DNA of 64,000 nucleotides from Acidocella sp. (GTDB taxonomy: Bacteria > Pseudomonadota > Alphaproteobacteria > Acetobacterales > Acetobacteraceae), in contig NZ_DAIEIF010000013.1 in the NCBI RefSeq assembly GCF_027352905.1, positions 1 to 64,000 on the forward strand, given 5' to 3'. Position 1 is the first letter of the stretch. The number at the start of each line of letters is the position of its first letter. The position numbers and the translations under genes are program-made. Under the pieces are notes generated by a model. That model had not been told where the DNA came from and searched no databases. It saw only the letters and a list, made by a program, of their open reading frames with translations. Below are positions 1 to 64,000 of this stretch, one piece after another.

Positions 1-399
1 GGTTTCGGCGAAGCCGAGCATGAAGCGCAGCTCATGCTCGCGGAAGATGGGCATGAGCGGGTTGATGACCGCGCCGATGCGCGCGCAGGCGAGATAGGTG
101 GCGGTGAATTGCCACCAATTCGGCAATTGGCAGGCGACAACATCGTTCTTGCCGATGCCTAGCCGTGACAGCCCGACGGCGATGCGATCCGCCATGCGGG
201 CCAGCTCCGCATAGGTAAAGCGCCTCACCTCCCCTGTCTCGGCCCGGTAGGCGGTGAGGGCGGTCTTGTCAGGGCATTCTTTCAGGGCGGAATCGAGCGC
301 ATCATTGATGGTGATGTCCCGCCAATAACCCTGCGCCACCATGGCGGCGCGGCGCGGGGGTAGCAAAACGGCGTCAAACTGCATGAACCAGAACTCCAT
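1..399 (-). CDS. acyl-CoA synthetase (AMP-forming), N-terminal part, cut by the window edge
   Basis: An open frame of 133 codons runs leftward off the window start. It encodes the N-terminus of an ANL-superfamily acyl-CoA ligase, which would activate a free acid to its CoA thioester. The stretches CPDKTALTAY, LPNWWQF and GAVINPLMPIFREHEL match closely the same region of the complete ligase at 10702-12342, so the two are paralogues of the cyclohexanecarboxylate-CoA ligase-like group. The adenylation motifs lie outside the window. Two in-frame ATGs exist (399 and 384); the longer is given and neither has a strong Shine-Dalgarno. It is probably the last visible gene of the leftward unit that begins with the SDR at 2159, since the gap to the crotonase stop is only about 110 bases. 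Confidence 0.8.
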   Translation of the reverse strand, partial: MEFWFMQFDAVLLPPRRAAMVAQGYWRDITINDALDSALKECPDKTALTAYRAETGEVRRFTYAELARMADRIAVGLSRLGIGKNDVVACQLPNWWQFTATYLACARIGAVINPLMPIFREHELRFMLGFAET

Positions 400-508
400 A
401 TAGGCGCGAAATCATATCAATTCCTTCATGCGCTGGGCGCGGTTTTTGGGCCAGACAGGATCATATATGCCGTGGGTATCTGAGTGAGGAATTACAAACG
501 GAGCCAGT

Positions 509-1321
509 TCAGTGGCCCGTGAAATTGGGTTTGCGCTTTTCGAGAAAGGCGCTCATCGCCTCGTGATGGTCCTTCGTTTGATGCATCAGCGCCTGATACG
601 CGGCAGCGGCGTTTAGGAAATCCGGCAGATCCATTCTTTCGGCATTGCGCATGAGCCGTTTGGCGACCCTAACCGCGCGCGGGGATTTGGCGGCGATCAC
701 CGCCGCCTTTTCCCGGGCGCGGGGCATAAGCTCGCCATGCGGGACCACCTCCAGCACCATGCCAAGGTCGAGCGCCTCGCGCGCGTCGATCACCCGGCCA
801 GAGAAGGTCAGCTCCGCCGCGCGCTGGTGGCCAAGGCGCCGGAGCAGGAACCAGCTGCCCGCATCACCTGGGATGATACCGAGATTGAGGAAAACCTCGC
901 CGAATTTCGCAGCCTCGGAGGCGATCCGCATATCGCACATCATGGTCAGGTCGCACCCGGCGCCGATGGCAGGGCCGTTGACCGCGGCAATGGTGGGAAT
1001 ATCCATATTGTAAAGCATCACCGGAATGCGTTGGATGCCATCAATATAGCTTTGCGCCGCCGCCAAAGGCTCCCTGCGGAATATGCTGTCCGGGTCGCTC
1101 ATTTCCTTGACATCCCCCCCCGCGCAGAAGGCGGGGTCGGCGCCAGTGAGGATCATCACGCTCACCTCAGGGTCCGCCTGGATGCGGGTAAAGGCGTCGA
1201 GCAGGGCGGTGATGATGGCGTTGCCGGTGATCGGGTTGCGCCGCGCCGGGTCGTTCAGCGTGACGGTGGCGATGCGGTCGGCGATATCGACCAGGACGCA
1301 GGGATCAGACATGCTTGCCAT
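509..1321 (-). CDS. enoyl-CoA hydratase/isomerase (crotonase) family protein
   Basis: This 270-residue crotonase-fold protein has the usual family length. It carries the CoA/oxyanion-hole motif FCAGGD (65-70) and the second oxyanion segment GPAIGAGCD (116-124). The two catalytic glutamates of classical enoyl-CoA hydratase are not both present: the first position is Asp124, and the second falls in FGEVFLNLG, where the usual Glu is Phe144. Glu142 and the Asp in IIPGD (about 153) are alternative acidic residues, a pattern also seen in other predicted enoyl-CoA hydratases. The exact reaction (hydratase, isomerase or hydrolase) is therefore open. Its start overlaps the 3' end of the upstream SDR gene by 17 bases, so the two are probably translated from one message. 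The C-terminus EKRKPNFTGH is typical of the family. Confidence 0.9.
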   Translation of the reverse strand: MASMSDPCVLVDIADRIATVTLNDPARRNPITGNAIITALLDAFTRIQADPEVSVMILTGADPAFCAGGDVKEMSDPDSIFRREPLAAAQSYIDGIQRIPVMLYNMDIPTIAAVNGPAIGAGCDLTMMCDMRIASEAAKFGEVFLNLGIIPGDAGSWFLLRRLGHQRAAELTFSGRVIDAREALDLGMVLEVVPHGELMPRAREKAAVIAAKSPRAVRVAKRLMRNAERMDLPDFLNAAAAYQALMHQTKDHHEAMSAFLEKRKPNFTGH

Positions 1322-2159
1322 CCGCGCGCTGGCGCTTCTGGAACATCTCAGGATGGATCATGTCTCTCGCGTCGTGGCCAAGATGCAGCGTCTCACCGCC
1401 ATCGACATATAAATCCTCGCCGGTGATGAAGCCGCCGATCTTGGAGGCGAGGAAAATGATCGCCCCGGAAATATCCTCGGCCGCTCCCATGCGGTTGAGG
1501 ACGGAGCGGTTGAGTTCCCGCCAACGCTCCATAGGAATGGGATAGCGGCCGAGCGCCTCGGTCTTGATGGTGCCAGGCGCGACGCAGTTCAGCCGGATGC
1601 CGTATTCACCCCATTCGGCGGCCAGGGTTTTCATCATGCCGGTAACGCCCGCGCGCGCGGCGACGGTATGGGCAAAGCCGGTGAGCGCCGTGCGGGTGGA
1701 GATGGCGGTGACGAACACGATCGAACCGCCGTTTTCAAACATAAAATGATCCGCCGCGGCCCGGGTCATCTGCCAGGAACCGATGAGATTGTTGCGGATG
1801 ACCGCCTCGAATCCCTTATTGGTGAGATCGCGCGCGGCGGAAATGAATTGGCCGCCGGCATTGTTCACCAGAACATCGAGCTTGCCATAATGATCCTTGA
1901 TGCGGCGCATGGCGGTCTCGATGCTCGCCTCGTCGCGCGTATCGCCAGGGACCACCAACGCCTCGCCGCCCTTGGCGCGAATCATCTCCGCGGTTTCCTG
2001 CAACGGCTCCTCCCGCCGGGCGAAAAGCGCCAGCTTCGCCCCGCAAGAGGCCATTTCCAGCGCCGTGGCCCGGCCCATGCCGGAACCCGAGCCAGTCACC
2101 AGGGCCACTTGGCCCGCCATCAGGTCTGGCGCGAAGCGCCGCGGCATTTCCTCGGTCAT
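1305..2159 (-). CDS. SDR family oxidoreductase, 2,4-dienoyl-CoA / trans-2-enoyl-CoA reductase-like
   Basis: This 284-residue Rossmann-fold short-chain dehydrogenase/reductase has the dinucleotide-binding motif TGSGSGMG (22-29), LVNNAGG (97-103) and a C-terminal GGFITGEDLYVDGG segment. The classical YxxxK catalytic pair is missing: the stretch HTVAARAGV puts Thr165 and Arg169 where Tyr and Lys would be. Loss of the Tyr is known in peroxisomal-type dienoyl-CoA and trans-2-enoyl-CoA reductases, and the surrounding sequence (AARAGV, LAAEWGEYGIRLNCVAPG) resembles those enzymes. A role in reducing an unsaturated acyl-CoA, probably with NADPH, is inferred. It is the first gene of the leftward unit; the region between its start and the rightward crotonase holds the inverted repeat at 2248-2261. 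Confidence 0.85.
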   Translation of the reverse strand: MTEEMPRRFAPDLMAGQVALVTGSGSGMGRATALEMASCGAKLALFARREEPLQETAEMIRAKGGEALVVPGDTRDEASIETAMRRIKDHYGKLDVLVNNAGGQFISAARDLTNKGFEAVIRNNLIGSWQMTRAAADHFMFENGGSIVFVTAISTRTALTGFAHTVAARAGVTGMMKTLAAEWGEYGIRLNCVAPGTIKTEALGRYPIPMERWRELNRSVLNRMGAAEDISGAIIFLASKIGGFITGEDLYVDGGETLHLGHDARDMIHPEMFQKRQRADGKHV

Positions 2160-2247
2160 TTCTTCTCCCTCATCTCCAATCCTCGCATTCGCCCGGCCGG
2201 CTCCGTTTCATCCAAGCGGGGAGGCGGCCAAGCTTATTGACCAAAAT

Positions 2248-2261
2248 CGAACACATGTTAG
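2248..2261. promoter_or_regulatory. candidate repressor operator, CGAAC-ACAT-GTTAG
   Basis: This is an imperfect inverted repeat with five-base arms and a four-base spacer, in the divergent gap between the SDR (leftward) and the crotonase/AtuA operon (rightward). Read on the other strand it is CTAAC-N4-GTTCG, identical in both arms to the site at 8556-8569. Its position would let one regulator act on both directions. See the finding on the four related sites. Confidence 0.45.
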
Positions 2262-2334
2262 AAATTTAATCAAGATGCCGGTGGGCTCAGAGCGCAAAAC
2301 GGCGGAAACGCGAGTGAAGGAGGAAATGCATTCC

Positions 2335-3120
2335 ATGGACAGCGAAGCCGTTCTGGTGCGCCGCGAGGCGAATGAAACCCGCATCACCATCAACCGGCCC
2401 GACCGGCGCAATGCGCTCAACCGCGAAGTCGCCGAGCAGATCATCGCTGGCATCGCTCAGGCGGAGGCCGACCCGGAGTGCCGCGTGATCGTGCTGACCG
2501 GCGCGGGCGACCAAGCCTTTTGCGCCGGAGGCGATATCAAGGCCGGCGCCGATGGTGGCCCCTTCATCCTGGATCCGGCCCAGCCGGGCCATTTCGCCGG
2601 CCAGCTTTTCGAGGCGCTGGATGTCTGTCGCAAGCCGACCATCGCGCGGGTCAACGGCGCCGCCGTGGGCGGCGGGGCCGGCATCGTCTGCGCGTGTGAT
2701 CTGGCGGTAATGGCGGATCATGCCCGCATTGGCACGCCGGAGGTCAAGATCGGTCTGTTTCCCATGACGATCATCCCGCCGATGATGCGGGTGCTGCCCC
2801 GGCGTAAACTGGTGGAAATGTTTCTCACTGGCGTGCCCCTCACGGCGGAGGAGGCGCTGCGTTACAATGTGGTGAATTATGTCACCGATGCGGCCGGTCT
2901 GGACGCCAAGGTGGCCGAGCTGGTCGCGCTGATTTCCGCCCAGTCCCCCACGGCGATCCGCCTGGGCAAATATGGCTATCAGGCGATGGCGGACATGACG
3001 TTTCCCCAGCAGATGCGCCTGGGCGAGACCCTTTTGCCGAGAGTGGCACAAACCGAGGATGCCCGGGAGGGGTTCGCGGCGTTCATTGAAAAGCGCAAGC
3101 CGAACTGGACCGGACGCTGA
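2335..3120 (+). CDS. enoyl-CoA hydratase/isomerase family protein
   Basis: This is a 261-residue crotonase-fold protein with AFCAGGD (61-67) and NGAAVGGGAG (108-116). The second hydratase glutamate is present (Glu136 in TPEVKIGLFP), while the first position is Gly116, so the active site is of the one-glutamate type used by several isomerases and hydrolases. The start was set at ATG 2335 because AAGGAGG lies at 2317-2323; an in-frame ATG at 2326 sits too close to it. It opens the operon crotonase-AtuA-carboxylase, 18 bases ahead of the AtuA start. In that setting it may hydrate the carboxylated unsaturated acyl-CoA, the job AtuE does in terpene degradation, but no direct sequence evidence fixes the substrate. 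Confidence 0.88.
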   Translation: MDSEAVLVRREANETRITINRPDRRNALNREVAEQIIAGIAQAEADPECRVIVLTGAGDQAFCAGGDIKAGADGGPFILDPAQPGHFAGQLFEALDVCRKPTIARVNGAAVGGGAGIVCACDLAVMADHARIGTPEVKIGLFPMTIIPPMMRVLPRRKLVEMFLTGVPLTAEEALRYNVVNYVTDAAGLDAKVAELVALISAQSPTAIRLGKYGYQAMADMTFPQQMRLGETLLPRVAQTEDAREGFAAFIEKRKPNWTGR

Positions 3121-3138
3121 ATTTCGGAGGGTAGGAAA

Positions 3139-4926
3139 ATGTCGGATCGGATCATACGAATCGGTTGCGCGTCCGGGTTCTGGGGCGACACGCCGGAGGC
3201 TGTCGGACAATTATTGACGAAGGGCAAAATCGATTACCTCGTCTTCGATTATTTGGCTGAGGTGACGATGTCGCTCATGGCGCGCGCCCGGGCCAAGGAG
3301 CCGGAGGCCGGGTTCGCCCCTGATTTCGTCAAGGCGCTCATTCCCTGGCTGGGAGAGATCAAGCGCCAGGGCATCAAGGTGGTGGCCAATGCCGGTGGGG
3401 TGAATCCGCGCGGCTGCCGGGACGCGCTGGCCAAGGCCGCCGCGGCGGCTGGGGTCGATTTGTCCATCGGCGTGGTGCTGGGCGATGACCTGCTCGACCG
3501 CGCCGATGAGATCCGCGCGCGGGGTGTGACCGAAATGTTCTCCGGCGCGCCCTTTCCCCAGGACGTCTGGAGCATGAATGCCTATCTCGGCGCCCGGCCC
3601 ATCGCCGCGGCGCTGGATGCCGGGGCGGAGGTGATCATCACCGGCCGCTGCGCTGACAGCGCCGTGGCGCTGGGGCCGCTGATGCATGAGTTCGGCTGGG
3701 GTGATGAGGATTGGGACCGGCTCAGCCAGGGCTCGTTGGCGGGCCATCTCATCGAATGCGGGCCGCAAGGCACGGGCGGCAATTTCACAGATTGGCGGGA
3801 TGTGCCGGGTTGGGACGATATGGGCATGCCCATCGTCGAAGTCTCGCCGGACGGCAGCTTCATCATGACCAAGACGCCCGAGACCGGCGGCCTGGTGGTG
3901 CCGGGCTCGGTGGGCGAGCAGATGCTCTATGAGATTGGCGATCCGCAGAATTACATCCTGCCCGATGTGATCTGCGACTGGTCCGGGGTGACGCTGACCC
4001 AGGCGGGGCCGGACCGCGTGCTTGTCAAAGGGGCAAAGGGGCGCGGCCGCACCTCCAGCTACAAGGTTTCCGCCACCTACGCCGATGGCTGGCGCTCCAT
4101 AGCCACTCTGACCCTCGCCGCCATTGACGCCCCCGCCAAGGCCGAGCGGGTGGCGGAGGCGATTCTCACCCGTTGCCGCCGCCTTTTTCGCGGCAAGAAT
4201 CTGGGCGATTTCCGTGAGGTCAGCGTCGAGGTGCTGGGCGCGGAGGCCTCCTATGGCGCCAATGCCCGCGCCCAGACGCGGGAGGTGGTGTTGAAGATCG
4301 GCGTCATCCATGACGACCGCCGCGCTCTCAATATCTTCGCGGGCGAGATCGCGCCGATGGCGATTTCCACCGCTCAGGGCCTCACCGGTTTTTTCGCTGG
4401 CCGTCCCAAGGTGCAGCCGGTGGTGCGGTTGTTCTCCTTCCTGCAAGAGAAGGCGGATACGCCGGTAACGGTGGAAGTTGATGGCCGGCAGGTGCCGGTG
4501 AAACTCGCCACCGACGCGGTGACGCTTCCCGCCGCGCCTTTGCCGGCCCGGCCCGCCGCCGCGCCCGGCCCCCGCGCCATGAATGTGAAGCTGGCGGCTC
4601 TGGCCTGGGGGCGCTCCGGCGACAAGGGCGATATCGCCAATATCGGCCTGCTCGCCCGCAAGCCGGACTATCTCCCCTATATCCGCGCGGCGGTGACCGA
4701 GGATGCAGTGAAGGCTTATTTCGCCCATTTCTGCAAAGGCAGGGTCGAGCGGTTCGATCTGCCGGGTAGTCATGCCTTGAATTTCCTGCTGCATGAAGCG
4801 TTGGGCGGCGGCGGCATCGCCTCGGTGCGGATCGACCCGCAGGGCAAGGGCTACGCCCAGATGCTGTTGGATATGGAGGTGCCGATTCCGGAGGAACTCG
4901 CGCAGCGCGACAGGTTGGCGGCATGA
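3139..4926 (+). CDS. atuA: AtuA-like acyclic terpene utilisation family protein (DUF1446)
   Basis: This 595-residue protein has the two parts seen in the AtuA family. The N-terminal domain (about 1-450) contains GCASGFWGDTPEA, DYLAEVTMSLMARA, NAGGVNPRGC and ITGRCADSAVALGP. The C-terminal ferredoxin-fold-like domain (about 490-590) carries RSGDKGDIANIGL. AtuA is required for citronellol/geraniol use in Pseudomonas but has no assigned reaction; homologues commonly sit beside acyl-CoA carboxylases of the geranyl/methylcrotonyl type, as here. A Shine-Dalgarno GGAGG precedes the ATG. Its stop overlaps the biotin carboxylase start (ATGA), implying coupled translation. The family call is strong; involvement with terpenes specifically is inferred from context. 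Confidence 0.9.
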   Translation: MSDRIIRIGCASGFWGDTPEAVGQLLTKGKIDYLVFDYLAEVTMSLMARARAKEPEAGFAPDFVKALIPWLGEIKRQGIKVVANAGGVNPRGCRDALAKAAAAAGVDLSIGVVLGDDLLDRADEIRARGVTEMFSGAPFPQDVWSMNAYLGARPIAAALDAGAEVIITGRCADSAVALGPLMHEFGWGDEDWDRLSQGSLAGHLIECGPQGTGGNFTDWRDVPGWDDMGMPIVEVSPDGSFIMTKTPETGGLVVPGSVGEQMLYEIGDPQNYILPDVICDWSGVTLTQAGPDRVLVKGAKGRGRTSSYKVSATYADGWRSIATLTLAAIDAPAKAERVAEAILTRCRRLFRGKNLGDFREVSVEVLGAEASYGANARAQTREVVLKIGVIHDDRRALNIFAGEIAPMAISTAQGLTGFFAGRPKVQPVVRLFSFLQEKADTPVTVEVDGRQVPVKLATDAVTLPAAPLPARPAAAPGPRAMNVKLAALAWGRSGDKGDIANIGLLARKPDYLPYIRAAVTEDAVKAYFAHFCKGRVERFDLPGSHALNFLLHEALGGGGIASVRIDPQGKGYAQMLLDMEVPIPEELAQRDRLAA

Positions 4927-6395
4927 GGAAAATATCTAGGCTTTTGATCGCCAACCGGGGTGAGATCGCGGCCAGGGTGGCGCGCACCGCCAAGGCGCGC
5001 GGGCTGGAGGTGGCGGTGCTGCGCCATGCGGCGGAGGAGGCGGGCCCGGCCCATGCCATCGCCGATCAGGTGGTGACGATCGAGGGGCCGACCCCGGTCG
5101 CGGCCTATCTCGACATTCCGCAGATCGTCGCCGCAGCGCGGAAAGCGGGGGCGGACGCGGTTCATCCCGGCTATGGGTTTCTCTCCGAGAATGCCGCGTT
5201 CGTGCGGGCGCTGGACGCGGCGGGGCTGATTTTCGTCGGCCCCACGGCGGAGGTGATCGACCTGATGGGCGATAAGGTGCGCGCCCGCGCCTTCGTGGCC
5301 GAGCGCGGCTTTCCGGTCGCGCCCTCGGCTATCGAGGACGACGACCCGGCCAGCTTCATCGCCCGTTCCCGCGCCGTCGGTTATCCGCTGCTTATCAAAC
5401 CCTCAGCGGGTGGCGGCGGCAAGGGCATGCGCATCGTGCGCGAGGATAGCCTGCTCGCCGCCGAGATCGAGACCGCCCGGCGCGAAGGACAGCGTTATTT
5501 TGGCGATGGGCGGCTATTTGTCGAGCGTTATATCGAGCGCCCCCGCCATATCGAGGTGCAGGTGATGGGGGACGGGCGCGGCAATGTCGTGCATTTCTGG
5601 GAGCGGGAATGCTCGATCCAGCGCCGCTTCCAGAAGATCGTCGAGGAAACGCCTTCCCCCGCGCTATCGCCCGCGCAACGCCTGGAGATTTGCGAAACGG
5701 CGGCGGGCATCGCCAGGGCTGTGAATTATCGCGGCGCGGGCACAGTGGAATTCATCTATGCCCAGGATGGCGGTTTTTATTTTCTGGAGATGAACACTCG
5801 CCTGCAGGTTGAGCATCCGGTGACTGAGATGGTGACAGGGTTCGATCTCGTCGCCGAACAGTTGCGCATCGCCGAGGGCGAGGGGCTGAGCACGGGCCAA
5901 GCCGATATTCGTCAGCATGGCCATTCCATCGAATTACGCATCTGCGCCGAGGACGCGGCGGCGGATTTCCGCCCGGCCATCGGAAAAATCCTCCTGCTCG
6001 ATGAGCCGCGCGGCGAGGGGGTGCGGGTGGATAGCGGCATTCTCGAAGGCGGCCGCGTGACGGCCGATTTCGACCCGATGCTGGCCAAACTCATCGTTCA
6101 TGGCGGCAACCGCGCCGAGGCCATCGCCCGCGCTCGCGCGGCGGTGCGCGATTACGTGATTCTCGGTGTCACCACAAATACCGGCTATCTCGATGCCATT
6201 CTCGCCCATCCCGCCTTCGCGGCGGGGAATGTTTCGACCGGGTTTCTGGCCGAGGAGGCCGAGACGCTGACCGCGCCGGGAGAGGATATGCGGGAGGCAC
6301 TGATTGCCGCCGCCGCGCTCTCCGATCAATGGCTGCTTTATGAGGTAGGGCAAATTTCCGAAATTCACCGGCGCATGGGCGCCTGGAGGAACTGA
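4923..6395 (+). CDS. acyl-CoA carboxylase, biotin carboxylase subunit (no carrier domain)
   Basis: This 490-residue biotin carboxylase makes carboxybiotin from bicarbonate and ATP. Visible marks are the N-terminal LLIANRGEIAARV, VHPGYGFLSENA, the ATP-grasp glycine loop SAGGGGKGMRIV, EMNTRLQVEHPVTEMV and the C-terminal RITADFDPML-like segment (GRVTADFDPMLAKLI). In LiuD, AtuF and MccA the same chain continues into a biotin-transfer and carrier domain and reaches about 650-670 residues. Here it stops after the carboxylase domain, and the carrier follows as a separate gene with a TGATG junction. The partner carboxyltransferase is at 6903. The likely substrate is a branched 2-enoyl-CoA (methylcrotonyl- or geranyl-CoA-like) or a saturated acyl-CoA; sequence alone does not decide. 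Confidence 0.93.
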   Translation: MRKISRLLIANRGEIAARVARTAKARGLEVAVLRHAAEEAGPAHAIADQVVTIEGPTPVAAYLDIPQIVAAARKAGADAVHPGYGFLSENAAFVRALDAAGLIFVGPTAEVIDLMGDKVRARAFVAERGFPVAPSAIEDDDPASFIARSRAVGYPLLIKPSAGGGGKGMRIVREDSLLAAEIETARREGQRYFGDGRLFVERYIERPRHIEVQVMGDGRGNVVHFWERECSIQRRFQKIVEETPSPALSPAQRLEICETAAGIARAVNYRGAGTVEFIYAQDGGFYFLEMNTRLQVEHPVTEMVTGFDLVAEQLRIAEGEGLSTGQADIRQHGHSIELRICAEDAAADFRPAIGKILLLDEPRGEGVRVDSGILEGGRVTADFDPMLAKLIVHGGNRAEAIARARAAVRDYVILGVTTNTGYLDAILAHPAFAAGNVSTGFLAEEAETLTAPGEDMREALIAAAALSDQWLLYEVGQISEIHRRMGAWRN

Positions 6396-6898
6396 TGCGG
6401 CGCATATTCGAGATCGGCGGCGAGGAGCGGGAGTTCTGGCTTTCCCATGATGGCAGGGGCTATGCGCTGCATGAGGGCGCGCGCCAATATTCCGCCGCTC
6501 TCACCCCGGCGGAGGGAAAGGGCGCCTATGTGCTGGAGTATGAAGGGCGGCGAATACCGCTGCGCCTTGCCGTGGGCGATGGAGCCACTTTCATCCACCT
6601 GAATGGCCGCGCCTGGGAGGTGGGCGTGATCGACCCCGCCGAGCGGCTGGCGGGCGCCGGGGCCGGGGCTGGCGGTGATGTGGTGCTGGCGCCGATGCCA
6701 GGTGTGGTTGTCTCCGTTGCCGTCCAGCCTGGCGACGCCGTGGTGGAGGGGCAGCCGATTCTCGTCATTGAGAGCATGAAGCTGGAAACCACGCTGACAG
6801 CGCCGCGCGGAGGCCGCGTGGCGGAAATTGGCTTCGGTCCGGGCGAGAGCTTCGGCCTGAAGGCCGTGCTGGCGCGGCTGGCGCCTGAGGAGGGTTGA
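6395..6898 (+). CDS. biotin carboxyl carrier subunit of acyl-CoA carboxylase
   Basis: This 167-residue protein corresponds to the C-terminal third of LiuD/AtuF-type alpha subunits. Residues about 1-85 look like the small beta-rich biotin-transfer linker, an Ala/Gly-rich hinge follows (86-94), and residues 95-165 form the biotinyl domain. The biotinylated residue should be Lys129 in ESMKLE (126-131); the common form is EAMKM, and the Ser/Leu variant is unusual but occurs in this class. Its ATG shares one base with the biotin carboxylase stop (TGATG), and the carboxyltransferase ATG follows four bases after its own stop, so all three subunits are translationally linked. The split appears to be a clean gene division, not a frameshift, because both chains begin and end at domain borders. 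Confidence 0.9.
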   Translation: MRRIFEIGGEEREFWLSHDGRGYALHEGARQYSAALTPAEGKGAYVLEYEGRRIPLRLAVGDGATFIHLNGRAWEVGVIDPAERLAGAGAGAGGDVVLAPMPGVVVSVAVQPGDAVVEGQPILVIESMKLETTLTAPRGGRVAEIGFGPGESFGLKAVLARLAPEEG

Positions 6899-6902
6899 GA
6901 GC

Positions 6903-8513
6903 ATGCGCAGATTCCAGAGCCGCATCGACACGAATGCCGCCGATTATAAGGAAAACTATGCCGCGATGACGGCGCGGCTGGCCGAGTTTCATGCCCGCCA
7001 GCACGCCGCCCGTTATGAACGGCCCCAGCGCGACCTCGACCGTCTGGCGCGGCAGAACAAGCTCGGCGTGCGGGAGCGGCTGAAGCTCCTGCTCGATCCC
7101 GGCACGCCGTTTCTGGAATTCTCCACCCTGGCCGCCTGCCGTGAATATGATGGCGAGGTGCCGGGAGCCGGTGTGGTGACGGGTATCGGCATCGTCCAGG
7201 GCCGGGAGGTGGCGATCCACGCCAATGACGCCAGCGTCAAGGGGGGGGCCTGGTATCCGCTCTCCGCGAAGAAAATCATCCGCCTCCTCGACGTCGCTTT
7301 GGAGAACCGTCTGCCGGTCGTGCATATCTGCGATAGCGCTGGCGGGTTTTTGCCGTTGCAGCGGGGCGTGTTTCCAGACCGTTATCTGGGCGGGCGGGTG
7401 TTCCGCAACCAGGTTCAGCTTTCCAAAATGGGCGTTCCGCAAATCGCCGTGGTGGGCGGGCATTGCACGGCGGGCGGCGCCTATGTGCCGGCGCTCAGCG
7501 ATTATAACGTCATCATCGAGGGCACCGGGGCGATCTTCCTGGGCGGGCCGCCGCTGGTGAAGGCCGCCACTGGCGAGGAGGTGGGGGTCCAGGAGCTGGG
7601 TGGAGCGGTTATGCATACCTCGGTCTCGGGCACCGCCGATTACCGCGCCAGCTCGGAACAGCATGCCTTTTCCCTAGCGCGTGAGATCGTCGGCCAGTGG
7701 AAGCGCCCTGCGAAGACGGTGATCGAAACCGCGCCGATCGAGGACCCGTTTTACGACCCCAAGGAGCTTTACGGCATCATTCCCAAGGACCGTAAAACCA
7801 ATTTCGACATGCGAGAGATCATCGCCCGGATCGTCGATGGGTCGCGGTTCCATGAATACCAGCCCGATTACGGCACCACCATCGTGTGCGGCTTTGCTCA
7901 TATCTGGGGTTACAAGGTCGGTATTCTTGCCAATAACGGGGTGCTGTTCAACGACAGCTCGCTGAAATCGGCCCATTTTATGCAGCTTTGCAACCAGAAC
8001 CGCACACCGCTCGTCTTCTTCCAGAACATCACAGGCTATATGGTTGGACGGCAATATGAGGAGCGTGGCATCACCAAGGATGGCGCCAAGATGCTGATGG
8101 CGCAGGGCGGCTCGGTCGTGCCGAAATTCACGGTGATCGCCAACGCTTCTTTCGGCGCGGGCAATTACGGCATGTGCGGACGGGCCTGGGATGCGCGCAC
8201 ATTGTTCATGTGGCCGCAGGCGGAGATTGGCGTGATGGGAGCGGAACAGGCGGCCAACACCCTGGCGGATGTGAAAATCCGTCAGCTGATGCGGGAGGGA
8301 AAGACATTGACCGAGGCGGAGATCGCCGCGATCCGCGAGCCTGTACTGGAAAGTTATAAGCGGGATATCGAGGCCTATACTTCGACCTCGGAGCTTTGGG
8401 ATGATGGGATTCTCGACCCGGTGGACACGCGCAACGCGCTTGGCATGTCTATTTCGGCGGCGCTGAACGCCCCGATCGAGACGCCACCGCATTACGGCAT
8501 ATTCCGAATGTAG
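6903..8513 (+). CDS. acyl-CoA carboxylase, carboxyltransferase (beta) subunit
   Basis: This 536-residue protein of the MccB/LiuB/AtuC/PccB family transfers the carboxyl group from biotin to the acyl-CoA. It begins with the family's N-terminal arm (RQNKLGVRERLKLLLDPGTPFLE), followed by the two crotonase-like halves: IHANDASVKGGAWYP and DSAGGFLPLQ in the first, then FFQNITGYMVGRQYE, ANASFGAGNYGMCGRA and PQAEIGVMGAEQAA in the second. GGPPLVKAATGEEV is the characteristic acyl-CoA-side loop of methylcrotonyl/geranyl-type subunits more than of propionyl-CoA subunits, so a branched enoyl-CoA substrate is favoured. It is the last gene of the operon that starts at 2335. Confidence 0.93.
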   Translation: MRRFQSRIDTNAADYKENYAAMTARLAEFHARQHAARYERPQRDLDRLARQNKLGVRERLKLLLDPGTPFLEFSTLAACREYDGEVPGAGVVTGIGIVQGREVAIHANDASVKGGAWYPLSAKKIIRLLDVALENRLPVVHICDSAGGFLPLQRGVFPDRYLGGRVFRNQVQLSKMGVPQIAVVGGHCTAGGAYVPALSDYNVIIEGTGAIFLGGPPLVKAATGEEVGVQELGGAVMHTSVSGTADYRASSEQHAFSLAREIVGQWKRPAKTVIETAPIEDPFYDPKELYGIIPKDRKTNFDMREIIARIVDGSRFHEYQPDYGTTIVCGFAHIWGYKVGILANNGVLFNDSSLKSAHFMQLCNQNRTPLVFFQNITGYMVGRQYEERGITKDGAKMLMAQGGSVVPKFTVIANASFGAGNYGMCGRAWDARTLFMWPQAEIGVMGAEQAANTLADVKIRQLMREGKTLTEAEIAAIREPVLESYKRDIEAYTSTSELWDDGILDPVDTRNALGMSISAALNAPIETPPHYGIFRM

Positions 8514-8523
8514 GGGCGTCGCC

Positions 8524-8553
8524 TTGACAGTCACAGATTTTCCCGCCCTATAT
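8524..8553 (+). promoter_or_regulatory. predicted sigma-70 promoter of the thiolase operon
   Basis: TTGACA (8524-8529) and CTATAT (8548-8553) are separated by 18 bases, a good match to a housekeeping promoter. It lies just after the carboxyltransferase stop, so the thiolase unit can be transcribed on its own. The inverted repeat at 8556-8569 falls where transcription would start. Confidence 0.5.
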
Positions 8554-8555
8554 GC

Positions 8556-8569
8556 CTAACAAACGTTCG
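8556..8569. promoter_or_regulatory. candidate repressor operator, CTAAC-AAAC-GTTCG
   Basis: Five-base arms around a four-base spacer, beginning two bases after the predicted -10 element, so a bound protein would block RNA polymerase. Both arms are identical to the site at 2248-2261 read on the opposite strand. No gene for the matching regulator is visible in the window. Confidence 0.5.
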
Positions 8570-8618
8570 AAATTGCCTTGGATAGAGCCGGGCGCCTGTA
8601 ATTTAAGGAGAGGATGCG

Positions 8619-9803
8619 ATGAGCGGAAAAGCCTATGTCGCCGGTGTCGGAATGGTGCCGTTCCAGAAGCCGGGAAAATCTGATAGTTACGATACCATGG
8701 CCACAGAGGCGGTGCGCGCCGCGCTGGCCGATGCCGGGATCGGCTATGAAAAGGTGCAGCAGGCCTATGCGGGGTATGTCTATGGCGATAGCACATGCGG
8801 CCAGCGGGCGCTTTACCATGTGGGGATGACCGGGATTCCCGTGGTTAATGTCAATAATAATTGCTCCACAGGCTCCACGGCGCTGTTTTTGGCCCGGCAG
8901 GCGGTGGAAAGCGGCGTGGTGGAATGCGCCCTGGCGCTCGGTTTCGAGCAGATGCAGCCAGGGGCCATCGGCTCGATGTTCAAGGACCGCATCAGCCCGT
9001 TCCAGTCTTTTGATGACGAGACGGATCATCTGGTCGGCCATGGCGAGATCCCGCTGGCGTTGCGTTATTTTGGCGGTGCGGGCAAGGCCCATATGGATGA
9101 ATTCGGCACGCCGCTGGAAACCTTCGCCAAGATCCGCGCCAAGGCCAGCCGCCACGCGGCGCGCAACCCCTTGGCGTTGTTCCGGCAGGAGGTGACGCCG
9201 GAGGAGGTTTTGCAATCCCAGGTGATCTGGCCGGGCGTGATGACCAAGCTCATGGCCTGCCCGCCGACTTGCGGCGCCGCCGCCGCCATCGTCTGCACCA
9301 AGGCCTTCGCGGAGCGGCACGGGCTGGATAGCTCGGTGCGCATCGCCGCTCAGGCGATGACGACCGACGGGCCCGAAACTTTCCAGGCGCATGACATGCG
9401 CGAGGTCGTGGGGTCCTCCATGGCGCGGCGGGCGGCGAACCAGGTCTATGAGGCCGCCGGTATCGGACCGGAAGATGTGGATGTGGTCGAGCTGCATGAT
9501 TGCTTCGCCCATAACGAACTTCTCACCTATGAGGCGCTCGGCCTTTGCGGCCGGGGCGAGGCGGCAAAATTTGTGGATGACGGTGACAATACCTATGGCG
9601 GCAAATACGTCACCAACCCTTCAGGCGGCCTGCTTTCCAAGGGGCATCCGCTTGGCGCCACCGGCCTCGCCCAATGCACCGAGCTGGTACAGCAATTGCG
9701 TGGGCAGTCCGGCCCGCGCCAGGTGGAGGGCGCGCGGCTGGCCTTGCAGCATAATCTGGGGCTGGGTGGCGCTTGCGTCGTGACGCTTTACGAAAAAGTC
9801 TGA
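8619..9803 (+). CDS. SCP2-type thiolase / acetyl-CoA acetyltransferase family protein
   Basis: This 394-residue protein belongs to the thiolase superfamily in the lipid-transfer (SCP-x) branch. The nucleophile is Cys82 in NNNCSTGSTA; the branch-typical HDCF motif (293-296) and GHPLGATG (342-349) supply the remaining catalytic residues, and the chain ends with the GLGGACVV segment. SCP-x thiolases cleave branched or sterol-derived 3-oxoacyl-CoAs, which fits a role in branched or cyclic acid breakdown. An AAGGAGAGG Shine-Dalgarno precedes the ATG. It heads the unit thiolase-SDR-ligase, with a promoter and an operator-like site directly upstream. No separate SCP2 sterol-carrier domain is attached. 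Confidence 0.9.
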   Translation: MSGKAYVAGVGMVPFQKPGKSDSYDTMATEAVRAALADAGIGYEKVQQAYAGYVYGDSTCGQRALYHVGMTGIPVVNVNNNCSTGSTALFLARQAVESGVVECALALGFEQMQPGAIGSMFKDRISPFQSFDDETDHLVGHGEIPLALRYFGGAGKAHMDEFGTPLETFAKIRAKASRHAARNPLALFRQEVTPEEVLQSQVIWPGVMTKLMACPPTCGAAAAIVCTKAFAERHGLDSSVRIAAQAMTTDGPETFQAHDMREVVGSSMARRAANQVYEAAGIGPEDVDVVELHDCFAHNELLTYEALGLCGRGEAAKFVDDGDNTYGGKYVTNPSGGLLSKGHPLGATGLAQCTELVQQLRGQSGPRQVEGARLALQHNLGLGGACVVTLYEKV

Positions 9804-9825
9804 AGTCCAAGAAGGATAACAACAT

Positions 9826-10656
9826 ATGGCAGGAAAGCTCCAGGACCGCGTGGCTCTGGTTTCAGGGTCCGGGCGCGGCATTGGCCGCGCCATCGCGCTC
9901 AAGCTGGCATCGGAAGGTGCGCGGGTGGTGGTGAACGATCTCGATGAAGCCCCCGCGAAAGAGACCGCGGAGGCGATCCGCGCCGCCGGAGGCAAAGCCG
10001 AGGTTTGCGCGGGCAGCGTGACCGAGGCCGGCTTCGCCGAGCGTTTCGTGCAGACCGGCATGGATGCCTTTGGCGGGCTGGACATCATCGTCAATAATGC
10101 CGGCTATACCTGGGACAGCGTGATTCAGAAAATGACCGATGAGCAATGGTACGCCATCATTGACGTCCATCTCACCGCGCCCTTCAGAATTTTGCGGGCC
10201 GCCCAGCCGATCATCAGCGCTCTCGCCAAGGAGGAAGCGGCGGATGGGCGTGAGGTGTTCCGCAAGGTGGTGAATATTTCTTCGATCGCTGGAACGGGCG
10301 GCAATGCCGGCCAGATCAATTATTCGGCTGGCAAGGCCGGTATTCTCGGCGTGACCCGCACCATGGCCAAGGAGTGGGGGCGCTATAAGGTCAATGTCAA
10401 TGCGGTAGCCTTCGGCCCGATCCGCACCCGCCTGACCGAGGGCAGTGCCAAGGGCAACAGCACCATCAAGATCGAGGATCGCGAGATCAAGGTGGGCGTG
10501 AGTCCGGCTTTGCTGACTCAAATGGAACAGATGATCCCGCTCGGCCGGGTGGGCACGCCTGAGGAAGCGGCGGGGGCGGTTTACCTTTTCTGCGCGCCGG
10601 AATCCAACTTCATCTCCGGACAATATGTCATTTGCGGCGGTGGCTTCAATATGTGA
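9826..10656 (+). CDS. SDR family oxidoreductase (3-hydroxyacyl-CoA dehydrogenase-like)
   Basis: This 276-residue classical short-chain dehydrogenase has GSGRGIG (14-20) for NAD(P) binding, NNAGY (90-94), the catalytic Ser at 152/153, and Tyr166-x3-Lys170 in NYSAGK. Unlike the SDR at 1305, the active site is complete. A region between 205 and 240 (ending in LLTQMEQMIPLGR) is longer than in FabG. It sits 22 bases after the thiolase and before the acyl-CoA ligase, so it most likely oxidises the 3-hydroxyacyl-CoA made by a crotonase to the thiolase substrate. A FabG-like biosynthetic role is possible but less likely here. Confidence 0.87.
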   Translation: MAGKLQDRVALVSGSGRGIGRAIALKLASEGARVVVNDLDEAPAKETAEAIRAAGGKAEVCAGSVTEAGFAERFVQTGMDAFGGLDIIVNNAGYTWDSVIQKMTDEQWYAIIDVHLTAPFRILRAAQPIISALAKEEAADGREVFRKVVNISSIAGTGGNAGQINYSAGKAGILGVTRTMAKEWGRYKVNVNAVAFGPIRTRLTEGSAKGNSTIKIEDREIKVGVSPALLTQMEQMIPLGRVGTPEEAAGAVYLFCAPESNFISGQYVICGGGFNM

Positions 10657-10701
10657 TCGTTCAGAGAACGTAACTGAGCGGTTAATGACAGAGGAAGGCG
10701 T

Positions 10702-12342
10702 ATGATCCAGATTCAGTTGAACCCGGCGCTGGCCGAGCAACATCGGCGCGGCGGTTTTTGGCATGATAAGACTTTGCTGGATTATCTGGATGCGCTTCCG
10801 CCGGAACGGCTGGATTCGGTGGCTGTCACCGACATCAACAGCATGACCGGCCAAGCCACCACTTTATCTTATCGCCAGCTCATGCGCTTATCCAAGCGCA
10901 TCGCCCTCGGCTTGATCGAGCTGGGGGTGGAGCGAGGGGAGGTGGTTTCCTACCAATTGCCGAATTGGTGGGAGTTCATCGCCTTGCATTTGGCCTGTCT
11001 GCATATCGGCGCCGTCACCAACCCGGTCATGCCTATTTTCCGCCAGCGTGAGCTTGGTTTCATGTTCAACCTTGCCGAAAGCCGGGTGGTGGTGGTGCCG
11101 CAATATTTCCGCGGTTTCGACCATCTGGAGATGATGCGCGAAATTCAACCCAATCTGCCCCGGCTTACGAGAGTCTTCGCGATCGGCGGTGAAGGAGACG
11201 CCTCCTTCGAAAAATTCTTCCTGGACCAGCGGCGGGAGGATGATCCGGCCGCCGAGGCGTTGTTGCGCGAACGGCGGATGAAGCCGGACGAGGTGATGGA
11301 ATTGCTTTATACCTCCGGCACCACCGGCGAGCCGAAGGGGGTGCTCCATACATCCAACACCCATTTCGCCAATCTCATCGAGATTATCCGCCGCTTTGGA
11401 CTGAGCGGGAACGACATTTGCTATATGCCCTCGCCGATGGCGCATCAGACCGGCTTTCTTGCCGGCATGGAGATGGCGATCACTCTCGGCACTAAGCTGG
11501 TCCTCCAGGACATCTGGGACGCCGAGGTGGGGCTGGGCCGCATTCAGGACGAAAACGTGACCTTCATGATGGGGGCCACGCCTTTCATCGCGGATCTCGC
11601 CGATCATCCCAATCTGGCGCAATACGATATCGCCTCGCTGCGGATCTTCCTTTCGGCGGGGGCGCCCATTCCCCGTGCCCTGGTGGAGCGCGCCACGGAG
11701 CGGCTGGGAGCGCGCATCGTCTCGGCCTGGGGCATGACGGAGAATCTTCTCGTCACCTCGACGAAGCTGGATGACCCGCCGGAGAAAGTCTTCGGCACCG
11801 ACGGCGTGCCCGTTCCGGGCATGAAAATCCGCGTGGTCGGGGCGGAGGGGCAGGTGCTGGGTCCGGATCAGGAGGGCGTTTTGCAATCCCAGGGGCCGAG
11901 CCATTTCGTTGGCTATCATTCCCGGCCGGAATTATATGACATGACGGAGGATGGCTGGTTCAATACGGGCGATCTGGCCTGGATCGACACTGATGGCTAT
12001 GTCCGGATAACCGGGCGGGCGAAGGACATCATCATTCGCGGCGGTGAGAACGTGCCAGTGGTCGAGATCGAGGAAGTGCTCTACCGCCATCCCTTCATCC
12101 AGGCGGCAGCGGTGGTCGGCAAGCCGGACCCGCGCCTGGGCGAGCGTGGCGTGGCCTATGTGGTCCTCCATGCCGGGCGCAACTTGACGATGGAAGATCT
12201 GCGGGCCCATCTGGAACAGTTCAAGATGGCCAAGCAGTATTGGCCGGAGGAGTTGATCGTGATGGATGAGTTACCGCGTACACCGAGCGGTAAGATTCAA
12301 AAATTCCGGTTGAGGCAGATGGCGGTGGAGGCGGCAGCCTGA
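10702..12342 (+). CDS. AMP-dependent acyl-CoA synthetase, cyclohexanecarboxylate-CoA ligase-like
   Basis: This 546-residue ANL ligase has the complete set of family motifs: YTSGTTGEPKGVLHT (phosphate loop), GWFNTGDLAW and GRAKDIIIRGGENV (hinge region), and PRTPSGKIQKF with the adenylation lysine Lys531. The N-terminus (QLPNWWEFIALHLACL, VMPIFRQRELGFM) is of the AliA/cyclohexanecarboxylate-CoA ligase type. It makes an acyl-CoA from a free acid, ATP and CoA. It is the third gene of the thiolase operon and a paralogue of the truncated ligase at 1-399, so the island can activate two acids, or one acid at two stages. The substrate is not established. Confidence 0.9.
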   Translation: MIQIQLNPALAEQHRRGGFWHDKTLLDYLDALPPERLDSVAVTDINSMTGQATTLSYRQLMRLSKRIALGLIELGVERGEVVSYQLPNWWEFIALHLACLHIGAVTNPVMPIFRQRELGFMFNLAESRVVVVPQYFRGFDHLEMMREIQPNLPRLTRVFAIGGEGDASFEKFFLDQRREDDPAAEALLRERRMKPDEVMELLYTSGTTGEPKGVLHTSNTHFANLIEIIRRFGLSGNDICYMPSPMAHQTGFLAGMEMAITLGTKLVLQDIWDAEVGLGRIQDENVTFMMGATPFIADLADHPNLAQYDIASLRIFLSAGAPIPRALVERATERLGARIVSAWGMTENLLVTSTKLDDPPEKVFGTDGVPVPGMKIRVVGAEGQVLGPDQEGVLQSQGPSHFVGYHSRPELYDMTEDGWFNTGDLAWIDTDGYVRITGRAKDIIIRGGENVPVVEIEEVLYRHPFIQAAAVVGKPDPRLGERGVAYVVLHAGRNLTMEDLRAHLEQFKMAKQYWPEELIVMDELPRTPSGKIQKFRLRQMAVEAAA

Positions 12343-12438
12343 AATCGCCCGCCGGGCAAGACGGAAAAACTCCTATCAGGTCTTACCTTTATTAAGGGAA
12401 ATAATGTATAGCCCGTTAGGGAAAGACCGGGATGATCA

Positions 12439-13083
12439 ATGCTGCATGAGGATCTCTGGCGGGCCATCGATACGTTAGCGGCGGAGCGGGGACTCTCCCC
12501 TTCCGCTCTGGCGCGCCAAGCCGGGCTTGATCCCACCAGTTTCAATCCTTCCAAACGGCGGGGGGCGGATGGCAAGCCGCGTTGGCCTTCGACCGAAAGC
12601 ATCTCCAAAATTCTGTTCGCCACCGGCGCCAGGCTGGATGATTTCTCGGCCCTGGTGCGCGGCGCGCGGGCAATACCGGAGGCCAAGGCGAAGGGCCGCA
12701 ACCGTTTGCCGCTCATCGGGCTCGCCCAGGCGGGAAATGAAGGGTTTTTCGACGATGGCGGCTATCCCGCCGGCGCGGGATGGGACGAGGTGGAATTGCC
12801 CAGCGTGGCGGATGCCAATGCCTACGCCCTAAGCATCAATGGCGATTCCATGCTGCCGGTCTACCGGCCGGGTGATACGATCCTTGTTTCTCCCGCCGCG
12901 CCCGTCCGTCAGGGCGACAGGGTGGTGGCCCGGGTGAAAAGCGGCGCGGTCATGGCGAAGCTGCTCCTCCGCCGTACCGCGAGCCGCGCCGAACTCGCCA
13001 GCCTCAATCCGGAATATCCTGATCTCTCCTTTCCCGCCGCCGAGATCATGTGGATGCACAGGATCGTCTGGGCCAGCCAATAG
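12439..13083 (+). CDS. helix-turn-helix repressor with S24 (LexA-like) peptidase domain
   Basis: This 214-residue protein has an N-terminal helix-turn-helix (about 18-40, LSPSALARQAGLDPTSF) and a C-terminal S24 domain. A Ser-Lys dyad is visible: Ser137 in NGDSMLP and Lys174 in VMAKLLL, 37 residues apart, the same spacing as in E. coli LexA. Ala98-Gly99 (LAQAGNEG) is a candidate self-cleavage site. It therefore could be a stress-released repressor. It is not LexA itself: the N-terminal domain is different. The gene stands alone between the ligase and the convergent dehydrogenase; the AT-rich region 12375-12430 ahead of it is the likely promoter and possibly its own operator. Confidence 0.82.
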   Translation: MLHEDLWRAIDTLAAERGLSPSALARQAGLDPTSFNPSKRRGADGKPRWPSTESISKILFATGARLDDFSALVRGARAIPEAKAKGRNRLPLIGLAQAGNEGFFDDGGYPAGAGWDEVELPSVADANAYALSINGDSMLPVYRPGDTILVSPAAPVRQGDRVVARVKSGAVMAKLLLRRTASRAELASLNPEYPDLSFPAAEIMWMHRIVWASQ

Positions 13084-13209
13084 GTAGGCGGAAGCCACGG
13101 CGGCAAGCCGCAGCCGCCCCCAAACCATCCGCGCGAGTGAAGGTCCTGTTCGGCCTCCACCGCCCCACCTGATAACGCCCGCCACCGGTGTAGCCGGCGG
13201 CGGCCCGGT

Positions 13210-14397
13210 TCAGTACGATTTGGGCAGGCCCAACACGTGTTCGCCAATATAGTTGAGCAGCATCTCGTTATTGATCGGCGCGATTTTGAGCAGGCGCAGC
13301 ATGGGCCAGAGCGTGACGACGTCGTAATCCCGGTCGAAGCCATAGCCGCCATGGGTCTGCAACGCCGCCTCCACCGCCGCCACGGCGGCCTCGGAGCCGA
13401 GCAGCTTGGCCATGTTGGCATGGGCGCCGGCATCCTCCCCGGCATCGAAGCGTTCGGCGGCGGTGTAGGTCATCAGCCGGGCGGCCTCGATCTGGGCCTT
13501 GGCCATGGCCATGCGGTGCTGCAAGGCTTGGTAGGAGCCAATGGGCTTGCCGAAGGGTTTGCGCTCCTTGGAATAGGCCACCGCCTTGGCGAGAGCATAA
13601 TCCCCCATGCCCAGCGCGGCCCCGGCGGCGAGCAGGCGCTCGGAGTTCAGCCCCTCGAACATCAGCTTGGCGCCTTTGCCCGCCTCGCCGATCAGAGCAT
13701 CGGCGGGGAGTTCGACATCGTCGAAGAACACCATATATTGCCGCTCGGCGGTTTCCACCTGGATGTTGAGTTGCTGGAGCTTGATGCCGGGTGTGTTCAT
13801 GTCGAGCACGAAAAGGGACATGCCCTCGGTGCGGTTCTTGACTTCCGAGGCGCGGGTTGTGCGTGCGACGACGAGCATGAAATCGGCGTCCCGCGCACCG
13901 GAGATGAAGACCTTCTGGCCTTTGAGCGTCCAGCCACCCTTGCCATTCGGCGTGGCCAGCGTGTTCATCGCGAAACTATTGGTGCCGGCATTGGGTTCGG
14001 TGATGGCAAAGCACATCTTCTTTTCGCCAGTGCAGGTCGGGGTGACGTATTTTCTAATCTGCTCGGGCGTGCCGTTGCGCACGATGGGCACGCGGCCCAA
14101 CCCGGTAACGACGAGAAATAGCGTCGGCACACCCGCCAAAGCCAGAGCCTCGTTGAGCACGGTGATCTCCAGCACGCCGCCGCCCGAGCCGCCATATTCC
14201 TCGGGAATGGAGAGGCCGAGCAGGCCGAATTCGCCCAGCTTGGCCCAAAGCTCATCAGGAAAACGGTCTTCCTTGATGCATTCCAGAATGTAGGCGCGGC
14301 CATATTGGGCGGTGACGCCGCGCGTGGCCTCCTGAATATCGCGGATGCGCGATTGTAGCGAATCCATCGAGGTGCGATTTTGGGTTTGGACGTCCAT
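13210..14397 (-). CDS. acyl-CoA dehydrogenase family protein
   Basis: This 395-residue flavoprotein introduces a 2,3 double bond into an acyl-CoA. It has CFAITEPNAGTNS and GQKVFISGARDAD (FAD/substrate contacts), RKPFGKPIGSYQALQHRMA and the C-terminal HGGYGFDRDYDV. The usual IYEG catalytic glutamate is replaced by IAPINNEM, but Glu253 in GLNSERLLAAG sits where isovaleryl-CoA and long-chain dehydrogenases carry their catalytic base, so the enzyme should be active. The start was placed at ATG 14397, which follows AAGGAGA; an upstream in-frame extension lacks such a site and overlaps the thioesterase gene. It is the last gene of the leftward dehydrogenase/MoxR operon. Confidence 0.9.
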   Translation of the reverse strand: MDVQTQNRTSMDSLQSRIRDIQEATRGVTAQYGRAYILECIKEDRFPDELWAKLGEFGLLGLSIPEEYGGSGGGVLEITVLNEALALAGVPTLFLVVTGLGRVPIVRNGTPEQIRKYVTPTCTGEKKMCFAITEPNAGTNSFAMNTLATPNGKGGWTLKGQKVFISGARDADFMLVVARTTRASEVKNRTEGMSLFVLDMNTPGIKLQQLNIQVETAERQYMVFFDDVELPADALIGEAGKGAKLMFEGLNSERLLAAGAALGMGDYALAKAVAYSKERKPFGKPIGSYQALQHRMAMAKAQIEAARLMTYTAAERFDAGEDAGAHANMAKLLGSEAAVAAVEAALQTHGGYGFDRDYDVVTLWPMLRLLKIAPINNEMLLNYIGEHVLGLPKSY

Positions 14398-14422
14398 GAG
14401 GGTCTCCTTGGGTTCCGGGGGG

Positions 14423-14917
14423 TTATTTTTGGTTCCGTGGCCAGAAAATGCGCCATATTCCCTTGGCCGTGGCGCAGATTTTGCCGCTGGAATCACGAAA
14501 GTCGCCTTCGGCGAAGGCCACGGTTTTGCTGGCGCGCACAACGCGGCCATGAGCCTCGAAATGCGAGCCCATGGCGGCGTTGAGAAAGGTGATGTCGAGA
14601 TTGATGGTAAACTGGCGCAGATCCGAGGGGTTGATCTCCTGCGCTTCCGGTAAGGCCATCAGAGATGACATGATGGCCCAGCCCAGCGCACCGTCGAACA
14701 TATAGGAAATGACACCGCCATTGAGCACGCTGCTGTTGAGTTCGTTGTCCGTGCCGCCGCCGCCCAGCTGATCCGGCCGTATTTGCGGCAGGCGCACGAC
14801 AGCGCGGCCGATTCCGGTTTCTTCCACCTCCAGCCCCTGCGCCTTGAGAAACGGGCTCTCGTTCCATTTTTGCTTCCAGGCGGCGATGCGGTCTTGCGGG
14901 GTGGTGGCACTGTCCAA
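14423..14917 (-). CDS. PaaI-family hotdog thioesterase
   Basis: This 164-residue protein has a single hotdog domain of the PaaI type, which hydrolyses acyl-CoA thioesters. The signature region reads LNGGVISYMFDGALGWA: the Asp and small residues are conserved, but the usual His of HGG is Asn, a variant that may change rate or substrate. The chain continues with the typical beta-strand segments (FTINLDITFLNAAMG, GRVVRASKTVAFAEGDFRD). It lies 31 bases after the VWA gene and 25 bases before the acyl-CoA dehydrogenase, on the same strand. A likely role is release of dead-end CoA esters or of a free acid end product. Confidence 0.85.
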   Translation of the reverse strand: MDSATTPQDRIAAWKQKWNESPFLKAQGLEVEETGIGRAVVRLPQIRPDQLGGGGTDNELNSSVLNGGVISYMFDGALGWAIMSSLMALPEAQEINPSDLRQFTINLDITFLNAAMGSHFEAHGRVVRASKTVAFAEGDFRDSSGKICATAKGIWRIFWPRNQK

Positions 14918-14948
14918 AGAAAGGTCTCCTTTATTTGTAAGATCAAGC

Positions 14949-16376
14949 TCAGGCGCTGGCCGCGTGCGTGCGCAGCAGCGCGTCGAGCGTGCTTTCCAGA
15001 TGTTTAAGGGAGTTGCACTCCCTGGCTATATGGCAATAGGGCGCATAGCGTTTCATCTCGGAATCACCGAGACCCCAGAATGAGACCGGTTCCGGATTGA
15101 GCCAGATGACGCGGCGCGCGCGGTCATGGAGCATGCGCATTACCTCGCTATGCGCCTCACCGCGATTGTTGCGCGCGTCGCCTAGGAACAAAATCGTGGT
15201 GCGGCGGTCGATCTGGTCGAGCAATTGTTCTTCGATATCGAGCAATGTCTGCCCGTAATCGCTGCCGGAGCCGCCCACGGCGTGGATGACCTTGTCCACC
15301 GCCTGCTCCACCGGCAGATGTTCGAATGTCTCGCTGATATCCACGAGATGATTGATAAAAGCGTAGCTGCGCACGCCGCTCATCTGCTCATCGAGGCTGT
15401 AGAGAAACAGCAGTAGGAAGCGCGCATATTGACGCACTGAGCCGCTGACGTCGCAAATGGCGATCACACGGGGCCGGTCCACCACCTTGGTGCGCCAAAA
15501 GGTCTCGAACAGGATACCGCCATAGGCGGCGTTGCGGCGCAGGGTTTTGCGGAAATCGAGCTGGCCGCGCACTCTCTGCTTTTTGCGCTGGGCATGCCGC
15601 TCGGCCAGGCGCTTGGCCATTTTGCGGACGATGACATGCATGCGTTCGAAATCGCGGTTCTCGATATTGGAGAGTTTTTGCGTCTGCAAGAACTCGTCAT
15701 GCAACTGGCGCGTGGGAGCGGTACCATAAAGGGCCAGTTTGCGCTCGACGAAATTTCGCACCTCATTGAACAGGCGCTTGCGCGCGAGTTCCAGGGCCTC
15801 GGCGCGCACGGATATGCCGGCGCGCTTGGCCTCGGCGATGTCCCGGTCGAGCGATTCCAGCCCCATCGCCTGTTGGATTTTCTGCGTATAAAATCCTTTT
15901 TGCGTGAAGAACCAGATATCGGTGAGGCCAACCTCGCGCGCCGCTTCCTGCATGCGTTTGGCGAGCGCCGCGGAATCGCCGGAAAGGAGTAATTGAGAGA
16001 GCGCCTGCCCGCCCCGCCCGCGGCAGCCGCCGGCGCCGCCCGAGCCCATCTGGGAAGCTTCATTTTTGGAGGAGTCGGGGTTGGCGGGCTGCCCGGCATC
16101 GGGGCTGGCGGTTTCGCCCGCTTTCGCCGGGGATGATGGCTGAGCGCCGGGCTGCTGGAACGCATCGAAGCGGAAAAATCGGTCGAAAGCCTCGTCAAAT
16201 ACCGCCCGGTCGGCGCTGGTTTTGGCGAGGGTGGTGCCCAGCGCGTGTTTCAGCGTGGCGCGGTCGCCCCAGCCGACGAGTTCCACCGCGCGCGCGGCGT
16301 CGACCTGGGCGTTCAGATGCAGTTCGAGATCGCTGCCGCGCAGCGCCTTGAAAAAATCCTCAAGCGTGGCTTGCAT
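14949..16376 (-). CDS. VWA domain-containing protein, CoxE-like
   Basis: This 475-residue protein has a poorly conserved N-terminal half with an Ala/Pro-rich linker (about 95-120) and a C-terminal von Willebrand A domain (about 290-465). The metal-binding MIDAS motif is DVSGSV, with further support from NHLVDISETFEH and FLGDARNNRGEAHSEV. Proteins of this kind work with MoxR-type AAA ATPases as chaperones or activators of enzyme complexes, for example CoxE with CoxD in carbon monoxide dehydrogenase maturation. The partner ATPase gene overlaps its start by 17 bases. No molybdenum hydroxylase genes are nearby; the neighbours are acyl-CoA dehydrogenases and a thioesterase. Confidence 0.87.
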   Translation of the reverse strand: MQATLEDFFKALRGSDLELHLNAQVDAARAVELVGWGDRATLKHALGTTLAKTSADRAVFDEAFDRFFRFDAFQQPGAQPSSPAKAGETASPDAGQPANPDSSKNEASQMGSGGAGGCRGRGGQALSQLLLSGDSAALAKRMQEAAREVGLTDIWFFTQKGFYTQKIQQAMGLESLDRDIAEAKRAGISVRAEALELARKRLFNEVRNFVERKLALYGTAPTRQLHDEFLQTQKLSNIENRDFERMHVIVRKMAKRLAERHAQRKKQRVRGQLDFRKTLRRNAAYGGILFETFWRTKVVDRPRVIAICDVSGSVRQYARFLLLFLYSLDEQMSGVRSYAFINHLVDISETFEHLPVEQAVDKVIHAVGGSGSDYGQTLLDIEEQLLDQIDRRTTILFLGDARNNRGEAHSEVMRMLHDRARRVIWLNPEPVSFWGLGDSEMKRYAPYCHIARECNSLKHLESTLDALLRTHAASA

Positions 16377-17328
16377 AGGTTAAATCCGCTTCCTTGCGGG
16401 CGGCTTGCAGCAATTCCCGCATCTGCTCATTGGCCGTGGCGATATCCTGCTCGAATTTGAGAAACACGTTGAGCGTATCGCGCACCAGATCCAAGCTGAG
16501 ATGCTCGGCGTTGAGCAGCAGCAGGGTCTTGGCCCAGTCTATGGTTTCGCTGACCGAAGGCAGTTTCTTGAGATCCAGCTGGCGCACCGCCTGGATGAAG
16601 GCCACGAGCTCCCGGTTGAGCGTTGCGGACAGGCCGGGCACGCGCCGCTCGAGAATGCGCCGCTCCAAAGCGGGCTCGGGAAAGGAAATATGCAGATGCA
16701 GGCAACGGCGCTTGAGCGCGTCGCTCATCTCTCTGGTATTGTTGCTGGTCAGAAACACGATGGGCTTGACCTGGGCCTTGATGGTGCCGAGTTCCGGCAC
16801 CGAGACCTGGAAATCGGAAAGGACCTCCAGCAGAAAAGCCTCGAATTCCGGATCGGATTTATCGACCTCGTCGATCAGCAGCACGCAGCCATTTTCCTGG
16901 TGCAGCGCCTGATAAAGCGGGCGCGGTTCCAGAAAATGCTGGCTGAAAAACAGATCGTCATGGGCGTGCAGCCGCTCCATGGAGTCAGCCAGACCGGCGG
17001 CGCCTTGCATCATCTCGCCGAGCTTGTCCTTCAGCAGCTGGGTATAGAGCAATTGCTTGCCGTATTTCCATTCATACAACGCCTTCGATTCATCCAGCCC
17101 CTCATAGCACTGCATGCGGATCAACGGCACGCCGAGAAGCTCGGCCATGCTCTTGGCAAGTTCGGTCTTGCCCACGCCGGCAGGGCCTTCGATGAGGATC
17201 GGTTTCTCGAGATGAAAGCCGAGATAGACCGAGGTGGCGATGGCGGGACTGGCGATGTAATCGACGGAGGCGAAGCCGCGGGCAACGCTGTCGATGGAGG
17301 CGAATTGATCGGAATGGTCTGTTTTCAT
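16360..17328 (-). CDS. MoxR-family AAA+ ATPase (CoxD-like)
   Basis: This 322-residue AAA+ ATPase has Walker A GPAGVGKT (48-55), Walker B LLIDEVDKSD and sensor-1 FLTSNNTREMSDALKRR. The layout and length match the MoxR/CoxD group, which acts with VWA proteins in metallo-enzyme maturation or enzyme remodelling. Its ATG overlaps the stop of the upstream acyl-CoA dehydrogenase-like gene (ATGA), and its end overlaps the VWA gene, so dehydrogenase, ATPase and VWA protein are made in a coupled way. A chaperone or activase role on a dehydrogenase is an inference from this arrangement only. Confidence 0.9.
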   Translation of the reverse strand: MKTDHSDQFASIDSVARGFASVDYIASPAIATSVYLGFHLEKPILIEGPAGVGKTELAKSMAELLGVPLIRMQCYEGLDESKALYEWKYGKQLLYTQLLKDKLGEMMQGAAGLADSMERLHAHDDLFFSQHFLEPRPLYQALHQENGCVLLIDEVDKSDPEFEAFLLEVLSDFQVSVPELGTIKAQVKPIVFLTSNNTREMSDALKRRCLHLHISFPEPALERRILERRVPGLSATLNRELVAFIQAVRQLDLKKLPSVSETIDWAKTLLLLNAEHLSLDLVRDTLNVFLKFEQDIATANEQMRELLQAARKEADLTYASHA

Positions 17329-18488
17329 ATGGATAATGATTGCAACATCTGTTGCCCCTTCTGAAGTTGCCGAGACTGCGCGGCTCCGCGCGCTATGCCG
17401 AGCACAAGACGCAGGTCGCGGATGAAATCGGGCGCCGCCGCGCCTGGCTCAAGCAGGTGACGCGCCTCTAGCCAGGCTTCGCAAGCCGCCTGCCAGCGCT
17501 CGCACAGGCGGCGCGCGCCGACGGTGGAAAAGGCGAGCGCCTCGCCCCAGCCCTGCGCCTCAAGCTCGTGGGCGAGAGCGTCGCGCACGGCGTGCAAAGC
17601 CTCCCATTCGAGCCGCAGCGCCCCCATTTCCCGCAGGGTGTCGCTCTCCGCCGCGCCGCGCGCGGCCAGGGCCCCTGCGGCCCATTCCAGCTCATGCCGC
17701 ATGGCCCCGAGCAGCGGGCCTAGCAGCAGCGCGTCCTCGATCGCGCGCACCGGTTTGGCGATGGTCTCGAAACCCTGTCCGGGCGGGCCGATACGGCGGT
17801 TCTCCGGCACGCGGCAGGCCTCGAGCCGCAGATCGCAATGGCCCAGCGGCGCCAGCCCCTGCGCGCGCGGGTTGGGCAGGCGGGTGAGGCCCGGGGTTCG
17901 GGCATCCAGCAGGAAGGCGTCGAAGCGCTTGCGGCCATCCTGCTCACCGCTAATGGCGAGCACGATGATGGCGTCTGCGGCGGGGCCGTTGCTCACGAAC
18001 GCCTTTTGCCCGTCAAGTATCCAGCCCTCGCCAGTCTCATCCCGGATCGCCCGTGTTTGCAGATGTTTGGGGTGCGCCCCCGCGCCGGGCTCGGAGATGG
18101 CGAGCGCCAGCAGGCTTTCCCCCCGCGCCATGGCGGCGAGCAGCGCGCTGATCCAGCCGCTTTGCCCCGGGTTGCGCGTGAGCGGACCGAGCACGTAACG
18201 CCCGAGCATTTGCTGTAACATCCAGGCCATGCCCAGCCCCAGCCGGCCGGTGGCATGGGTCACTTGCTCCGCGAGGGTGCTGACCAGCACGGCATCGGCG
18301 GCGGGGGGATTCTCCCCCACCGCGAACCCCAGGCCGAGCATGCCGCGCTGGCCGAGATGGGCCCACCAGCCGCGCGGAAAGCCTCCACCCGTCTGGGCGG
18401 GCGCGGTCCGTAGCGCCTCATCCATGGCGCGCGGCCAGTCCGGCGGCGGTGAACCGGCTGAAATCGCTGCGGGGCGCGCGGTCGGCAT
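17325..18488 (-). CDS. divergent acyl-CoA dehydrogenase-like protein
   Basis: This 387-residue protein is recognisable as an acyl-CoA dehydrogenase by LALAISEPGAGAHP (about 127-140), DGQKAFVSNGPAADA and the middle beta domain. Glu251 (RAIEDALLLG) aligns with the helix-G catalytic base of isovaleryl/long-chain enzymes. The C-terminal helical domain is unusual: the RKPFG...Q motif and the HGGxG/FAD-contact motif of normal family members are absent and the region is Ala/Glu/Arg-rich. It may need another subunit or may have lost activity. It is the first gene of the operon with MoxR and VWA genes. A hairpin-like inverted repeat lies just upstream at 18520-18537. Confidence 0.8.
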   Translation of the reverse strand: MPTARPAAISAGSPPPDWPRAMDEALRTAPAQTGGGFPRGWWAHLGQRGMLGLGFAVGENPPAADAVLVSTLAEQVTHATGRLGLGMAWMLQQMLGRYVLGPLTRNPGQSGWISALLAAMARGESLLALAISEPGAGAHPKHLQTRAIRDETGEGWILDGQKAFVSNGPAADAIIVLAISGEQDGRKRFDAFLLDARTPGLTRLPNPRAQGLAPLGHCDLRLEACRVPENRRIGPPGQGFETIAKPVRAIEDALLLGPLLGAMRHELEWAAGALAARGAAESDTLREMGALRLEWEALHAVRDALAHELEAQGWGEALAFSTVGARRLCERWQAACEAWLEARHLLEPGAAAPDFIRDLRLVLGIARGAAQSRQLQKGQQMLQSLSI

Positions 18489-18519
18489 CGCGTGGAAACC
18501 CCTTACGGCTGTGGGTGCG

Positions 18520-18537
18520 TCTGTCCGTCAGGACAGA
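18520..18537. promoter_or_regulatory. inverted repeat TCTGTCC-GTCA-GGACAGA, candidate operator
   Basis: Perfect seven-base arms with a four-base spacer, 32 bases upstream of the leftward dehydrogenase/MoxR/VWA operon. It could be an operator for a dimeric regulator or a hairpin in the leader. No U-tract follows on either strand, so a terminator is unlikely. Confidence 0.4.
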
Positions 18538-18594
18538 ATGGCTTACGCAAGATACAGCACATCGCGCGGCCATGAAACCGAATAAGAGGCCGAT

Positions 18595-19758
18595 TCATGC
18601 ATAAAATCCCAACTGGCGGGCGGCGAGATCGCGCATCACCTCCTCGGCGCCGCCGCCGATCGCGTTGACCTTCACCTCCCGGTAGATGCGCTCGACCGTG
18701 ACACCACGGATGAAGCCTGCCCCGCCATGGATCTGCACCGCCTCGTTGGCGCAGTAGGCCATGGTTTGGGTCGCCTGGTTCTTGAGCAGGCAGATCTCGC
18801 CCACCGGCTGCTCGCCCTGCTCCACCCGCCAGGCGAGGAGTTCGAGCATGGCCTGGGTGGCCTCGATCCGCATGGCCATGTCGGCGAGCTTATGGCGGGT
18901 GACCTGCATGTCGATCAGCTTGCCGCCGAACATCTCGCGCTGCTTGGCCCAGCCCAGCGCCTCCTCCAGGCACACCTGCGCGAAACCATTGGTCCCCGCC
19001 GCGAGAAAGATACGCTCGCGGTTGAAGTTCTTCATGATCGCCTTGAAGCCCTGGTTTTCCTCGCCGACGAGGTTTTCTGCCGGCACCCGGCAATTGTCGA
19101 AATAGAGTGTGGCGGTGTCGGAGCACAGCCATCCCATTTTTTGTAAGGGCGTCTGGGTGAAGCCGGGGGTATCTTTTTCGATCAGCAGCAGCGACACCCC
19201 GCCCGGGCCAGGGCCGCCGGTGCGCACGGCCACGGTATAGAAATCAGCACGAATGCCCGAGGTGATGAAGGTTTTGGAGCCATTGACGATGTAATGATCG
19301 CCCTCGCGCCGCGCCGTGGTTTTGAGATTGGCGACGTCCGACCCGCCGGAGGGCTCGGTGATGCCAAGGGCGCTGATCTTCTCGCCGCGCATCACGGGTG
19401 GCAGCACCTTTTGCTTGAGAGCCTCGCTGCCGACATTGACGATGGGCGGACAGCCGATGGTGTGCGACATCAGGCTCGCCAGCACGCCGCCCGCGCCGCA
19501 GCGCGCGATTTCCTGGGAGGCGATGATGGTCATGAACAAATCGCCGTCATTGCCCCCATAGGCCTCGGGGAAGCCGAGCCCCAGCAGGCCCACTTTTGCG
19601 GCCTGGCGGTATAACTCGCGGGGAAAGCCGCCTGCTTCCTCCCATTCCTCGACGAAGGGGGTGATGTCCTTTGCGACGAAGCGGCGCATGACGTCGCGAA
19701 AGGCCGCGTGTTCGGCGGTATAGAAGGGGCTGGCGGAGGCTGATGGGATGATGGGCAT
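18595..19758 (-). CDS. acyl-CoA dehydrogenase family protein
   Basis: This 387-residue flavoprotein has the full family outline: LGFPEAYGGNDGD, LGITEPSGGSDVAN (132-144), NGSKTFITSGIRAD, REMFGGKLIDMQVTRHKLA and the C-terminal QIHGGAGFIRGVTVERIYRE. Glu248 in NFNRERIFLAAG occupies the catalytic-base position of isovaleryl-CoA and long-chain dehydrogenases; the alternative IYEG site is IGGG. Activity on a branched acyl-CoA, in the manner of LiuA or AtuD, is therefore plausible. It is transcribed leftward, 106 bases ahead of the dehydrogenase/MoxR operon, and diverges from the CoA-transferase gene across a gap carrying a CTAAC-type site. Confidence 0.9.
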   Translation of the reverse strand: MPIIPSASASPFYTAEHAAFRDVMRRFVAKDITPFVEEWEEAGGFPRELYRQAAKVGLLGLGFPEAYGGNDGDLFMTIIASQEIARCGAGGVLASLMSHTIGCPPIVNVGSEALKQKVLPPVMRGEKISALGITEPSGGSDVANLKTTARREGDHYIVNGSKTFITSGIRADFYTVAVRTGGPGPGGVSLLLIEKDTPGFTQTPLQKMGWLCSDTATLYFDNCRVPAENLVGEENQGFKAIMKNFNRERIFLAAGTNGFAQVCLEEALGWAKQREMFGGKLIDMQVTRHKLADMAMRIEATQAMLELLAWRVEQGEQPVGEICLLKNQATQTMAYCANEAVQIHGGAGFIRGVTVERIYREVKVNAIGGGAEEVMRDLAARQLGFYA

Positions 19759-19826
19759 GGCTCGTTTCCGTGAGTTTTGCTGAATTATGCGGAAATAACA
19801 AATAAAATCAATTAGCCGCCGGTTGC

Positions 19827-19840
19827 CTAACTAATGATTG
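19827..19840. promoter_or_regulatory. candidate weak operator, CTAAC-TAAT-GATTG
   Basis: The left arm is identical to the other sites at 2248, 8556 and 30438 (CTAAC); the right arm matches only three of five bases of GTTAG. It lies in the divergent region between the acyl-CoA dehydrogenase and the CoA-transferase, so it could serve both. This is the weakest member of the set. Confidence 0.3.
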
Positions 19841-19926
19841 TTCTGTTATTTGAGCCTTCCCGGCTCGCATGATGGGCGTCATCAGGGGTCTGCGTGCGGC
19901 CGGCTCAAAAATAGGGCGGACGGCGC

Positions 19927-21135
19927 ATGCAAGGCGTTTTAGACGGCATAACGGTTCTGGACCTCTCACGCCTGATCGCGGGACCCTATGCCGCGATGGT
20001 CCTGGCGGATCTCGGGGCGCGGGTCATTAAGGTCGAGGCGCTGGCAGGCGAGGAGGGACGGCATTTCGGCCCGCCTTTTTACGGCGAGGACAGCGTCACC
20101 TTCGTCAATTGCAACCGGGGCAAGGAATCCCTTGCCCTCGACATGCGCAAGCCGCAAGGGCGCGAGGTGCTCAACCGGCTCATCCGCCAATCGGATGTAT
20201 TGGTGCATAATTTCCGCCCCGATTTCACTGAGAGGCAGAAACTCACTTACGAGGATGTGCGGGCGATCCATCCGGGCCTCATCTATTACATGGTCAGCGC
20301 CTTTGGCGAGGAGACGGCCTACCGGTTGCGTCCCTCGGTGGATAGCGTGGTGCAGGGCATGGCGGGGGCGTTTTATGCAAGCGGCGCGGAGGGCGACCCG
20401 CCGATACGCATTGGCCTGCCGGTGATCGACGTGGTGTCCGGCATGTGCGGGGCGCTAGGCGTGCTCACCGCCGTGATGCACCGGCAGAAAACTGGCGAGG
20501 GCCAGCGCGTGGAGCTTTCCCTCGCCGATACCATCCTCAACATCATGGCCAATAAATATGGTGAGCTCGCCGTCACCCAGCGCGAGCCGGTGCGCTCGGT
20601 CAATTTGCCGATCGCCGCGCCCAGCCGGCATTTCTGCGGAGCAGACGGGGCGTGGTTCAGCGTCTCAGTAGTGAATGAACCCGCGTTCAAGCGGTTTTGC
20701 TCGGTCATCGCCAAACCGGACTGGCTCACCGATCCGCGCTATCACGACAATGCCGCGCGTATCCGGAATTTAAAGGAATTGCTGGAGGAGCTGGAAGCCC
20801 TTTTCAGCACGCGCCCTGCCCGCGAATGGGTGAACGCCTTCGACGCCGCCGATATTCCCTGCGGCCCGGTGAACACCATTTCCCAGGCTATGGCCGACCC
20901 GGTTCTGGCGGGCCGTTTCGTCCAGCATCCGCGCATGCCGGGCTACCCGCTGATCCCCTTCCCCGCCCATCCCGCCGCGGGCATGCGCAACCTCGCGGCT
21001 ATGGAGCCACCCCCCGCTCTCGGCCAGCATACGGCGACGGTGCTCAGCGAACTCGGCTATGGCGGCGCGGAAATCGCGGAGCTGGCCCGTGCCGGCGTGG
21101 TCCGGCTGCCCGCGGAGACCTCTGCGGGCCGCTGA
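19927..21135 (+). CDS. class III (CaiB/BaiF family) CoA-transferase
   Basis: This 402-residue protein moves CoA between carboxylic acids. It begins with the typical LDGITVLDLSRLIAGPYAAM and VIKVEAL, and the catalytic aspartate is Asp168 in GLPVIDVVSG, matching Asp169 of formyl-CoA transferase. Further family segments are TGEGQRVELSLADT and DIPCGPVNTISQ. It gives the island a way to activate a substrate without ATP, or to recycle CoA from a product. It diverges from the acyl-CoA dehydrogenase at 19758. The next gene, rpe, belongs to a different functional group, so this is the right-hand edge of the catabolic island. Confidence 0.9.
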   Translation: MQGVLDGITVLDLSRLIAGPYAAMVLADLGARVIKVEALAGEEGRHFGPPFYGEDSVTFVNCNRGKESLALDMRKPQGREVLNRLIRQSDVLVHNFRPDFTERQKLTYEDVRAIHPGLIYYMVSAFGEETAYRLRPSVDSVVQGMAGAFYASGAEGDPPIRIGLPVIDVVSGMCGALGVLTAVMHRQKTGEGQRVELSLADTILNIMANKYGELAVTQREPVRSVNLPIAAPSRHFCGADGAWFSVSVVNEPAFKRFCSVIAKPDWLTDPRYHDNAARIRNLKELLEELEALFSTRPAREWVNAFDAADIPCGPVNTISQAMADPVLAGRFVQHPRMPGYPLIPFPAHPAAGMRNLAAMEPPPALGQHTATVLSELGYGGAEIAELARAGVVRLPAETSAGR

Positions 21136-21187
21136 AGTCCGGTAACGAGCGCCGCCGCTTGTGAAACCGGTGCGCTGCCGGTTACAA

Positions 21188-21859
21188 ATGGGGATCATGG
21201 CCGCTCATCCGCTCATCGCCCCCTCTCTCCTCGCCGCGGATTTCTCCCGGCTCCGCGATGAAGTGACCGCCATCGAGCGGGCCGGGGCGGATTGGCTGCA
21301 TCTCGACGTGATGGACGGGCATTTCGTCCCCAACATCACCTTCGGCCCGCTGGTGGTGCGGGCGCTGCGCCCCCATACCCGCCTGCCGCTGGACGCCCAT
21401 CTGATGATCGCCCCCGCCGATCCTTACGTGGCGGCCTTCGCCGAGGCCGGGGCGGATCATATCTCCGTGCATTCCGAGGCCGGGCCGCATCTGCACCGCA
21501 CCCTCCAGCTCATCCGCTCACTCGGCAAAAAGGCGGGGGTGGTCCTCAACCCGGCCACGCCCATCGAGGCGGTGGTGAACGTGTTGGACCTCGCCGATCT
21601 GATCATGGTGATGACGGTCAATCCCGGCTTCGGCGGCCAGGCCTTTCTCGCCTCGCAACTGCCCAAGATCTCGGCGCTGCGTCGTCTCATCGACGACTCC
21701 GGCCGCGATATCATTCTCCAGGTGGATGGCGGCGTCACCCACCAGACCGTCCCTGCCATTCTCGCGGCCGGAGCCACCTGCCTCATCGCCGGCACGGCGG
21801 TTTACGGCGCGGCGGATTACGCGGCGGCCATCGCCGCGCTCCGCGCCGGGGGGAGGTGA
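21188..21859 (+). CDS. rpe: ribulose-phosphate 3-epimerase
   Basis: This 223-residue TIM-barrel enzyme interconverts ribulose 5-phosphate and xylulose 5-phosphate in the pentose phosphate pathway. Clear motifs are IAPSLLAADFSRL, HLDVMDGHFVPNITFGP (metal and catalytic Asp), DAHLMI, MTVNPGFGGQ and QVDGGV with the second catalytic Asp. ATG 21188 and ATG 21197 are both possible starts; an upstream GTG at 21161 would add an unsupported extension. The heparinase-like gene follows after two bases, an arrangement that recurs in alphaproteobacteria ahead of purH. Confidence 0.95.
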   Translation: MGIMAAHPLIAPSLLAADFSRLRDEVTAIERAGADWLHLDVMDGHFVPNITFGPLVVRALRPHTRLPLDAHLMIAPADPYVAAFAEAGADHISVHSEAGPHLHRTLQLIRSLGKKAGVVLNPATPIEAVVNVLDLADLIMVMTVNPGFGGQAFLASQLPKISALRRLIDDSGRDIILQVDGGVTHQTVPAILAAGATCLIAGTAVYGAADYAAAIAALRAGGR

Positions 21860-21861
21860 CC

Positions 21862-23463
21862 ATGCCCCCCGCCCCGCCCGGCGGCCTCGGCCGCCAGGCC
21901 CGCGCCTGGGTCACCCGGATGCGCAATCTACGCCCCGCCGCCGGGCCGGACGCCCCCGCCATCGCCCTGCGCGACCCCTGGCCGGGAGACCCGGCGCGCG
22001 GGGCCCGGCTGGTGAAGGGGGAGATGGAGTTTGGCGGCGCGGTGCTGCCGGTTCATCACGATGTGTTCGCCGGCGCGGCCGGGGCCACCCGGATGCTGCG
22101 CGCGCATCTGCACGGCTTCACCTGGCTGCGGGATCTGCGCGCGCTCGGCACGGATGCGGCCCGCTCCCGCGCGCGCGCCATGGCGCTCGATTTCATCGAC
22201 ACGCCGAAACCCGAGCCCACCGCCTACGCCCCGGATGCGGCGGGGGCGCGGCTCGCCTCCTGGCTCGGCCATTATGATTTTTTCGCCGCCTCGGCGGATG
22301 ACGATTTTCGCCAGGCGCTGATGTCGCGCATGGTGCAGGACGCCCGCACTCTGGCCGCCGCTCTGCCCGCCGAGTTTCTCGACGGACGGGCGCTGACCGG
22401 CTTGAAGGGGTTGGTGGCCGCCTCCGTCGCCATGCCCGATCATGTGCCATACCTGTCCCGGGCGCTCAAATTTCTGCTGCCGGAGCTGGCCCGGCAATTC
22501 TATCCGGATGGCTGCCATGTCGAGCGCAGCCCGGCGGCGCATTTGCTGGCCCTGCGGGACATGACCGAGATGCGGGCCTTGTTGCAGGCCGGAGGCAAGG
22601 CCCCGCCCGCCGAACTGGTCACCGCCATTGAGCACGCGGCGGCGGCGCTGCGCGCCTTGCGCCATGGCGATGGCGGGCTCGCCTTGTTCAACGGCTCCAA
22701 GGAGGAGCTGCCCGGCCTCGTCGATCTCGTGCTGGCCCAGGCCGGGCGGGCGCGGGGCGCGCTGGCGCCGCTCAAACCCTCCGGGCTGTTCCGTCTCGCC
22801 GCCGCCAAATCCGTGCTGCTCATGGATGCGGGCCTGCCCGCGCCGCCCATGCTCGACCGCTTCGCCCATGCGGGCACGCTCGGCTTCGAATTCTCATTCG
22901 GTAAGGACCGGCTGGTGGTGAATTGCGGCGCGGCGCCCGCCCTGGCCGGCGACTGGGCGCAACTTCTGCGCGGCACCGCCGCCCATTCCACACTCATCAT
23001 CGCCGACACGTCATCCTCGGAAATTCGCGAGACCGGCCTCGGCCACCGGCCCCGCAATGTCCATGTCGCGCGCGAGGACACGGGTGGTGTCGCCTGGATT
23101 GAGGCCAGCCATGACGGCTGGGCCGATTCCTTCGGCGCCATCCATCACCGCCGTCTCGGTCTCGCCGAGCATGGCGAGGAATTGCAGGGCGAGGATCTGA
23201 TCGAGTCGACCACCCCCCAGCCCTTCGTCATCCGCTTTCATCTTCACCCCAATGTCACGGCCAGCCTCGCCCAGGACGGCGAAACCGTGCTGCTGCGCGC
23301 GCCCTCCGGGCTCGGCTTCCGGTTGCGGGCGGAGGGGGCCGCTCCGCGCATCGAGAGCGGCGTTTATTTCGGCCAGGCGGAGCCGCGCCGGGCGGAGCAG
23401 ATCGTCCTGCCCGGCCATCAGGACGGGCCGCAGCACATTAAATGGTGGATCACGAAGGCCTAA
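21862..23463 (+). CDS. heparinase II/III family protein
   Basis: This 533-residue protein of the heparinase II/III family is predicted to be a cytoplasmic or exported polysaccharide-lyase-like protein. The N-terminal half is alpha-helical (including FTWLRDLRALGTDAARSRAR, FYPDGCHVERSPAAHLLAL), and the C-terminal half has the beta-sandwich segment around GTAAHSTLIIADTSSSE, where heparinases carry a histidine. No clear signal peptide is present. ATG 21862 was chosen because GGGGGGAGG stands directly before it; the frame is open further upstream but overlaps rpe. In alphaproteobacteria this gene is often next to purH; here galE and a glycosyltransferase gene intervene. Its cellular substrate is not known. 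Confidence 0.88.
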   Translation: MPPAPPGGLGRQARAWVTRMRNLRPAAGPDAPAIALRDPWPGDPARGARLVKGEMEFGGAVLPVHHDVFAGAAGATRMLRAHLHGFTWLRDLRALGTDAARSRARAMALDFIDTPKPEPTAYAPDAAGARLASWLGHYDFFAASADDDFRQALMSRMVQDARTLAAALPAEFLDGRALTGLKGLVAASVAMPDHVPYLSRALKFLLPELARQFYPDGCHVERSPAAHLLALRDMTEMRALLQAGGKAPPAELVTAIEHAAAALRALRHGDGGLALFNGSKEELPGLVDLVLAQAGRARGALAPLKPSGLFRLAAAKSVLLMDAGLPAPPMLDRFAHAGTLGFEFSFGKDRLVVNCGAAPALAGDWAQLLRGTAAHSTLIIADTSSSEIRETGLGHRPRNVHVAREDTGGVAWIEASHDGWADSFGAIHHRRLGLAEHGEELQGEDLIESTTPQPFVIRFHLHPNVTASLAQDGETVLLRAPSGLGFRLRAEGAAPRIESGVYFGQAEPRRAEQIVLPGHQDGPQHIKWWITKA

Positions 23464-23467
23464 GGAT

Positions 23468-24481
23468 ATGCGCATATTACTGACGGGCGGCGCGGGGTAT
23501 ATTGGCTCGCACACCGCTGCCGTGCTGGCCGAACGCGGGCACGAGCCGGTCATTCTCGATAATTTCGCCAATGCCGAGCGGGACGTGCCCGCCCGGCTCG
23601 CGCGCCTGACAGGACGGGAGATCGCGGTGATCGAGGCTGATATCCGCGACACCGAGCAGGTGACGGCGGCGCTCAGGACGCAGCCAGTCGAGGCCGTGAT
23701 CCACTTCGCGGCGCTGAAGGCGGTGGGAGAGAGCGAGGCCGACCCGCTGCGCTATTACGATATGAATATCGCCGGGACGATCCGGCTGATGCAGGCCATG
23801 CAGGCGGTGGGGGTGGGGCGGATCGTCTTCTCATCCTCCGCCACGGTTTATGGCCAGCCGGAGTCCTCGCCCATCCTCGAGGATGCGCCCACTCGCGTCG
23901 AGAATATCTATGGCCGCACCAAGCTGGTGATGGAGGATCTCATCCGCGACCTCGCCCGCACCGGCAAGCTGGCCGGGGCGGCGAATTTGCGCTATTTCAA
24001 TCCGGTGGGGGCGCATCCCAGCGCGATGATCGGCGAGACCCCGCGCGGCGTGCCCAATAATCTCATGCCCTATGTGACGCAGGTGGCGACCGGCGAGCGC
24101 GCCCATCTCAATGTCTTCGGCAACGACTACCCCACCCGCGACGGCACCGGCGAGCGTGATTATATCCATGTTATGGACCTTGCCGAGGCGCATGCCCTGG
24201 CTGTCGAGCATATCGCCGCGCATGACGTTTCCGTCACCGTTAATCTCGGCACCGGACGGGGAACGACCGTACTGGAACTGGTACGCGCCTTCGAGACCAC
24301 GACGGGACGAAAAATTCCCCTGGTTTTCGCGCCGCGCCGTCCGGGCGATGTCGCCAGCTATTACGCCAACCCGGCCCTGGCCGAGCGGCTGTTCGGCTGG
24401 CGGGCCCGGCGCGATGTGGAGGATATGTGCCGCGATTCCTGGCGCTGGCAGGCCAGCCGCGCCGGTATCAACGATGTCTGA
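23468..24481 (+). CDS. galE: UDP-glucose 4-epimerase
   Basis: This 337-residue extended SDR interconverts UDP-glucose and UDP-galactose for surface polysaccharide synthesis. The NAD-binding GGAGYIGSH starts at residue 7, catalytic Ser124/Thr126 lie in SSSATVYG, and Tyr148-x3-Lys152 in IYGRTK. RYFNPVGAHPS and GDGTGERDYIHV-like DGTGERDYIHVMDLA are diagnostic for GalE. The ATG at 23468 follows TAAGGAT four bases after the heparinase stop; the upstream open frame is an artefact. It is followed by a glycosyltransferase, so the pair probably serves exopolysaccharide or lipopolysaccharide. Confidence 0.94.
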   Translation: MRILLTGGAGYIGSHTAAVLAERGHEPVILDNFANAERDVPARLARLTGREIAVIEADIRDTEQVTAALRTQPVEAVIHFAALKAVGESEADPLRYYDMNIAGTIRLMQAMQAVGVGRIVFSSSATVYGQPESSPILEDAPTRVENIYGRTKLVMEDLIRDLARTGKLAGAANLRYFNPVGAHPSAMIGETPRGVPNNLMPYVTQVATGERAHLNVFGNDYPTRDGTGERDYIHVMDLAEAHALAVEHIAAHDVSVTVNLGTGRGTTVLELVRAFETTTGRKIPLVFAPRRPGDVASYYANPALAERLFGWRARRDVEDMCRDSWRWQASRAGINDV

Positions 24482-24521
24482 TCCGCTTTCCCTGGGCGCG
24501 CGCCTGCCCTAAACCCCGCCC

Positions 24522-25718
24522 ATGCCGGATTCCCGCCCCTTGCTCGTCTTCCTCATCATGGAGGACTGGTTTTTTCTGTCACATTTCCAGGCCCGGGCGC
24601 GGGCGGCCCAGGCGGCGGGCTGGCGGGTGGCGGTCATCGCCCGCCAAAGCGAGGCGGCGGCGGACATACGCGCGGCGGGTTTCGAATTCTATGCGGCGGC
24701 GCTGGACCGCAAGCGCCTCAACCCGTTCCGGGAGCTCGCCCTCTCTCTCTGGCTGGCGCGTCTCTACCGGCGGCTGCGCCCGGATGTCGTCCACCATATC
24801 GCCCTCAAGCCGATCATTTTGGGCGGAGTCGCGGCGCGGCTGGCCGGCGGGCCCGCCGTGCTCAACGCGCCCATAGGCCTTGGCTTCGTCTTCTCTTCCC
24901 GCAAGCTGCTGGCCCGGGCGCTGCGCCCCTTCGTCTCTCTGGGGCTGCGAGCGACGATGAACCCCAGGCGCGGCCTCGCGGTGTTCGAAAATCCGGACGA
25001 TCTTAACGCCATGGTGGGCGCTGGCATGGTGCGGCGGGAGCGCGCCCGGCTCGTCCGGGGGGCAGGGGTGGATCTTCGCCAATTCCAGCCCGCGCCCGAG
25101 CCGGAGGGGACGGTGCGGGTACTGCTCGCGGCCCGTTTGATCCGGGAGAAGGGCATTGGCGTCTACGCGGCGGCGGCGCGGCAATTGCGGGGGCGGGCGG
25201 AATTCTGGCTGGCGGGCGCGCCGGATGCCTCCAACCCCAACCCGGTGACCGAGGCCGAGCTGCGGCAATGGGAGGGTGAGGGGATCTTGCACTGGCTGGG
25301 GCCGGTGCGGGATATGGCGGGGCTGCTCCGCCAGGTTCACGTCTTCACCTTGCCCTCGACCTACCGGGAAGGCCTGCCCAAGGTAATTTTGGAGGCAATG
25401 GCGGCGGGACGGCCGGTGGTGGCCACAGATATTCCCGGCTGCCGCGAGGCGGTGGCGGCGGAGGAAACCGGTTACCTCGTGCCGCCCGGCGATGCCTCCG
25501 CTTTGGCGGCGGCGCTCGCCCGGCTGATCATCGACCCCGCCTTGCGGAGGCGTCTAGGCATGGCTGGACGGGCGCGGGTGGAGCGGTATTTTTCAGATGA
25601 GAACGTCTGCGCCGAGACGCTCCGCCTCTACGAGGCGTTGCGGGCCGGCACGCCGTTCACTGCCCCGGCGACAACTCCGCCAGATCCTGATCCACCTGCT
25701 TCAGCTTGGCCTGGTTGA
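24522..25718 (+). CDS. glycosyltransferase family 4 protein
   Basis: This 398-residue GT-B glycosyltransferase resembles those that build exopolysaccharide or O-antigen repeat units. The N-terminal acceptor domain includes VVHHIALKPIILGG, and the C-terminal donor-binding domain has VLLAARLIREKGIGVY, LPSTYREGLPKVILEAMA (with the E-x7-E type motif) and PVVATDIPGCREAV. The last 25 residues are Pro/Ala-rich and lie within a 62-base tail-to-tail overlap with the small secreted-protein gene on the other strand. It follows galE by 40 bases and probably uses a UDP-sugar. The exact linkage cannot be predicted. Confidence 0.9.
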   Translation: MPDSRPLLVFLIMEDWFFLSHFQARARAAQAAGWRVAVIARQSEAAADIRAAGFEFYAAALDRKRLNPFRELALSLWLARLYRRLRPDVVHHIALKPIILGGVAARLAGGPAVLNAPIGLGFVFSSRKLLARALRPFVSLGLRATMNPRRGLAVFENPDDLNAMVGAGMVRRERARLVRGAGVDLRQFQPAPEPEGTVRVLLAARLIREKGIGVYAAAARQLRGRAEFWLAGAPDASNPNPVTEAELRQWEGEGILHWLGPVRDMAGLLRQVHVFTLPSTYREGLPKVILEAMAAGRPVVATDIPGCREAVAAEETGYLVPPGDASALAAALARLIIDPALRRRLGMAGRARVERYFSDENVCAETLRLYEALRAGTPFTAPATTPPDPDPPASAWPG

Positions 25719-26004
25719 GGCGGCCGCCGGAGAGGGTGGCCAATTGCGACAGGCTCATGGAGGAAAATAGATCATAATGGGGGTTGGACATCACGCCCGG
25801 CACGTCGCGGTCCAGCACGGCCTTACCCCCCGGGTTGGCGGCGATCTTATTGATGGGCGTGTGAACGGAGAGCGCCGGGGGGGGCTTATCACCGCCCTGG
25901 CTCAGCGTGACGCGCTGGCCTCCCGGCATGGCGCAGCTCATGCCGACGAAGGCCAGTCCGGTCACGCCCAGAACCATGAAACCATGCCTCGCTTGCCTAA
26001 CCAT
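25657..26004 (-). CDS. small secreted protein, possible lipoprotein, unknown function
   Basis: I do not recognise this 115-residue protein. It starts with a basic, then hydrophobic signal-like segment (residues 1-23) and has Cys24 in FVGMSC, an imperfect lipobox, so it may be a lipoprotein or a secreted protein cleaved nearby. The mature part is small, polar and low in obvious motifs (DRDVPGVMSNPHYDLFSSM is the most distinctive stretch). Its 3' end overlaps the end of the glycosyltransferase gene by 62 bases, which supports caution, but the signal-peptide pattern and a plausible ribosome site (AAGAAGATGG) favour a real gene. Confidence 0.6.
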   Translation of the reverse strand: MVRQARHGFMVLGVTGLAFVGMSCAMPGGQRVTLSQGGDKPPPALSVHTPINKIAANPGGKAVLDRDVPGVMSNPHYDLFSSMSLSQLATLSGGRLNQAKLKQVDQDLAELSPGQ

Positions 26005-26289
26005 CTTCTTGCTCCTCGCAACCGCCGCCCTGGTTTCCTGCCCTGCGCCGGTATCCTAACAGATATAGGCAAACTTCGGTCGCAATGCGACAAATTTATC
26101 ACGGTGGCGCGAGTTTAATGAATCCGCATAAAAGTTTTGCCCCGCCTGCTGCCGCTTGCCTTGGGCCGTGAGGCCGTGGCAAACCGCGCCCATCCTCACG
26201 TGACTGGCGTTCGGATGGATCACCATCGGGGAGCGCGGGGAGAAACGCCGCGCGCCTGGGCATTGCCGCAACCCGATTGGAGCCGCCTC

Positions 26290-27846
26290 GTGTCCGATAT
26301 CATCCCCATTCGCACCGCCCTGATCTCCGTCTCCGATAAGACCGGGCTGGAGGATTTCGCCCGCGCTCTTATTGCCCAGGGGGCGAGGGTGCTCTCCACC
26401 GGCGGCTCGGCGAAATTGCTGCGCGAGGCGGGTTTGCCCGTCACCGAGGTCTCCGAGCATACCGGCTTTCCGGAAATTCTGGAGGGCCGGGTGAAAACCC
26501 TCGTGCCGCAGATCCATGGCGGTATTCTTGGCAAGCGCCATGACCCCGGCCATATCGCCGAGATGACGGCGCACGGCATCGCCCCCATCGATCTCGTCGC
26601 CGTCAATCTCTACCCGTTCGAGACGACGGTGGCGCGCGGCGCCGGTTTCGCCGACTGCATCGAAAATATCGACATTGGCGGCCCGGCGATGATCCGCGCC
26701 GCCGCGAAGAACCATGAGGGCGTGGCGGTGCTCACCGAGCCAAGCCATTACGCCCGCGTCCTGGAGGAGATGGCCGCCCAGGGGGGCACCAGCCTCGCCA
26801 CGCGCCGGGCGCTGGCTGTTGCGGCCTTTGCCCGCACCGCCGCCTATGATGCCGCCATTTCCACCTGGTTCGCCGAACAATTGGGCGAAGCTTTTCCCCC
26901 GCGCTACGCCATCTCCGGCGAGCGGAAACAGGCGCTGCGCTATGGCGAAAATCCGCATCAGCGCGCGGCCTTCTATATCGCCGGGCCGCCCCGCTTCGGG
27001 GTCGCCACCGCCGCCCAGCACCAGGGCAAGGAACTCTCCTATAATAATTACAACGACACCGACGCCGCCTTCGAATGCGTGGCGGAGTTCACCGAGCCAA
27101 CGGTGGTGATCGTCAAGCACGCCAACCCCTGCGGCGTCGCCATCGCCGCTAGCCCCGCCGCCGCCTGGGAACGCGCTTTGGCCTGCGACCCGGTCTCCGC
27201 CTTTGGCGGCATCGTCGCCCTCAACCGCGAGCTGGACGAGGACACCGCCGCGAAAATCGCCGCCATTTTCACCGAGGTGATCATCGCTCCGCAGGCGAGC
27301 GCGGAGGCCAAGGCGCTGCTGGCCCGCAAGAAAAATCTCCGCCTTCTCACCACGGGCGGCGTGCCCGATCCCGCCGCGCCGGGGTTGAGCTTCAAATCCC
27401 TGGCGGGCGGGTTTCTCCTGCAAGACCGCGACGCCGGACGGGTGGGCAGGGGTGACCTTAAAATTGTGACCAAACGCGGCCCCAGCGAGACGGAGATCGC
27501 TGACATGCTCTTTGCTTTCCGCGTCGCCAAGCACGTCAAATCCAATGCCATCGTCTATGCCAAGGCAGGAGCCACGCTCGGGATCGGCGCGGGGCAAATG
27601 AACCGGTTGGATTCCGCGCGCATCGCCGCCTGGCGCGGCAAGGAGGCGGGGCTGGATTTCACCGGCTGCGCCGTGGCCTCAGACGCGTTCTTTCCCTTCG
27701 CGGATGGGTTGGAGGCGGCGATCGCGGCGGGCGCCTCCTGCGTGATCCAGCCCGGCGGCTCGATCCGCGACGATGAGGTGATCGCGGCGGCGGATGCGGC
27801 GGGCATCGCCATGGTCTTCACAAACATGCGCCATTTCCGGCATTAA
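26290..27846 (+). CDS. purH: bifunctional AICAR transformylase / IMP cyclohydrolase
   Basis: This 518-residue enzyme performs the last two steps of IMP synthesis. The N-terminal cyclohydrolase domain has [30 protein letters not shown] and [19 protein letters not shown]; the transformylase domain has LRYGENPHQ, the KHANPCG motif and SDAFFPF. The start is set at GTG 26290 because GGAG lies seven bases upstream and the resulting protein begins as in other PurH sequences; ATGs at 26137 and 26212 would add about 26-51 unconserved residues. It is preceded by about 280 bases without a gene (26005-26289), where I see only AT-rich promoter-like sequence around 26050-26130. Confidence 0.95.
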
Positions 27847-27875
27847 ACGGCTATGACCAACGCGGAGCCATAACC

Positions 27876-28307
27876 ATGCCCTTTCCCCTGCCGGACTGGA
27901 TGCCGGGCTGGCTGTTCCTGGTCATCGCCGTGCCGGCGCTGCTCTGGGTTCTCGCTTTTCTCATGGTGCCATTCAGCGTATTCGGGGTAAAGGCCCGGCT
28001 GGAGGCGATGGAAGGCGAGCTGGCGGCTATCCAGGAGGAATTGCGGCTGATGCAATTGCGCGCGAGCGGCGCTCTGCCAGCCGCGCTGCGCCCGCTCGAC
28101 CCGCCCGAGGACGTGCCGGATTTTGGCCTGCTCAAACGGCGGAGCGCCCCTGCCGCCGCGGAGGAGCCACGGCGCTCCCGCCCCCCCATTCCCGAGCCGC
28201 ACCCGCCGCGCGGCGCTGCCGTGCCGGGCGAGCGGATCGTCCCGCCGCCCCATCGCGACCCGCCCCCGCCGCCGAAACCGCGCCGGATCGAGCCGCGGCT
28301 GGACTAA
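27876..28307 (+). CDS. small membrane protein with coiled coil and proline-rich tail
   Basis: This 143-residue protein has no family I can name. Residues 11-33 form one hydrophobic membrane segment (WLFLVIAVPALLWVLAFLMV), residues 40-62 look like a short coiled coil (ARLEAMEGELAAIQEELR), and the rest is rich in Pro, Arg and Ala, with runs of prolines near the end. It lies 29 bases after purH on the same strand and may be cotranscribed. The length and composition suggest a structural or scaffolding membrane protein. Low-complexity GC-rich tails can be spurious, but the membrane plus coiled-coil order supports a real product. Confidence 0.65.
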   Translation: MPFPLPDWMPGWLFLVIAVPALLWVLAFLMVPFSVFGVKARLEAMEGELAAIQEELRLMQLRASGALPAALRPLDPPEDVPDFGLLKRRSAPAAAEEPRRSRPPIPEPHPPRGAAVPGERIVPPPHRDPPPPPKPRRIEPRLD

Positions 28308-28316
28308 TCCCGGCTT

Positions 28317-28937
28317 TTACCGCGCCACGCGGACCAGCAGCGAGGCGGCCAGGGCGAGCATGGTGAGGCCGACCAGCAGATCTAGCGTCCGCCACGCTTC
28401 AGGGCGGGTGAAGATGGGCCGCAGCAGCCGGGCGCCGAAGCCGAGCGCCGAAAACCACACGAAACTGGCCGAGGCGGCGCCGATGACGAAAACCGGGCGC
28501 AGCGGCGCGGGCTGTGCCGCGCCGATGGCGCCCAGGAGCAGCACGGTGTCCAGATAGACATGAGGGTTGAGAAAGGTGAACCCCGCCGTGGCCGCCAAGG
28601 CGCGGCCAAGGCTGACCGCGCCCGCCTCGGCCACCCGCATTACCTGAGGCTGGGTCATCCGCCGCAGGGCGGCGATGCCATACCAGCCGAGAAACGCCGC
28701 CCCGCCCAAAGCGAGCAGTGTGGTGAGCCGGGGGCTGGCGGCGGCGAGCGCCCCAACCCCGCCTACCCCGGCGGTCATCAGCGCCGCGTCCGCCAGCGCG
28801 CAGAACAGCACGACGGGGCCTACATGCTCCCGCCGCAGCCCCTGCCGCAGCACGAACAGGTTTTGCGCTCCGATGGCGATGATCAGCCCAGCCGAGGCGG
28901 CGAAGCCGGTGAGAAAGACAGCGAAAGGACTAGCCAT
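28317..28937 (-). CDS. LysE/ArgO family amino-acid exporter
   Basis: This 206-residue inner-membrane protein has about six hydrophobic segments and the LysE-family marks IAIGAQNLFVLRQGL near the N-terminus and TFLNPHVYLDTVLLLG in the middle. Members export basic amino acids such as arginine or lysine. The gene is convergent with the small membrane protein (9 bases apart) and divergent from rplM; a 20-base palindrome lies 41 bases upstream of its start at 28978-28997. LysE genes are usually controlled by a divergent LysR-type gene, which is absent here. Confidence 0.88.
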   Translation of the reverse strand: MASPFAVFLTGFAASAGLIIAIGAQNLFVLRQGLRREHVGPVVLFCALADAALMTAGVGGVGALAAASPRLTTLLALGGAAFLGWYGIAALRRMTQPQVMRVAEAGAVSLGRALAATAGFTFLNPHVYLDTVLLLGAIGAAQPAPLRPVFVIGAASASFVWFSALGFGARLLRPIFTRPEAWRTLDLLVGLTMLALAASLLVRVAR

Positions 28938-28977
28938 TGGCCGCGCCTTAACGCGGCGGCCGGAGCAAGGAAAGTTA

Positions 28978-28997
28978 TGTGGTATTAAAATACCACA
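28978..28997. promoter_or_regulatory. 20-base palindrome between lysE-type gene and rplM
   Basis: The arms TGTGGTATT and AATACCACA are perfectly complementary around AA. It lies 41 bases before the exporter start and about 12 bases upstream of the predicted rplM -35 element, so it could act on either gene. The symmetry suits a dimeric DNA-binding protein; the spacer is too short for a stable hairpin. Confidence 0.5.
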
Positions 28998-29008
28998 GAC
29001 CGGGACGC

Positions 29009-29037
29009 TTGACCTTTACCGGGGTTTTCCCCATAAG
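29009..29037 (+). promoter_or_regulatory. predicted promoter of rplM-rpsI
   Basis: TTGACC (29009-29014) and CATAAG (29032-29037) are 17 bases apart and end 28 bases before the rplM start. The TTGACC form of the -35 element is common at strong alphaproteobacterial ribosomal promoters. Confidence 0.5.
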
Positions 29038-29065
29038 CCCGCCATTGTCTCATTTGGGTGCATTC

Positions 29066-29530
29066 ATGAAAACGACGCTTTCCATCAAGCCCGCCGAGGT
29101 GAAGAAGGATTGGATTCTCATCGACGCCGAGGGCTTGGTTCTCGGCCGTCTCGCCGCCATCGTGGCGGCCCGCCTGCGCGGTAAGCACAAGGCCATTTTC
29201 ACGCCGCATGTGGATTGCGGCGACAACATTATCGTCGTCAATGCCGAGAAGGTGAAGGTGACGGGCAAGAAGGCCGAGGATTCCGTTTTTTACTACCACA
29301 CCGGTTATCCTGGCGGGGTCAAGGGTCGCTCGGTAAAAGAGCGGCTCGCGGGCAAGAACCCGCAAAGCGTGGTGGAGAAAGCAGTGGAACGCATGATCAC
29401 GCGCGGGCCCCTCCAGCGCCAGCAAATGAAGAATCTCCACGTCTATGCGGGTCCTGAGCACCCGCACGGCGCCCAGCAGCCGCGCGCGCTCGATGTCGGC
29501 GCGCTGAACCTCAAGAATAAGAGGGCCTGA
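29066..29530 (+). CDS. rplM: 50S ribosomal protein L13
   Basis: This 154-residue protein is a primary 23S rRNA-binding component of the large subunit. Family features include [43 protein letters not shown] and the [11 protein letters not shown] end segment, in agreement with the normal length of about 150. The start at 29066 is the first ATG after the predicted promoter; the open frame extends further upstream without support. rpsI follows after four bases, the usual bacterial order. Confidence 0.97.
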
Positions 29531-29534
29531 ACCC

Positions 29535-30029
29535 ATGTCCACGACCACCAACGCCTTCGCCGGCCTCAAGGATCTCCAGATCGGTGCCGCCGCTCCCAGC
29601 CCGGAGGCCGAGCCGCAGAAGCGCGAGCCCAAGCGCGACGCCCAGGGCCGCTCCTATGCCACCGGCCGACGCAAGAACGCCATCGCTCGCGTGTGGGTCA
29701 AGCCCGGCAAGGGCGAGATTATCGTCAACGGCAAGAAGGCGCCGGCCTATTTCGCCCGGCCGGTGCTGCGCATGCTTATCACCCAGCCCTTCCTGGTGGC
29801 GGACCGCTACAACCAGTTCGACGTGTATTGCACCGTGTCTGGCGGCGGTCTCTCCGGCCAGGCCGGCGCGGTGCGCCATGGTATCTCTCGCGCGCTCACT
29901 TTGTACGAGCCGGAGCTGCGCTCCATCCTCAAGGCCGCCGGGTTTCTTACCCGCGACCCGCGTATGGTCGAACGCAAGAAATACGGCAAGCCCAAGGCCC
30001 GCCGCTCCTTCCAGTTCTCCAAGCGCTAA
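29535..30029 (+). CDS. rpsI: 30S ribosomal protein S9
   Basis: This 164-residue protein belongs to the small subunit. The conserved core begins at [14 protein letters not shown] and ends with the invariant RRSFQFSKR, whose terminal Lys-Arg reaches the decoding centre. A 37-residue Ala/Pro/Glu/Lys-rich N-terminal extension precedes the core, as in other alphaproteobacterial S9 proteins. The gene ends seven bases before a strong intrinsic terminator. Confidence 0.97.
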
Positions 30030-30036
30030 CCAACAC

Positions 30037-30061
30037 CCCGGCGAAAGCCGGGGTTTTTTTG
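30037..30061 (+). terminator. intrinsic terminator of rplM-rpsI
   Basis: CCCCGGC and GCCGGGG form a perfect seven-pair GC stem with a GAAA tetraloop, followed by seven Ts. This is a textbook rho-independent terminator. Confidence 0.92.
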
Positions 30062-30277
30062 TAAACCCCTGATACTCGAACCAAGTTCGTAGCTGGAAAC
30101 ACGCGCGCCTTCCTTGATCTGCATGATCACCTAGGGGGTATTGCAGCAGCTTCAGCGGTTTAAGGTAGAATCAATGGCCGTCCCGGCGTTGCGCCGGCTC
30201 TGGACGGAATATCGAGCACAGTTAGCCCAGCTGCCTGGATGCGGAGGAAGGGCTCGTCCATGAAATTGCCAGGAGAT

Positions 30278-30352
30278 TGGTAGCGGCGGAAGGATTTGAA
30301 CCTCCGACCAAGGGATTATGATTCCCCTGCTCTACCACTGAGCTACGCCGCC
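30278..30352 (-). tRNA. tRNA with CAU anticodon, probably elongator tRNA-Met
   Basis: The 75-base cloverleaf has a seven-pair acceptor stem (one G-U at 1-72), a GCUC/GAGC D stem, anticodon stem GGGGA/UCCCU, loop AUCAUAA, T stem GGAGG/CCUUC with loop UUCAAAU, and an encoded CCA. It is not the initiator: position 1-72 is G-U, not C-A, and the anticodon stem lacks three consecutive G-C pairs next to the loop. The body resembles alphaproteobacterial elongator tRNA-Met; tRNA-Ile2 (lysidine-modified CAU) is the alternative. Confidence 0.9.
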
Positions 30353-30437
30353 TCATGATGCGGCTGCGGGTACTGCGGCCGGACTAGGAAGTCAAGACGA
30401 GGCGCGTTTTTGATCGTATCGAGCGGTCTCCCAGAAT

Positions 30438-30451
30438 CTAATGAATGTTAG
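30438..30451. promoter_or_regulatory. candidate repressor operator, CTAAT-GAAT-GTTAG
   Basis: Nearly perfect inverted repeat with five-base arms and a four-base spacer, about 100 bases ahead of the MenB/BadI-like crotonase. It has the same architecture as the sites at 2248, 8556 and 19827, linking this unlinked gene to the catabolic island. Confidence 0.45.
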
Positions 30452-30552
30452 GTAAGCCGATTGACTTGAGTTGCTTGCTCGTTAAGGTCACCCAGAATCA
30501 CGCCTGCGGGAGTTGGCGCGGATTAGGGTTCATTATAAAAGGGAGGCTCAGC

Positions 30553-31335
30553 ATGGCCGAGCAAGAAATTCTTTACGATGTGAAAGATTACGTGGCCACC
30601 ATCACCATCAACCGGCCCAAGACGCTCAACGCCTTTACCGGCGACAATATCAAGGACATGGAGGCATATCTCGACCAGGCTGCCACCGACCCGAAGGTGG
30701 GTGTGATCGTTCTCACCGGCACGGGTGAGCGTGCGTTTTGTGTGGGTGGGGATGTCAACTGGGAAAAAGGAACAGGCGGCAAGAGCGGTCTTGAGGATCT
30801 CGACTTCAATTTCAACCGCAAGATCGTGGAATGTCCGAAGCCGGTAATCGCCCGCGTCAATGGCTATGCGATCGGGGCGGGGCATCACATCGCCTATTTC
30901 TGCGATCTGACGATTGCCGCCGACCATGCGATTTTTGGGCAGAACGGCCCGCGCGTGGGCTCTCCCGCTGGCGGATATATCGTCTCGCACGCCGCCAATG
31001 TGCTCGGCCATAAGCGCGCTCGGGAATTATGGATGCTCTGCCGCCGTTACAACGCCCAGCAGGCTCTGGAATGGGGGCTGGCCAATGCTGTTGTGCCGAT
31101 GGCGAAACTCGACGAGGAGGTCCGCAAAGCGTGCGATGAATATCTTTCGCTCTCTCCGACCTGCCTGAAGATCGTCAAACGCTCCTTCTATTATCATATG
31201 GAGCCGATCCTGAACCGCGACATGAGCAATATTCTCAAGGAAGTCGCCCCGGATTATTTCCGCACCGGCGAGCAGCAGGAAGGCGCCAGCGCGTTTTTGG
31301 AAAAGCGCAAGCCTGATTTCAGCCGCTTCCGCTGA
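30553..31335 (+). CDS. crotonase of the MenB/BadI-like subgroup
   Basis: This 260-residue crotonase has AFCVGGD (61-67) and NGYAIGAGHH. From FGQNGPRVGS (128-137) through KRARELWMLCRRYNAQQALEWGLAN it follows the naphthoate synthase (MenB) and 2-ketocyclohexanecarboxyl-CoA hydrolase (BadI) subgroup more than ordinary hydratases. The MenB aspartate after GS is Ala139 here, so the MenB reaction itself is unlikely, and no other menaquinone genes are near. With AliA-like ligases in the main island, a ring-opening or retro-Claisen hydrolase acting on an alicyclic CoA ester is a reasonable guess. GGGAGG precedes ATG 30553. The gene stands alone and ends in a terminator. Confidence 0.87.
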   Translation: MAEQEILYDVKDYVATITINRPKTLNAFTGDNIKDMEAYLDQAATDPKVGVIVLTGTGERAFCVGGDVNWEKGTGGKSGLEDLDFNFNRKIVECPKPVIARVNGYAIGAGHHIAYFCDLTIAADHAIFGQNGPRVGSPAGGYIVSHAANVLGHKRARELWMLCRRYNAQQALEWGLANAVVPMAKLDEEVRKACDEYLSLSPTCLKIVKRSFYYHMEPILNRDMSNILKEVAPDYFRTGEQQEGASAFLEKRKPDFSRFR

Positions 31336-31352
31336 CCGTTTCGGCTGGTGTG

Positions 31353-31381
31353 AAAAAAAGGCCCCGTCAGGGGCCTTTTTT
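31353..31381. terminator. bidirectional intrinsic terminator
   Basis: GGCCCC and GGGGCC form the stem around GTCA. Seven As precede it and six Ts follow it, so the hairpin can terminate the rightward crotonase and the leftward transcript of the convergent symporter gene. Confidence 0.88.
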
Positions 31382-31399
31382 GGCTCGTGGATGGACGGA

Positions 31400-32926
31400 T
31401 CAAACGTAATCCGAAACGGCGGTTTCGTCCCGCACCCGATCATTCGCCACCATCTGAAACAGCGGGCTCAGCACCGCCGCGATTATCCCGTTTAAAACCA
31501 CGGTTGCTAAGGCGATATAACAGGGCACGGTATAGCCGAGGATATGGAACGGCCAGATCGCCCCGGTAAAGTGGTTCTGCCACACCAGCCAAGTGGCGCT
31601 GACAATTCCCACCAGCCAGCCAAGCAGCAATGCCCAGCCGTTCAAGGCGCGGGTGAATACTGAGAAGACGACGGCGGGAAAGGTCTGAATGATCCACATG
31701 CCGCCCAGCAATTGGAGTTGCACGGCATAGGTGGAGGGAATTTTCATGATGAAGATTAACGCGCCGATGATCATGAGGATGGCGAAAATCTTCGCTGCCA
31801 GGGTTTCGCCCCTCTGCGTGGGGGAGTGAAAAAACTGAGTCCAGATATCCCGCGTGAAAATATTGGCGGAGGCGATGGCCATGATCGCGGCGGGCACCAA
31901 GGCGCCGATGGCGATGGCCCCGAACGCCACCCCCGCGAACCAGCCTGGAAAAGAATTGAGCAGCACCGCCGGCACCGCGAAGCTGGCGCCGTATCTGGCG
32001 AAGCCGGCGGCGAATTGCGGCATGGTCTTCACCCCGGCCGCCAGCGCCATGAAGCCGATGAGCGCCAGCAGGCCGAGCAGGAGCGAATAAGCGGGTAACA
32101 GCACCGCGTTGCGCTTGATAACGCGTGGGCCTGAGGCAGAGAGGATCCCTGTCATCGTATGAGGGTAGAGAAACAAGGCCATGGCGCTACCCAACGCAAG
32201 CGAGGCGTAGGCGCTGTAGCTGCCGCTGGAGCCCGGAGGCGGGGGCGGCAGGATCAGCTTCGGCGCCGGAACCTTGGCGAAGATGGCCGTAAACCCGCCC
32301 AGCTCCGCGGGGATGACGATGATCGCGGCAATGACGGTGAGATAGATCAGCAGATCCTTGACGATGGAGATCATCGCTGGCGCGCGCAAACCCGCTGTCC
32401 AGGTAAAGGCGGCAAGAACGATGAAGGCGGCGATGAGCGGGCCATGGCCGGGCAGGCCGAGCGCGCCGATCACCGTCTGCATGCCCACAAGTTGCAGGGC
32501 GATATAGGGCATAGTGGCGAGGATGCCGGTGAGGCCCATGGCGAGGGCCAGCCAGCGATTGCCGTAACGGCCGCGCACGAATTCCGGCCCGGTGATGTAG
32601 CCTTTGGCGCGGGCGACCCGCCATAGCCGGGGAAACACCACGTAGAGAATCGGGTAGATGAGCACCGTATAGGGCATGGCAAAAAAGCCCAGCGCCCCGG
32701 CCCCGAACATCAATGCCGGAATGGCGATGAATGTATAGGCGGTGTAGGCGTCGCCGCCGATGAGGAACCAGGAGATCCAGGTGCCGAAGCGGCGGCCGCC
32801 GAGCCCCCATTCCTCGATATGGCCGATATTCCCCTCACCGGATTTCCAGCGCCCGGCGATGAAGCCGAGCACCAGCACTATGGCGATGAGAAGGAAGAAG
32901 ACGATGGAGGCGGAAGGATAGGTCAT
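31400..32926 (-). CDS. sodium:solute symporter family permease, MctP-like monocarboxylate transporter
   Basis: This 508-residue inner-membrane protein has about 13 hydrophobic segments and belongs to the SSS family. FLIGGDAYTAYTFIAIPALMFG near the N-terminus, KGYITGPEFVRGRYG and LFLYPHTMTGILSA are typical of the MctP/monocarboxylate branch, which takes up lactate, pyruvate, acetate or alanine by cation symport. The DUF3311 gene overlaps its start by four bases; these two small and large proteins usually occur together. The neighbouring outer-membrane protein gene may complete an uptake route for organic acids. Confidence 0.9.
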   Translation of the reverse strand: MTYPSASIVFFLLIAIVLVLGFIAGRWKSGEGNIGHIEEWGLGGRRFGTWISWFLIGGDAYTAYTFIAIPALMFGAGALGFFAMPYTVLIYPILYVVFPRLWRVARAKGYITGPEFVRGRYGNRWLALAMGLTGILATMPYIALQLVGMQTVIGALGLPGHGPLIAAFIVLAAFTWTAGLRAPAMISIVKDLLIYLTVIAAIIVIPAELGGFTAIFAKVPAPKLILPPPPPGSSGSYSAYASLALGSAMALFLYPHTMTGILSASGPRVIKRNAVLLPAYSLLLGLLALIGFMALAAGVKTMPQFAAGFARYGASFAVPAVLLNSFPGWFAGVAFGAIAIGALVPAAIMAIASANIFTRDIWTQFFHSPTQRGETLAAKIFAILMIIGALIFIMKIPSTYAVQLQLLGGMWIIQTFPAVVFSVFTRALNGWALLLGWLVGIVSATWLVWQNHFTGAIWPFHILGYTVPCYIALATVVLNGIIAAVLSPLFQMVANDRVRDETAVSDYV

Positions 32927-33117
32927 TTGCGCGCTTCCTCACCAGCGTCGCGCTCCTCGGCGCGGTAGACGAAATAGATCAGCAAGGAGCCGACCGGGAC
33001 GATGATAATTTGATACCAATAAAAAAACGGAAACCCGAATAAACTCGGCTCGACACGGTTAAAGAAAGGCACGATCAATGCCAGCACCATCACCAAAAGC
33101 AGAAGAATTCTTATCAT
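32923..33117 (-). CDS. DUF3311 small membrane protein, symporter partner
   Basis: This 64-residue protein has two hydrophobic segments (about 4-19 and 27-50) separated by FNRVEPSLFGFPFFYWY, the signature of DUF3311. Proteins of this kind are encoded directly before MctP-type symporters and are thought to be accessory subunits. The ATGA overlap with the symporter gene supports coupled production. Confidence 0.88.
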   Translation of the reverse strand: MIRILLLLVMVLALIVPFFNRVEPSLFGFPFFYWYQIIIVPVGSLLIYFVYRAEERDAGEEARK

Positions 33118-33126
33118 ATTCGCCTC

Positions 33127-34110
33127 TCAGAATTTCTGGGTCAGGCGGAAATCAAAAATATCGCCTTCAATATCACTGGAAGAGGCGAAGCTATGATTCC
33201 AGAACATGGTGAAATTCATACCGCCCGTGAATTGGTAGCCGAAGACCGGCCCGATCGTGTAGTTATGAACGATGGAGCCAGGCACTGCACCATGAACATA
33301 GCCAATACCGGCGACAGTGCAGTGGCACGTATCCTTGGAGAACTGCACCTGTTGCGAGCCGCCGAGACCGAACGTCCAATGGCTAATGGTTTTTGTAATG
33401 GTATAATCGGCCGAAAATTCAGGCGCGGTATAATAGGAATAACCGTGATAAGATGGTATATTGGTGGAGTCGACGGCGAAGCCGTAATGCGTGCCCACGC
33501 TGACATTCCAGCCATTATACAGCCAGCTTACGCCCACATCCGGCTCAATGGTGGTAAATGAATTGCCCGAAGGAAGTCCGCCATTTTTCAGGTCGCCCTT
33601 ATTCAAAGAAACGATCGTATTGGTCGCATCGGGCAGATAAATGCTCAATCCCGTGCGCAGGAAGATGTGCTCGGGAAGTTTCCAAGAGAGAATCACCGGC
33701 ATCAACAACGTATTATAAATGCCGAGATTTCCTGGACCGGAATGCCCAGTAACCCTTTGTTGACCCTGGAAGGAGGTATAATCGAAAGCCTGCGATACCG
33801 CCATGGCGTAGGTCGCGTCGAATATGCTGATGCCAGGAACCCACAGCACGGTGGGTGCGATAACACCAAGATCAAGCGCAGTATTGGGAATTTTGTTTCC
33901 CTGCACATCATATTTTGAAAACGCCGCGAAATAGGTATTCAATGAGCCATAGACCCCGGGCGGAGGGAGCGCGCCGGCGGGAGTGCCCACATTCACCGCG
34001 CGCAAATATAGATCCCACATCTCCTTGGCGCTGGCAGGCACGGGTGCAATCATCGCCATGAAGCCAGCCGCCGCCACCGTAGCGCACAGAAATTTACGGT
34101 CCAATTTCAT
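33127..34110 (-). CDS. outer-membrane protein of the phenol-degradation MetA-like family
   Basis: This 327-residue protein has a signal peptide (about 1-28, ending ASA|KE), then alternating beta-strand-like stretches rich in Tyr, Thr and Gly, and a C-terminal FDFRLTQKF ending in Phe, as expected for an outer-membrane beta-barrel. Segments such as LPEHIFLRTGLSIYLPDAT and EPDVGVSWLYNG match the family annotated as MetA-pathway of phenol degradation, whose members are suspected channels for hydrophobic or aromatic compounds. A CxC pair (TCHC) is unusual for a barrel protein. It precedes the DUF3311 and symporter genes on the same strand with a nine-base gap. Confidence 0.8.
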   Translation of the reverse strand: MKLDRKFLCATVAAAGFMAMIAPVPASAKEMWDLYLRAVNVGTPAGALPPPGVYGSLNTYFAAFSKYDVQGNKIPNTALDLGVIAPTVLWVPGISIFDATYAMAVSQAFDYTSFQGQQRVTGHSGPGNLGIYNTLLMPVILSWKLPEHIFLRTGLSIYLPDATNTIVSLNKGDLKNGGLPSGNSFTTIEPDVGVSWLYNGWNVSVGTHYGFAVDSTNIPSYHGYSYYTAPEFSADYTITKTISHWTFGLGGSQQVQFSKDTCHCTVAGIGYVHGAVPGSIVHNYTIGPVFGYQFTGGMNFTMFWNHSFASSSDIEGDIFDFRLTQKF

Positions 34111-34367
34111 TCTTCCGCCCCCTTTAGCAATTATCTTGAGGCCGTAGGCTGTTTTCTACCTTAGACCATGAAAAAATCGGTAATTCTGCCTCAAACTTTT
34201 ATCAATGCCGTTTTTATTTGTGAGCCAAAAAAACCTGAGCGTGTTTTTGTGACAACATATGAGAAAAAATGTCACAGACCTGGGCTCGCGATATGAGAAA
34301 ATTTCTCTCATCGCGAGTGTTTTAAAATTATCAATCCCTGGCCTGGGGTGCGGAAAGGAGTTTCAGT
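34111..34367. other. AT-rich intergenic region with two inverted repeats
   Basis: This 257-base gap is much richer in A and T than its surroundings. It must contain the promoter of the leftward outer-membrane protein gene. It also holds GTGACA (34249-34254) facing TGTCAC (34270-34275), centres about two helical turns apart, and a long hairpin listed separately. Confidence 0.45.
34285..34317. repeat. long imperfect hairpin downstream of the oxidoreductase gene
   Basis: CTCGCGATATGAGA pairs with TCTCATCGCGAG apart from a two-base bulge. It starts 50 bases after the stop of the leftward oxidoreductase. No U-tract follows in the leftward direction, so it may protect the 3' end or bind a protein instead of acting as an intrinsic terminator. 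Confidence 0.5.
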
Positions 34368-37300
34368 TCAGCGAGCGTTTTCCATCATCGGATCGGACTG
34401 AGCCTCTGCCGGCCCGGTCGGGGCTTCGTTCTCTGGACGCCGCCAAGCCTCGAGCAAAGAGGTGAATCGTGGCGCGAAACGCGCCATCGCCGCCTCGCGC
34501 ACATGTCCAAACCCGCGCACATCCGCCGGCGCCGAAGCAATGGCGACCGCTTGCGGCAAACGCTTTAGGGATAAGCCGTTCACGATTTCAGTCAGCGCGG
34601 ATTCGTAACGCGCCAGCAAATCCCGTTCGCGCCGCCGCTCTTGCGTTTTTCCGAATATATCGAGCGGTGTGCCGCGCAACGGCTTCAACCGTGCCAACAA
34701 GGGAAAAATGCCGTTGAGCATCCACCCGCCATAGGCGATTTTGCGCGGCTTGCCGCGCGCATCCTTGGGTGCCAGAAGGGGCGGTGAGAGCCATACCTTG
34801 GCGGGCTTGCCCCGCATCGTCTCGGGAACCGCCGCCGCGAAGCGGCCATCCGTATAGAGGCGGGCGACCTCATATTCGTCCTTGATGGCCATCAGCCGGA
34901 AAAGCTGCTGGGCGGCTGCCCGGGTTAGCGCTTCACCCGCGCCCAGCCTGCCCTCGGCGGCGCGCACGCGGTCAATCATGTCGCGGTAACGCTTGGCATA
35001 GGCCGGGTTTTGATAGGCGGTGAGTTCCGCCTCGCGCCGGGCGATCAATTCTTCCAACCCTTCTGTCTCAGGCGTTACTGGCCTCGGCACGTCCTGCTTG
35101 AGGGCTGAGGGGTCATGGGCGTAAAGACGGCCGAGCGCGAAAGCTTGCAGATTGGCCTCCTTGGCGACGCCGTTGAGGGCAATGGCATGAGCGATGGCCG
35201 CAGCGGAAACCGGGATCCGGCCCTTTTGCCAGGCAAAGCCCAGCATGACCATATTGGCGAACACCGTATCGCCCAGCTCTTTCGCCGCGAGGCTGCCGGC
35301 AGGGCAAATCTCGACGCTGGCGCAGGCGGCCGCGAGATGCTCTTCCAAAGGCTGGACGTCGAATTTCGCGTCACGGTCGGTGATGAAATCGGCCGTGGGG
35401 GCGACATCCTGATTGGCGATGACCGCCGTACGGGATTTGGAATAGAGCGTCAGCGCGTCGGGGCTATCCGCGACGAGCGCATCGCAGGCCAGCACGAGAT
35501 CCGCGCTGGCGGCGGGAACACGCCCGCTGACGGTCTGATCTCTATCCGGACCCAGCCGCACATGGCTGAACACCGCGCCGTTTTTCTGGGCGAGCCCGGT
35601 CATATCGACGATACCCGCGTTCAGCCCATCCACATGCGCCGCCATGCCGAGAATCGAGGCGATGGTGGTAACGCCCGTGCCGCCAATGCCGGTGAAGATG
35701 ATGTTGCGCACTGCTTCCAGCGGGGCGATCTCAGGTTCCGGCACCGCTTGCGGCGCCGCCTTGTTCAATGTCTTGGGCTTTGGCGCCTCCGCCGCCTCAT
35801 AGGTGACAAAAGACGGGCAGAAGCCATTGAGGCAGGAATAATCCTGGTTGCAGGTTGACTGATCGATCTGGCGCTTGCGCCCGAACTCGGTTTCCAGCGG
35901 CGCGACGGAGACGCAATGCGAGGCTTCCGAACAATCACCGCAACCCTCGCACACCAGCGAATTGATGAATACCCGGCGGGGCGCGGCGGGCATTTTGCCC
36001 CGCTTGCGGCGGCGGCGTTTTTCGGTGGCGCAGACCTGGTCATAGACCAGAGCGGTCACCCCCTTGGTGGCGCGCAATTCCTCTTGCACGGCGGGCAAAT
36101 CCTCGCGCGGGCGCAGGGTGACGCCGGGGGCAAGCCCCGTCACGCCGCGGTACCGGCTGAGATCATCCGCGACCACGATAATCCGCGTCACACCTTCATC
36201 TGCCAGCTGGCGGGTGATCTGCGGCACGGAAAATCCGTTTTCCGGATGCTGGCCGCCAGTCATGGCAACCGCGTCGTTATACAGCAGCTTGTAGGTAATA
36301 TTGAGCCGCATCGCCACGGCGGCGCGAATGGCGAGCAGGCCGGAATGGTTATAGGTGCCATCGCCCAGATTCGCGAAAATATGGGGCATGTCGGTAAAGG
36401 GGGCGACTCCGGCCCAGCTCATGCCCTCTCCGCCCATATGGCTAGCCAGGCAGGTATGGGGATCGGCGAAACTCGCCATATAGTGGCAACCAATCCCGGC
36501 CAGGGCGTAAGAGCCTTCCGGTAGGCGGGTGGATTGATTGTGAGGACAACCGGAGCAGAAAAAGGGCTTGCGGCTCACCAGGGTTGAAAGCTCGGAGGCC
36601 GCCTCGGTGGCGGCCGTCACACGGCCGAGATAGGCATGTACCCGTGTCATATGCTCGCCCGGCGGTAAAAGCGAGGCGATGGCCCGCGCCACCTCCGCCA
36701 CCGAGAGCGCCCCTAATTTGGAAAGAAGGGGCTCGCCATTTAGCCCGGTCTTGCCGAGAAGTCGCGGGCGGCGCTGCTCGGGCAAGTCGAACAAGGCGGC
36801 GCGGGTCTGGTCCTCCAGCAGCGGGCGCTTATTCTCGACGATCAGCAGGGTTTCCAGCCCAGTGGCAAAACTCCGCATGCCTTCCGTCTCAAGCGGCCAG
36901 GGCATCGCCACTTTATAAAGCGAAATGCCCAGCCGGGCCGCCTCCGCCGGGGTGAGGCCGAGCGCGCTCAGCGCCTCTTGCAACACCGTCCAGGCCTGAC
37001 CATGCGCGGCGATGCCTAGGCGGGGCTGTGGCGCGGCGAGCGTCACCCGGTCCAGGCGGTTGGCCCGGGCGAAGGCCAGCGCGGCGGGAAGGCGGAACTG
37101 CCGCAGCCGCATCTCCTTATCCATCGGCTGGTCATATAAGCGAATGCCAAGCCCGCCCGGCGGCATCGCCAGCCCCTCGGGCAGGGTTACCGCGCCGCGA
37201 TGCGGCCCCACCTCGATCGTGGCGCCTGAATCCATGTTATCCGCCACCGCGATCAAGCCAACCCATAGGCCGCTGAAGCGCGATAAGGCATAGCCGGTCA

Positions 37301-37850
37301 GGCCATAATCTACCACATCCTGCACATCGGCGGGAGCCAGGATAGGCATTTCCAAGTCCATGAGGGCGTATTCGGATTGCGAGGGCAGGGTCGAGGATTT
37401 GCAGGCATGGTCATCCCCCGCCACCGCCAGAACACCGCCCTTCGGCCAGGTTCCGGCGAAATTCGCGTGCCGGAACGCATCGCCCGTGCGGTCCACGCCG
37501 GGCGCCTTGCCGTACCACATGCCAAATACGCCATCATAACGCGCGCCGGGCAAAAGATTAACCTGCTGGGTACCCCAGACCGCCGTGGCGCCAAGATCCT
37601 CGTTGATCGCCTCCCGGAATATGATCTCTCTTGCCTCAAGGAAATTCCGGGCGGCATGCGCCTGCTGGTCCAGCCCGCCCAACGGCGAACCACGATAGCC
37701 CGAGACGAAACCCGCAGTTTTCAGCCCGGCCGCCGCATCGCGGCGGGACTGGTCCAGCAACACCCGCAACAGGGCCTGAATGCCAGTGATGAAAACCCTG
37801 CCTTCCTGAAGCGCGTATTTATCGTCGATCCTGACCTGATCCAGCGGCAT
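34368..37850 (-). CDS. indolepyruvate:ferredoxin oxidoreductase family protein, fused subunits
   Basis: This 1160-residue thiamine-diphosphate enzyme oxidatively decarboxylates aryl- or branched 2-oxoacids, giving an acyl-CoA and reduced ferredoxin. The N-terminal half is IorA-like: GYRGSPLGGLDQQ near residue 50, and a TPP-binding GDGTYNHSG with NDAVAMTGGQ. The middle has a cysteine-rich iron-sulfur region (CEGCGDCSEASHC, then STCNQDYSCLNGFCP). The C-terminal third is the gamma/IorB domain, beginning IFTGIGGTGVTTIASILG. In archaea these are separate subunits; the single long chain is typical of proteobacteria. A divergent Lrp-type regulator suggests control by an amino acid, consistent with breakdown of transaminated Phe, Tyr, Trp or branched amino acids. 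Confidence 0.92.
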   Translation of the reverse strand: MPLDQVRIDDKYALQEGRVFITGIQALLRVLLDQSRRDAAAGLKTAGFVSGYRGSPLGGLDQQAHAARNFLEAREIIFREAINEDLGATAVWGTQQVNLLPGARYDGVFGMWYGKAPGVDRTGDAFRHANFAGTWPKGGVLAVAGDDHACKSSTLPSQSEYALMDLEMPILAPADVQDVVDYGLTGYALSRFSGLWVGLIAVADNMDSGATIEVGPHRGAVTLPEGLAMPPGGLGIRLYDQPMDKEMRLRQFRLPAALAFARANRLDRVTLAAPQPRLGIAAHGQAWTVLQEALSALGLTPAEAARLGISLYKVAMPWPLETEGMRSFATGLETLLIVENKRPLLEDQTRAALFDLPEQRRPRLLGKTGLNGEPLLSKLGALSVAEVARAIASLLPPGEHMTRVHAYLGRVTAATEAASELSTLVSRKPFFCSGCPHNQSTRLPEGSYALAGIGCHYMASFADPHTCLASHMGGEGMSWAGVAPFTDMPHIFANLGDGTYNHSGLLAIRAAVAMRLNITYKLLYNDAVAMTGGQHPENGFSVPQITRQLADEGVTRIIVVADDLSRYRGVTGLAPGVTLRPREDLPAVQEELRATKGVTALVYDQVCATEKRRRRKRGKMPAAPRRVFINSLVCEGCGDCSEASHCVSVAPLETEFGRKRQIDQSTCNQDYSCLNGFCPSFVTYEAAEAPKPKTLNKAAPQAVPEPEIAPLEAVRNIIFTGIGGTGVTTIASILGMAAHVDGLNAGIVDMTGLAQKNGAVFSHVRLGPDRDQTVSGRVPAASADLVLACDALVADSPDALTLYSKSRTAVIANQDVAPTADFITDRDAKFDVQPLEEHLAAACASVEICPAGSLAAKELGDTVFANMVMLGFAWQKGRIPVSAAAIAHAIALNGVAKEANLQAFALGRLYAHDPSALKQDVPRPVTPETEGLEELIARREAELTAYQNPAYAKRYRDMIDRVRAAEGRLGAGEALTRAAAQQLFRLMAIKDEYEVARLYTDGRFAAAVPETMRGKPAKVWLSPPLLAPKDARGKPRKIAYGGWMLNGIFPLLARLKPLRGTPLDIFGKTQERRRERDLLARYESALTEIVNGLSLKRLPQAVAIASAPADVRGFGHVREAAMARFAPRFTSLLEAWRRPENEAPTGPAEAQSDPMMENAR

Positions 37851-37980
37851 TTTTCAGTTTCCCCAATCACTTTGATTTAACAGACTGCGCCGGTTCGGCG
37901 GGAATTGCTTGCCGAATTCGCTTGAAAAACCATAATTACTAGCATAATCATGCCTCTAAATTGGATTTTTTCAGAAAAAT

Positions 37981-38460
37981 ATGCCCGAAGTTCTCGATTC
38001 CTTGAACCTTAAAATTCTTAATCTTATCCAGAATGACGCGACCCTTTCCGTCGCGGATATCGCCGCGCGGGTAGGACTCAGCCCAAGCCCTTGCTGGCGG
38101 CGGGTGAAGCGTCTCGAGGAGGAGGGGGTTATCCAGAGGCGGGTTACCTTGCTGGATTGTGAAAAGCTCGGGCTGGGTTTCGAGGTTTATTGTACCGTTA
38201 AGCTTTCCCTGCCATCCCGCGAGAATTTAGAAACCTTCGAAAAAAACGTCATGAACCTGCCAGAGGTACTGCAATGCGCCACGGTCACGGGCGCAGCCGA
38301 TTATGAGTTGCGTATCGTCACGCGCGACATGCATAGTTTCGACCTTTTCCTGCGCGAGAAGCTTCTAGCGCAGGGACTCGTCTCCAATATCGAAAGCCGG
38401 ATCGTCACGCGTATGGTGAAAAACGTCACGACCGCTCCGCTCAATCTCGTCAAATCATAG
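37981..38460 (+). CDS. Lrp/AsnC family transcriptional regulator
   Basis: This 159-residue regulator has an N-terminal helix-turn-helix (LSVADIAARVGLSPSPCWRR, about 23-42) and a C-terminal ligand-binding domain of the RAM type (VTGAADYELRIVTRDMHSFDLF). Such proteins sense amino acids. It diverges from the indolepyruvate oxidoreductase gene across a 130-base AT-rich gap, where a TTCGGC/GCCGAA inverted repeat lies near 37890-37920, and most likely controls that gene and itself. Its stop is two bases from the end of the convergent chemotaxis operon. Confidence 0.9.
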   Translation: MPEVLDSLNLKILNLIQNDATLSVADIAARVGLSPSPCWRRVKRLEEEGVIQRRVTLLDCEKLGLGFEVYCTVKLSLPSRENLETFEKNVMNLPEVLQCATVTGAADYELRIVTRDMHSFDLFLREKLLAQGLVSNIESRIVTRMVKNVTTAPLNLVKS

Positions 38461-38462
38461 AT

Positions 38463-38840
38463 TCAGAATAACTCCAGCTCGCCCGAGCGGCGATCTTCAC
38501 ATTCCGGCGGGGGCGCGCCCCTCAAACGATATTGTAATTCCGCGAGGGGGATGGAGGCCAGGGCTGGCCCGTGTTCGACCTCCAAGCCCGCCGGTACCAA
38601 CCGGCTGATCTGAAGTATGTAATCCCCTAGCGCCGTCAGGCATTGGGATAAAAGGTCAAGCGATTGAACATCCCGGTGGCATTGCGGGTCGAGGGCCAGC
38701 CGGGTCAGCGCGGGGCTGAGGCTTGCCTGGAACCGATCCGCGAAGCGGCCCATCTCACGCAGTTCATCGCCGATCAGATCAAGAACGGCGCGGAGGGAGA
38801 CTGTTTCCCCGGCCTCAGCCGGTAATGAGTTCTGCTCCAT
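38463..38840 (-). CDS. unknown small protein at the end of the chemotaxis operon
   Basis: I do not recognise this 125-residue protein. It is mostly helical by composition, soluble, with no signal peptide; residues 15-90 look like a helical bundle. It starts directly at the CheD stop, so it belongs to the operon. Its C-terminus is GELELF; CheD, encoded just before, ends GQVELF. In Caulobacter the gene after cheD is cheU, whose role is unclear, so a positional equivalent is possible, but I see no sequence basis to claim homology. The shared ELF-type ending may be a docking tag. Confidence 0.7.
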   Translation of the reverse strand: MEQNSLPAEAGETVSLRAVLDLIGDELREMGRFADRFQASLSPALTRLALDPQCHRDVQSLDLLSQCLTALGDYILQISRLVPAGLEVEHGPALASIPLAELQYRLRGAPPPECEDRRSGELELF

Positions 38841-39407
38841 TCAAAACAGTTCCACCTGGCCCGCTCCTGGTAGGGTTGCGGGCGGCTGCGCCGCTTCCTC
38901 ACGCAGAAGATGAGCGGCCTCCGCGGTAAGAAAAGCCTGACGCGCCCGGCCGGTGACGGGCCAGAATTGCACCCGCCGCCCCTGGCTGCCGCGCAGACTG
39001 CCACCGACCAGTTCGATTCCCTCCCCGCTCAGGAAGTCTTCGGCAAAGCTCGCGTTGAGCGCGCCGATATCAGTGAGACCTTTCACCACAGCCGCGCCAC
39101 CGAACAGCTTGGCCTTGAGGCGGGCTTTCCGCCCGCCATGGCGTAGAAGATCGTTGATTAGAAGTTCCATAAGATTCACCCCGTAACGCCGGGCGTCGCC
39201 ACCCGCATGGCCGCCCGCCCTCCCCGATCCAGGTAGAAGGAAATGATTCATCCCGCCCACTCCCGCCACCGGGTCCCACAAGCAGGCCGCGATACAGGAG
39301 CCGAGCAAAGTGGTAAGCACCGTATCCGGCTCACTCACCACGCAATGCTCACCTTGGGCGACGTGAATTCGCCGCTCCACCGCAAAGTTGATTTTCGTCG
39401 TGATCAT
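38841..39407 (-). CDS. cheD: chemoreceptor glutamine deamidase CheD
   Basis: This 188-residue enzyme deamidates glutamines on chemoreceptors and in some species interacts with CheC or CheX. The catalytic Cys38 in LGSCIAAC and His55 in GGMNHFLLP are 17 residues apart, as in characterised Che[12 protein letters not shown] is the third family block. About 40 residues follow the core and end in GQVELF. The start overlaps the cheB stop by four bases. Confidence 0.93.
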
Positions 39408-40435
39408 GACGCTGCTCTCTGCCGCTGCCAGGTAAGCGCCAGGATATGCCCGGCGATTTTTTCCAGCGGTAATTGCCGTTCCACCGCCCCCATCTCGAAG
39501 GCCGCGCGCGGCATGCCATACACCACGCTGCTGGCCGCATCCTGGCCAATGGTCTGCGCCCCCGCCCGGCGTAAGGCGAGCAGCCCTTCCGCCCCATCAT
39601 TGCCGAGTCCGGTGAGGATCACCCCGACCGCGCGCCCGCCGACATGGCGGCAGACAGAGAGGAACATCATATCCACCGAAGGGCGATGGCCATTGACTTT
39701 TTCGCCATGGCTGAGACGTATTTCCAAAGCCCGCCGTCCGGCTAGTTCGAGATGCATGCCTCCCGGCGCGATATAGACATGCCCCGGTTCCACGAGCTGG
39801 CCGGTTTGCGCCTCACATACGGCCGGCCGACATAATTTATCCAGCCGCGCGGCAAAGCTGCGCGTGAACGCTGCGGGCATATGCTGGCTGATAAGGGTCG
39901 GGGGGCAGTTCTGAGGAAAATGGGAGAGAATCTCGATGAGGGCCTCCACCCCGCCGGTGGAGGAGCCGATGGCCACCACCCGCCCATCCGGCACATAATC
40001 GGCGGGGGCGCCGCCCGCCACGGGTGGGCGCGGCGGCCGGGTGCGCCGGGCGGATTGCGCGGCCGCTTTCACTTTTTCCGCGAGGCTGGAGAACCCCTCC
40101 GGGGCCAGCACCGAAGGTTTGGCCACGCAGTCAAAAGCGCCGATTTCCAATGCCCGCAAGCTGGTCTCCGCCCCCGCCTGGGTGAGGCTGGAGACCATGA
40201 TCACCGGCGTGGGACGCAGCCGCATGATCTTCTCGAGAAAGGACAGACCGTTCATGTTCGGCATCTCAATGTCCAGCGTGATGACATCCGGATGCAGCAT
40301 TTTGATCAGCTGGCGCGCCTCGAACGGGTCCGCCGCCTGACCCACCACTTCGATTTCCGGATCCGCCCGCAGCGTTGCGGAGATGATCGCCCGCATGGTC
40401 GCGGAATCATCCACGATCACCACCCGGGCGGTCAT
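39404..40435 (-). CDS. cheB: chemotaxis protein-glutamate methylesterase CheB
   Basis: This 343-residue protein joins a receiver domain to a methylesterase domain and removes methyl groups from receptors when phosphorylated. The receiver has Asp9/Asp10 in IVDDSATM and phospho-acceptor Asp55 in TLDIEMPN. The esterase has Ser159 in [11 protein letters not shown], His185 in SQHMP and Asp in GLGNDGAEG. The Ala/Pro/Arg-rich linker runs from about 125 to 148. It overlaps cheR and cheD by four bases at each end. Confidence 0.95.
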
Positions 40436-41319
40436 TGTGTCCTCACTTGGTTGAAGCGCCGGTAGATCGTCACGCCATCCGTTTCCACGAATCGTGCCGC
40501 GTCGCCCGTCACGCGTTCGGAATGGCCGATATATAGGGCGCCTCCCGGTGCCAGAAGCGGCATGAAGCGCGACCAGACTCGCTCCTGGGTGGAGGCGTCG
40601 AAATAAATGACGACGTTGCGGCAGAATATGGCTTGAAAAGTACCTTTCATCGGCCAGGCGCCGATGAGATTGAGTTGCCGGAAGGAAACCAGCCGGCGGA
40701 GTTCCTTGCCCGCCCGCCAGCCAGCGCCATTGGGCAGTTTTTCAAACCATGCCTGCCGCAACGCCGCCGGTACCGGCGCCAGCGCCGCCTCGTCATAGAT
40801 TCCGGCGGCGGCGGCCGCCAGGACGTTGGGGTCGATATCCGTTGCCAGGATTTTTACATCGTGGCGGGGCGCGTCGGACATGTCCCGCAATATTGTCAGA
40901 GCCATGGAATAAGGTTCGGGGCCAGAGGAACAAGCGGCGGACCATAGCCGTACCCTTCCACCGGCGCGGGCATGGAGGATGAGGTCTGGCAGCAGTTTCG
41001 CCCGCATATGTTCGAAATGATGCGGCTCGCGAAAAAACCGGGTGACGTTGGTGGTGAGGGCTGCCACCATCTCCCACCGCTCCGCCTCGCCTTCCGGCGC
41101 CGAGACGAGGGCGCAATATTCGCTAAACCCGGTCAAGCCGAGGGCGCGGATGCGCCTGGCCAGGCGCGCATAGACGAGATTGGCCTTGGCCTGGGTCAAG
41201 GAAATTCCGGCCTCCCGTTTCACGATACCGGCGATGGTATCAAGTTCACTAGGAGCGAGGGTAAACTCGGCCTGATCAGTCTGGCCGCCAGCCAGCACGG
41301 CGGGGAATGACGCCATCAA
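40432..41319 (-). CDS. cheR: chemotaxis protein methyltransferase CheR
   Basis: This 295-residue methyltransferase adds methyl groups from S-adenosylmethionine to receptor glutamates. The N-terminal helical domain (about 20-80) contains [19 protein letters not shown], and the catalytic domain has [28 protein letters not shown] (SAM binding), [12 protein letters not shown] and [11 protein letters not shown]. The receptor in the same operon ends DWDEF, a likely docking site for this protein. Confidence 0.95.
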
Positions 41320-41777
41320 GCGGGTTCCAGCTCGGCGGCGGGTAAGAGAGACTCGACTTCGATCAGGCTGACCATCCGCCCCTCGACCGCCAGCAATCCT
41401 TTGACGAAACTTTTTACCAGCGTAGAAGTGACGTCAGGCACTGGCTGGATGAGCGTATCGCTGACCGTAAGTATATCAGACACAGCGTCAACTAATATCC
41501 CGACCTGACGCTGCTCAAGCTGCACGACGATAATGACGTGCCGCGCCGTAGGCTCCGCGCCCGGCATGCCCAGCCGTATGCCGAGATCAATGATCGGCAG
41601 GACCGCCCCGCGTAGATTCATGACGCCCTTTACATAGGCTGGCACGCGCGGCAGGGCCGTTACCTCCGTCCAGCCCCGGATTTCACGCACGAGCATGACA
41701 TCGATACAGAATTCCTGCCGCCCTACCCTGAAAGCGATCAGTTCCTTTCCGTCCTGCTTCCCTTCGGATGAAGTCAT
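41316..41777 (-). CDS. cheW: chemotaxis coupling protein CheW
   Basis: This 153-residue adaptor links receptors to CheA. It has the two SH3-like halves with ELIAFRVGRQEFCIDVMLVREI, RVPAYVKGVMNLRGAVLPIIDL and VGILVDAVSDILTV. The start was put at ATG 41777, sharing one base with the cheA stop (TAATG), because upstream sequence in this frame is the out-of-frame cheA gene. Its 3' end overlaps cheR by four bases. Confidence 0.94.
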   Translation of the reverse strand: MTSSEGKQDGKELIAFRVGRQEFCIDVMLVREIRGWTEVTALPRVPAYVKGVMNLRGAVLPIIDLGIRLGMPGAEPTARHVIIVVQLEQRQVGILVDAVSDILTVSDTLIQPVPDVTSTLVKSFVKGLLAVEGRMVSLIEVESLLPAAELEPA

Positions 41778-43972
41778 TAGGCGGCCCTTTCCTGCAATTC
41801 CATGATTTTTGGGGCGGCGGTGCGGCTGGCGGAGGCCGCCCCGGCCACGCGAATCGCCGCATCCACATCTACGATCAGAGCCACTTGGCCATCTCCCATA
41901 ACCGTGGCGGCGGCGATGCCAGGCACCGCACGGTAATTGGCTTCCAGGCTTTTGATCACCACCTGGCGCTGGCCATGGATCGCATCCACCAGCAGCACGG
42001 TACGCCCGCCGCCCTCGCCTTCCACCAGCAGGGCGACGCAATCTTCCGGCGCGGCGGGGGATACGCCATAGCCGAGGCAAGAGGCGGTATCCACCATCGG
42101 CACGTAGCAGCCGCGCGAGGCGAGCAGGTTAGATTCGGCGTCCAGCGGAAATACGTCCTCGGCGCGCGGCTTCAATGTCTCGACGATGGCGCTGAGCGGG
42201 ATGATGAGCGTGTGACCATGGGTGGAGACGACCATGCCATCCATCACGGCGAGGGTAAGGGGCAAGGAGAGCGTGAAGGTCGAGCCCCGGCCAGGACGGG
42301 AGGCGATCGAAATCCGTCCGCCCAGCGCCTGCACTGACTGGCGAACGACGTCCATTCCCACCCCGCGGCCAGAGATATCGGAGACGGCGGCCGCGGTCGA
42401 AAACCCGGGTAAAAAGATAAGATTATCGGTCTCTTCGTCGCTGAGCTGGGCGGCTGGGTCGATGAGCCCCTTTTCCACCGCCTTCTGGCGAACCCGGGCG
42501 CGGTCTATTCCCGCGCCGTCATCCTCTACCTCCAATACGATACGGCCGGACCGGTGCAACGCCGTCAGCCGTACCGTTCCTTCCGGCGGCTTGCCCGCCG
42601 CCAAGCGCGCCTCTGGGCTTTCCAACCCATGGTCTATGGCGTTGCGGATCATGTGGGTGAGAGGATCGCTGATGCGCTCAATGACGGTTTTATCGACCTC
42701 CGTCGCTTCGCCCTCCGTGACCAGCCGCACCTGCTTACCGGTCATCGCCGCCACTTCCCTCACCAAGCGTGGCATGCGCTGAAAGACCGAGCGTACCGGC
42801 TGGGCGCGAATCGCCATCACGCTATCCTGGATTTCCCGTGTGAGGGTCTCCAGGCTTTCCAATGTCATGGCTAACTTGGAGGAATGGGCGAGCCCCGATT
42901 CGACAATGTTCTGGGTGAGCATCGCCTCGTTGATCACCAGCTCGCCCATCAGATCCACCATCCGGTCGACCCGGTCGAGTTCGACGCGGATGGTAACCCC
43001 AGCGCGCTCTGATTTGCCAGCGGCGGACAGAGGCGAGGGAGCTGGCGCGGCAGGTGGCGGTGGCGGTAAAGGTGGCGAAACATCCGGGATGGCTGAGGGA
43101 GGCCGCGCGGCGGGTCCATGCTGTTCAGGTTCCGTCTCCGCTTCGCGCTCCTCGCCCCCGTGGTCTGCCGCTTCCTCTGGCGGGCCGAAAAATTCGAATT
43201 TGAAACCATTATCGCCGGTGATCACCTCTCCCGGAGCGAATCCTTGCGATGAGGTGATGATTTCTAATTCACAATCCTCCTCAACAAACTCGAATATATC
43301 ACGAATCTCTTTCTCGGTACGGGCGGATTCGAGTTCGATCTCCCAAGAGAGATAGGCGCCTTCCGGATCAATATCCGGGAGATCCGGCAACCGGCTCGAA
43401 TCCAGAGTGACACGCGCCTGGCCGAGCTGGCGCAATTCCCGCAACAGCACAGCCGCCTCGTTCGCCTTGGCGTAAAGCTCGGCATGGGGAGTAAAACGAA
43501 TGTGCCAGATTTGCAGTAATGGTTTCCCCGGCTCGCTCGCTTCCGCCTCACCGCGCGGCGCGTGGGCGGGTTCATTTGTGTCCCCCGCGCCGCCAGCCCG
43601 GCTTAATTCCTGTGTCATTTCCGCGATCCGGGTTTCATCCGCGGGGAGGCCATCCCGCGCGGCGCGGACGAGATCGGCCAGCAGATCGGCGGCGCGCAAG
43701 AACACCGCCACGACCGGTGGTGACGCCGCCAGCATGCCGGAGCGGACCTTGTCGAGGGCGGTCTCAAAAACATGGGCAAAGCGCACCAGCGCATCCAGGG
43801 CGAAAATTCCCGCGCCACCCTTCATGGAATGGACGGCCCGGAACACGGCGTTGACCGTTTCCGCTTCGGCCGTACCGTCTTGCATGGCGAGAAGCCCGTT
43901 CTCCAGCTCCGCCAATTGCTCATCACATTCCTGAAAGAACGTAACGCGGATGGCGGCCATCGGGTCTTCCAT
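41777..43972 (-). CDS. cheA: chemotaxis histidine kinase CheA
   Basis: This 731-residue kinase has the phosphotransfer domain at the N-terminus (His48 in HSMKGGAG), a middle acidic and proline-rich region (about 280-350) containing an extra domain in place of a standard CheY-binding P2 (segment LLQIWHIRFTPHAELYAKANE), then dimerisation helices, an ATP-binding domain with HMIRNAIDHGLE, DDGAGIDRARV and GRGVGMDVVR, and a C-terminal CheW-like domain. ATG 43972 was chosen, 13 bases after the cheY stop; ATG 43960 is a possible alternative. The IWHI/ITP-style domain is also known from other alphaproteobacterial CheA proteins. Confidence 0.95.
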   Translation of the reverse strand: MEDPMAAIRVTFFQECDEQLAELENGLLAMQDGTAEAETVNAVFRAVHSMKGGAGIFALDALVRFAHVFETALDKVRSGMLAASPPVVAVFLRAADLLADLVRAARDGLPADETRIAEMTQELSRAGGAGDTNEPAHAPRGEAEASEPGKPLLQIWHIRFTPHAELYAKANEAAVLLRELRQLGQARVTLDSSRLPDLPDIDPEGAYLSWEIELESARTEKEIRDIFEFVEEDCELEIITSSQGFAPGEVITGDNGFKFEFFGPPEEAADHGGEEREAETEPEQHGPAARPPSAIPDVSPPLPPPPPAAPAPSPLSAAGKSERAGVTIRVELDRVDRMVDLMGELVINEAMLTQNIVESGLAHSSKLAMTLESLETLTREIQDSVMAIRAQPVRSVFQRMPRLVREVAAMTGKQVRLVTEGEATEVDKTVIERISDPLTHMIRNAIDHGLESPEARLAAGKPPEGTVRLTALHRSGRIVLEVEDDGAGIDRARVRQKAVEKGLIDPAAQLSDEETDNLIFLPGFSTAAAVSDISGRGVGMDVVRQSVQALGGRISIASRPGRGSTFTLSLPLTLAVMDGMVVSTHGHTLIIPLSAIVETLKPRAEDVFPLDAESNLLASRGCYVPMVDTASCLGYGVSPAAPEDCVALLVEGEGGGRTVLLVDAIHGQRQVVIKSLEANYRAVPGIAAATVMGDGQVALIVDVDAAIRVAGAASASRTAAPKIMELQERAA

Positions 43973-43985
43973 CTTGCCGCTCCGC

Positions 43986-44351
43986 TCAGGCCGCGACGCG
44001 GCGGATCGCGTCCACCAATTTCGTGGGATCGAATGGCTTGACGATCCAGCCTGTCGCCCCCGCCGCGCGCGCCCGGTTTTTCTTTTCGGTATCGACCTCG
44101 GTGGTGAGCACCAGAACCGGCGTTGCCCGCCGTGCCTCATCCTGCCGCACGGCCTGGATAAAGCCGAAACCGTCCATGCGCGGCATGTTGATGTCGGTGA
44201 CGATCACATCCGGCGTCTCGGTGGCGAGTACCTCGAGGCCGTGCAGGCCATCCTCGGCCTGTACCACCCGGAACCCCGCCGCCGTTAGGGAGTGGCGCAG
44301 CATGTCCCGCATGGCGCGGGAATCATCGACGGTGAGAACGGTCAAGCTCAT
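43986..44351 (-). CDS. cheY: chemotaxis response regulator CheY
   Basis: This 121-residue single-domain receiver has acidic residues Asp9/Asp10 (TVDDSRAM), phospho-acceptor Asp53 (IVTDINMPRMDG), Thr83/84 (LVLTTEVDT) and Lys105 (WIVKPF), so it is fully functional by sequence. It either controls the flagellar motor or acts as a phosphate sink. It overlaps the STAS gene by four bases and precedes cheA. Confidence 0.93.
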   Translation of the reverse strand: MSLTVLTVDDSRAMRDMLRHSLTAAGFRVVQAEDGLHGLEVLATETPDVIVTDINMPRMDGFGFIQAVRQDEARRATPVLVLTTEVDTEKKNRARAAGATGWIVKPFDPTKLVDAIRRVAA

Positions 44352-44647
44352 GCGGGTACCTCATCTTTTCCGGCGGGCGCGGGAACGGTCAATGCTTCAA
44401 CCGAGACGCCCATAACCTCCAAAGCGGTGATGAATTCCTCTGAGAGGGCGGTGAAGCGGAGCGGCTGTTTATCCGCCGCCCAAATGGCGCGTGCCGCCAG
44501 AAGAATTTGCAAACACTGGCCGCCCAGGCGGCGCACCCGTCCGGCGTCCAGCTCCAGCGCCGCGCCGCGCCGCCTCAACAATTCCGTGTGCAGTGCACGC
44601 GCGGCCACCAGGTCCAGAATTGGCGGCAATTCCATCCGTTCCGTCAT
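44348..44647 (-). CDS. STAS domain protein of the chemotaxis operon
   Basis: This 99-residue protein has one STAS-like fold, with an ELDAGRVRRLGGQCLQILLAA helix-strand core resembling anti-sigma factor antagonists. The site where such proteins usually carry a phosphorylatable Ser or Thr is Arg/Leu/Gly here (RRLGGQ), so a phospho-switch is doubtful. Small STAS proteins at this place, between receptor and cheY, are known from several alphaproteobacterial chemotaxis clusters, but their role is not settled. Confidence 0.8.
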   Translation of the reverse strand: MTERMELPPILDLVAARALHTELLRRRGAALELDAGRVRRLGGQCLQILLAARAIWAADKQPLRFTALSEEFITALEVMGVSVEALTVPAPAGKDEVPA

Positions 44648-44690
44648 AGTCGCGACTTTCCCAAAATTTATATAAATTCAAGTTAACGGC

Positions 44691-46607
44691 TCAAAATTCA
44701 TCCCAATCGTCGCTCTCCGCCGGTGCGACGGGCACGAACTTACCTTTGGCCGCCAGCCTTTGCGGCCGGGCCGGGATTTTTTCAGCGAGCGCTTTCGGCG
44801 GCTGGTCTTCGGATGACCCTGCCGCCATCTCGTCGCCGATACGGAACCGGGCCACCAACCCCGCCAGTTCCTCGGCCTCGGCGGCGAGGGCATGGCTTGC
44901 CGCCGTGCTCTGCTCCACCATCGCGGCGTTCTGCTGCGTCACTTGATCCATCTGGCTCACCGCGCCGTTCACCTCTTCAAGGCCGGTGGCCTGCTCCTGT
45001 GTGGAAGCGGCGATCTCCGTCACCAAAGCGTTCAACCGCGCGACTTGGCTACTGATTCGGGTCAAAGCCTGACCAGTTTCGTTCACCAGCCGCACGCCGG
45101 CCTCCACCTGCGCGCCGGAATCGCTGATGAGCGCCTTGATCTCCTTAGCGGCGGCGGCGGAACGTTGCGCCAGGGCCCGAACCTCTGTCGCCACCACGGC
45201 GAAGCCGCGTCCGGCATCGCCGGCACGCGCCGCCTCCACCCCGGCATTGAGTGCGAGCAAATTCGTCTGGAATGCGATTTCATCGATAACGCCAATGATG
45301 TTGGAGATCTGCCGCGAGGATTGTTCTATCCCGCTCATCGCGGCGATCGTCTCGCCCACAACTTTTCCCGAGCGTTCCGCATCCGCCTCGGCCTCTCTCA
45401 CCAGCCCCCGCGCTTCTCCTGTCCCCTCCGTAGCCTTGCGGACCGTGGACGTGATTTCATTCAACGCGGCGGCGGTCTGCTCCAAACTCGCCGCCTGCCG
45501 CTCCGTCCGCCGGGAGAGATCATCCGCGCCTTGTGTGATCTCGGCGGCGCTGGAGCGCACCTCTCCGGCATTGGCGGCAATCCGCCGCATGATGTGGAGC
45601 AGAGTTTCAGCGGTATTATTGAAATCGATCCGTAATTTTTCATAATTGGATGGAAATTGCTGTTCGATCCGGAACAGCAAATCCCCCGCAGCGAGCCGCT
45701 CGAGCCCCGCAGCTAGATTTTCAACGATCCTCGCCTTTTCCGCCGCTGAGGCCGCCCGCGCGGCAGCCTCAGCCTCTTCCTCGGCCGCCGCCGCCGCCCG
45801 TGTCCGCCGTGCTTCCTCTTCCAGACGTTGCTTTTCTTCCGCCGCTTGCTTGAATACCTGGACCATGGCGGCCATCTGGCCGATCTCGTCGCGGCGCTTT
45901 GTCTCGGGCACGTCTACCGTCAGCTCGCCCTGGCTCAGCCGGTTCATGGCCTCGCTCAACCGGCTCAACGGTAGGGTGATGTAGGCGCGCACGCCGAAAT
46001 ACCCTGCCACTACCACCGCTCCCAGCCCTATCAACACGCATAATACACTTTCGCTCAGGGTGCGACGCGAATCCCGCTGTAGCTGACGCAACGCGGCGGT
46101 GGTCTGCTGGTCGAGCGTTTGCCGTTCGACATCCATGTCGTTGTTCATGGCCACAAAGGCGGGCGCACATTCCGTTTCGAAAACCGGCTGCGCCGTAGCC
46201 GCTGCGCTGGCACCCCGCGCCGCGTGCCCGCACGCGCCCCGCATCACCCTCTCGCCCCGGCTGCGTAGAGCATCCAGGGCCGGCGCATTGGCGGGCATAA
46301 GGTGCGCGGCCGTTTCTAAATGCTGAATAAAGTACTTACCCGCTGCCGCGGCCTCGCTCAGGGCCTGCTGTTGCGTGTCGAGATTGGCAGCCAGTAAGCT
46401 GAACTCCATGGCGGCGCGGGCCTGCTGCAGGGCCTCGGAGGCCAACGCAACCTGATGCGCGGCGGCATTAACGGTGTTATTCACATGCATGCCCTCATTG
46501 GCAATGCGAGTCATCTGCAAGGCGAGGAAGCTGGTGGCGGCGAGGGAAAACACGCCGAACACGGCGAGCAATACCAGAAATTTGGCGAGAATAGGCAGGT
46601 TCTTCAC
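44691..46607 (-). CDS. methyl-accepting chemotaxis protein
   Basis: This receptor of about 638 residues has a first membrane helix (about 9-31), a periplasmic helical bundle, a second membrane helix ([19 protein letters not shown]), a HAMP domain ([20 protein letters not shown]), a linker coiled coil, a second HAMP-like stretch ([17 protein letters not shown]) and the signalling domain with the conserved tip [36 protein letters not shown] split across its hairpin. The C-terminus DWDEF resembles the WxxF tether that recruits CheR and CheB. Start GTG 46607 follows GGAG at eight bases; TTG 46613 or TTG 46682 are alternatives. Confidence 0.92.
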
Positions 46608-46728
46608 GCTCAAGGCTCCAAGAGGCTGGGTCCGATGAGGCGAAACCCGCCCCGTCGCCTCCCGGCTGGGAGGTGACGCCAATATCTCCTTTCAAATTTA
46701 ATGTTTGGTTGCCAGAAAGAGGACGGGC

Positions 46729-47454
46729 TTATTCCGCGAGGGCTTCTCCCACCAGGAGCAGAACCGGCCCTACCGGCGCGGCCCGCATGACCTCCTCGGC
46801 CAACCGGCCCAACGGGGCGCGAATGATGCGCTGCTCCGCCAGGCTGGCGGATTCGATGGCCGCGGCGGGCAAACTCGCCTCCATTCCCGCCGCGCGCAGC
46901 CGCGCCGCGATCCCCGCGATATGCTTGCGTCCCATATAAAAGGCGAGTGTGCCGCCGGCGCGCGCGAGCGCCGCCCAATCATACGCGGGCAGGGAATGGT
47001 CCGCGTCGCACCCCGTGATGAAATGCAAGGAGCGGGCTACACCCCGCCGGGTGAGCGAGGCGGGCAAGGCGGCGGCGGCGGCGGAAGCCGCCGTGACGCC
47101 CGGCACGATTTCGAAAGACATGCCTGCCGCTCGCAACGCCGCCATCTCTTCCGTGACCCGGCCAAAAATGGAGGGGTCTCCCCCTTTGAGTCGGACGACC
47201 ACGCCACCGGCCTGAGCTTTTTCCACCAAAAGGCGACAAATCTCCGCCTGAGCCGTAGCGCGCCCGCCGCAACGCTTGCCGACATCGATGCGCTCAGCCG
47301 CTGGATTGATCAGCGCGAGAACACCCGCCCCCACCAGACTATCATGGAGCACCACGCGCGCTTCCGCCAGAAGCCGGGCGGTTTTCAATGTCAAAAGCTC
47401 GGGATCGCCCGGCCCAGCCCCGGCCAGATATATATTTACCATCCGCACACCCAA
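46729..47454 (-). CDS. cobA: uroporphyrinogen-III C-methyltransferase
   Basis: This 241-residue SAM-dependent enzyme makes precorrin-2, the branch point to sirohaem and cobalamin. Motifs are YLAGAGPGDPELLTLKTARL, RLKGGDPSIFGR, EIVPGVTAA and FYMGRKHI. No CysG fusion and no other cobalamin or sirohaem gene lies nearby, so its pathway is not shown by context. Met at residue 5 (47442) is an alternative start. It precedes the receptor gene on the same strand with a 121-base gap. Confidence 0.92.
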   Translation of the reverse strand: MGVRMVNIYLAGAGPGDPELLTLKTARLLAEARVVLHDSLVGAGVLALINPAAERIDVGKRCGGRATAQAEICRLLVEKAQAGGVVVRLKGGDPSIFGRVTEEMAALRAAGMSFEIVPGVTAASAAAAALPASLTRRGVARSLHFITGCDADHSLPAYDWAALARAGGTLAFYMGRKHIAGIAARLRAAGMEASLPAAAIESASLAEQRIIRAPLGRLAEEVMRAAPVGPVLLLVGEALAE

Positions 47455-47612
47455 AAGAGGCGCCGCTCTCGGACAAAGCGCGGACTAACGCAAGCGTATG
47501 GCAACTTATTGAGAGGAAATAATTTTCTTCAATTTTCATGAAGAACCGATTGTAATCCCCTTAAATTCGAGAAAATAGGCGCTTTTCCCCCCGAAAATTT
47601 GGAATAATTTTT

Positions 47613-48470
47613 TCAGGCGACGAGCTCCGCGCGAGGCTCATGGCGCGCCGGAGGCGGCAGTTTGATGGCGGAGACCAGCGCCCTCACCTCGTTACGCGCC
47701 GCGATATGGGATAGTCCCATGGCGATGCCGATATTTGCCTCCTTCACATCCATGAGGGTCAGACCTTGGAGATAAAGCTCGCGGAAAATGACGCGCTCGC
47801 CAAAGCCCTTCAGGGTCCGGAAGCCGATACGCTTGGCGAGGCTCTCCAATGTCTCGCCCACATCGCGCTTATTGCGCGCCTCCACGGCGGCCAGGCGGTT
47901 CCGCATAACGATCCAGTCAATTTTTCCCCGGTCGCGGTTGAAACGCTCTTTGCGCGCCTCCCAGACCATTTCAGAGTAAACGCTCGGCTTGATGATGTCG
48001 TGATTATCCGGCTCGACCTTCGCCAGCATTGAGAAATCGACGAAACTGTCATTAATCGGGGTGATCAGCGTATCCGCGAAGGAATGGCCGTAACGGGAAA
48101 GGAAATTATCCGTCCCGGGGCAATCCACCACGATCACCTCGGCACCGCTTTCCACGAGCTCGGCCACAGCGGCGGTGAAGCATTCCGCTTCCTCCGCCTC
48201 TGCTTCCTGGCGCAGATCCCGCTCCGAGCGGAAAACCGGACGAAAATCCGGCACCGGCAGATCAATCCCTTTTTGTTCGACAAAGGCCCGCCGCGCGGCC
48301 AAAGTCCCTGCCAATGTGCCCTGGCGGGCATCCAGATCCAGTGCGCCGACGCGGTAGCCATCCCGCAACAGCGAGACGATGATATGAATCGAGGTGGTGG
48401 ACTTGCCGGAGCCTCCTTTCTCATTACCCAATACGATAAAATACGGTTTCCGCGCCGTATGTTCCATCAT
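47613..48470 (-). CDS. mipZ: cell-division plane positioning ATPase MipZ
   Basis: This 285-residue ParA/MinD-type ATPase controls FtsZ ring position in alphaproteobacteria that lack Min. The deviant Walker A motif is NEKGGSGKSTTSIH and a second block is VDCPGTDNFLSRYGHSFADTLITPINDSFVD, typical of MipZ. The start ATG 48470 follows AAGGAGAG; a longer frame upstream lacks support. It diverges from the cytochrome gene across 165 bases. Its presence is one of the clearest class-level marks in the window. Confidence 0.94.
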   Translation of the reverse strand: MMEHTARKPYFIVLGNEKGGSGKSTTSIHIIVSLLRDGYRVGALDLDARQGTLAGTLAARRAFVEQKGIDLPVPDFRPVFRSERDLRQEAEAEEAECFTAAVAELVESGAEVIVVDCPGTDNFLSRYGHSFADTLITPINDSFVDFSMLAKVEPDNHDIIKPSVYSEMVWEARKERFNRDRGKIDWIVMRNRLAAVEARNKRDVGETLESLAKRIGFRTLKGFGERVIFRELYLQGLTLMDVKEANIGIAMGLSHIAARNEVRALVSAIKLPPPARHEPRAELVA

Positions 48471-48547
48471 GACCGCACTCTCCTTCAGGCTGCCCCGAGG
48501 ATAAGCAAAATTCGCGAGTCGCGGCAAAAATCCGGTCCCTCTGGCGC

Positions 48548-48562
48548 TCGTTCAGGGAACGA
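48548..48562. promoter_or_regulatory. inverted repeat TCGTTC-AGG-GAACGA
   Basis: Perfect six-base arms with a three-base spacer in the divergent region between mipZ and the TsdA-like gene. Fourteen bases are almost identical to an inverted repeat at 10657-10670 (one mismatch). It could be an operator for either gene. Confidence 0.35.
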
Positions 48563-48635
48563 ACTACAATCTTGAGGAATTTGTCGTCGTAATTTCGCTT
48601 GACCGCTATGCCGACGGTTAGAGGAGGCACTCCTA

Positions 48636-49496
48636 ATGAGAATGAGCTTCACCTCGATTTTCTTTAGCGTTTTCATAGGTATAGGTCTGGCTAACGCCCA
48701 GCCCTTGCAAGACCTGCCTCCTGGTCCGCTCGGCCAGGCGATCCAGAATGGACACGACATGATGATGTCGGGCAATACCAGTTCCGAGGTTAAGCTTTAT
48801 ATCAATAATTCGCTGAATTGCAGCGATTGCCATATCAACGCGGGAGATACCGCCGCTCCTGGCAATTTTCGTGATACGGCAAGCAAATTTCCCAGCTATT
48901 CTGCCCGTGAAGGGGTTGTGATCACATTGGAGGACCGCATCGCCAATTGCTTCATGCGCAGCATGAACGGCACGCGTCCCAGCACGGATAGCGCGGTGGT
49001 GGTGGACATGGCCGCCTATATCGCCTGGCTGGACAAGGGTAAGCCGATCGAAACACCGCCCTCTGCCGGTCAGCCAAGCCCCTATCCTGACATGGTGAAG
49101 ACCGCCAGCCACGCGGATGTGACGGCCGGTGCGACGATCTACCAAGCCAATTGCGCCGCCTGCCACGGCAACACCGGGGAAGGGGCGGGCCCGTTTCCCC
49201 CGGTATGGGGTCCGCACAGCTATAATGCGGGGGCCGGGCTGGCGAATATCGCCAAGCTAGCCGAATGGGTGAAGGGCAACATGCCGCTCGGCAATCCGCA
49301 TCTCACTCCGCAACAGGCCTTTCAGGTCGCGCTTTACATCGATACCCAGCCTCGGCCGGATTTCGTGCTTACCCAACACCTTTCTCCCCATGCTCCGGCA
49401 AGTGATTATAACGCCAAGGTCCGCGAGGAGACCGACACGGTGGAGAGCAATCTGAGAAAGGATGGTCTCTCCTTGCAAAGTCTCACCGGCCACTAA
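48636..49496 (+). CDS. TsdA-like dihaem cytochrome c (thiosulfate dehydrogenase family)
   Basis: This 286-residue protein has a signal peptide (about 1-21, LANA|QP) and two c-type haem sites, Cys62-Cys65-His66 (CSDCH) and Cys173-Cys176-His177 (CAACH). Between them lies REGVVITLEDRIANCFMRSMNG, which matches TsdA closely; Cys105 in NCF corresponds to the unusual cysteine ligand of haem 1, and Met216 (NMPLGN) is a plausible ligand of haem 2. TsdA couples two thiosulfates to tetrathionate in the periplasm, or works in reverse. No soxABXYZ genes are nearby, so this may be a stand-alone sulfur enzyme. AGAGGAGG precedes the ATG. Confidence 0.9.
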   Translation: MRMSFTSIFFSVFIGIGLANAQPLQDLPPGPLGQAIQNGHDMMMSGNTSSEVKLYINNSLNCSDCHINAGDTAAPGNFRDTASKFPSYSAREGVVITLEDRIANCFMRSMNGTRPSTDSAVVVDMAAYIAWLDKGKPIETPPSAGQPSPYPDMVKTASHADVTAGATIYQANCAACHGNTGEGAGPFPPVWGPHSYNAGAGLANIAKLAEWVKGNMPLGNPHLTPQQAFQVALYIDTQPRPDFVLTQHLSPHAPASDYNAKVREETDTVESNLRKDGLSLQSLTGH

Positions 49497-49643
49497 GCCG
49501 AGCCGCCGCTGATATGGAGGTTTTGCCGATTTAGCAGGCGGAGACCGAACAGAGGCATTTTCACGTTTGGCCGTTAATTGTGCTTGGCGCGCCAGGAAGT
49601 GCGCCGCTGGGTTAAGCACGTAGATAGACGCCAAAATTTTGAC

Positions 49644-51923
49644 CTAATATCTCAATGCCCGGTACCCGCTCTCCGCCGGTTCCACTCCGTGCGTGTCATG
49701 GGCGAAGCCTGGGAAACGCCGGTCGAAATCCTCCAGGGCGGCCAGATAGCGCAGCACGGGCCCGTCCACCGGGCCGAAATTCTCGCCCGGCATCAGCAGC
49801 GGAATACCCGGCGGATAGGGCACGACCGCCGTTGCCGCTACGCCCCCCGCCAGGGCCGCCAGGGGTGCCAGGCCGCCCTCGCCACGGATCAGCCGGTCAT
49901 GCGCCTCAGCGGGTATCATTTCCGGCTCGGGCAGAAAATTATACGCTTCCTGCAACCGCTCCGGATAATCGGTGGCGCGCATCGCCGTGAACATGGCCTC
50001 GCCCAAGTCGCGCAGCCCCAGCGCGCCATAGGCGGCGGGGTGAGCGGCGCAGAGCGTGGGCAATACCCGCGCGAGCGGCGCATTGGCGTCGTAATCCCGC
50101 TTGAAATCGAGGAGCGCGTTCACGAGCGACCCCCATTTTCCCTTGGTCACGCCTATGGAAAACAAGAAAAGAATGGAGAAATTCGCGGTCTTTTCCGGTG
50201 TAATGCCATGCGCGGCGAGATAATGGGTAAGCAGGGGCGCGGGAATGCCGGTGGCGTCCAGCCGGCCCGCCTGTGTCATCCCCGGCATGGTCAGCGTCAC
50301 CTTGATCGGGTCCAGCATGCAAAACCCCGGCTCCAGCCCGGCAAAGCCGTGCCAGGCGGCGCCGGGGGCCAGCGCCCAGCATTCCTGGTTTTCGGCGAGC
50401 AGCGCGGATGGCGCTTCCATGAAGGCGAGTTCAGTGCCGCCATCACGCACCGTGTCCGGTTGCCAGACGCCGAAGAACCACTCCTCTCGCGTGGCGAATT
50501 CGGCGCGTAGCCGCGCCATTGTCTGGCGGAAGGAGACGGCTTCCGCGATCGCCTCCGAGGTGAGACGCTGGCCCGCCGGACCATCCATCATCGCCGAGCT
50601 GACATCGGCGGAGGCGATGATGGCGTAGTTGGGCGAGGTGGAGGCGTGCATCATCAACGATTCGTTGAAGCGCACAGGTTCGATTTTCGCCCGCCCCTCG
50701 CGCAGATGGATCATTGAGGCCTGGGAAAGGGCGGCGAGGAGCTTATGGGTGGATTGGGTGGCGAAGATGCTCGGGCCGGACCGGTCCATCTGGCGCGGTG
50801 CGCCGCGCATGGCGTAATGGTCGCGGTAAAGCGGATTGAAGCGGGCATGCCCGAACCAGGCCTCGTCGAACAGGATGCGATCCACCGATGGGGCGAGCAA
50901 TTCCTCCACCCGCGCGGCGTTGTAGCAAAGGCCGTCATAGGTGGAATTGGTAACGATGGCGAGAACGGGGCGCTGCGCGCGTCCGCGCGTGAGTCGGGAT
51001 ACGGCGATGGTGTGGGCCACGGATTCGGCCTGGAAGGCAGCGGGCGGAATGGGGCCGATGATACCGAGATGGTTGCGCTGGGGCAGCAGATAGGCGGGAT
51101 GCGCCCCGGTGAGTGCGAGACCGTGCTCAATGGATTTATGCGCGTTGCGGTCGGCCAGCACCGTCTCGCCACGGGCGATGCTCGCCGTCATCACCACCCG
51201 GTTGGCGGTGGAGGTGCCATTGGTGACGAAATACGAGCGGTCGGCGCCAAAGACATGCGCTGCGTAGCGTTCCGCGGCGCCGATGGGGCCGGTATGGTCA
51301 AGCAGGGAGCCGAGTTCCGTCACGGAGATGGAGAGATCTGCGCGTAGCAGCCTTTCGCCAAAATAATCGTAGAATAACCGCCCGGCGGGGGAGCGCAGGA
51401 AGGCGGCCCCGCCGGTATGGCCCGGGGTGTGCCATGAATATTCGGCCTCGTCCGCGAAACGGATGAGCGCGCCGAACATTGGCGGCAGCAATTCCTGGCG
51501 GTAGCGGCGCATGGCGGCGAGGATGCGGGAGCTGACGAATTCCATGGAACCCTCGAGCAGCCAGATGAAGCCATCCGCCTCGGCCATCACCTCGGCTGGA
51601 ACATGCGCGGCATCATCGCGCTCGGCGAGCAGAAAAACGGGCAGGCGGGCATGGCGGGCGCGGATGGCGCGCAGCAGGGCGCGGGGCGCGGCATGATCCG
51701 GATCCTGGCGCATATCCCAGTCGAGAATGATGGTTTGCAGATGTGGATTAACCTCCAGTTCGGCCTCGGCATCGGCGGGGCTGGGTGCCGTGGCGGCGGC
51801 GATGTGGTGGTTTTTGAGATCGGTGGCGAGAGCGCGCCCGGCGCGGCCCAGCGGGGTGGGATCGTTCAGCTTATCGCAAACAAGCAGCACGCTGACGGGT
51901 GAGGCGGGGTCCTGTGCGGCCAT
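49644..51923 (-). CDS. Orn/Lys/Arg decarboxylase, large inducible type
   Basis: This 759-residue PLP enzyme of fold type I has three parts: an N-terminal receiver-like wing domain (about 1-130), the PLP domain with YSWHTPGHTGGAAF and the Schiff-base lysine in TQSTHKLLAALSQ, and a C-terminal domain. The length matches AdiA, CadA and SpeF. These enzymes consume a proton per decarboxylation and support acid resistance. Substrate (arginine, lysine or ornithine) cannot be fixed by eye, and no antiporter gene is adjacent. Start ATG 51923 has AGGA eight bases upstream; a longer in-frame extension overlaps the kinase gene. It follows the kinase stop by 43 bases. Confidence 0.9.
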   Translation of the reverse strand: MAAQDPASPVSVLLVCDKLNDPTPLGRAGRALATDLKNHHIAAATAPSPADAEAELEVNPHLQTIILDWDMRQDPDHAAPRALLRAIRARHARLPVFLLAERDDAAHVPAEVMAEADGFIWLLEGSMEFVSSRILAAMRRYRQELLPPMFGALIRFADEAEYSWHTPGHTGGAAFLRSPAGRLFYDYFGERLLRADLSISVTELGSLLDHTGPIGAAERYAAHVFGADRSYFVTNGTSTANRVVMTASIARGETVLADRNAHKSIEHGLALTGAHPAYLLPQRNHLGIIGPIPPAAFQAESVAHTIAVSRLTRGRAQRPVLAIVTNSTYDGLCYNAARVEELLAPSVDRILFDEAWFGHARFNPLYRDHYAMRGAPRQMDRSGPSIFATQSTHKLLAALSQASMIHLREGRAKIEPVRFNESLMMHASTSPNYAIIASADVSSAMMDGPAGQRLTSEAIAEAVSFRQTMARLRAEFATREEWFFGVWQPDTVRDGGTELAFMEAPSALLAENQECWALAPGAAWHGFAGLEPGFCMLDPIKVTLTMPGMTQAGRLDATGIPAPLLTHYLAAHGITPEKTANFSILFLFSIGVTKGKWGSLVNALLDFKRDYDANAPLARVLPTLCAAHPAAYGALGLRDLGEAMFTAMRATDYPERLQEAYNFLPEPEMIPAEAHDRLIRGEGGLAPLAALAGGVAATAVVPYPPGIPLLMPGENFGPVDGPVLRYLAALEDFDRRFPGFAHDTHGVEPAESGYRALRY

Positions 51924-51966
51924 TGAAGTCATCCTAAAATGCGCCGCTAGAATGACGCGCGGCGGG

Positions 51967-53370
51967 TCATCCGTCCACGTGGGCGGGGATGGAGATGACG
52001 GCGCGCAGGCCGGGGTGGTTGTCTTGCAGATGGAGCGTGCCGTTATGCAGCTGGGCCACGGCGGCGACGAGGGCGAGGCCAAGCCCGGAGCCGGCGGTGT
52101 TGCGCGCCGCCTCGGCCCGGAAGAAGCGCTCCGTGGCGCGGGCGCGGTCTTCCTCGGCGATGCCAGGGCCATGATCCGCGATAATGATCTGGACCACCCC
52201 GTCGCTCAACCGGGCCTTGAAGAGGATCATGGTGAGGGGAGGGGAGAATTTGATTGCGTTATCGAGCAGGTTGACCACCGCCTGCTGAATCAGCTCACGG
52301 TCGCCGAGGATGGGCAAAGGGCCGGCGATACGGGTGTTGAGAACGAGATCCTTGTCCTCCGCCACGGCCCGGTATAATTCATCGAGGTCCTGTAATACCG
52401 GGGCGAGGTCGAAGGGCGTGAAGGCTGCGCGGCGCGAGCCCGCCTCGATCTCGGAGATACGTAGCAGCGCCTCGAACACCGCGACGATGCCATCCAGCTC
52501 CGCTGTGGCCCGGTCTATGGCGGCTTGCATCTCCTCGCGCGTGGTGGCGTGCAGCGCCGCATCCTCTAGCCGGGCGCGAGCCCGCGTCACCGGGGTTCGC
52601 AGATCATGAGCAATGGCGTTGGAGACGTGCCGCACCCCGTCCATTAGCCGGGCGATGCGCTCCAGCATGTCGTTGATGGTGACAGCCAGTTCGTCGAACT
52701 CATCTCCCACCCCGGAAATGGCGACGCGGCGGTTGATATCCCCTTGCGAGATGGCGGCGGTAGTGACGGAGATGTCGCGGATGGCCCGGCGGAAAAGGCT
52801 CCGCACGAAAATGGCCCCCAATATGCCGAGCGCGGTCATCAGGCTGGCGGCGAGGATCAGCCCGTCGCGCAGCACCACCCGCAGTTCAGCGGCGGCGGTA
52901 AGATCGCGCCCGACGAGGAGGCGGAGCCCTCCCGGCAGGGTCGCGGTTTCCAGCAACGCGGTGGAATGCGCCCAGCCCCGGCTGACCGGCAGCTGATACC
53001 AAACCCCATCCTGGGTCAAACCGCCCGGCCATTGGTCGAGATTGCCGGTGATGATGCGCCCGGCGGGATCACGGAGCACGATGATGATTTCCGGATCAGC
53101 GAGGCCGGTGAGGCGGTAGCGTATGGCGCTTTCCAGCTGGGGCAAGCCACCTTTCTGGTTCGCGTCCATCAGCACGGTAAGCATATCGCTGATCGATCTC
53201 TCCGCCTGGCGCTGAAGGAGGCTGAGCGTGGAGAACCAGAGAATGCCAGCCAGGGCGATGGCGGAAAGACCGAAGACAAGGCTGTAAATCAGCGCGAAGC
53301 GCAGACTGGCGGAGCGCATCAGCAAGGGTCCCCGCCTCCGCCTCACCGGACCCTGGCCGCTTATCATCAT
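51967..53370 (-). CDS. two-component sensor histidine kinase
   Basis: This 467-residue membrane kinase has two membrane segments (about 25-48 and 165-190) flanking a periplasmic sensor, a HAMP domain, a HisKA domain with the phosphorylated His in AIAHDLRTPVTR, and an ATPase domain with NLLDNAIKFS, DHGPGIAEED and GSGLGLALV. The start may be the ATG 53370 used here or ATG 53319 (MRSASLRF), which sits closer to the first membrane helix. It lies 16 bases after the response regulator, forming one operon with it and the HtrA protease. Confidence 0.93.
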   Translation of the reverse strand: MMISGQGPVRRRRGPLLMRSASLRFALIYSLVFGLSAIALAGILWFSTLSLLQRQAERSISDMLTVLMDANQKGGLPQLESAIRYRLTGLADPEIIIVLRDPAGRIITGNLDQWPGGLTQDGVWYQLPVSRGWAHSTALLETATLPGGLRLLVGRDLTAAAELRVVLRDGLILAASLMTALGILGAIFVRSLFRRAIRDISVTTAAISQGDINRRVAISGVGDEFDELAVTINDMLERIARLMDGVRHVSNAIAHDLRTPVTRARARLEDAALHATTREEMQAAIDRATAELDGIVAVFEALLRISEIEAGSRRAAFTPFDLAPVLQDLDELYRAVAEDKDLVLNTRIAGPLPILGDRELIQQAVVNLLDNAIKFSPPLTMILFKARLSDGVVQIIIADHGPGIAEEDRARATERFFRAEAARNTAGSGLGLALVAAVAQLHNGTLHLQDNHPGLRAVISIPAHVDG

Positions 53371-53386
53371 CGCGGCTATGCCGGGG

Positions 53387-54070
53387 TCATGCCTCTTCTG
53401 TCCGTAACATGTAACCCGCGTTGCGGACGGTATGCAGGAGAGGCGTCTCGAAGGGCTTGTCGATTTTCTGGCGCAGCCGCGAGATATGCACGTCGATCAC
53501 ATTGGTCTGCGGGTCGAAATGATAATCCCACACGCCTTCAAGTAGCATGGTGCGGGTGACGACCTGGCCGGCATGACGCATGAGATATTCGAGCAGGCGG
53601 AATTCCCGCGGCTGTAGATCGATTTTCTGAGTCCCACGCCGCACGGTGCGGGAAAGCAGGTCCATCTCCAAATCGCCGACCTGCAAGCGGGTGGCCGGAC
53701 CATCGCTTTTGCCCCGCCGGGTCAGCGTCTCGACCCGGGCCAGCAGTTCGGCGAAAGCGAAGGGCTTGGTCAGGTAATCATCGCCACCCGCTTTCAGCCC
53801 TTTCACCCGGTCATCCACCTGGCCGAGCGCCGAAAGAAAGAGCACGGGCGTCGTGTTGTCCTGGCCGCGCAGGGTTTCCAGCAGGCGGAGCCCATCAATG
53901 CCGCCCGGAAGCATGCGATCGAGTATGATGGCGTCGAAATTCTCCGAGGCGGCGAGGAAGAGGCCGTCGCGTCCGTTATCGGCATGCTCCGCCGTGTGCC
54001 CGGCCTCGCGCAGCCCCTTCACCACGAAGCTGGCTACGTCCTTATCGTCCTCCACGACGAGTATCCGCAT
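53387..54070 (-). CDS. OmpR-family response regulator
   Basis: This 227-residue regulator has a receiver domain with Asp8/Asp9 (VVEDDKD), phospho-acceptor Asp51 (IILDRMLPGG) and Lys in LTKPFAF, then a winged-helix DNA-binding domain ending QTNVIDVHISRLRQKID. It starts two bases after the HtrA stop and precedes its cognate kinase. Control of the upstream protease gene is the obvious inference. Confidence 0.94.
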   Translation of the reverse strand: MRILVVEDDKDVASFVVKGLREAGHTAEHADNGRDGLFLAASENFDAIILDRMLPGGIDGLRLLETLRGQDNTTPVLFLSALGQVDDRVKGLKAGGDDYLTKPFAFAELLARVETLTRRGKSDGPATRLQVGDLEMDLLSRTVRRGTQKIDLQPREFRLLEYLMRHAGQVVTRTMLLEGVWDYHFDPQTNVIDVHISRLRQKIDKPFETPLLHTVRNAGYMLRTEEA

Positions 54071-54072
54071 CT

Positions 54073-55128
54073 CTACTCCCCTATCTGCGACGGCCGGCGT
54101 CCGATGATAACCGGCACATTGGATATATGTGCATTTTCTTTTATCCCAAGGATCACCTTGCGCCCCGGGGGCATCGAGGCGATGGCCCCAGTGAGGGCGT
54201 CCGCGCCGGAAATGGGTTCGCCGTCCACCGTAAGTACGGTTTCCGACTGGGTGAGGCCGGCGCGGTCGGCCGGGCCGCCCGGCTCCAGCCCGGTGATCAC
54301 CGCCCCTGCCTCGCCCCGGGGCGGGTCTGCGACAGAGACGCCGAGCCAGCCCCGCGCGAGTCCGCCATGGGCGATGAGCGCGGTCACGATGGGGGCGGCG
54401 CTATTGCTGGGGATGGCGAACCCGATTCCCACAGAACCGCCAGAAGGCGAAACGATGGCTGAATTTATGCCGATCACGCCGCCCGCCATGTTGAAAGCGG
54501 GGCCGCCGGAATTGCCCGGATTGAGTGGCGCGTCCAGCTGGAGGAAATGGTTGAACGGACCCTCGCCGATATCACGCCCCTCGGCTGAGATAATGCCGAG
54601 CGTGAAAGATGTGCCGAGCGCGAAAGGGTTGCCCGCCGCCAGCACCCAATCACCGACCTGCGCCGCGGCGGAATCGGCCCAGCGCGCCGGAGAAAGCTGA
54701 TGACGTGGAGAAATTTTAATGACAGCGATATCCGTCAGGTCATCCGCTCCTACCAGCCGGGCGGTGTAGGTCTCGCCATCATCGAGGGTCACGGTGATTT
54801 TTGCGGCGCCGGCGATGACATGGTCGTTGGTGACGATCAGGCCCTCCCGGCTGATGATGAAGCCCGATCCCGCCGCCTCGGTCAGAGGAGGGGTTGTTTT
54901 GCCGCCGCGTAGGGGGGCATGCGCCGCACCGGACGCGCCAGACCCCTCCGTCACCGCGATTCCCACCACGCTCGGAGCCACCTGCTTGACCAAGGGCGCG
55001 AGGGAATGGGGGGCGCCCTCAAACAGGCTGAACTGGGCCAAAGCCGCCCTTGGAGAAGCGAGGGCCAGCCCCAGCACCCAACCCCATCGTCTTATGTTCC
55101 CGCTACCCCGTGTCATGAGCCGCGCCAT
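54073..55128 (-). CDS. HtrA/DegP-like periplasmic serine protease with one PDZ domain
   Basis: This 351-residue protein has a signal peptide (residues about 1-32 from the chosen start, ending ALAQ) and a trypsin-like domain with His103 (VTNDHVIAG), Asp133 (LTDIAVIK) and Ser207 (GNSGGPAFN). One PDZ domain follows (about 255-340, GLEPGGPADRAGL). The single PDZ makes it DegS-like or short DegQ-like. ATG 55128 follows GGGA and places the signal peptide correctly; the frame extends upstream to 55218 without one. It is the first gene of the operon with the response regulator and kinase, which suggests envelope-stress sensing. Confidence 0.9.
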   Translation of the reverse strand: MARLMTRGSGNIRRWGWVLGLALASPRAALAQFSLFEGAPHSLAPLVKQVAPSVVGIAVTEGSGASGAAHAPLRGGKTTPPLTEAAGSGFIISREGLIVTNDHVIAGAAKITVTLDDGETYTARLVGADDLTDIAVIKISPRHQLSPARWADSAAAQVGDWVLAAGNPFALGTSFTLGIISAEGRDIGEGPFNHFLQLDAPLNPGNSGGPAFNMAGGVIGINSAIVSPSGGSVGIGFAIPSNSAAPIVTALIAHGGLARGWLGVSVADPPRGEAGAVITGLEPGGPADRAGLTQSETVLTVDGEPISGADALTGAIASMPPGRKVILGIKENAHISNVPVIIGRRPSQIGE

Positions 55129-55267
55129 GCCAGTCCCTGCCTGCCCATGCAAGCCGCCGCAGCTATGACGCAGCTGGGGGCTGACCGGCACAGGCGGAGT
55201 TGAAAACGCGGCGTTCAAGCACGATTTGTGCTAGCGACACACAACGGAACGGAACAGGAGGTTTGAC

Positions 55268-55606
55268 ATGCGTTCTAAACGCCTTGACCCATCGGCCATC
55301 GATGTCGACCAGCTGAAACGGGAGTTCGAGAAGATCCGCGAGCAACTTGGCGAGGCGGCGGGCAAGTTGGGCGGAAATGCTCATTCCATTCTCGACCAGA
55401 TCAATGATTATCTCCACAGTGAAAGCCTTTCCTCACGCGTGTCCTTTTTAGAAGAGGAGTTCGGGGCGCTTGGGGCCAAGCTCAAAGGAACCGGAAAGGA
55501 CGCGGTTGCCAAGCTGGAATCGGAGGTGAGCGCCAAGCCGCTGACGGCCCTTGCGGTCGCGTTCGGCGTGGGCCTGGTGGCCTCGGCCTTTATGCGGCGC
55601 TCTTAA
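55268..55606 (+). CDS. DUF883 (YqjD/ElaB-like) membrane-anchored protein
   Basis: This 112-residue protein is mostly amphipathic helix (about 12-85) and ends with a hydrophobic segment (PLTALAVAFGVGLVASAF) followed by MRRS, the normal C-tail anchor of the ElaB/YqjD family. In E. coli these proteins bind ribosomes to the membrane in stationary phase. AGGAGG precedes the ATG. A holin-like membrane protein gene follows after three bases. Confidence 0.88.
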   Translation: MRSKRLDPSAIDVDQLKREFEKIREQLGEAAGKLGGNAHSILDQINDYLHSESLSSRVSFLEEEFGALGAKLKGTGKDAVAKLESEVSAKPLTALAVAFGVGLVASAFMRRS

Positions 55607-55609
55607 CCT

Positions 55610-56011
55610 ATGAACCTTACCCGCCGCGCCGGGATGATCGGCAGAAATGTCGCGCTGTGGGTATTCATGGTGATGGCGGTGCTCACCATGGCGCTGGGAG
55701 CGCTCGGCTTTTTTGTCGCGGCGCTACTGTTCTGGTTGAGTGAGCATATTGGCCCGGCGGGAGCGACCGCCGTGGCAGGAGCAGTGCTGCTGCTGTTTGC
55801 GCTCGCGACGGGCATAATATCCTCCGTCGTGCTACGGCGGATGCGGGCCCGCCAGCCTAGTTTGGCGATGGAAGGCATGGGGGCGGTCAGCCTGGGGTTG
55901 CGGCTTGCCACCATGGCCATTCGCCGTGACCCGCGCAAGGCAGTGTTGGGCGCGTTGATCGCCGGAGCGATCGCGGAATATTTTGCCGGAAATGCCAAGC
56001 CAAAAGGGTAA
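55610..56011 (+). CDS. phage-holin-superfamily-III-like / YqjE-like membrane protein
   Basis: This 133-residue protein has two long hydrophobic segments (about 15-43 and 49-72) and a weaker third (about 112-127), with basic loops. The place directly after a DUF883 gene and the two-helix layout match the YqjE/DUF1469-like membrane proteins, sometimes named for phage holins. No prophage genes are near, so a role in the cell envelope with its DUF883 partner is more likely than lysis. Confidence 0.8.
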   Translation: MNLTRRAGMIGRNVALWVFMVMAVLTMALGALGFFVAALLFWLSEHIGPAGATAVAGAVLLLFALATGIISSVVLRRMRARQPSLAMEGMGAVSLGLRLATMAIRRDPRKAVLGALIAGAIAEYFAGNAKPKG

Positions 56012-56031
56012 TACCGTCTCTTCCAGAGTGA

Positions 56032-56052
56032 CGGTAACCCGTATGGTTACCG
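56032..56052. repeat. hairpin CGGTAACC / GGTTACCG between convergent genes
   Basis: A perfect eight-pair stem with a CGTAT loop. It begins after the holin-like gene and runs over the ppa stop codon. No T-run is present on either side, so it may end transcription weakly in both directions or protect mRNA ends. Confidence 0.45.
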
Positions 56053-56571
56053 CCCGGCGCGGGCGAGACTCGCGGCGATGGCGGCCTCAGCGGCCGCCCG
56101 GTCGGCCCAGCCGATGACCTTAACCCATTTTCCCTTTTCCAAATCTTTGTAATGTTCGAAAAAATGCCGGATCACCTCGCGGGTGATCTCCGGCAGCTCG
56201 GCTACCTCGGTCACGCCCATATATTTGGGGTGGACTTTCTCATGGGGGACGCAGACGATTTTTTCGTCATGGCCGGATTCGTCTTCCATTTCCAGCATGC
56301 CAATGGGGCGGCAGCGCACGACCGCGCCGGGAACCACTGGGGCGGGAAGCAGCACAAGGGCGTCCGCCGGGTCGCCATCCTCGGCCAGAGTCCCCGGGAT
56401 AAAGCCGTAGGCGGCGGGGTAGGTCATGGGAGTGAAAACCAGCCGATCCACTATCATTGCCCCGCTTGCCTTGTCGATTTCATATTTGACGGCGGAGCCG
56501 GCGGGAATTTCCACCACTACATTGATATCGCGGGGCACATCTTTGCCGGGGGCCAGCTTGCTCACGTCCAT
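56047..56571 (-). CDS. ppa: inorganic pyrophosphatase
   Basis: This 174-residue soluble family I enzyme hydrolyses pyrophosphate. The signature DGDPADAL is present, along with [33 protein letters not shown] and a C-terminal [17 protein letters not shown]. The start is ATG 56571; a longer open frame to 56784 would run through the tRNA gene on the other strand and is rejected. Confidence 0.96.
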
Positions 56572-56696
56572 GGAAACACGTCTCCTGAAGAAAGGCTGGG
56601 GGCGTATAGCCCGGCATGGAGAGGCTGACCAGCCGTGCCCCCGTCCATGTCCGGCGATTGACGGGCGGCGTGGCGCGCTTAAAAGCTGGGCGGGCA

Positions 56697-56772
56697 GCGC
56701 TGGTAGCTCAATGGTTAGAGCGGACCGCTCATAACGGTTTGGTTGGGGGTTCGAGTCCCTCCCGGCGCACCA
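56697..56772 (+). tRNA. tRNA with CAU anticodon, possibly tRNA-Ile2
   Basis: The 76-base cloverleaf has acceptor stem GCGCUGG/CCGGCGC, D stem GCUC/GAGC, anticodon stem GACCG/CGGUU, loop CUCAUAA, a GGGGG-rich T stem with UUCGAGU, and an encoded CCA. It is not the initiator because pair 1-72 is G-C. The C4-G69 pair is one of the marks recognised by TilS, which turns this anticodon into an isoleucine reader, so Ile2 is favoured, but elongator Met is possible. Confidence 0.88.
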
Positions 56773-56823
56773 ATAACTTGGCATGGGCCGATGCTTCCAC
56801 CTGCGCGCCAGGAAGCTCCATGT

Positions 56824-57573
56824 TCAGCTCCGCATGAACATGGAGATGGTCAGCGCCACCCCGATTGCGGTGACGACGATGCGCAGGATCTTCTCCGGCA
56901 CATAGCGCAGGATGAGCACCCCCATCTGGCCGCCTGCGATCGCCGTGACGCCCAGCACCAAGATGAGCAGCCAATGCTGCTGGCTCTCGATGAGGAAGAT
57001 GACGACCGCCGCGACATTCACCACCCCCGCCAGCACGTTCTTGGTGGCGCTTGCATGGCGCACGGAAAGTCCGACGGCGGTGAGCGCCGCCACCATCAAA
57101 ATGCCGATGCCGCCGCCGAAATACCCGCCATAAATCGCGATGATGAATTGTAACACCACTGCGGCGCGCGGGGAAATGGGGGGCGGCGCGTCCTCCGCCA
57201 ATGGTTTGCGGAAGAAACTGCCCCAGACGAACACCGCCGTGGCGAAGAGAATCAGCCAGGGGACCAAATGCGTGAACACGCTGACCGGAGTGGCCAGGAG
57301 CAGCACCGCGCCGATCGCGCCGCCAATGACGCTGACAATGAACAGGACTCGCAGCGACAGGCCCGCCGCCCCCTCCGCCATGCTCCGCCCCGTCCAGCCC
57401 GTGGTGGCCTGGCCAGGAAACAGGGCGATGGTGGAGGCGATGTTGGCGGCGCGCGGGTCGAGCCCCGCGAACATCAGGGCGGGAAAGGTTAGAAAGGAGC
57501 CGCCGCCCGCGACCGCGTTTTGCGCCCCGGCGATGAACCCGGCGAGGCCCAGCAGAATAAGTTGAAGAGTCAT
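56824..57573 (-). CDS. TSUP (TauE/SafE) family permease
   Basis: This 249-residue inner-membrane protein has about eight hydrophobic segments and family motifs FIAGAQNAVAGGGSFLTFPAL near the start and YGGYFGGGIGILMVAAL in the middle. TSUP proteins move sulfite, sulfoacetate or other small organic anions. It overlaps the upstream kinase gene by four bases but has no clear link to it. A role in exporting sulfite would fit the TsdA-like enzyme elsewhere in the window; that is speculation. Confidence 0.88.
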   Translation of the reverse strand: MTLQLILLGLAGFIAGAQNAVAGGGSFLTFPALMFAGLDPRAANIASTIALFPGQATTGWTGRSMAEGAAGLSLRVLFIVSVIGGAIGAVLLLATPVSVFTHLVPWLILFATAVFVWGSFFRKPLAEDAPPPISPRAAVVLQFIIAIYGGYFGGGIGILMVAALTAVGLSVRHASATKNVLAGVVNVAAVVIFLIESQQHWLLILVLGVTAIAGGQMGVLILRYVPEKILRIVVTAIGVALTISMFMRS

Positions 57574-58550
57574 TGCCGCAGTTCCGCGAGTTCCTGGGCG
57601 GAGGGGCGGGCGCCGATACGCGAAATGGTGAGAGCGGCGGCCCTGGCGCCTAGGCGCCCCGCCGCCTCCAGCCCTTCCCCCCTGGTATGGGCGGCGAGAA
57701 AACCGGCGGCGTAGGCGTCGCCCGCGCCGGTGCTGTCCACCACCTCGGTGGGCAAGGCGGGAATGGCGATTCGCTGGCTGTTATGGAGAATGAGACTACC
57801 AGCCTCGCTGCGGGTGAGGATGGCGAGCGGAACGTCTCGCGCGGCGCAGGCCGCCGCCGCCTCGAACTCGCCGGTCTCGTACAGGCTGCAAATCTCCACT
57901 TCATTGGCGAAGAGAATGTCGATTCCTTCCGCGATCAGCCGGCGGAAGCCGTCCCGGTGGCGGTCAACGCAAAACGGGTCGGAGAGAGAGAGCGCCGTCT
58001 GCCGCCCGGCCGCGCGGGCCATGCGCGCCGCCTCCATGAAGGCCGACTGCGCCGCGGGCGGATCGAACAGGTAACCCTCTAGATATGTGACCTGGGAGGC
58101 GGCGATGACGGTTTCGTCCAAATCGTGCAGTGCGAATTCTCCTCCCGCGCCGAGATAGGTATTCATCGTGCGCTGCCCATCCGGGGTGACAAAGATCAGG
58201 CAGCGGGCGGTGGGCACCGGCGCCTGTAATGGCGGGGTGGGAAAGTGCACGCCCATGGCGGCGATTTCCCGGCGGAACACTTCACCCATCTCATCATCGG
58301 CCACCTTGCCGAGAAACGCGACCTTGGCCCCCAGCGCAGCCGCCACGGCGCAGCTATTGGCGACGGAGCCGCCCGCAGCGGTGACGCCGCCGCTCATCAT
58401 TCCGGTGAGGCGGGTCGCGCTATCAGCATCAATGAGCGCCATCGCGCCCTTGCGCATGTCATGGCGGCTTAAAAATGCGTCATCCGCCGGACATAAATAA
58501 TCGACGATGGCGTTGCCGATACCGGTAAGATCGAACTGCGTGGCGGCCAT
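57570..58550 (-). CDS. PfkB-family sugar/adenosine kinase
   Basis: This 326-residue ribokinase-fold protein has the N-terminal GGSVANSCAVAAALG and the C-terminal signature DSTGAGDAYAAGF with the catalytic Asp. Length and the start motif FDLTGIGNAIVDYLC match the alphaproteobacterial adenosine-kinase-like group. ATG 58550 was chosen over the in-frame start at 58577 because GGAG precedes it. It phosphorylates a nucleoside or sugar; the substrate is not certain. Confidence 0.88.
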   Translation of the reverse strand: MAATQFDLTGIGNAIVDYLCPADDAFLSRHDMRKGAMALIDADSATRLTGMMSGGVTAAGGSVANSCAVAAALGAKVAFLGKVADDEMGEVFRREIAAMGVHFPTPPLQAPVPTARCLIFVTPDGQRTMNTYLGAGGEFALHDLDETVIAASQVTYLEGYLFDPPAAQSAFMEAARMARAAGRQTALSLSDPFCVDRHRDGFRRLIAEGIDILFANEVEICSLYETGEFEAAAACAARDVPLAILTRSEAGSLILHNSQRIAIPALPTEVVDSTGAGDAYAAGFLAAHTRGEGLEAAGRLGARAAALTISRIGARPSAQELAELRQ

Positions 58551-58685
58551 GTTCCGTGAACTCCTGCGGATTACCAAGGGCGGTTAGCACCCGCCGCCGG
58601 GGCGGGGCAAATTCGCGGATGCGGTTGTTCCCCTTAGGGCCTCATGCTAGCCCTGCCGCGTCAAGACGAGCCAGATGGAGGTTCC

Positions 58686-59288
58686 GTGTTCAATAAACGC
58701 AAGTCGGAAGAGCCGAAACCGGCCGGGAGCGACATTCCGGCCGAGAGAGAGGCCGAACCCTCGAAGACGGACCCGCCTCCCGCCCCCCAATCTTTTCCAC
58801 CTCCCAGCTTCAAGGATGCTTCCATGGCCCGTTCGCCCTTCGCCCCGCCGCCTACCACCCCCGCCACGCCCCTCACCCCCCCGCCGCCGCGCGCGGTGAT
58901 ACCTACCACATCCCCGCGCGAGGCAGCCGAGCACCAGCGCCGTACCCTGGTGGTGGGACGTGGCATTTCCGTGCAAGGCACCGTGCAGGACGCCGAGCGG
59001 CTGGTGGTGGAGGGCACGATGGAGGCCGGCGCGATCAACGGCTTGATCGAGCTTGCGATTTCTCCCGGAGGTATGTTCAAGGGCGAGGTCGAGGTGGACG
59101 ACGCCGAGATCGCCGGGACGGTGGACGGTACCGTGATCGCCCGGGGAACGCTGATCGTGCGCGCGACCGGCCGGGTGCTGGGCACGGCGCGCTGCCGGCG
59201 CTTGCAGGTGGAGGATGGCGGCCAGATCACCGGCCGGATCGAAATGCTGACCGGGGATGGCGCTCCGGCCCCGCGCGCCGAGAATTGA
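58686..59288 (+). CDS. bactofilin family cytoskeletal protein
   Basis: This 200-residue protein has a Pro-rich N-terminal region (about 1-85), a beta-helix bactofilin domain (about 95-190: GRGISVQGTVQDAERLVVEG, GMFKGEVEVDDAEIAGTVDG) and a short tail. Bactofilins polymerise without nucleotides and organise cell-shape or stalk proteins and peptidoglycan enzymes. The start is GTG 58686: GGAGG lies four bases upstream, and the resulting N-terminus FNKRKS is like that of other bactofilins; the ATG at 58644 adds unsupported residues. No M23 peptidase partner is adjacent. Confidence 0.9.
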   Translation: MFNKRKSEEPKPAGSDIPAEREAEPSKTDPPPAPQSFPPPSFKDASMARSPFAPPPTTPATPLTPPPPRAVIPTTSPREAAEHQRRTLVVGRGISVQGTVQDAERLVVEGTMEAGAINGLIELAISPGGMFKGEVEVDDAEIAGTVDGTVIARGTLIVRATGRVLGTARCRRLQVEDGGQITGRIEMLTGDGAPAPRAEN

Positions 59289-59381
59289 CCTGGCGCTGTG
59301 CTCTTCAGCCTTGTTGAGAGGGTTTTCCGCTCAGGTCGGTCCATGGAAAATGCTCTAACGATTTGTCTGCACAAGCAATTT

Positions 59382-59410
59382 ATCCGATCAAATGATTCAT
59401 TTGATCGGAT
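59382..59410. repeat. perfect 13-base inverted repeat in a GCTCTA-bounded intergenic element
   Basis: ATCCGATCAAATG and CATTTGATCGGAT are perfectly complementary around ATT. On both sides stand GCTCTA motifs in the same orientation (near 59352 and 59414), giving the look of the mosaic intergenic repeats found in many alphaproteobacteria. It lies between convergent genes and has no T-run, so termination would be rho-independent only in a weak sense. Confidence 0.55.
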
Positions 59411-59416
59411 GTTGCT

Positions 59417-60913
59417 CTAGCGCAGCACGGCCTCGGCCTCGCGTCCCAACATCAGGGCAAGGCGCTCCAGCCGCCGCAGTACCGCCTCGCCGGCGAAGAC
59501 TCCGTTCGCCGCTTCCAGGCCGAGCACCAGCCGTCCAGGGGGCAGCGCCAGGGTTGTGCCCGCCAGGAGATGAGGCGTGCCCGCCGAGAGCGTGTATGCG
59601 AGGCGCAGCGCCGCGCCCAGCGTCTCGCCGCGCCGCGCCGCCTGCATCTCCAGCAAGGCCCGCGCCGGAGCCAGAAACGGCGCCTCGGCCGGGGCCTCGT
59701 AGCGGATCGCCGTCGTCAGCGCGAGAAAGGCGCGAGCGTGATGGTCGAGACTCATTCCCGCCTGCCGCAGCACCCGCATGAAGGCTTGCTCGGCGCGGTA
59801 TTCCGGGTGTTCATGGACGCCGATATCCGAGAGCCAGCAGGCGGCCTCGCGCAGGCGGGATTGGGCCGGGCTTTCGCCGGGAAAGAGCGGTGCCGTCCAG
59901 GCCATGAGAGCTGGAGGCAGGCCGGGATCGCGGAGCATGCCCCTCACGAGATCGCGCGAGGCGGCGAGGAGCGGGTCCTGAGCGCGGATCTCCGGCGGCA
60001 GAGAGCGGGCGAACCAGCCCTCCCGCAGCCCATTGGCGGAGAACACCACCCGCGCCGCGCCCGTGGCGCGCAGCAGCCGGCGCAGGATGACCGCCGCATA
60101 GGGCAGGTCCTCGATGCGGCGGCGCGGCACGCCCGGCATGCGTTCGATGAGCCTGCGCCCGCCCTCGCTCAGCACCCCGGCGAGGTCGCGCGCCTCCTCC
60201 CGGTTGATTGTGTAATGATGGACGATATTGAGAGGATAGCCGGTCTGGGCGATGTGGATGCGGGCGAGCGCCCGGAAGGCGCCGCCGGACAGGTAAAGGT
60301 CTTTCCCCGCCGCTTCCGCCGCGTAGGGAACGCTGGCAAGCGCCTCGATCATCAAAGCTCGCGCCTTGGCGATGTCTTGCCCGGCGCGCTCGGCGAGGCG
60401 GATCACCCCCACTGGCAGTGTGGTTGCTGCGCCGACCCGGCCCGCCTCCAGCCGGATGAGTTCTAGCGAGCCGCCGCCCAGATCGGCGAGAATGCCATCC
60501 GCCCCGGGGATGCCGCAGAGCACGCCCTCGGCGGAGAGTTCGGCTTCCTGGGCGCCGGAGAGGATGGTGATGCGCAATTCCGGCAAACGTTCCGCCATCG
60601 TTCGCACGAATTCGGCGCCATTGACGGCATCGCGCACGGCCGAGGTCGCCAGCACGTCGCAGGGAGTGGCGCCCATAGCGCGGGCAATGGCGGCGTAGCG
60701 GTGCAGCACGGTTTCCGCTTGGGCCAGAGCCTCCTCGCTCAGCCGCCCGGTGCTCGTCATGCCCTTGGCCAGGCGCAGCACGGCTTTCTCGTTGAAGATC
60801 TGAAGGGGATTGCGCAGCGCGCCCTCGTAGATGACCAGCCGGACCGAGTTGGAGCCGAGATCGACCACCGCGCGGCGGGAGGCGGGCTGGGAATGTAATG
60901 GAGAAGGGGTCAT
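59417..60913 (-). CDS. ppx: exopolyphosphatase / guanosine pentaphosphate phosphohydrolase
   Basis: This 498-residue protein of the Ppx/GppA family has the N-terminal VVDLGSNSVRLVIYEG and ILADLGGGSLELI phosphate-binding motifs of the ASKHA fold, and a C-terminal helical HD-like region (DHHARAFLALTTAIRYE). It degrades polyphosphate or converts pppGpp. ATG 60913 follows AGGA and places the first motif about 16 residues in, as usual; the frame is open to 61072 through the rimI gene. rimI ends ten bases upstream. Confidence 0.92.
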   Translation of the reverse strand: MTPSPLHSQPASRRAVVDLGSNSVRLVIYEGALRNPLQIFNEKAVLRLAKGMTSTGRLSEEALAQAETVLHRYAAIARAMGATPCDVLATSAVRDAVNGAEFVRTMAERLPELRITILSGAQEAELSAEGVLCGIPGADGILADLGGGSLELIRLEAGRVGAATTLPVGVIRLAERAGQDIAKARALMIEALASVPYAAEAAGKDLYLSGGAFRALARIHIAQTGYPLNIVHHYTINREEARDLAGVLSEGGRRLIERMPGVPRRRIEDLPYAAVILRRLLRATGAARVVFSANGLREGWFARSLPPEIRAQDPLLAASRDLVRGMLRDPGLPPALMAWTAPLFPGESPAQSRLREAACWLSDIGVHEHPEYRAEQAFMRVLRQAGMSLDHHARAFLALTTAIRYEAPAEAPFLAPARALLEMQAARRGETLGAALRLAYTLSAGTPHLLAGTTLALPPGRLVLGLEAANGVFAGEAVLRRLERLALMLGREAEAVLR

Positions 60914-60923
60914 GAATCCTGCT

Positions 60924-61376
60924 TCACTGATCTTCTGAGCTGCGGGAAGGGTCGAGTTCGCGGCGTAGGATAAGAGCGTCGCCGCCATCGGCATAATAAT
61001 GGCGGCGCTCCCCCGCGCGGGTAAACCCAAAACAGGCATAGAGCGCCCGCGCCGCCGCGTTGGTGGCGGCAACCTCTAAAAAAATCCGCTTCACCCCTGC
61101 CGCGCCCAGCCGGTGCAATGCCTCGCCGAGCAGGGCGGCGCCGATGCCCTGGCGGGGCGTTACCGCGCCGAGGGTGAGGATTTCCGCCTCGTCCAGTATT
61201 TGCCGCGCCAGCAGAAACCCGCCTTTCTCATGAACCAGCCCCAGCGTGCCCGGCTGGCCGAGCAGGGCGAGAAACGCAGCCGCGTCCCATGGCTCAGCCG
61301 GAAACAGCGCCGCGTGCATAGCCGCCAATGCCGCCGCGTGGGCCGGCCCGGCCTGGTGGAGGAGCCCGCCGCTCAT
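60924..61376 (-). CDS. rimI: GNAT acetyltransferase, RimI-like
   Basis: This 150-residue acetyltransferase has the acetyl-CoA pyrophosphate loop RQGIGAALL and the C-terminal VAATNAAARALYACFGFTRAGERRHYY, characteristic of ribosomal-protein-alanine N-acetyltransferase. It overlaps tsaB by four bases, and tsaB-rimI pairs are common in proteobacteria, which supports the assignment. Confidence 0.9.
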   Translation of the reverse strand: MSGGLLHQAGPAHAAALAAMHAALFPAEPWDAAAFLALLGQPGTLGLVHEKGGFLLARQILDEAEILTLGAVTPRQGIGAALLGEALHRLGAAGVKRIFLEVAATNAAARALYACFGFTRAGERRHYYADGGDALILRRELDPSRSSEDQ

Positions 61377-62014
61377 CCCGGCGGCGGGCGCAGGCCCGCA
61401 GCAGGCAGTTTTGCCTCCGGCGGCTCGAGGTAGAGCGGCAATGGTGGTGCCGGAGCGCGCTTGGCGGCGATTTCCGCCAGTGCCGCGCGGCCCACCCAGG
61501 CGGGGTCGGCGCGGCGGGCATCGCTCAGCAGCACGTCCGCGCCCCGTGCCGCCAGTATCGCCGCCGCGAGCGGGGCCTCATCCCCAGCGAGGGCGATGGG
61601 CCGGGCCGGCATAGGCAGGGCGGTGTCGGCCCAGGCTTCCGCCTGGCCCGCTCGCAGGAGAAAGAGCCGCCCGCGCCGGGCGCGCAGAACCACCCAGAGC
61701 GCGCGGCCCGCAAAGGTCAAGCCCTGAGCATAGGCATCCGCCGCCGGGATACCTCGGAGCGGCAAACCGAGCGCGGCGGCGAAGCCCTGGGCCAACGCGA
61801 TGGATGTGCGCAACCCGGTGAAACTGCCAGGCCCGGTGCAGACGGCCAGGTTGGTGGGGACGTGTTCCGCCACCGCCTCGCGCAGCAAGAGCGGCAAGGT
61901 CTCGATCAACCCCGGTTGCAACGGCGCGCTCCAACGTCCGAGGGTCGCGCCTTCCGCCGCCAGCACCGCCAGCCCCGCGCGGGGACCCGAAGCGTCGAGA
62001 GCGAGCAGGGTCAC
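61373..62014 (-). CDS. tsaB: tRNA threonylcarbamoyladenosine synthesis protein TsaB
   Basis: This 213-residue ASKHA-fold protein is the partner of TsaD and TsaE in making t6A37 of tRNA. It begins LLALDASGPRAGLAVL and has the diagnostic CTGPGSFTGLRTSIALAQG. The C-terminal half is variable, as usual. It overlaps the nitroreductase-like gene by four bases and rimI by four bases, so the three form a tight unit. Confidence 0.93.
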   Translation of the reverse strand: MTLLALDASGPRAGLAVLAAEGATLGRWSAPLQPGLIETLPLLLREAVAEHVPTNLAVCTGPGSFTGLRTSIALAQGFAAALGLPLRGIPAADAYAQGLTFAGRALWVVLRARRGRLFLLRAGQAEAWADTALPMPARPIALAGDEAPLAAAILAARGADVLLSDARRADPAWVGRAALAEIAAKRAPAPPLPLYLEPPEAKLPAAGLRPPPG

Positions 62015-62598
62015 GCGAAATCAGCCGCCTCGGCAAATGTCAGGCGGGGCAGGCGGGGCGGCAATACCTCATCGGCGGCGGGATGGCCGAGATTGATGAG
62101 AAAATTGGATTTCCAGCCCTTTTGAATGAAAAAGGCGCGATCGAGCCGGGCACGGTCAAACCCTGACATTGGCCCGGTAGCGAGTCCCGCCGCCCGCGCC
62201 GCGAGCAGGAGATATGCCCCTTGAAGTGAGGAGTTGCGCATGGCGGTTTCCTCCGCCAGGTCGGGATTGCCGGTGAACCAAGGCTTCAGCTCGGCGGACG
62301 GATAGAGTTCCGGCAATTTGAGATAGAAATGCGGATCGTAAGCGACGATAGCGGTGACCGGCGCCGCCATCACCGGCTCGATATTGCCGCCGGACAGGCA
62401 GGGGCGCAGCGCCTCCTTACCCTCGGGGCTGCGGATGAACAGAAACCGCGCGGGCGAGCAGTTCCCCGAGGTCGGCCCGAGCTTCGCCAGATCATAGACC
62501 GCGCGCAGCGTGTCCTCGGCGACCGGCGCGGGGCTGAAGCGGGCATGGGTGCGCGCCGCGCGGAACAAGATGTCCAGCGCCACCTCGTCCAGAACCAT
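62011..62598 (-). CDS. RutE/YdfG-like nitroreductase family protein, malonic semialdehyde reductase type
   Basis: This 195-residue flavoprotein of the nitroreductase superfamily matches the RutE group: AKLGPTSGNCSPARFLFI, NSSLQGAYLLLAARAAGLATGPMSGFD and FLINLGHPAADEVLPPRLPR. RutE reduces malonic semialdehyde to 3-hydroxypropionate in pyrimidine breakdown; other rut genes are absent here, so it may detoxify aldehydes or quinones generally. It overlaps tsaB by four bases and follows the Nfu gene by 15 bases. Confidence 0.88.
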   Translation of the reverse strand: MVLDEVALDILFRAARTHARFSPAPVAEDTLRAVYDLAKLGPTSGNCSPARFLFIRSPEGKEALRPCLSGGNIEPVMAAPVTAIVAYDPHFYLKLPELYPSAELKPWFTGNPDLAEETAMRNSSLQGAYLLLAARAAGLATGPMSGFDRARLDRAFFIQKGWKSNFLINLGHPAADEVLPPRLPRLTFAEAADFA

Positions 62599-62613
62599 CT
62601 CGCCTCCTTCCGG

Positions 62614-63168
62614 TTACGCCGCCTGTGTAACCGAGGTGACCTCCGGAATATAGTGTTTCAGCATGGTCTCGATGCCATGCTTGAGTGTGGCGGTGGAGGA
62701 GGGGCAGCCCGCGCAGGCGCCCTGCATTCGCAGTTGGACAACGCCGTCACGATATCCGCGGAAAATGATGTCGCCGCCATCGCCCGCCACGGCGGGGCGG
62801 ATGCGGGTATCGAGCAAATCCTTGATTTGCGCGGCGATTTCCCGGTCAGCCGGGTCGACATCCTCCTCCACCAAGGCCACGCCCTCGCGCAGGATCGGCC
62901 TGCCCGCCACAAGATGTTCCATCAAAAGTCCCAGCACCTGGGGTTTCAAGGCCGCCCAGGAGGCGTCCTCGCTTTTGGTGATGGTGATGAAATCCCCACC
63001 GAGAAAGACGCGGATGACGCCTTCAAGCCCGAACAGCGCCTCCGCCAGCGGGGAGATTAGCGCCGCGTCGGCGTCTGGGAAATCCGCCGTCTTGTCGCCT
63101 AATATAACTTGACCGGGGAGAAATTTGAGGGTGGCCGGGTTGGGTGTGGCTTCGGTTTCGATAAACAT
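62614..63168 (-). CDS. Nfu-type iron-sulfur cluster scaffold/carrier protein
   Basis: This 184-residue protein has an Nfu N-terminal domain (FIETEATPNPATLKFLPG, residues 2-19, to about 85) and a C-terminal NifU-like domain with the cluster-binding Cys152-x2-Cys155 in GACAGCPSSTATLKHG. It passes iron-sulfur clusters to client proteins such as the oxidoreductase at 34-38 kb and dehydratases. The gene is first in the leftward unit nfu-nitroreductase-tsaB-rimI-ppx. Confidence 0.94.
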   Translation of the reverse strand: MFIETEATPNPATLKFLPGQVILGDKTADFPDADAALISPLAEALFGLEGVIRVFLGGDFITITKSEDASWAALKPQVLGLLMEHLVAGRPILREGVALVEEDVDPADREIAAQIKDLLDTRIRPAVAGDGGDIIFRGYRDGVVQLRMQGACAGCPSSTATLKHGIETMLKHYIPEVTSVTQAA

Positions 63169-63313
63169 TGCCGTTCCTTATCCGCGAAAGCGAACTGAGT
63201 TTGTCCTGAATATTATCCGTAAATTGGCGGTTTTTGCTCTCCTGGCAAGGCCAGAATGACAAGGCCGGATTGCGCCGCTTGCTCCGCCGGACGAAGCCGC
63301 GCAGAATTCCGCT

Positions 63314-64000
63314 ATGCTGCCCACAGTTTTCATCAGCCATGGATCGCCCATGACCATCGCCGAGGATAGCCCGGCCCGGCGCTTTCTGGAAAGCCTGGGC
63401 GGGTTGCTTCCCCGGCCTGCGGCGATTCTCTCGGTCTCGGCCCATTGGGAAACCGAGGCGCCGATGGTGAGTGACCCGCCCGAAAACCAGACGATCCATG
63501 ATTTTTACGGCTTTCCCCAGCCGCTTTATGCTTTGCGCTACACTCCGCCCGTGGCGCATGGGCTGGCGGCGCGCGTGGCGGCGCTGCTGGCAGGGGCCGG
63601 GTTGCCCTGCAAAATGGATAAAACAAGAGGACTCGACCATGGCAGCTGGGTGCCGCTGATGCTGGCCTATCCCGCTGCCGAAATCCCAGTAATTCAACTC
63701 TCGGTCCAGACGCAGCTTGGTGCGGCGCATCATCTGGCGCTGGGCGCGGCGTTGGGGCCTCTGCGCGCGGAGAGCGTGCTCGTGCTCGGCACTGGCAGCT
63801 TCACCCATGACCTGCGCCGGTTCCGGGCCGGGCGGCTGGCGGCTGACGCGGCGGAAACGCCGGATGTAACCCAATTCAGCCAATGGATGGACGAGAAGAT
63901 CATGGCCGGGGATGTGGCGGCGCTCGCTTCGTATCGCCGCCTGGCTCCCTATGCCATGGCCCAGCACCCGAGCGAGGAACATTTGTTGCCGCTGCACGTG
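63314..64000 (+). CDS. DODA-type extradiol aromatic ring-opening dioxygenase family, cut by the window end
   Basis: An open frame of 229 codons runs off the right edge. It encodes a class III extradiol dioxygenase-like protein of the YgiD/DOPA dioxygenase group: His9 in ISHGSP, His44 in VSAHWE and His109 in GLDHGSWVPL are the expected metal and catalytic residues, with GTGSFTHDLRRF and HPSEEHLLPLHV further on. The family opens catechol rings or, in E. coli YgiD, acts on L-DOPA. About 25-35 residues are missing at the C-terminus by comparison with the usual 255-265. It diverges from nfu across 145 bases; no strong ribosome site precedes the ATG. Confidence 0.88.
   Translation, partial: MLPTVFISHGSPMTIAEDSPARRFLESLGGLLPRPAAILSVSAHWETEAPMVSDPPENQTIHDFYGFPQPLYALRYTPPVAHGLAARVAALLAGAGLPCKMDKTRGLDHGSWVPLMLAYPAAEIPVIQLSVQTQLGAAHHLALGAALGPLRAESVLVLGTGSFTHDLRRFRAGRLAADAAETPDVTQFSQWMDEKIMAGDVAALASYRRLAPYAMAQHPSEEHLLPLHV

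Follow-up and report, generated by a model that had tools for sequence, protein, structure and literature searches.

The window (the whole stretch of 64,000 nucleotides of Acidocella sp. DNA that was analysed) encodes a degenerate acyl-CoA dehydrogenase (ACAD)-like protein, referred to as the 17325 protein, that belongs to a separate family in which the ACAD fold is kept and two ACAD motifs are lost; its gene forms a trio with the genes of a MoxR-family AAA+ ATPase and a CoxE-type VWA protein, and a genetic tie between this family and the MoxR-VWA pair is supported by gene adjacency and by co-occurrence across genomes. Most likely, the 17325-type protein is a dedicated partner, either client or adaptor, of a NorQ/NorD-like machine that uses ATP to remodel its target. 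MoxR-VWA machines serve metal enzymes, Rubisco and respiratory complexes; their presence beside a degenerate ACAD in several bacterial classes hints at a helper machine for the ACAD family. No description of a link between a MoxR-VWA machine and the ACAD family was found in the literature searched, and the searches likewise returned no activase for ACADs, in agreement with the initial annotation, which knew of none. If the 17325 protein is indeed a dedicated ACAD-fold partner, MoxR-VWA machines would extend to a large flavoenzyme family, which would raise the question as to whether some ACADs need ATP-driven maturation; the trio also offers a clean three-gene system for studying how MoxR-VWA motors select their clients.

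Organization of the Operon

The closely spaced, leftward five-gene operon proposed initially was recovered in full. All five genes lie on the minus strand. The first gene of the trio encodes the 17325 protein (P0003, 17325-18488), in which Pfam recognizes the ACAD middle domain alone (68 bits); it overlaps by 4 nt the MoxR gene (P0001, 16360-17328), which in turn overlaps by 17 nt the gene of the VWA protein (P0002, 14949-16376). A PaaI-type hotdog thioesterase with a TTG start (P0005, 14423-14917; PF03061 (4HBT), 35 bits) follows, and then an ordinary acyl-CoA dehydrogenase, ACAD1 (P0004), with Pfam ACAD N, middle and C-terminal domains. The best start of ACAD1 is an ATG after AAGGAG, giving 13210-14397; a longer ORF of 446 aa, reaching 14550, runs into the thioesterase gene. 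Outside the span covered initially, a further ordinary ACAD with the same three Pfam domains, ACAD3 (P0006, 18595-19758), lies on the same strand, 106 nt upstream of the 17325 gene. Divergent catabolic genes occupy 3139-12342 on the plus strand, with Pfam matches to an AtuA-family protein, biotin carboxylase, carboxyltransferase, SCPx-type thiolase, SDR and acyl-CoA ligase.

The MoxR and VWA Proteins

P0001 carries a Walker A (GPAGVGKT) and a Walker B (LLIDEVD) motif and scores 54.5 bits for AAA_5 (PF07728) against a cut-off of 22, which assigns it an AAA domain; among PDB sequences, it weakly matches midasin, NorQ and CbbQ. The VWA protein matches PF05762 (VWA_CoxE) at 119.8 bits and contains the motifs DVSGS, SDYG and GDARNN, with D309, S311 and S313 of the DxSxS MIDAS signature invariant in 22 aligned rows. 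A candidate for the finger motif that would enter the AAA+ pore, an RGxLDxRxT-type pattern, is found in P0002 and in 16 of the 21 other VWA rows; it is similar to the motif GRxLL/IxxxxT given for NorD in the portion of PMC13036017 consulted. NorD of the NorQD complex (9qhe_G) is also the best Foldseek match of the VWA model, itself of modest quality (pTM 0.58), while the VWA profile matched no chain at E <= 0.01 among PDB sequences.

The 17325 Protein Keeps the ACAD Fold and Has Lost Two Motifs

The predicted structure of the 17325 protein (pLDDT 90.4) has an ACAD fold with its helical bundle kept, and its best Foldseek match is human isovaleryl-CoA dehydrogenase (IVD, 9jq4; TM 0.76). Motifs were compared in an alignment of 34 family members with 18 ordinary ACADs, in which one sequence with a long upstream ORF (L152) was trimmed to its last 400 residues; the 34 do not include L149 and L150, two family members lacking an adjacent MoxR gene. 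Like IVD and other ACADs, the 17325 family has the fold, the middle domain and the Glu of the Glu-Arg position; unlike them, it has Asp in place of the Arg in 34/34 members (Arg follows Glu in 16/18 ordinary ACADs) and lacks both the R..FG pattern (0/34 vs 14/18, counted in sequence windows that differ slightly between the family and the ordinary ACADs) and the C-terminal GG.G/Y pattern (0/34 vs 15/18). The R..FG and HGG.G motifs are said to bind the FAD of the neighbouring subunit; the aligned glycines are retained in 0 and 2 of the 34 members. The C-terminal domain described initially as abnormal thus amounts to the loss of conserved motifs within an otherwise ACAD-like fold. E251, invariant in the family, corresponds in the alignment to the Glu of "YER" in IVD, the catalytic residue of IVD-type ACADs, and many of the most conserved residues of the family align with the former active site.

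The 17325 family forms one clade of 36 sequences against the 18 ordinary ACADs, and Pfam and NCBIfam searches recognize it merely as ACAD-like. Decay of the 17325 gene was considered and rejected; its frame is open and it is under purifying selection, with a dN/dS of 0.25-0.37 in five compared pairs, about 2 to 8 times above that of the other operon genes compared.

Genetic Linkage to the MoxR-VWA Pair

Loci were taken as the best 80 of at least 578 confirmed VWA relatives, ranked by similarity to the VWA protein of the window, so that near relatives are over-represented and no ACAD was used in the selection; three of the 80 yielded no MoxR, and contig ends cut several. Among these best 80 loci, a 17325-family gene lies directly upstream of MoxR in 15, in addition to the window, and alpha-, beta- and delta-proteobacteria are all represented; one gene-picking step missed trio genes (for example in L048, L050 and L094), which an all-ORF search recovered. 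The exact 4-nt overlap with MoxR recurs in 11 of the 16 trio loci, window included. The density of ACAD-like ORFs in the same best 80 loci is 1.02 per kb within 100 bp of the pair and 0.003-0.004 per kb at 5-10 kb.

Two family-wide draws, together 498 genomes, gave the same picture from the side of the 17325 family: wherever the family is present the VWA protein is too (22/22 genomes), and none of the 419 genomes without a VWA match carries the family, with hypergeometric probabilities of 3e-10 and 7e-10 in the two draws when relatedness is ignored and with 4 to 7 candidates scored per genome, a depth at which a weak member could be missed. When the three genomes that supplied profile rows are left aside, the family gene adjoins MoxR in 18 of 19 genomes, and in the remaining one the VWA gene lies about 23 kb away; two members, in genomes G784 and G071 (L149, L150), do not adjoin MoxR. 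In a phylum-wide draw, scored to the same depth, the family was found in the window's own genome alone (1/398). The adjacency of MoxR and 17325 genes falls in four separated clades of the tree, where trio loci are scattered among pair-only lineages, some nodes being weakly supported. Distances among 25 members of the family track those of MoxR plus VWA (r 0.94, 0/2000 permutations); co-inheritance alone could produce such mirrored distances. Adjacency and co-occurrence (22/22 vs 0/419) together bear out the initial proposal that the 17325 protein is tied to the pair.

The reverse does not hold. No ACAD-like gene is found within 100 bp of the pair in 64 of the best 80 loci, and one family-wide draw held 69 genomes with the VWA gene, of which 53 lack the 17325 family; the pair is not specific to ACAD operons, and in this respect the initial interpretation is not supported. 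Pair-only genomes were also searched, scoring at most 64 candidates per genome and using the best match of each; 18 of 19 yielded no 17325-family member, and the idea that such genomes keep the ACAD-like gene elsewhere was rejected. The initial annotation had named a wide occurrence of the pair without the dehydrogenases as the observation that would speak against it; such an occurrence is found for the pair and is not found for the 17325 protein. As the pair is common without the 17325 family, it has other work or other clients; loci with the pair and no ACAD at all are frequent, so that the 17325 family depends on the pair and not the reverse.

Ordinary ACADs were examined as neighbours of the trio. 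One occupies the position of ACAD3 in four other loci (L046, L047, L048, L050), and it is in these and the window that an ordinary ACAD lies within 1.5 kb, some other loci being cut by contig ends. As far as the loci reach, 11 of the 15 trio loci have no other ACAD within 5 kb; with ordinary ACADs inside this distance only in the window and the same four loci, ACAD1 and ACAD3 were rejected as members of the conserved unit. In further betaproteobacterial clusters (L151-L154), the trio is accompanied by ordinary ACADs and by PaaI matches, and AtuA and carboxylase genes recur in betaproteobacterial trio clusters. Some further MoxR-VWA loci have two-gene or fused ACADs as neighbours (L025, L085, L091, L177, L179, L120). 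Glutamate synthase was rejected as a client; a gltD-like gene is present in eight loci, six of which also have further neighbours in common, a pattern that gene order retained by descent may account for. Many of the neighbour names, among them gltB, nadD, subunits of molybdenum hydroxylases and housekeeping genes, were read by eye from sequence.

Proposed Mechanism and Alternatives

On balance, the three genes of the trio probably encode a dedicated machine that remodels an ACAD-fold partner. The VWA protein would dock on a hexamer of MoxR, in the manner of NorD on NorQ, and hold the ACAD-fold partner, while ATP hydrolysis would remodel it; the remodelled partner would be the 17325 protein, either by itself or in association with an ordinary ACAD, and the outcome would be the loading, clearing or assembly of its reshaped flavin/substrate pocket. 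The analysis shows the family, its predicted fold, the loss of two ACAD motifs, the close genetic linkage, the purifying selection and the NorD-like predicted partner; we infer physical contact, the direction of action, the cofactor and the reaction served by the trio, as well as the activation of a flavin dehydrogenase by the pair that was suggested initially. A more specific version can be put forward tentatively, in which the MoxR-VWA machine is dedicated to the ACAD fold and an ACAD paralogue, having abandoned ordinary catalysis, became its permanent third component, in a maturase or activase that would use ATP to load flavin into ACADs or to assemble them.

The 17325 protein might instead act as an adaptor: as a pseudo-subunit associated with ordinary ACADs, it would deliver them to MoxR-VWA, the true clients being active ACADs in trans. 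The retention of the predicted fold and helical bundle with the loss of two motifs would suit such a role, as would the further ACAD matches that every one of the 11 trio genomes searched contains (at least 5 to 33 each, E <= 1e-25), the MoxR-VWA loci that adjoin ordinary two-gene ACADs, and the precedent, in the part of PMC8399759 consulted, of ACADs with one catalytic half of two; the alignment of many of the most conserved residues with the former active site is, however, unexpected for a pure adaptor, and in 11 of the 15 trio loci no ordinary ACAD stands within 5 kb as a constant partner. This reading is less likely. Less likely still is a trio that serves a non-ACAD client, such as a metal or molybdenum enzyme, with the 17325 protein as a ligand or flavin sensor gating the motor: related MoxR-VWA pairs do stand beside putative molybdenum-hydroxylase genes (read by eye) and beside methanol-dehydrogenase genes, and two trio loci (L155, L157) lie near molybdopterin oxidoreductases, but the trio loci share no gene cluster beyond the trio itself in the stretches covered, up to 10 kb per side. 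Unrelated genes can share one operon, and the window groups closely with the betaproteobacterial clusters; nevertheless, adjacency in four separated clades and one-way co-occurrence in 22/22 genomes disfavour passenger clustering, and co-transcription by chance and without joint function is very improbable.

Comparison with Known Systems

The dedicated machine favoured here resembles NorQ/NorD, the MoxR-VWA maturase of nitric oxide reductase, whose mechanism is treated in the portions consulted of PMC13036017 and PMC9976466; both systems combine a MoxR ATPase with a VWA partner bearing a MIDAS, to which the VWA protein of the trio adds a candidate counterpart of the NorD finger, whereas the partner gene of the trio is ACAD-like rather than a nitric oxide reductase. 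With CoxD/CoxE, which act on CO dehydrogenase and related molybdenum hydroxylases, the trio shares the VWA_CoxE domain and the MoxR ATPase, and the window MoxR is 45-50% identical to the MoxR of pairs in putative molybdenum-hydroxylase clusters (read by eye); unlike in that system, no molybdenum hydroxylase is found among the Pfam-annotated genes of the window, 0.5 to 21 kb. MadB and MadC are the best NCBIfam matches of the window MoxR and VWA proteins, and membership was rejected at 310.6 bits against a cut-off of 475 and 143.4 bits against a cut-off of 600, respectively; the methanol-dehydrogenase-linked MoxR-VWA pair likewise falls below these cut-offs, and literature searches on MadB/MadC returned nothing or other proteins bearing those names. 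Fumarate reductase is a flavin-containing dehydrogenase complex. It is the enzyme with which the RavA/ViaA MoxR-VWA pair is associated (PMC10585395, in part), a client that differs from the putative ACAD-fold client of the trio.

Among ACADs, the alpha2beta2 and fused steroid enzymes (ChsE4/5, CasC) have one catalytic half of two, according to the sections of PMC8399759 seen; by comparison, the 17325 family retains Glu at the position of the catalytic half, and 11 of the 15 trio loci, some of them cut by contig ends, show no second ACAD gene within 5 kb such as an alpha2beta2 enzyme would have beside it. ACAD9 is an ACAD turned complex I assembly factor that keeps its FAD until ECSIT binds and then gives it up (PMC10716376, in the part available); unlike for the 17325 protein, that part of the source mentions no MoxR or VWA partner. 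A 17325 protein acting as the fixed subunit of a maturase would be a bacterial counterpart of this ACAD turned assembly factor.

Organization and Origin of the Gene Cluster

The five leftward genes read by the initial annotation are all found on the minus strand of the window: ACAD1, an ordinary acyl-CoA dehydrogenase (ACAD; 13210-14397), a PaaI thioesterase (14423-14917), a CoxE-type VWA protein (14949-16376), a MoxR ATPase (16360-17328) and a degenerate ACAD (17325-18488), called here the 17325 protein. A further ordinary ACAD (18595-19758) lies upstream of the latter, and divergent genes at 3139-12342 encode, by Pfam, an AtuA-family protein, a biotin carboxylase, a carboxyltransferase, an SCPx-type thiolase, an SDR and an acyl-CoA ligase. 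The source genome (2.3 Mb, 99% complete) contains one strong VWA_CoxE match and one weaker match of 33 bits. Elsewhere in the window, the 1160-aa product of 34368-37850 carries POR and DUF6537 domains, like proteins that are annotated as indolepyruvate ferredoxin oxidoreductase. Because the MoxR has no match above 49% identity among 36 same-genus genomes, several of them incomplete, and the VWA protein shares 86% identity with its counterparts in Extensimonas and another Burkholderiales bacterium, the cluster has probably been shared horizontally with betaproteobacteria.

A Degenerate Acyl-CoA Dehydrogenase Family

In a search of 30 genomes, relatives of the 17325 protein (the 17325 family) score 320-508 bits against their own profile, versus 193 for the best other ACAD. 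When 34 members are compared with 18 ordinary ACADs, S132, E133, P134, G137, A138, P140, N167, G168, P169, P214, H217, C225, R248, E251, D252, G261 and G289 are invariant in the family. E251 is aligned opposite the Glu of the isovaleryl-CoA dehydrogenase YER segment, which we take to be catalytic; the following residue is Asp in all 34 members versus Arg in 16 of the 18 ordinary ACADs. The abnormal C-terminal domain ascribed to the 17325 protein is borne out as a loss of conserved motifs: neither the R..FG pattern (14/18 ordinary ACADs) nor GG.G or GG.Y near the C-terminus (15/18) occurs in any of the 34 members; two aligned glycines present in 18/18 ordinary ACADs are retained by 0/34 and 2/34. 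The R..FG and GG.G-type motifs presumably bind the FAD of the neighbouring subunit. The predicted model of the 17325 protein (mean pLDDT 90.4, pTM 0.89, 16 sequences) has human isovaleryl-CoA dehydrogenase as its best Foldseek match (TM 0.76). Together with the motif counts, this match indicates a family in which the ACAD fold is predicted to persist, residues of the pocket are either retained or altered in a conserved manner, and these two motifs are lost; the 17325 protein is not classed as an active ACAD. The 17325 gene has a dN/dS of 0.25-0.37 in pairs drawn from the window and related betaproteobacterial clusters; the corresponding values are 0.03-0.09 (MoxR), 0.08-0.11 (VWA) and 0.04-0.12 (both ordinary ACADs). 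The 17325 gene is constrained, yet evolves faster than the other genes compared.

Association with the MoxR-VWA Pair

Loci were sampled by scanning with the VWA alignment alone. Among the best 80 of 578 relatives, MoxR is present in 77, and a 17325-like protein stands directly upstream of MoxR in 15 (L046-L050, L052, L059, L060, L062, L078, L083, L090, L094, L104 and L114), forming a trio; these loci are mutually related and therefore do not represent 15 independent events. In this sample, the density of ACAD-like ORFs is 1.02 per kb within 100 bp of the pair, 0.0031 at 5-7.5 kb and 0.0041 at 7.5-10 kb. With the window counted, the 17325-family gene overlaps MoxR by exactly 4 nt in 11 of 16 trio loci and by 29 to 47 nt in three, the remaining two having gaps of 3 and 36 nt. 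A sixteenth locus of the sample, from a Desulfosudis oleivorans MAG, differs from the trio arrangement: a still more divergent ACAD-like gene (L109:11311-12318; 41 bits for the ACAD middle domain, the sole domain recognised) stands at the opposite side of the pair, where it overlaps the VWA gene's end. In the MoxR+VWA tree, some nodes of which are weakly supported, lineages with the pair alone separate the trio into four clades. In 11/15 trio loci the flanking 5 kb, to the extent that the locus covers them, contain no ordinary ACAD; L094 has one at greater distance, with a biotin-carboxylase-type gene, and L049 has other acyl-CoA-type genes close by. A long catalase gene, assigned by Pfam in L104 and by similar N-terminal sequence in L155, L159 and L160, stands upstream of the trio in some genomes of Rhodopseudomonas type.

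The converse dependence was addressed by two family-wide draws (17325-family profile E <= 1e-65, VWA profile E <= 1e-50), centred on the genomes of L094 (G081, Rhodopseudomonas palustris JSC-3b; 248 genomes) and of L046 (G061, Extensimonas; 250 genomes). The family occurs in 16/248 and 6/250 genomes, VWA in 69/248 and 10/250, with hypergeometric values, relatedness ignored, of 3.2e-10 and 6.6e-10. The co-occurrence that the initial annotation proposed to survey holds in one direction: VWA accompanies the family in 22/22 genomes, and none of the 419 genomes lacking a VWA match in both draws has a family member, but VWA often occurs without the family (53/69 and 4/10). MoxR adjoins the 17325-family gene in 16/16 and 5/6 cases, and in 18/19 once the profile-row genomes G081, G085 and G061 are removed. 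In the exception, G784, the VWA gene is on the same contig but ~23 kb off, in a region with many acyl-CoA genes; a second non-adjacent member, that of G071, is on another contig than the VWA of its genome. Both non-adjacent members fall inside the 17325-family clade. In a phylum draw, the family is found in 1/398 genomes, the source genome of the window alone. Pairwise distances of the family mirror those of MoxR+VWA in 25 trio members (r 0.94; 0/2000 permutations), which shared descent by itself can produce.

The Pair without the 17325 Family

Among 30 genomes chosen from the loci, no family member is found in 18 of the 19 non-trio genomes searched, and 17 of the 18 Bradyrhizobium-titled loci in the best 80 of 578 lack it. 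Pair-only contexts, their neighbours partly recognised by eye, include surroundings of a housekeeping type in Acidimicrobiia and, in alphaproteobacteria, stretches that also hold a gltD-like gene (L026, L027, L054, L056, L057, L058, L061, L064), where the proximity is probably inherited gene order. L112, from a MAG labelled Bifidobacterium breve, pairs with L115 (Actinomycetota MAG) in the Acidimicrobiia-type group of the tree, so that the MAG may be misnamed or its contig foreign. On linear plasmids of Rhodococcus WAY2 and Mycobacterium dioxanotrophicus (L023, L024), a related pair comes immediately after the gene for an NDMA-dependent methanol dehydrogenase, which may be a client of that branch. 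Two-gene ordinary ACADs adjoin the pair without the family in L025, L085, L091, L177 and L179, and in L120 the neighbour is a double ACAD fused into one protein of 731 aa; in steroid degradation, ACADs of heteromeric or fused type are known in which one half alone is catalytic (PMC8399759). Burkholderiaceae-type loci carry APH-family kinase genes near the pair (L051:7932-8990, L177:5716-6786, L178:7965-9725) alongside acyl-CoA ligase-like genes, L177 having two ordinary ACADs besides.

Proposed Mechanism and Comparison with Known Systems

The components of the trio are of known kinds; what appears to be new is the tight association of the pair with a degenerate ACAD. In a literature search, with subscription literature mostly outside its reach, the accessible portions of PMC9736018, PMC3733707 and PMC7688217 mention MoxR and acyl-CoA dehydrogenase apart and describe no link between them.

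By analogy, the VWA protein would dock the 17325 protein, either singly or in complex with an ordinary ACAD, for remodelling by MoxR. The conserved pocket residues favour the 17325 protein as a ligand-binding client, and the lost motifs allow it to act as an adaptor for ordinary ACADs. MIDAS motifs are present in the VWA protein, whose predicted model (pLDDT 78.9, pTM 0.58) best matches NorD of the NorQD complex. There, according to PMC13036017, a finger of the VWA protein inserts into the NorQ pore and a NorD linker is remodelled, while PMC9976466 has the MIDAS presumably binding to acidic residues on the target. An RGxLDxRxT segment, present in 17/22 aligned VWA rows, appears to resemble the NorD fingertip motif of PMC13036017. 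Parts of the proposed mechanism have further precedents in RavA-ViaA, which acts with fumarate reductase (PMC10585395), and in ACAD9, which gives up FAD on becoming an assembly factor (PMC10716376).
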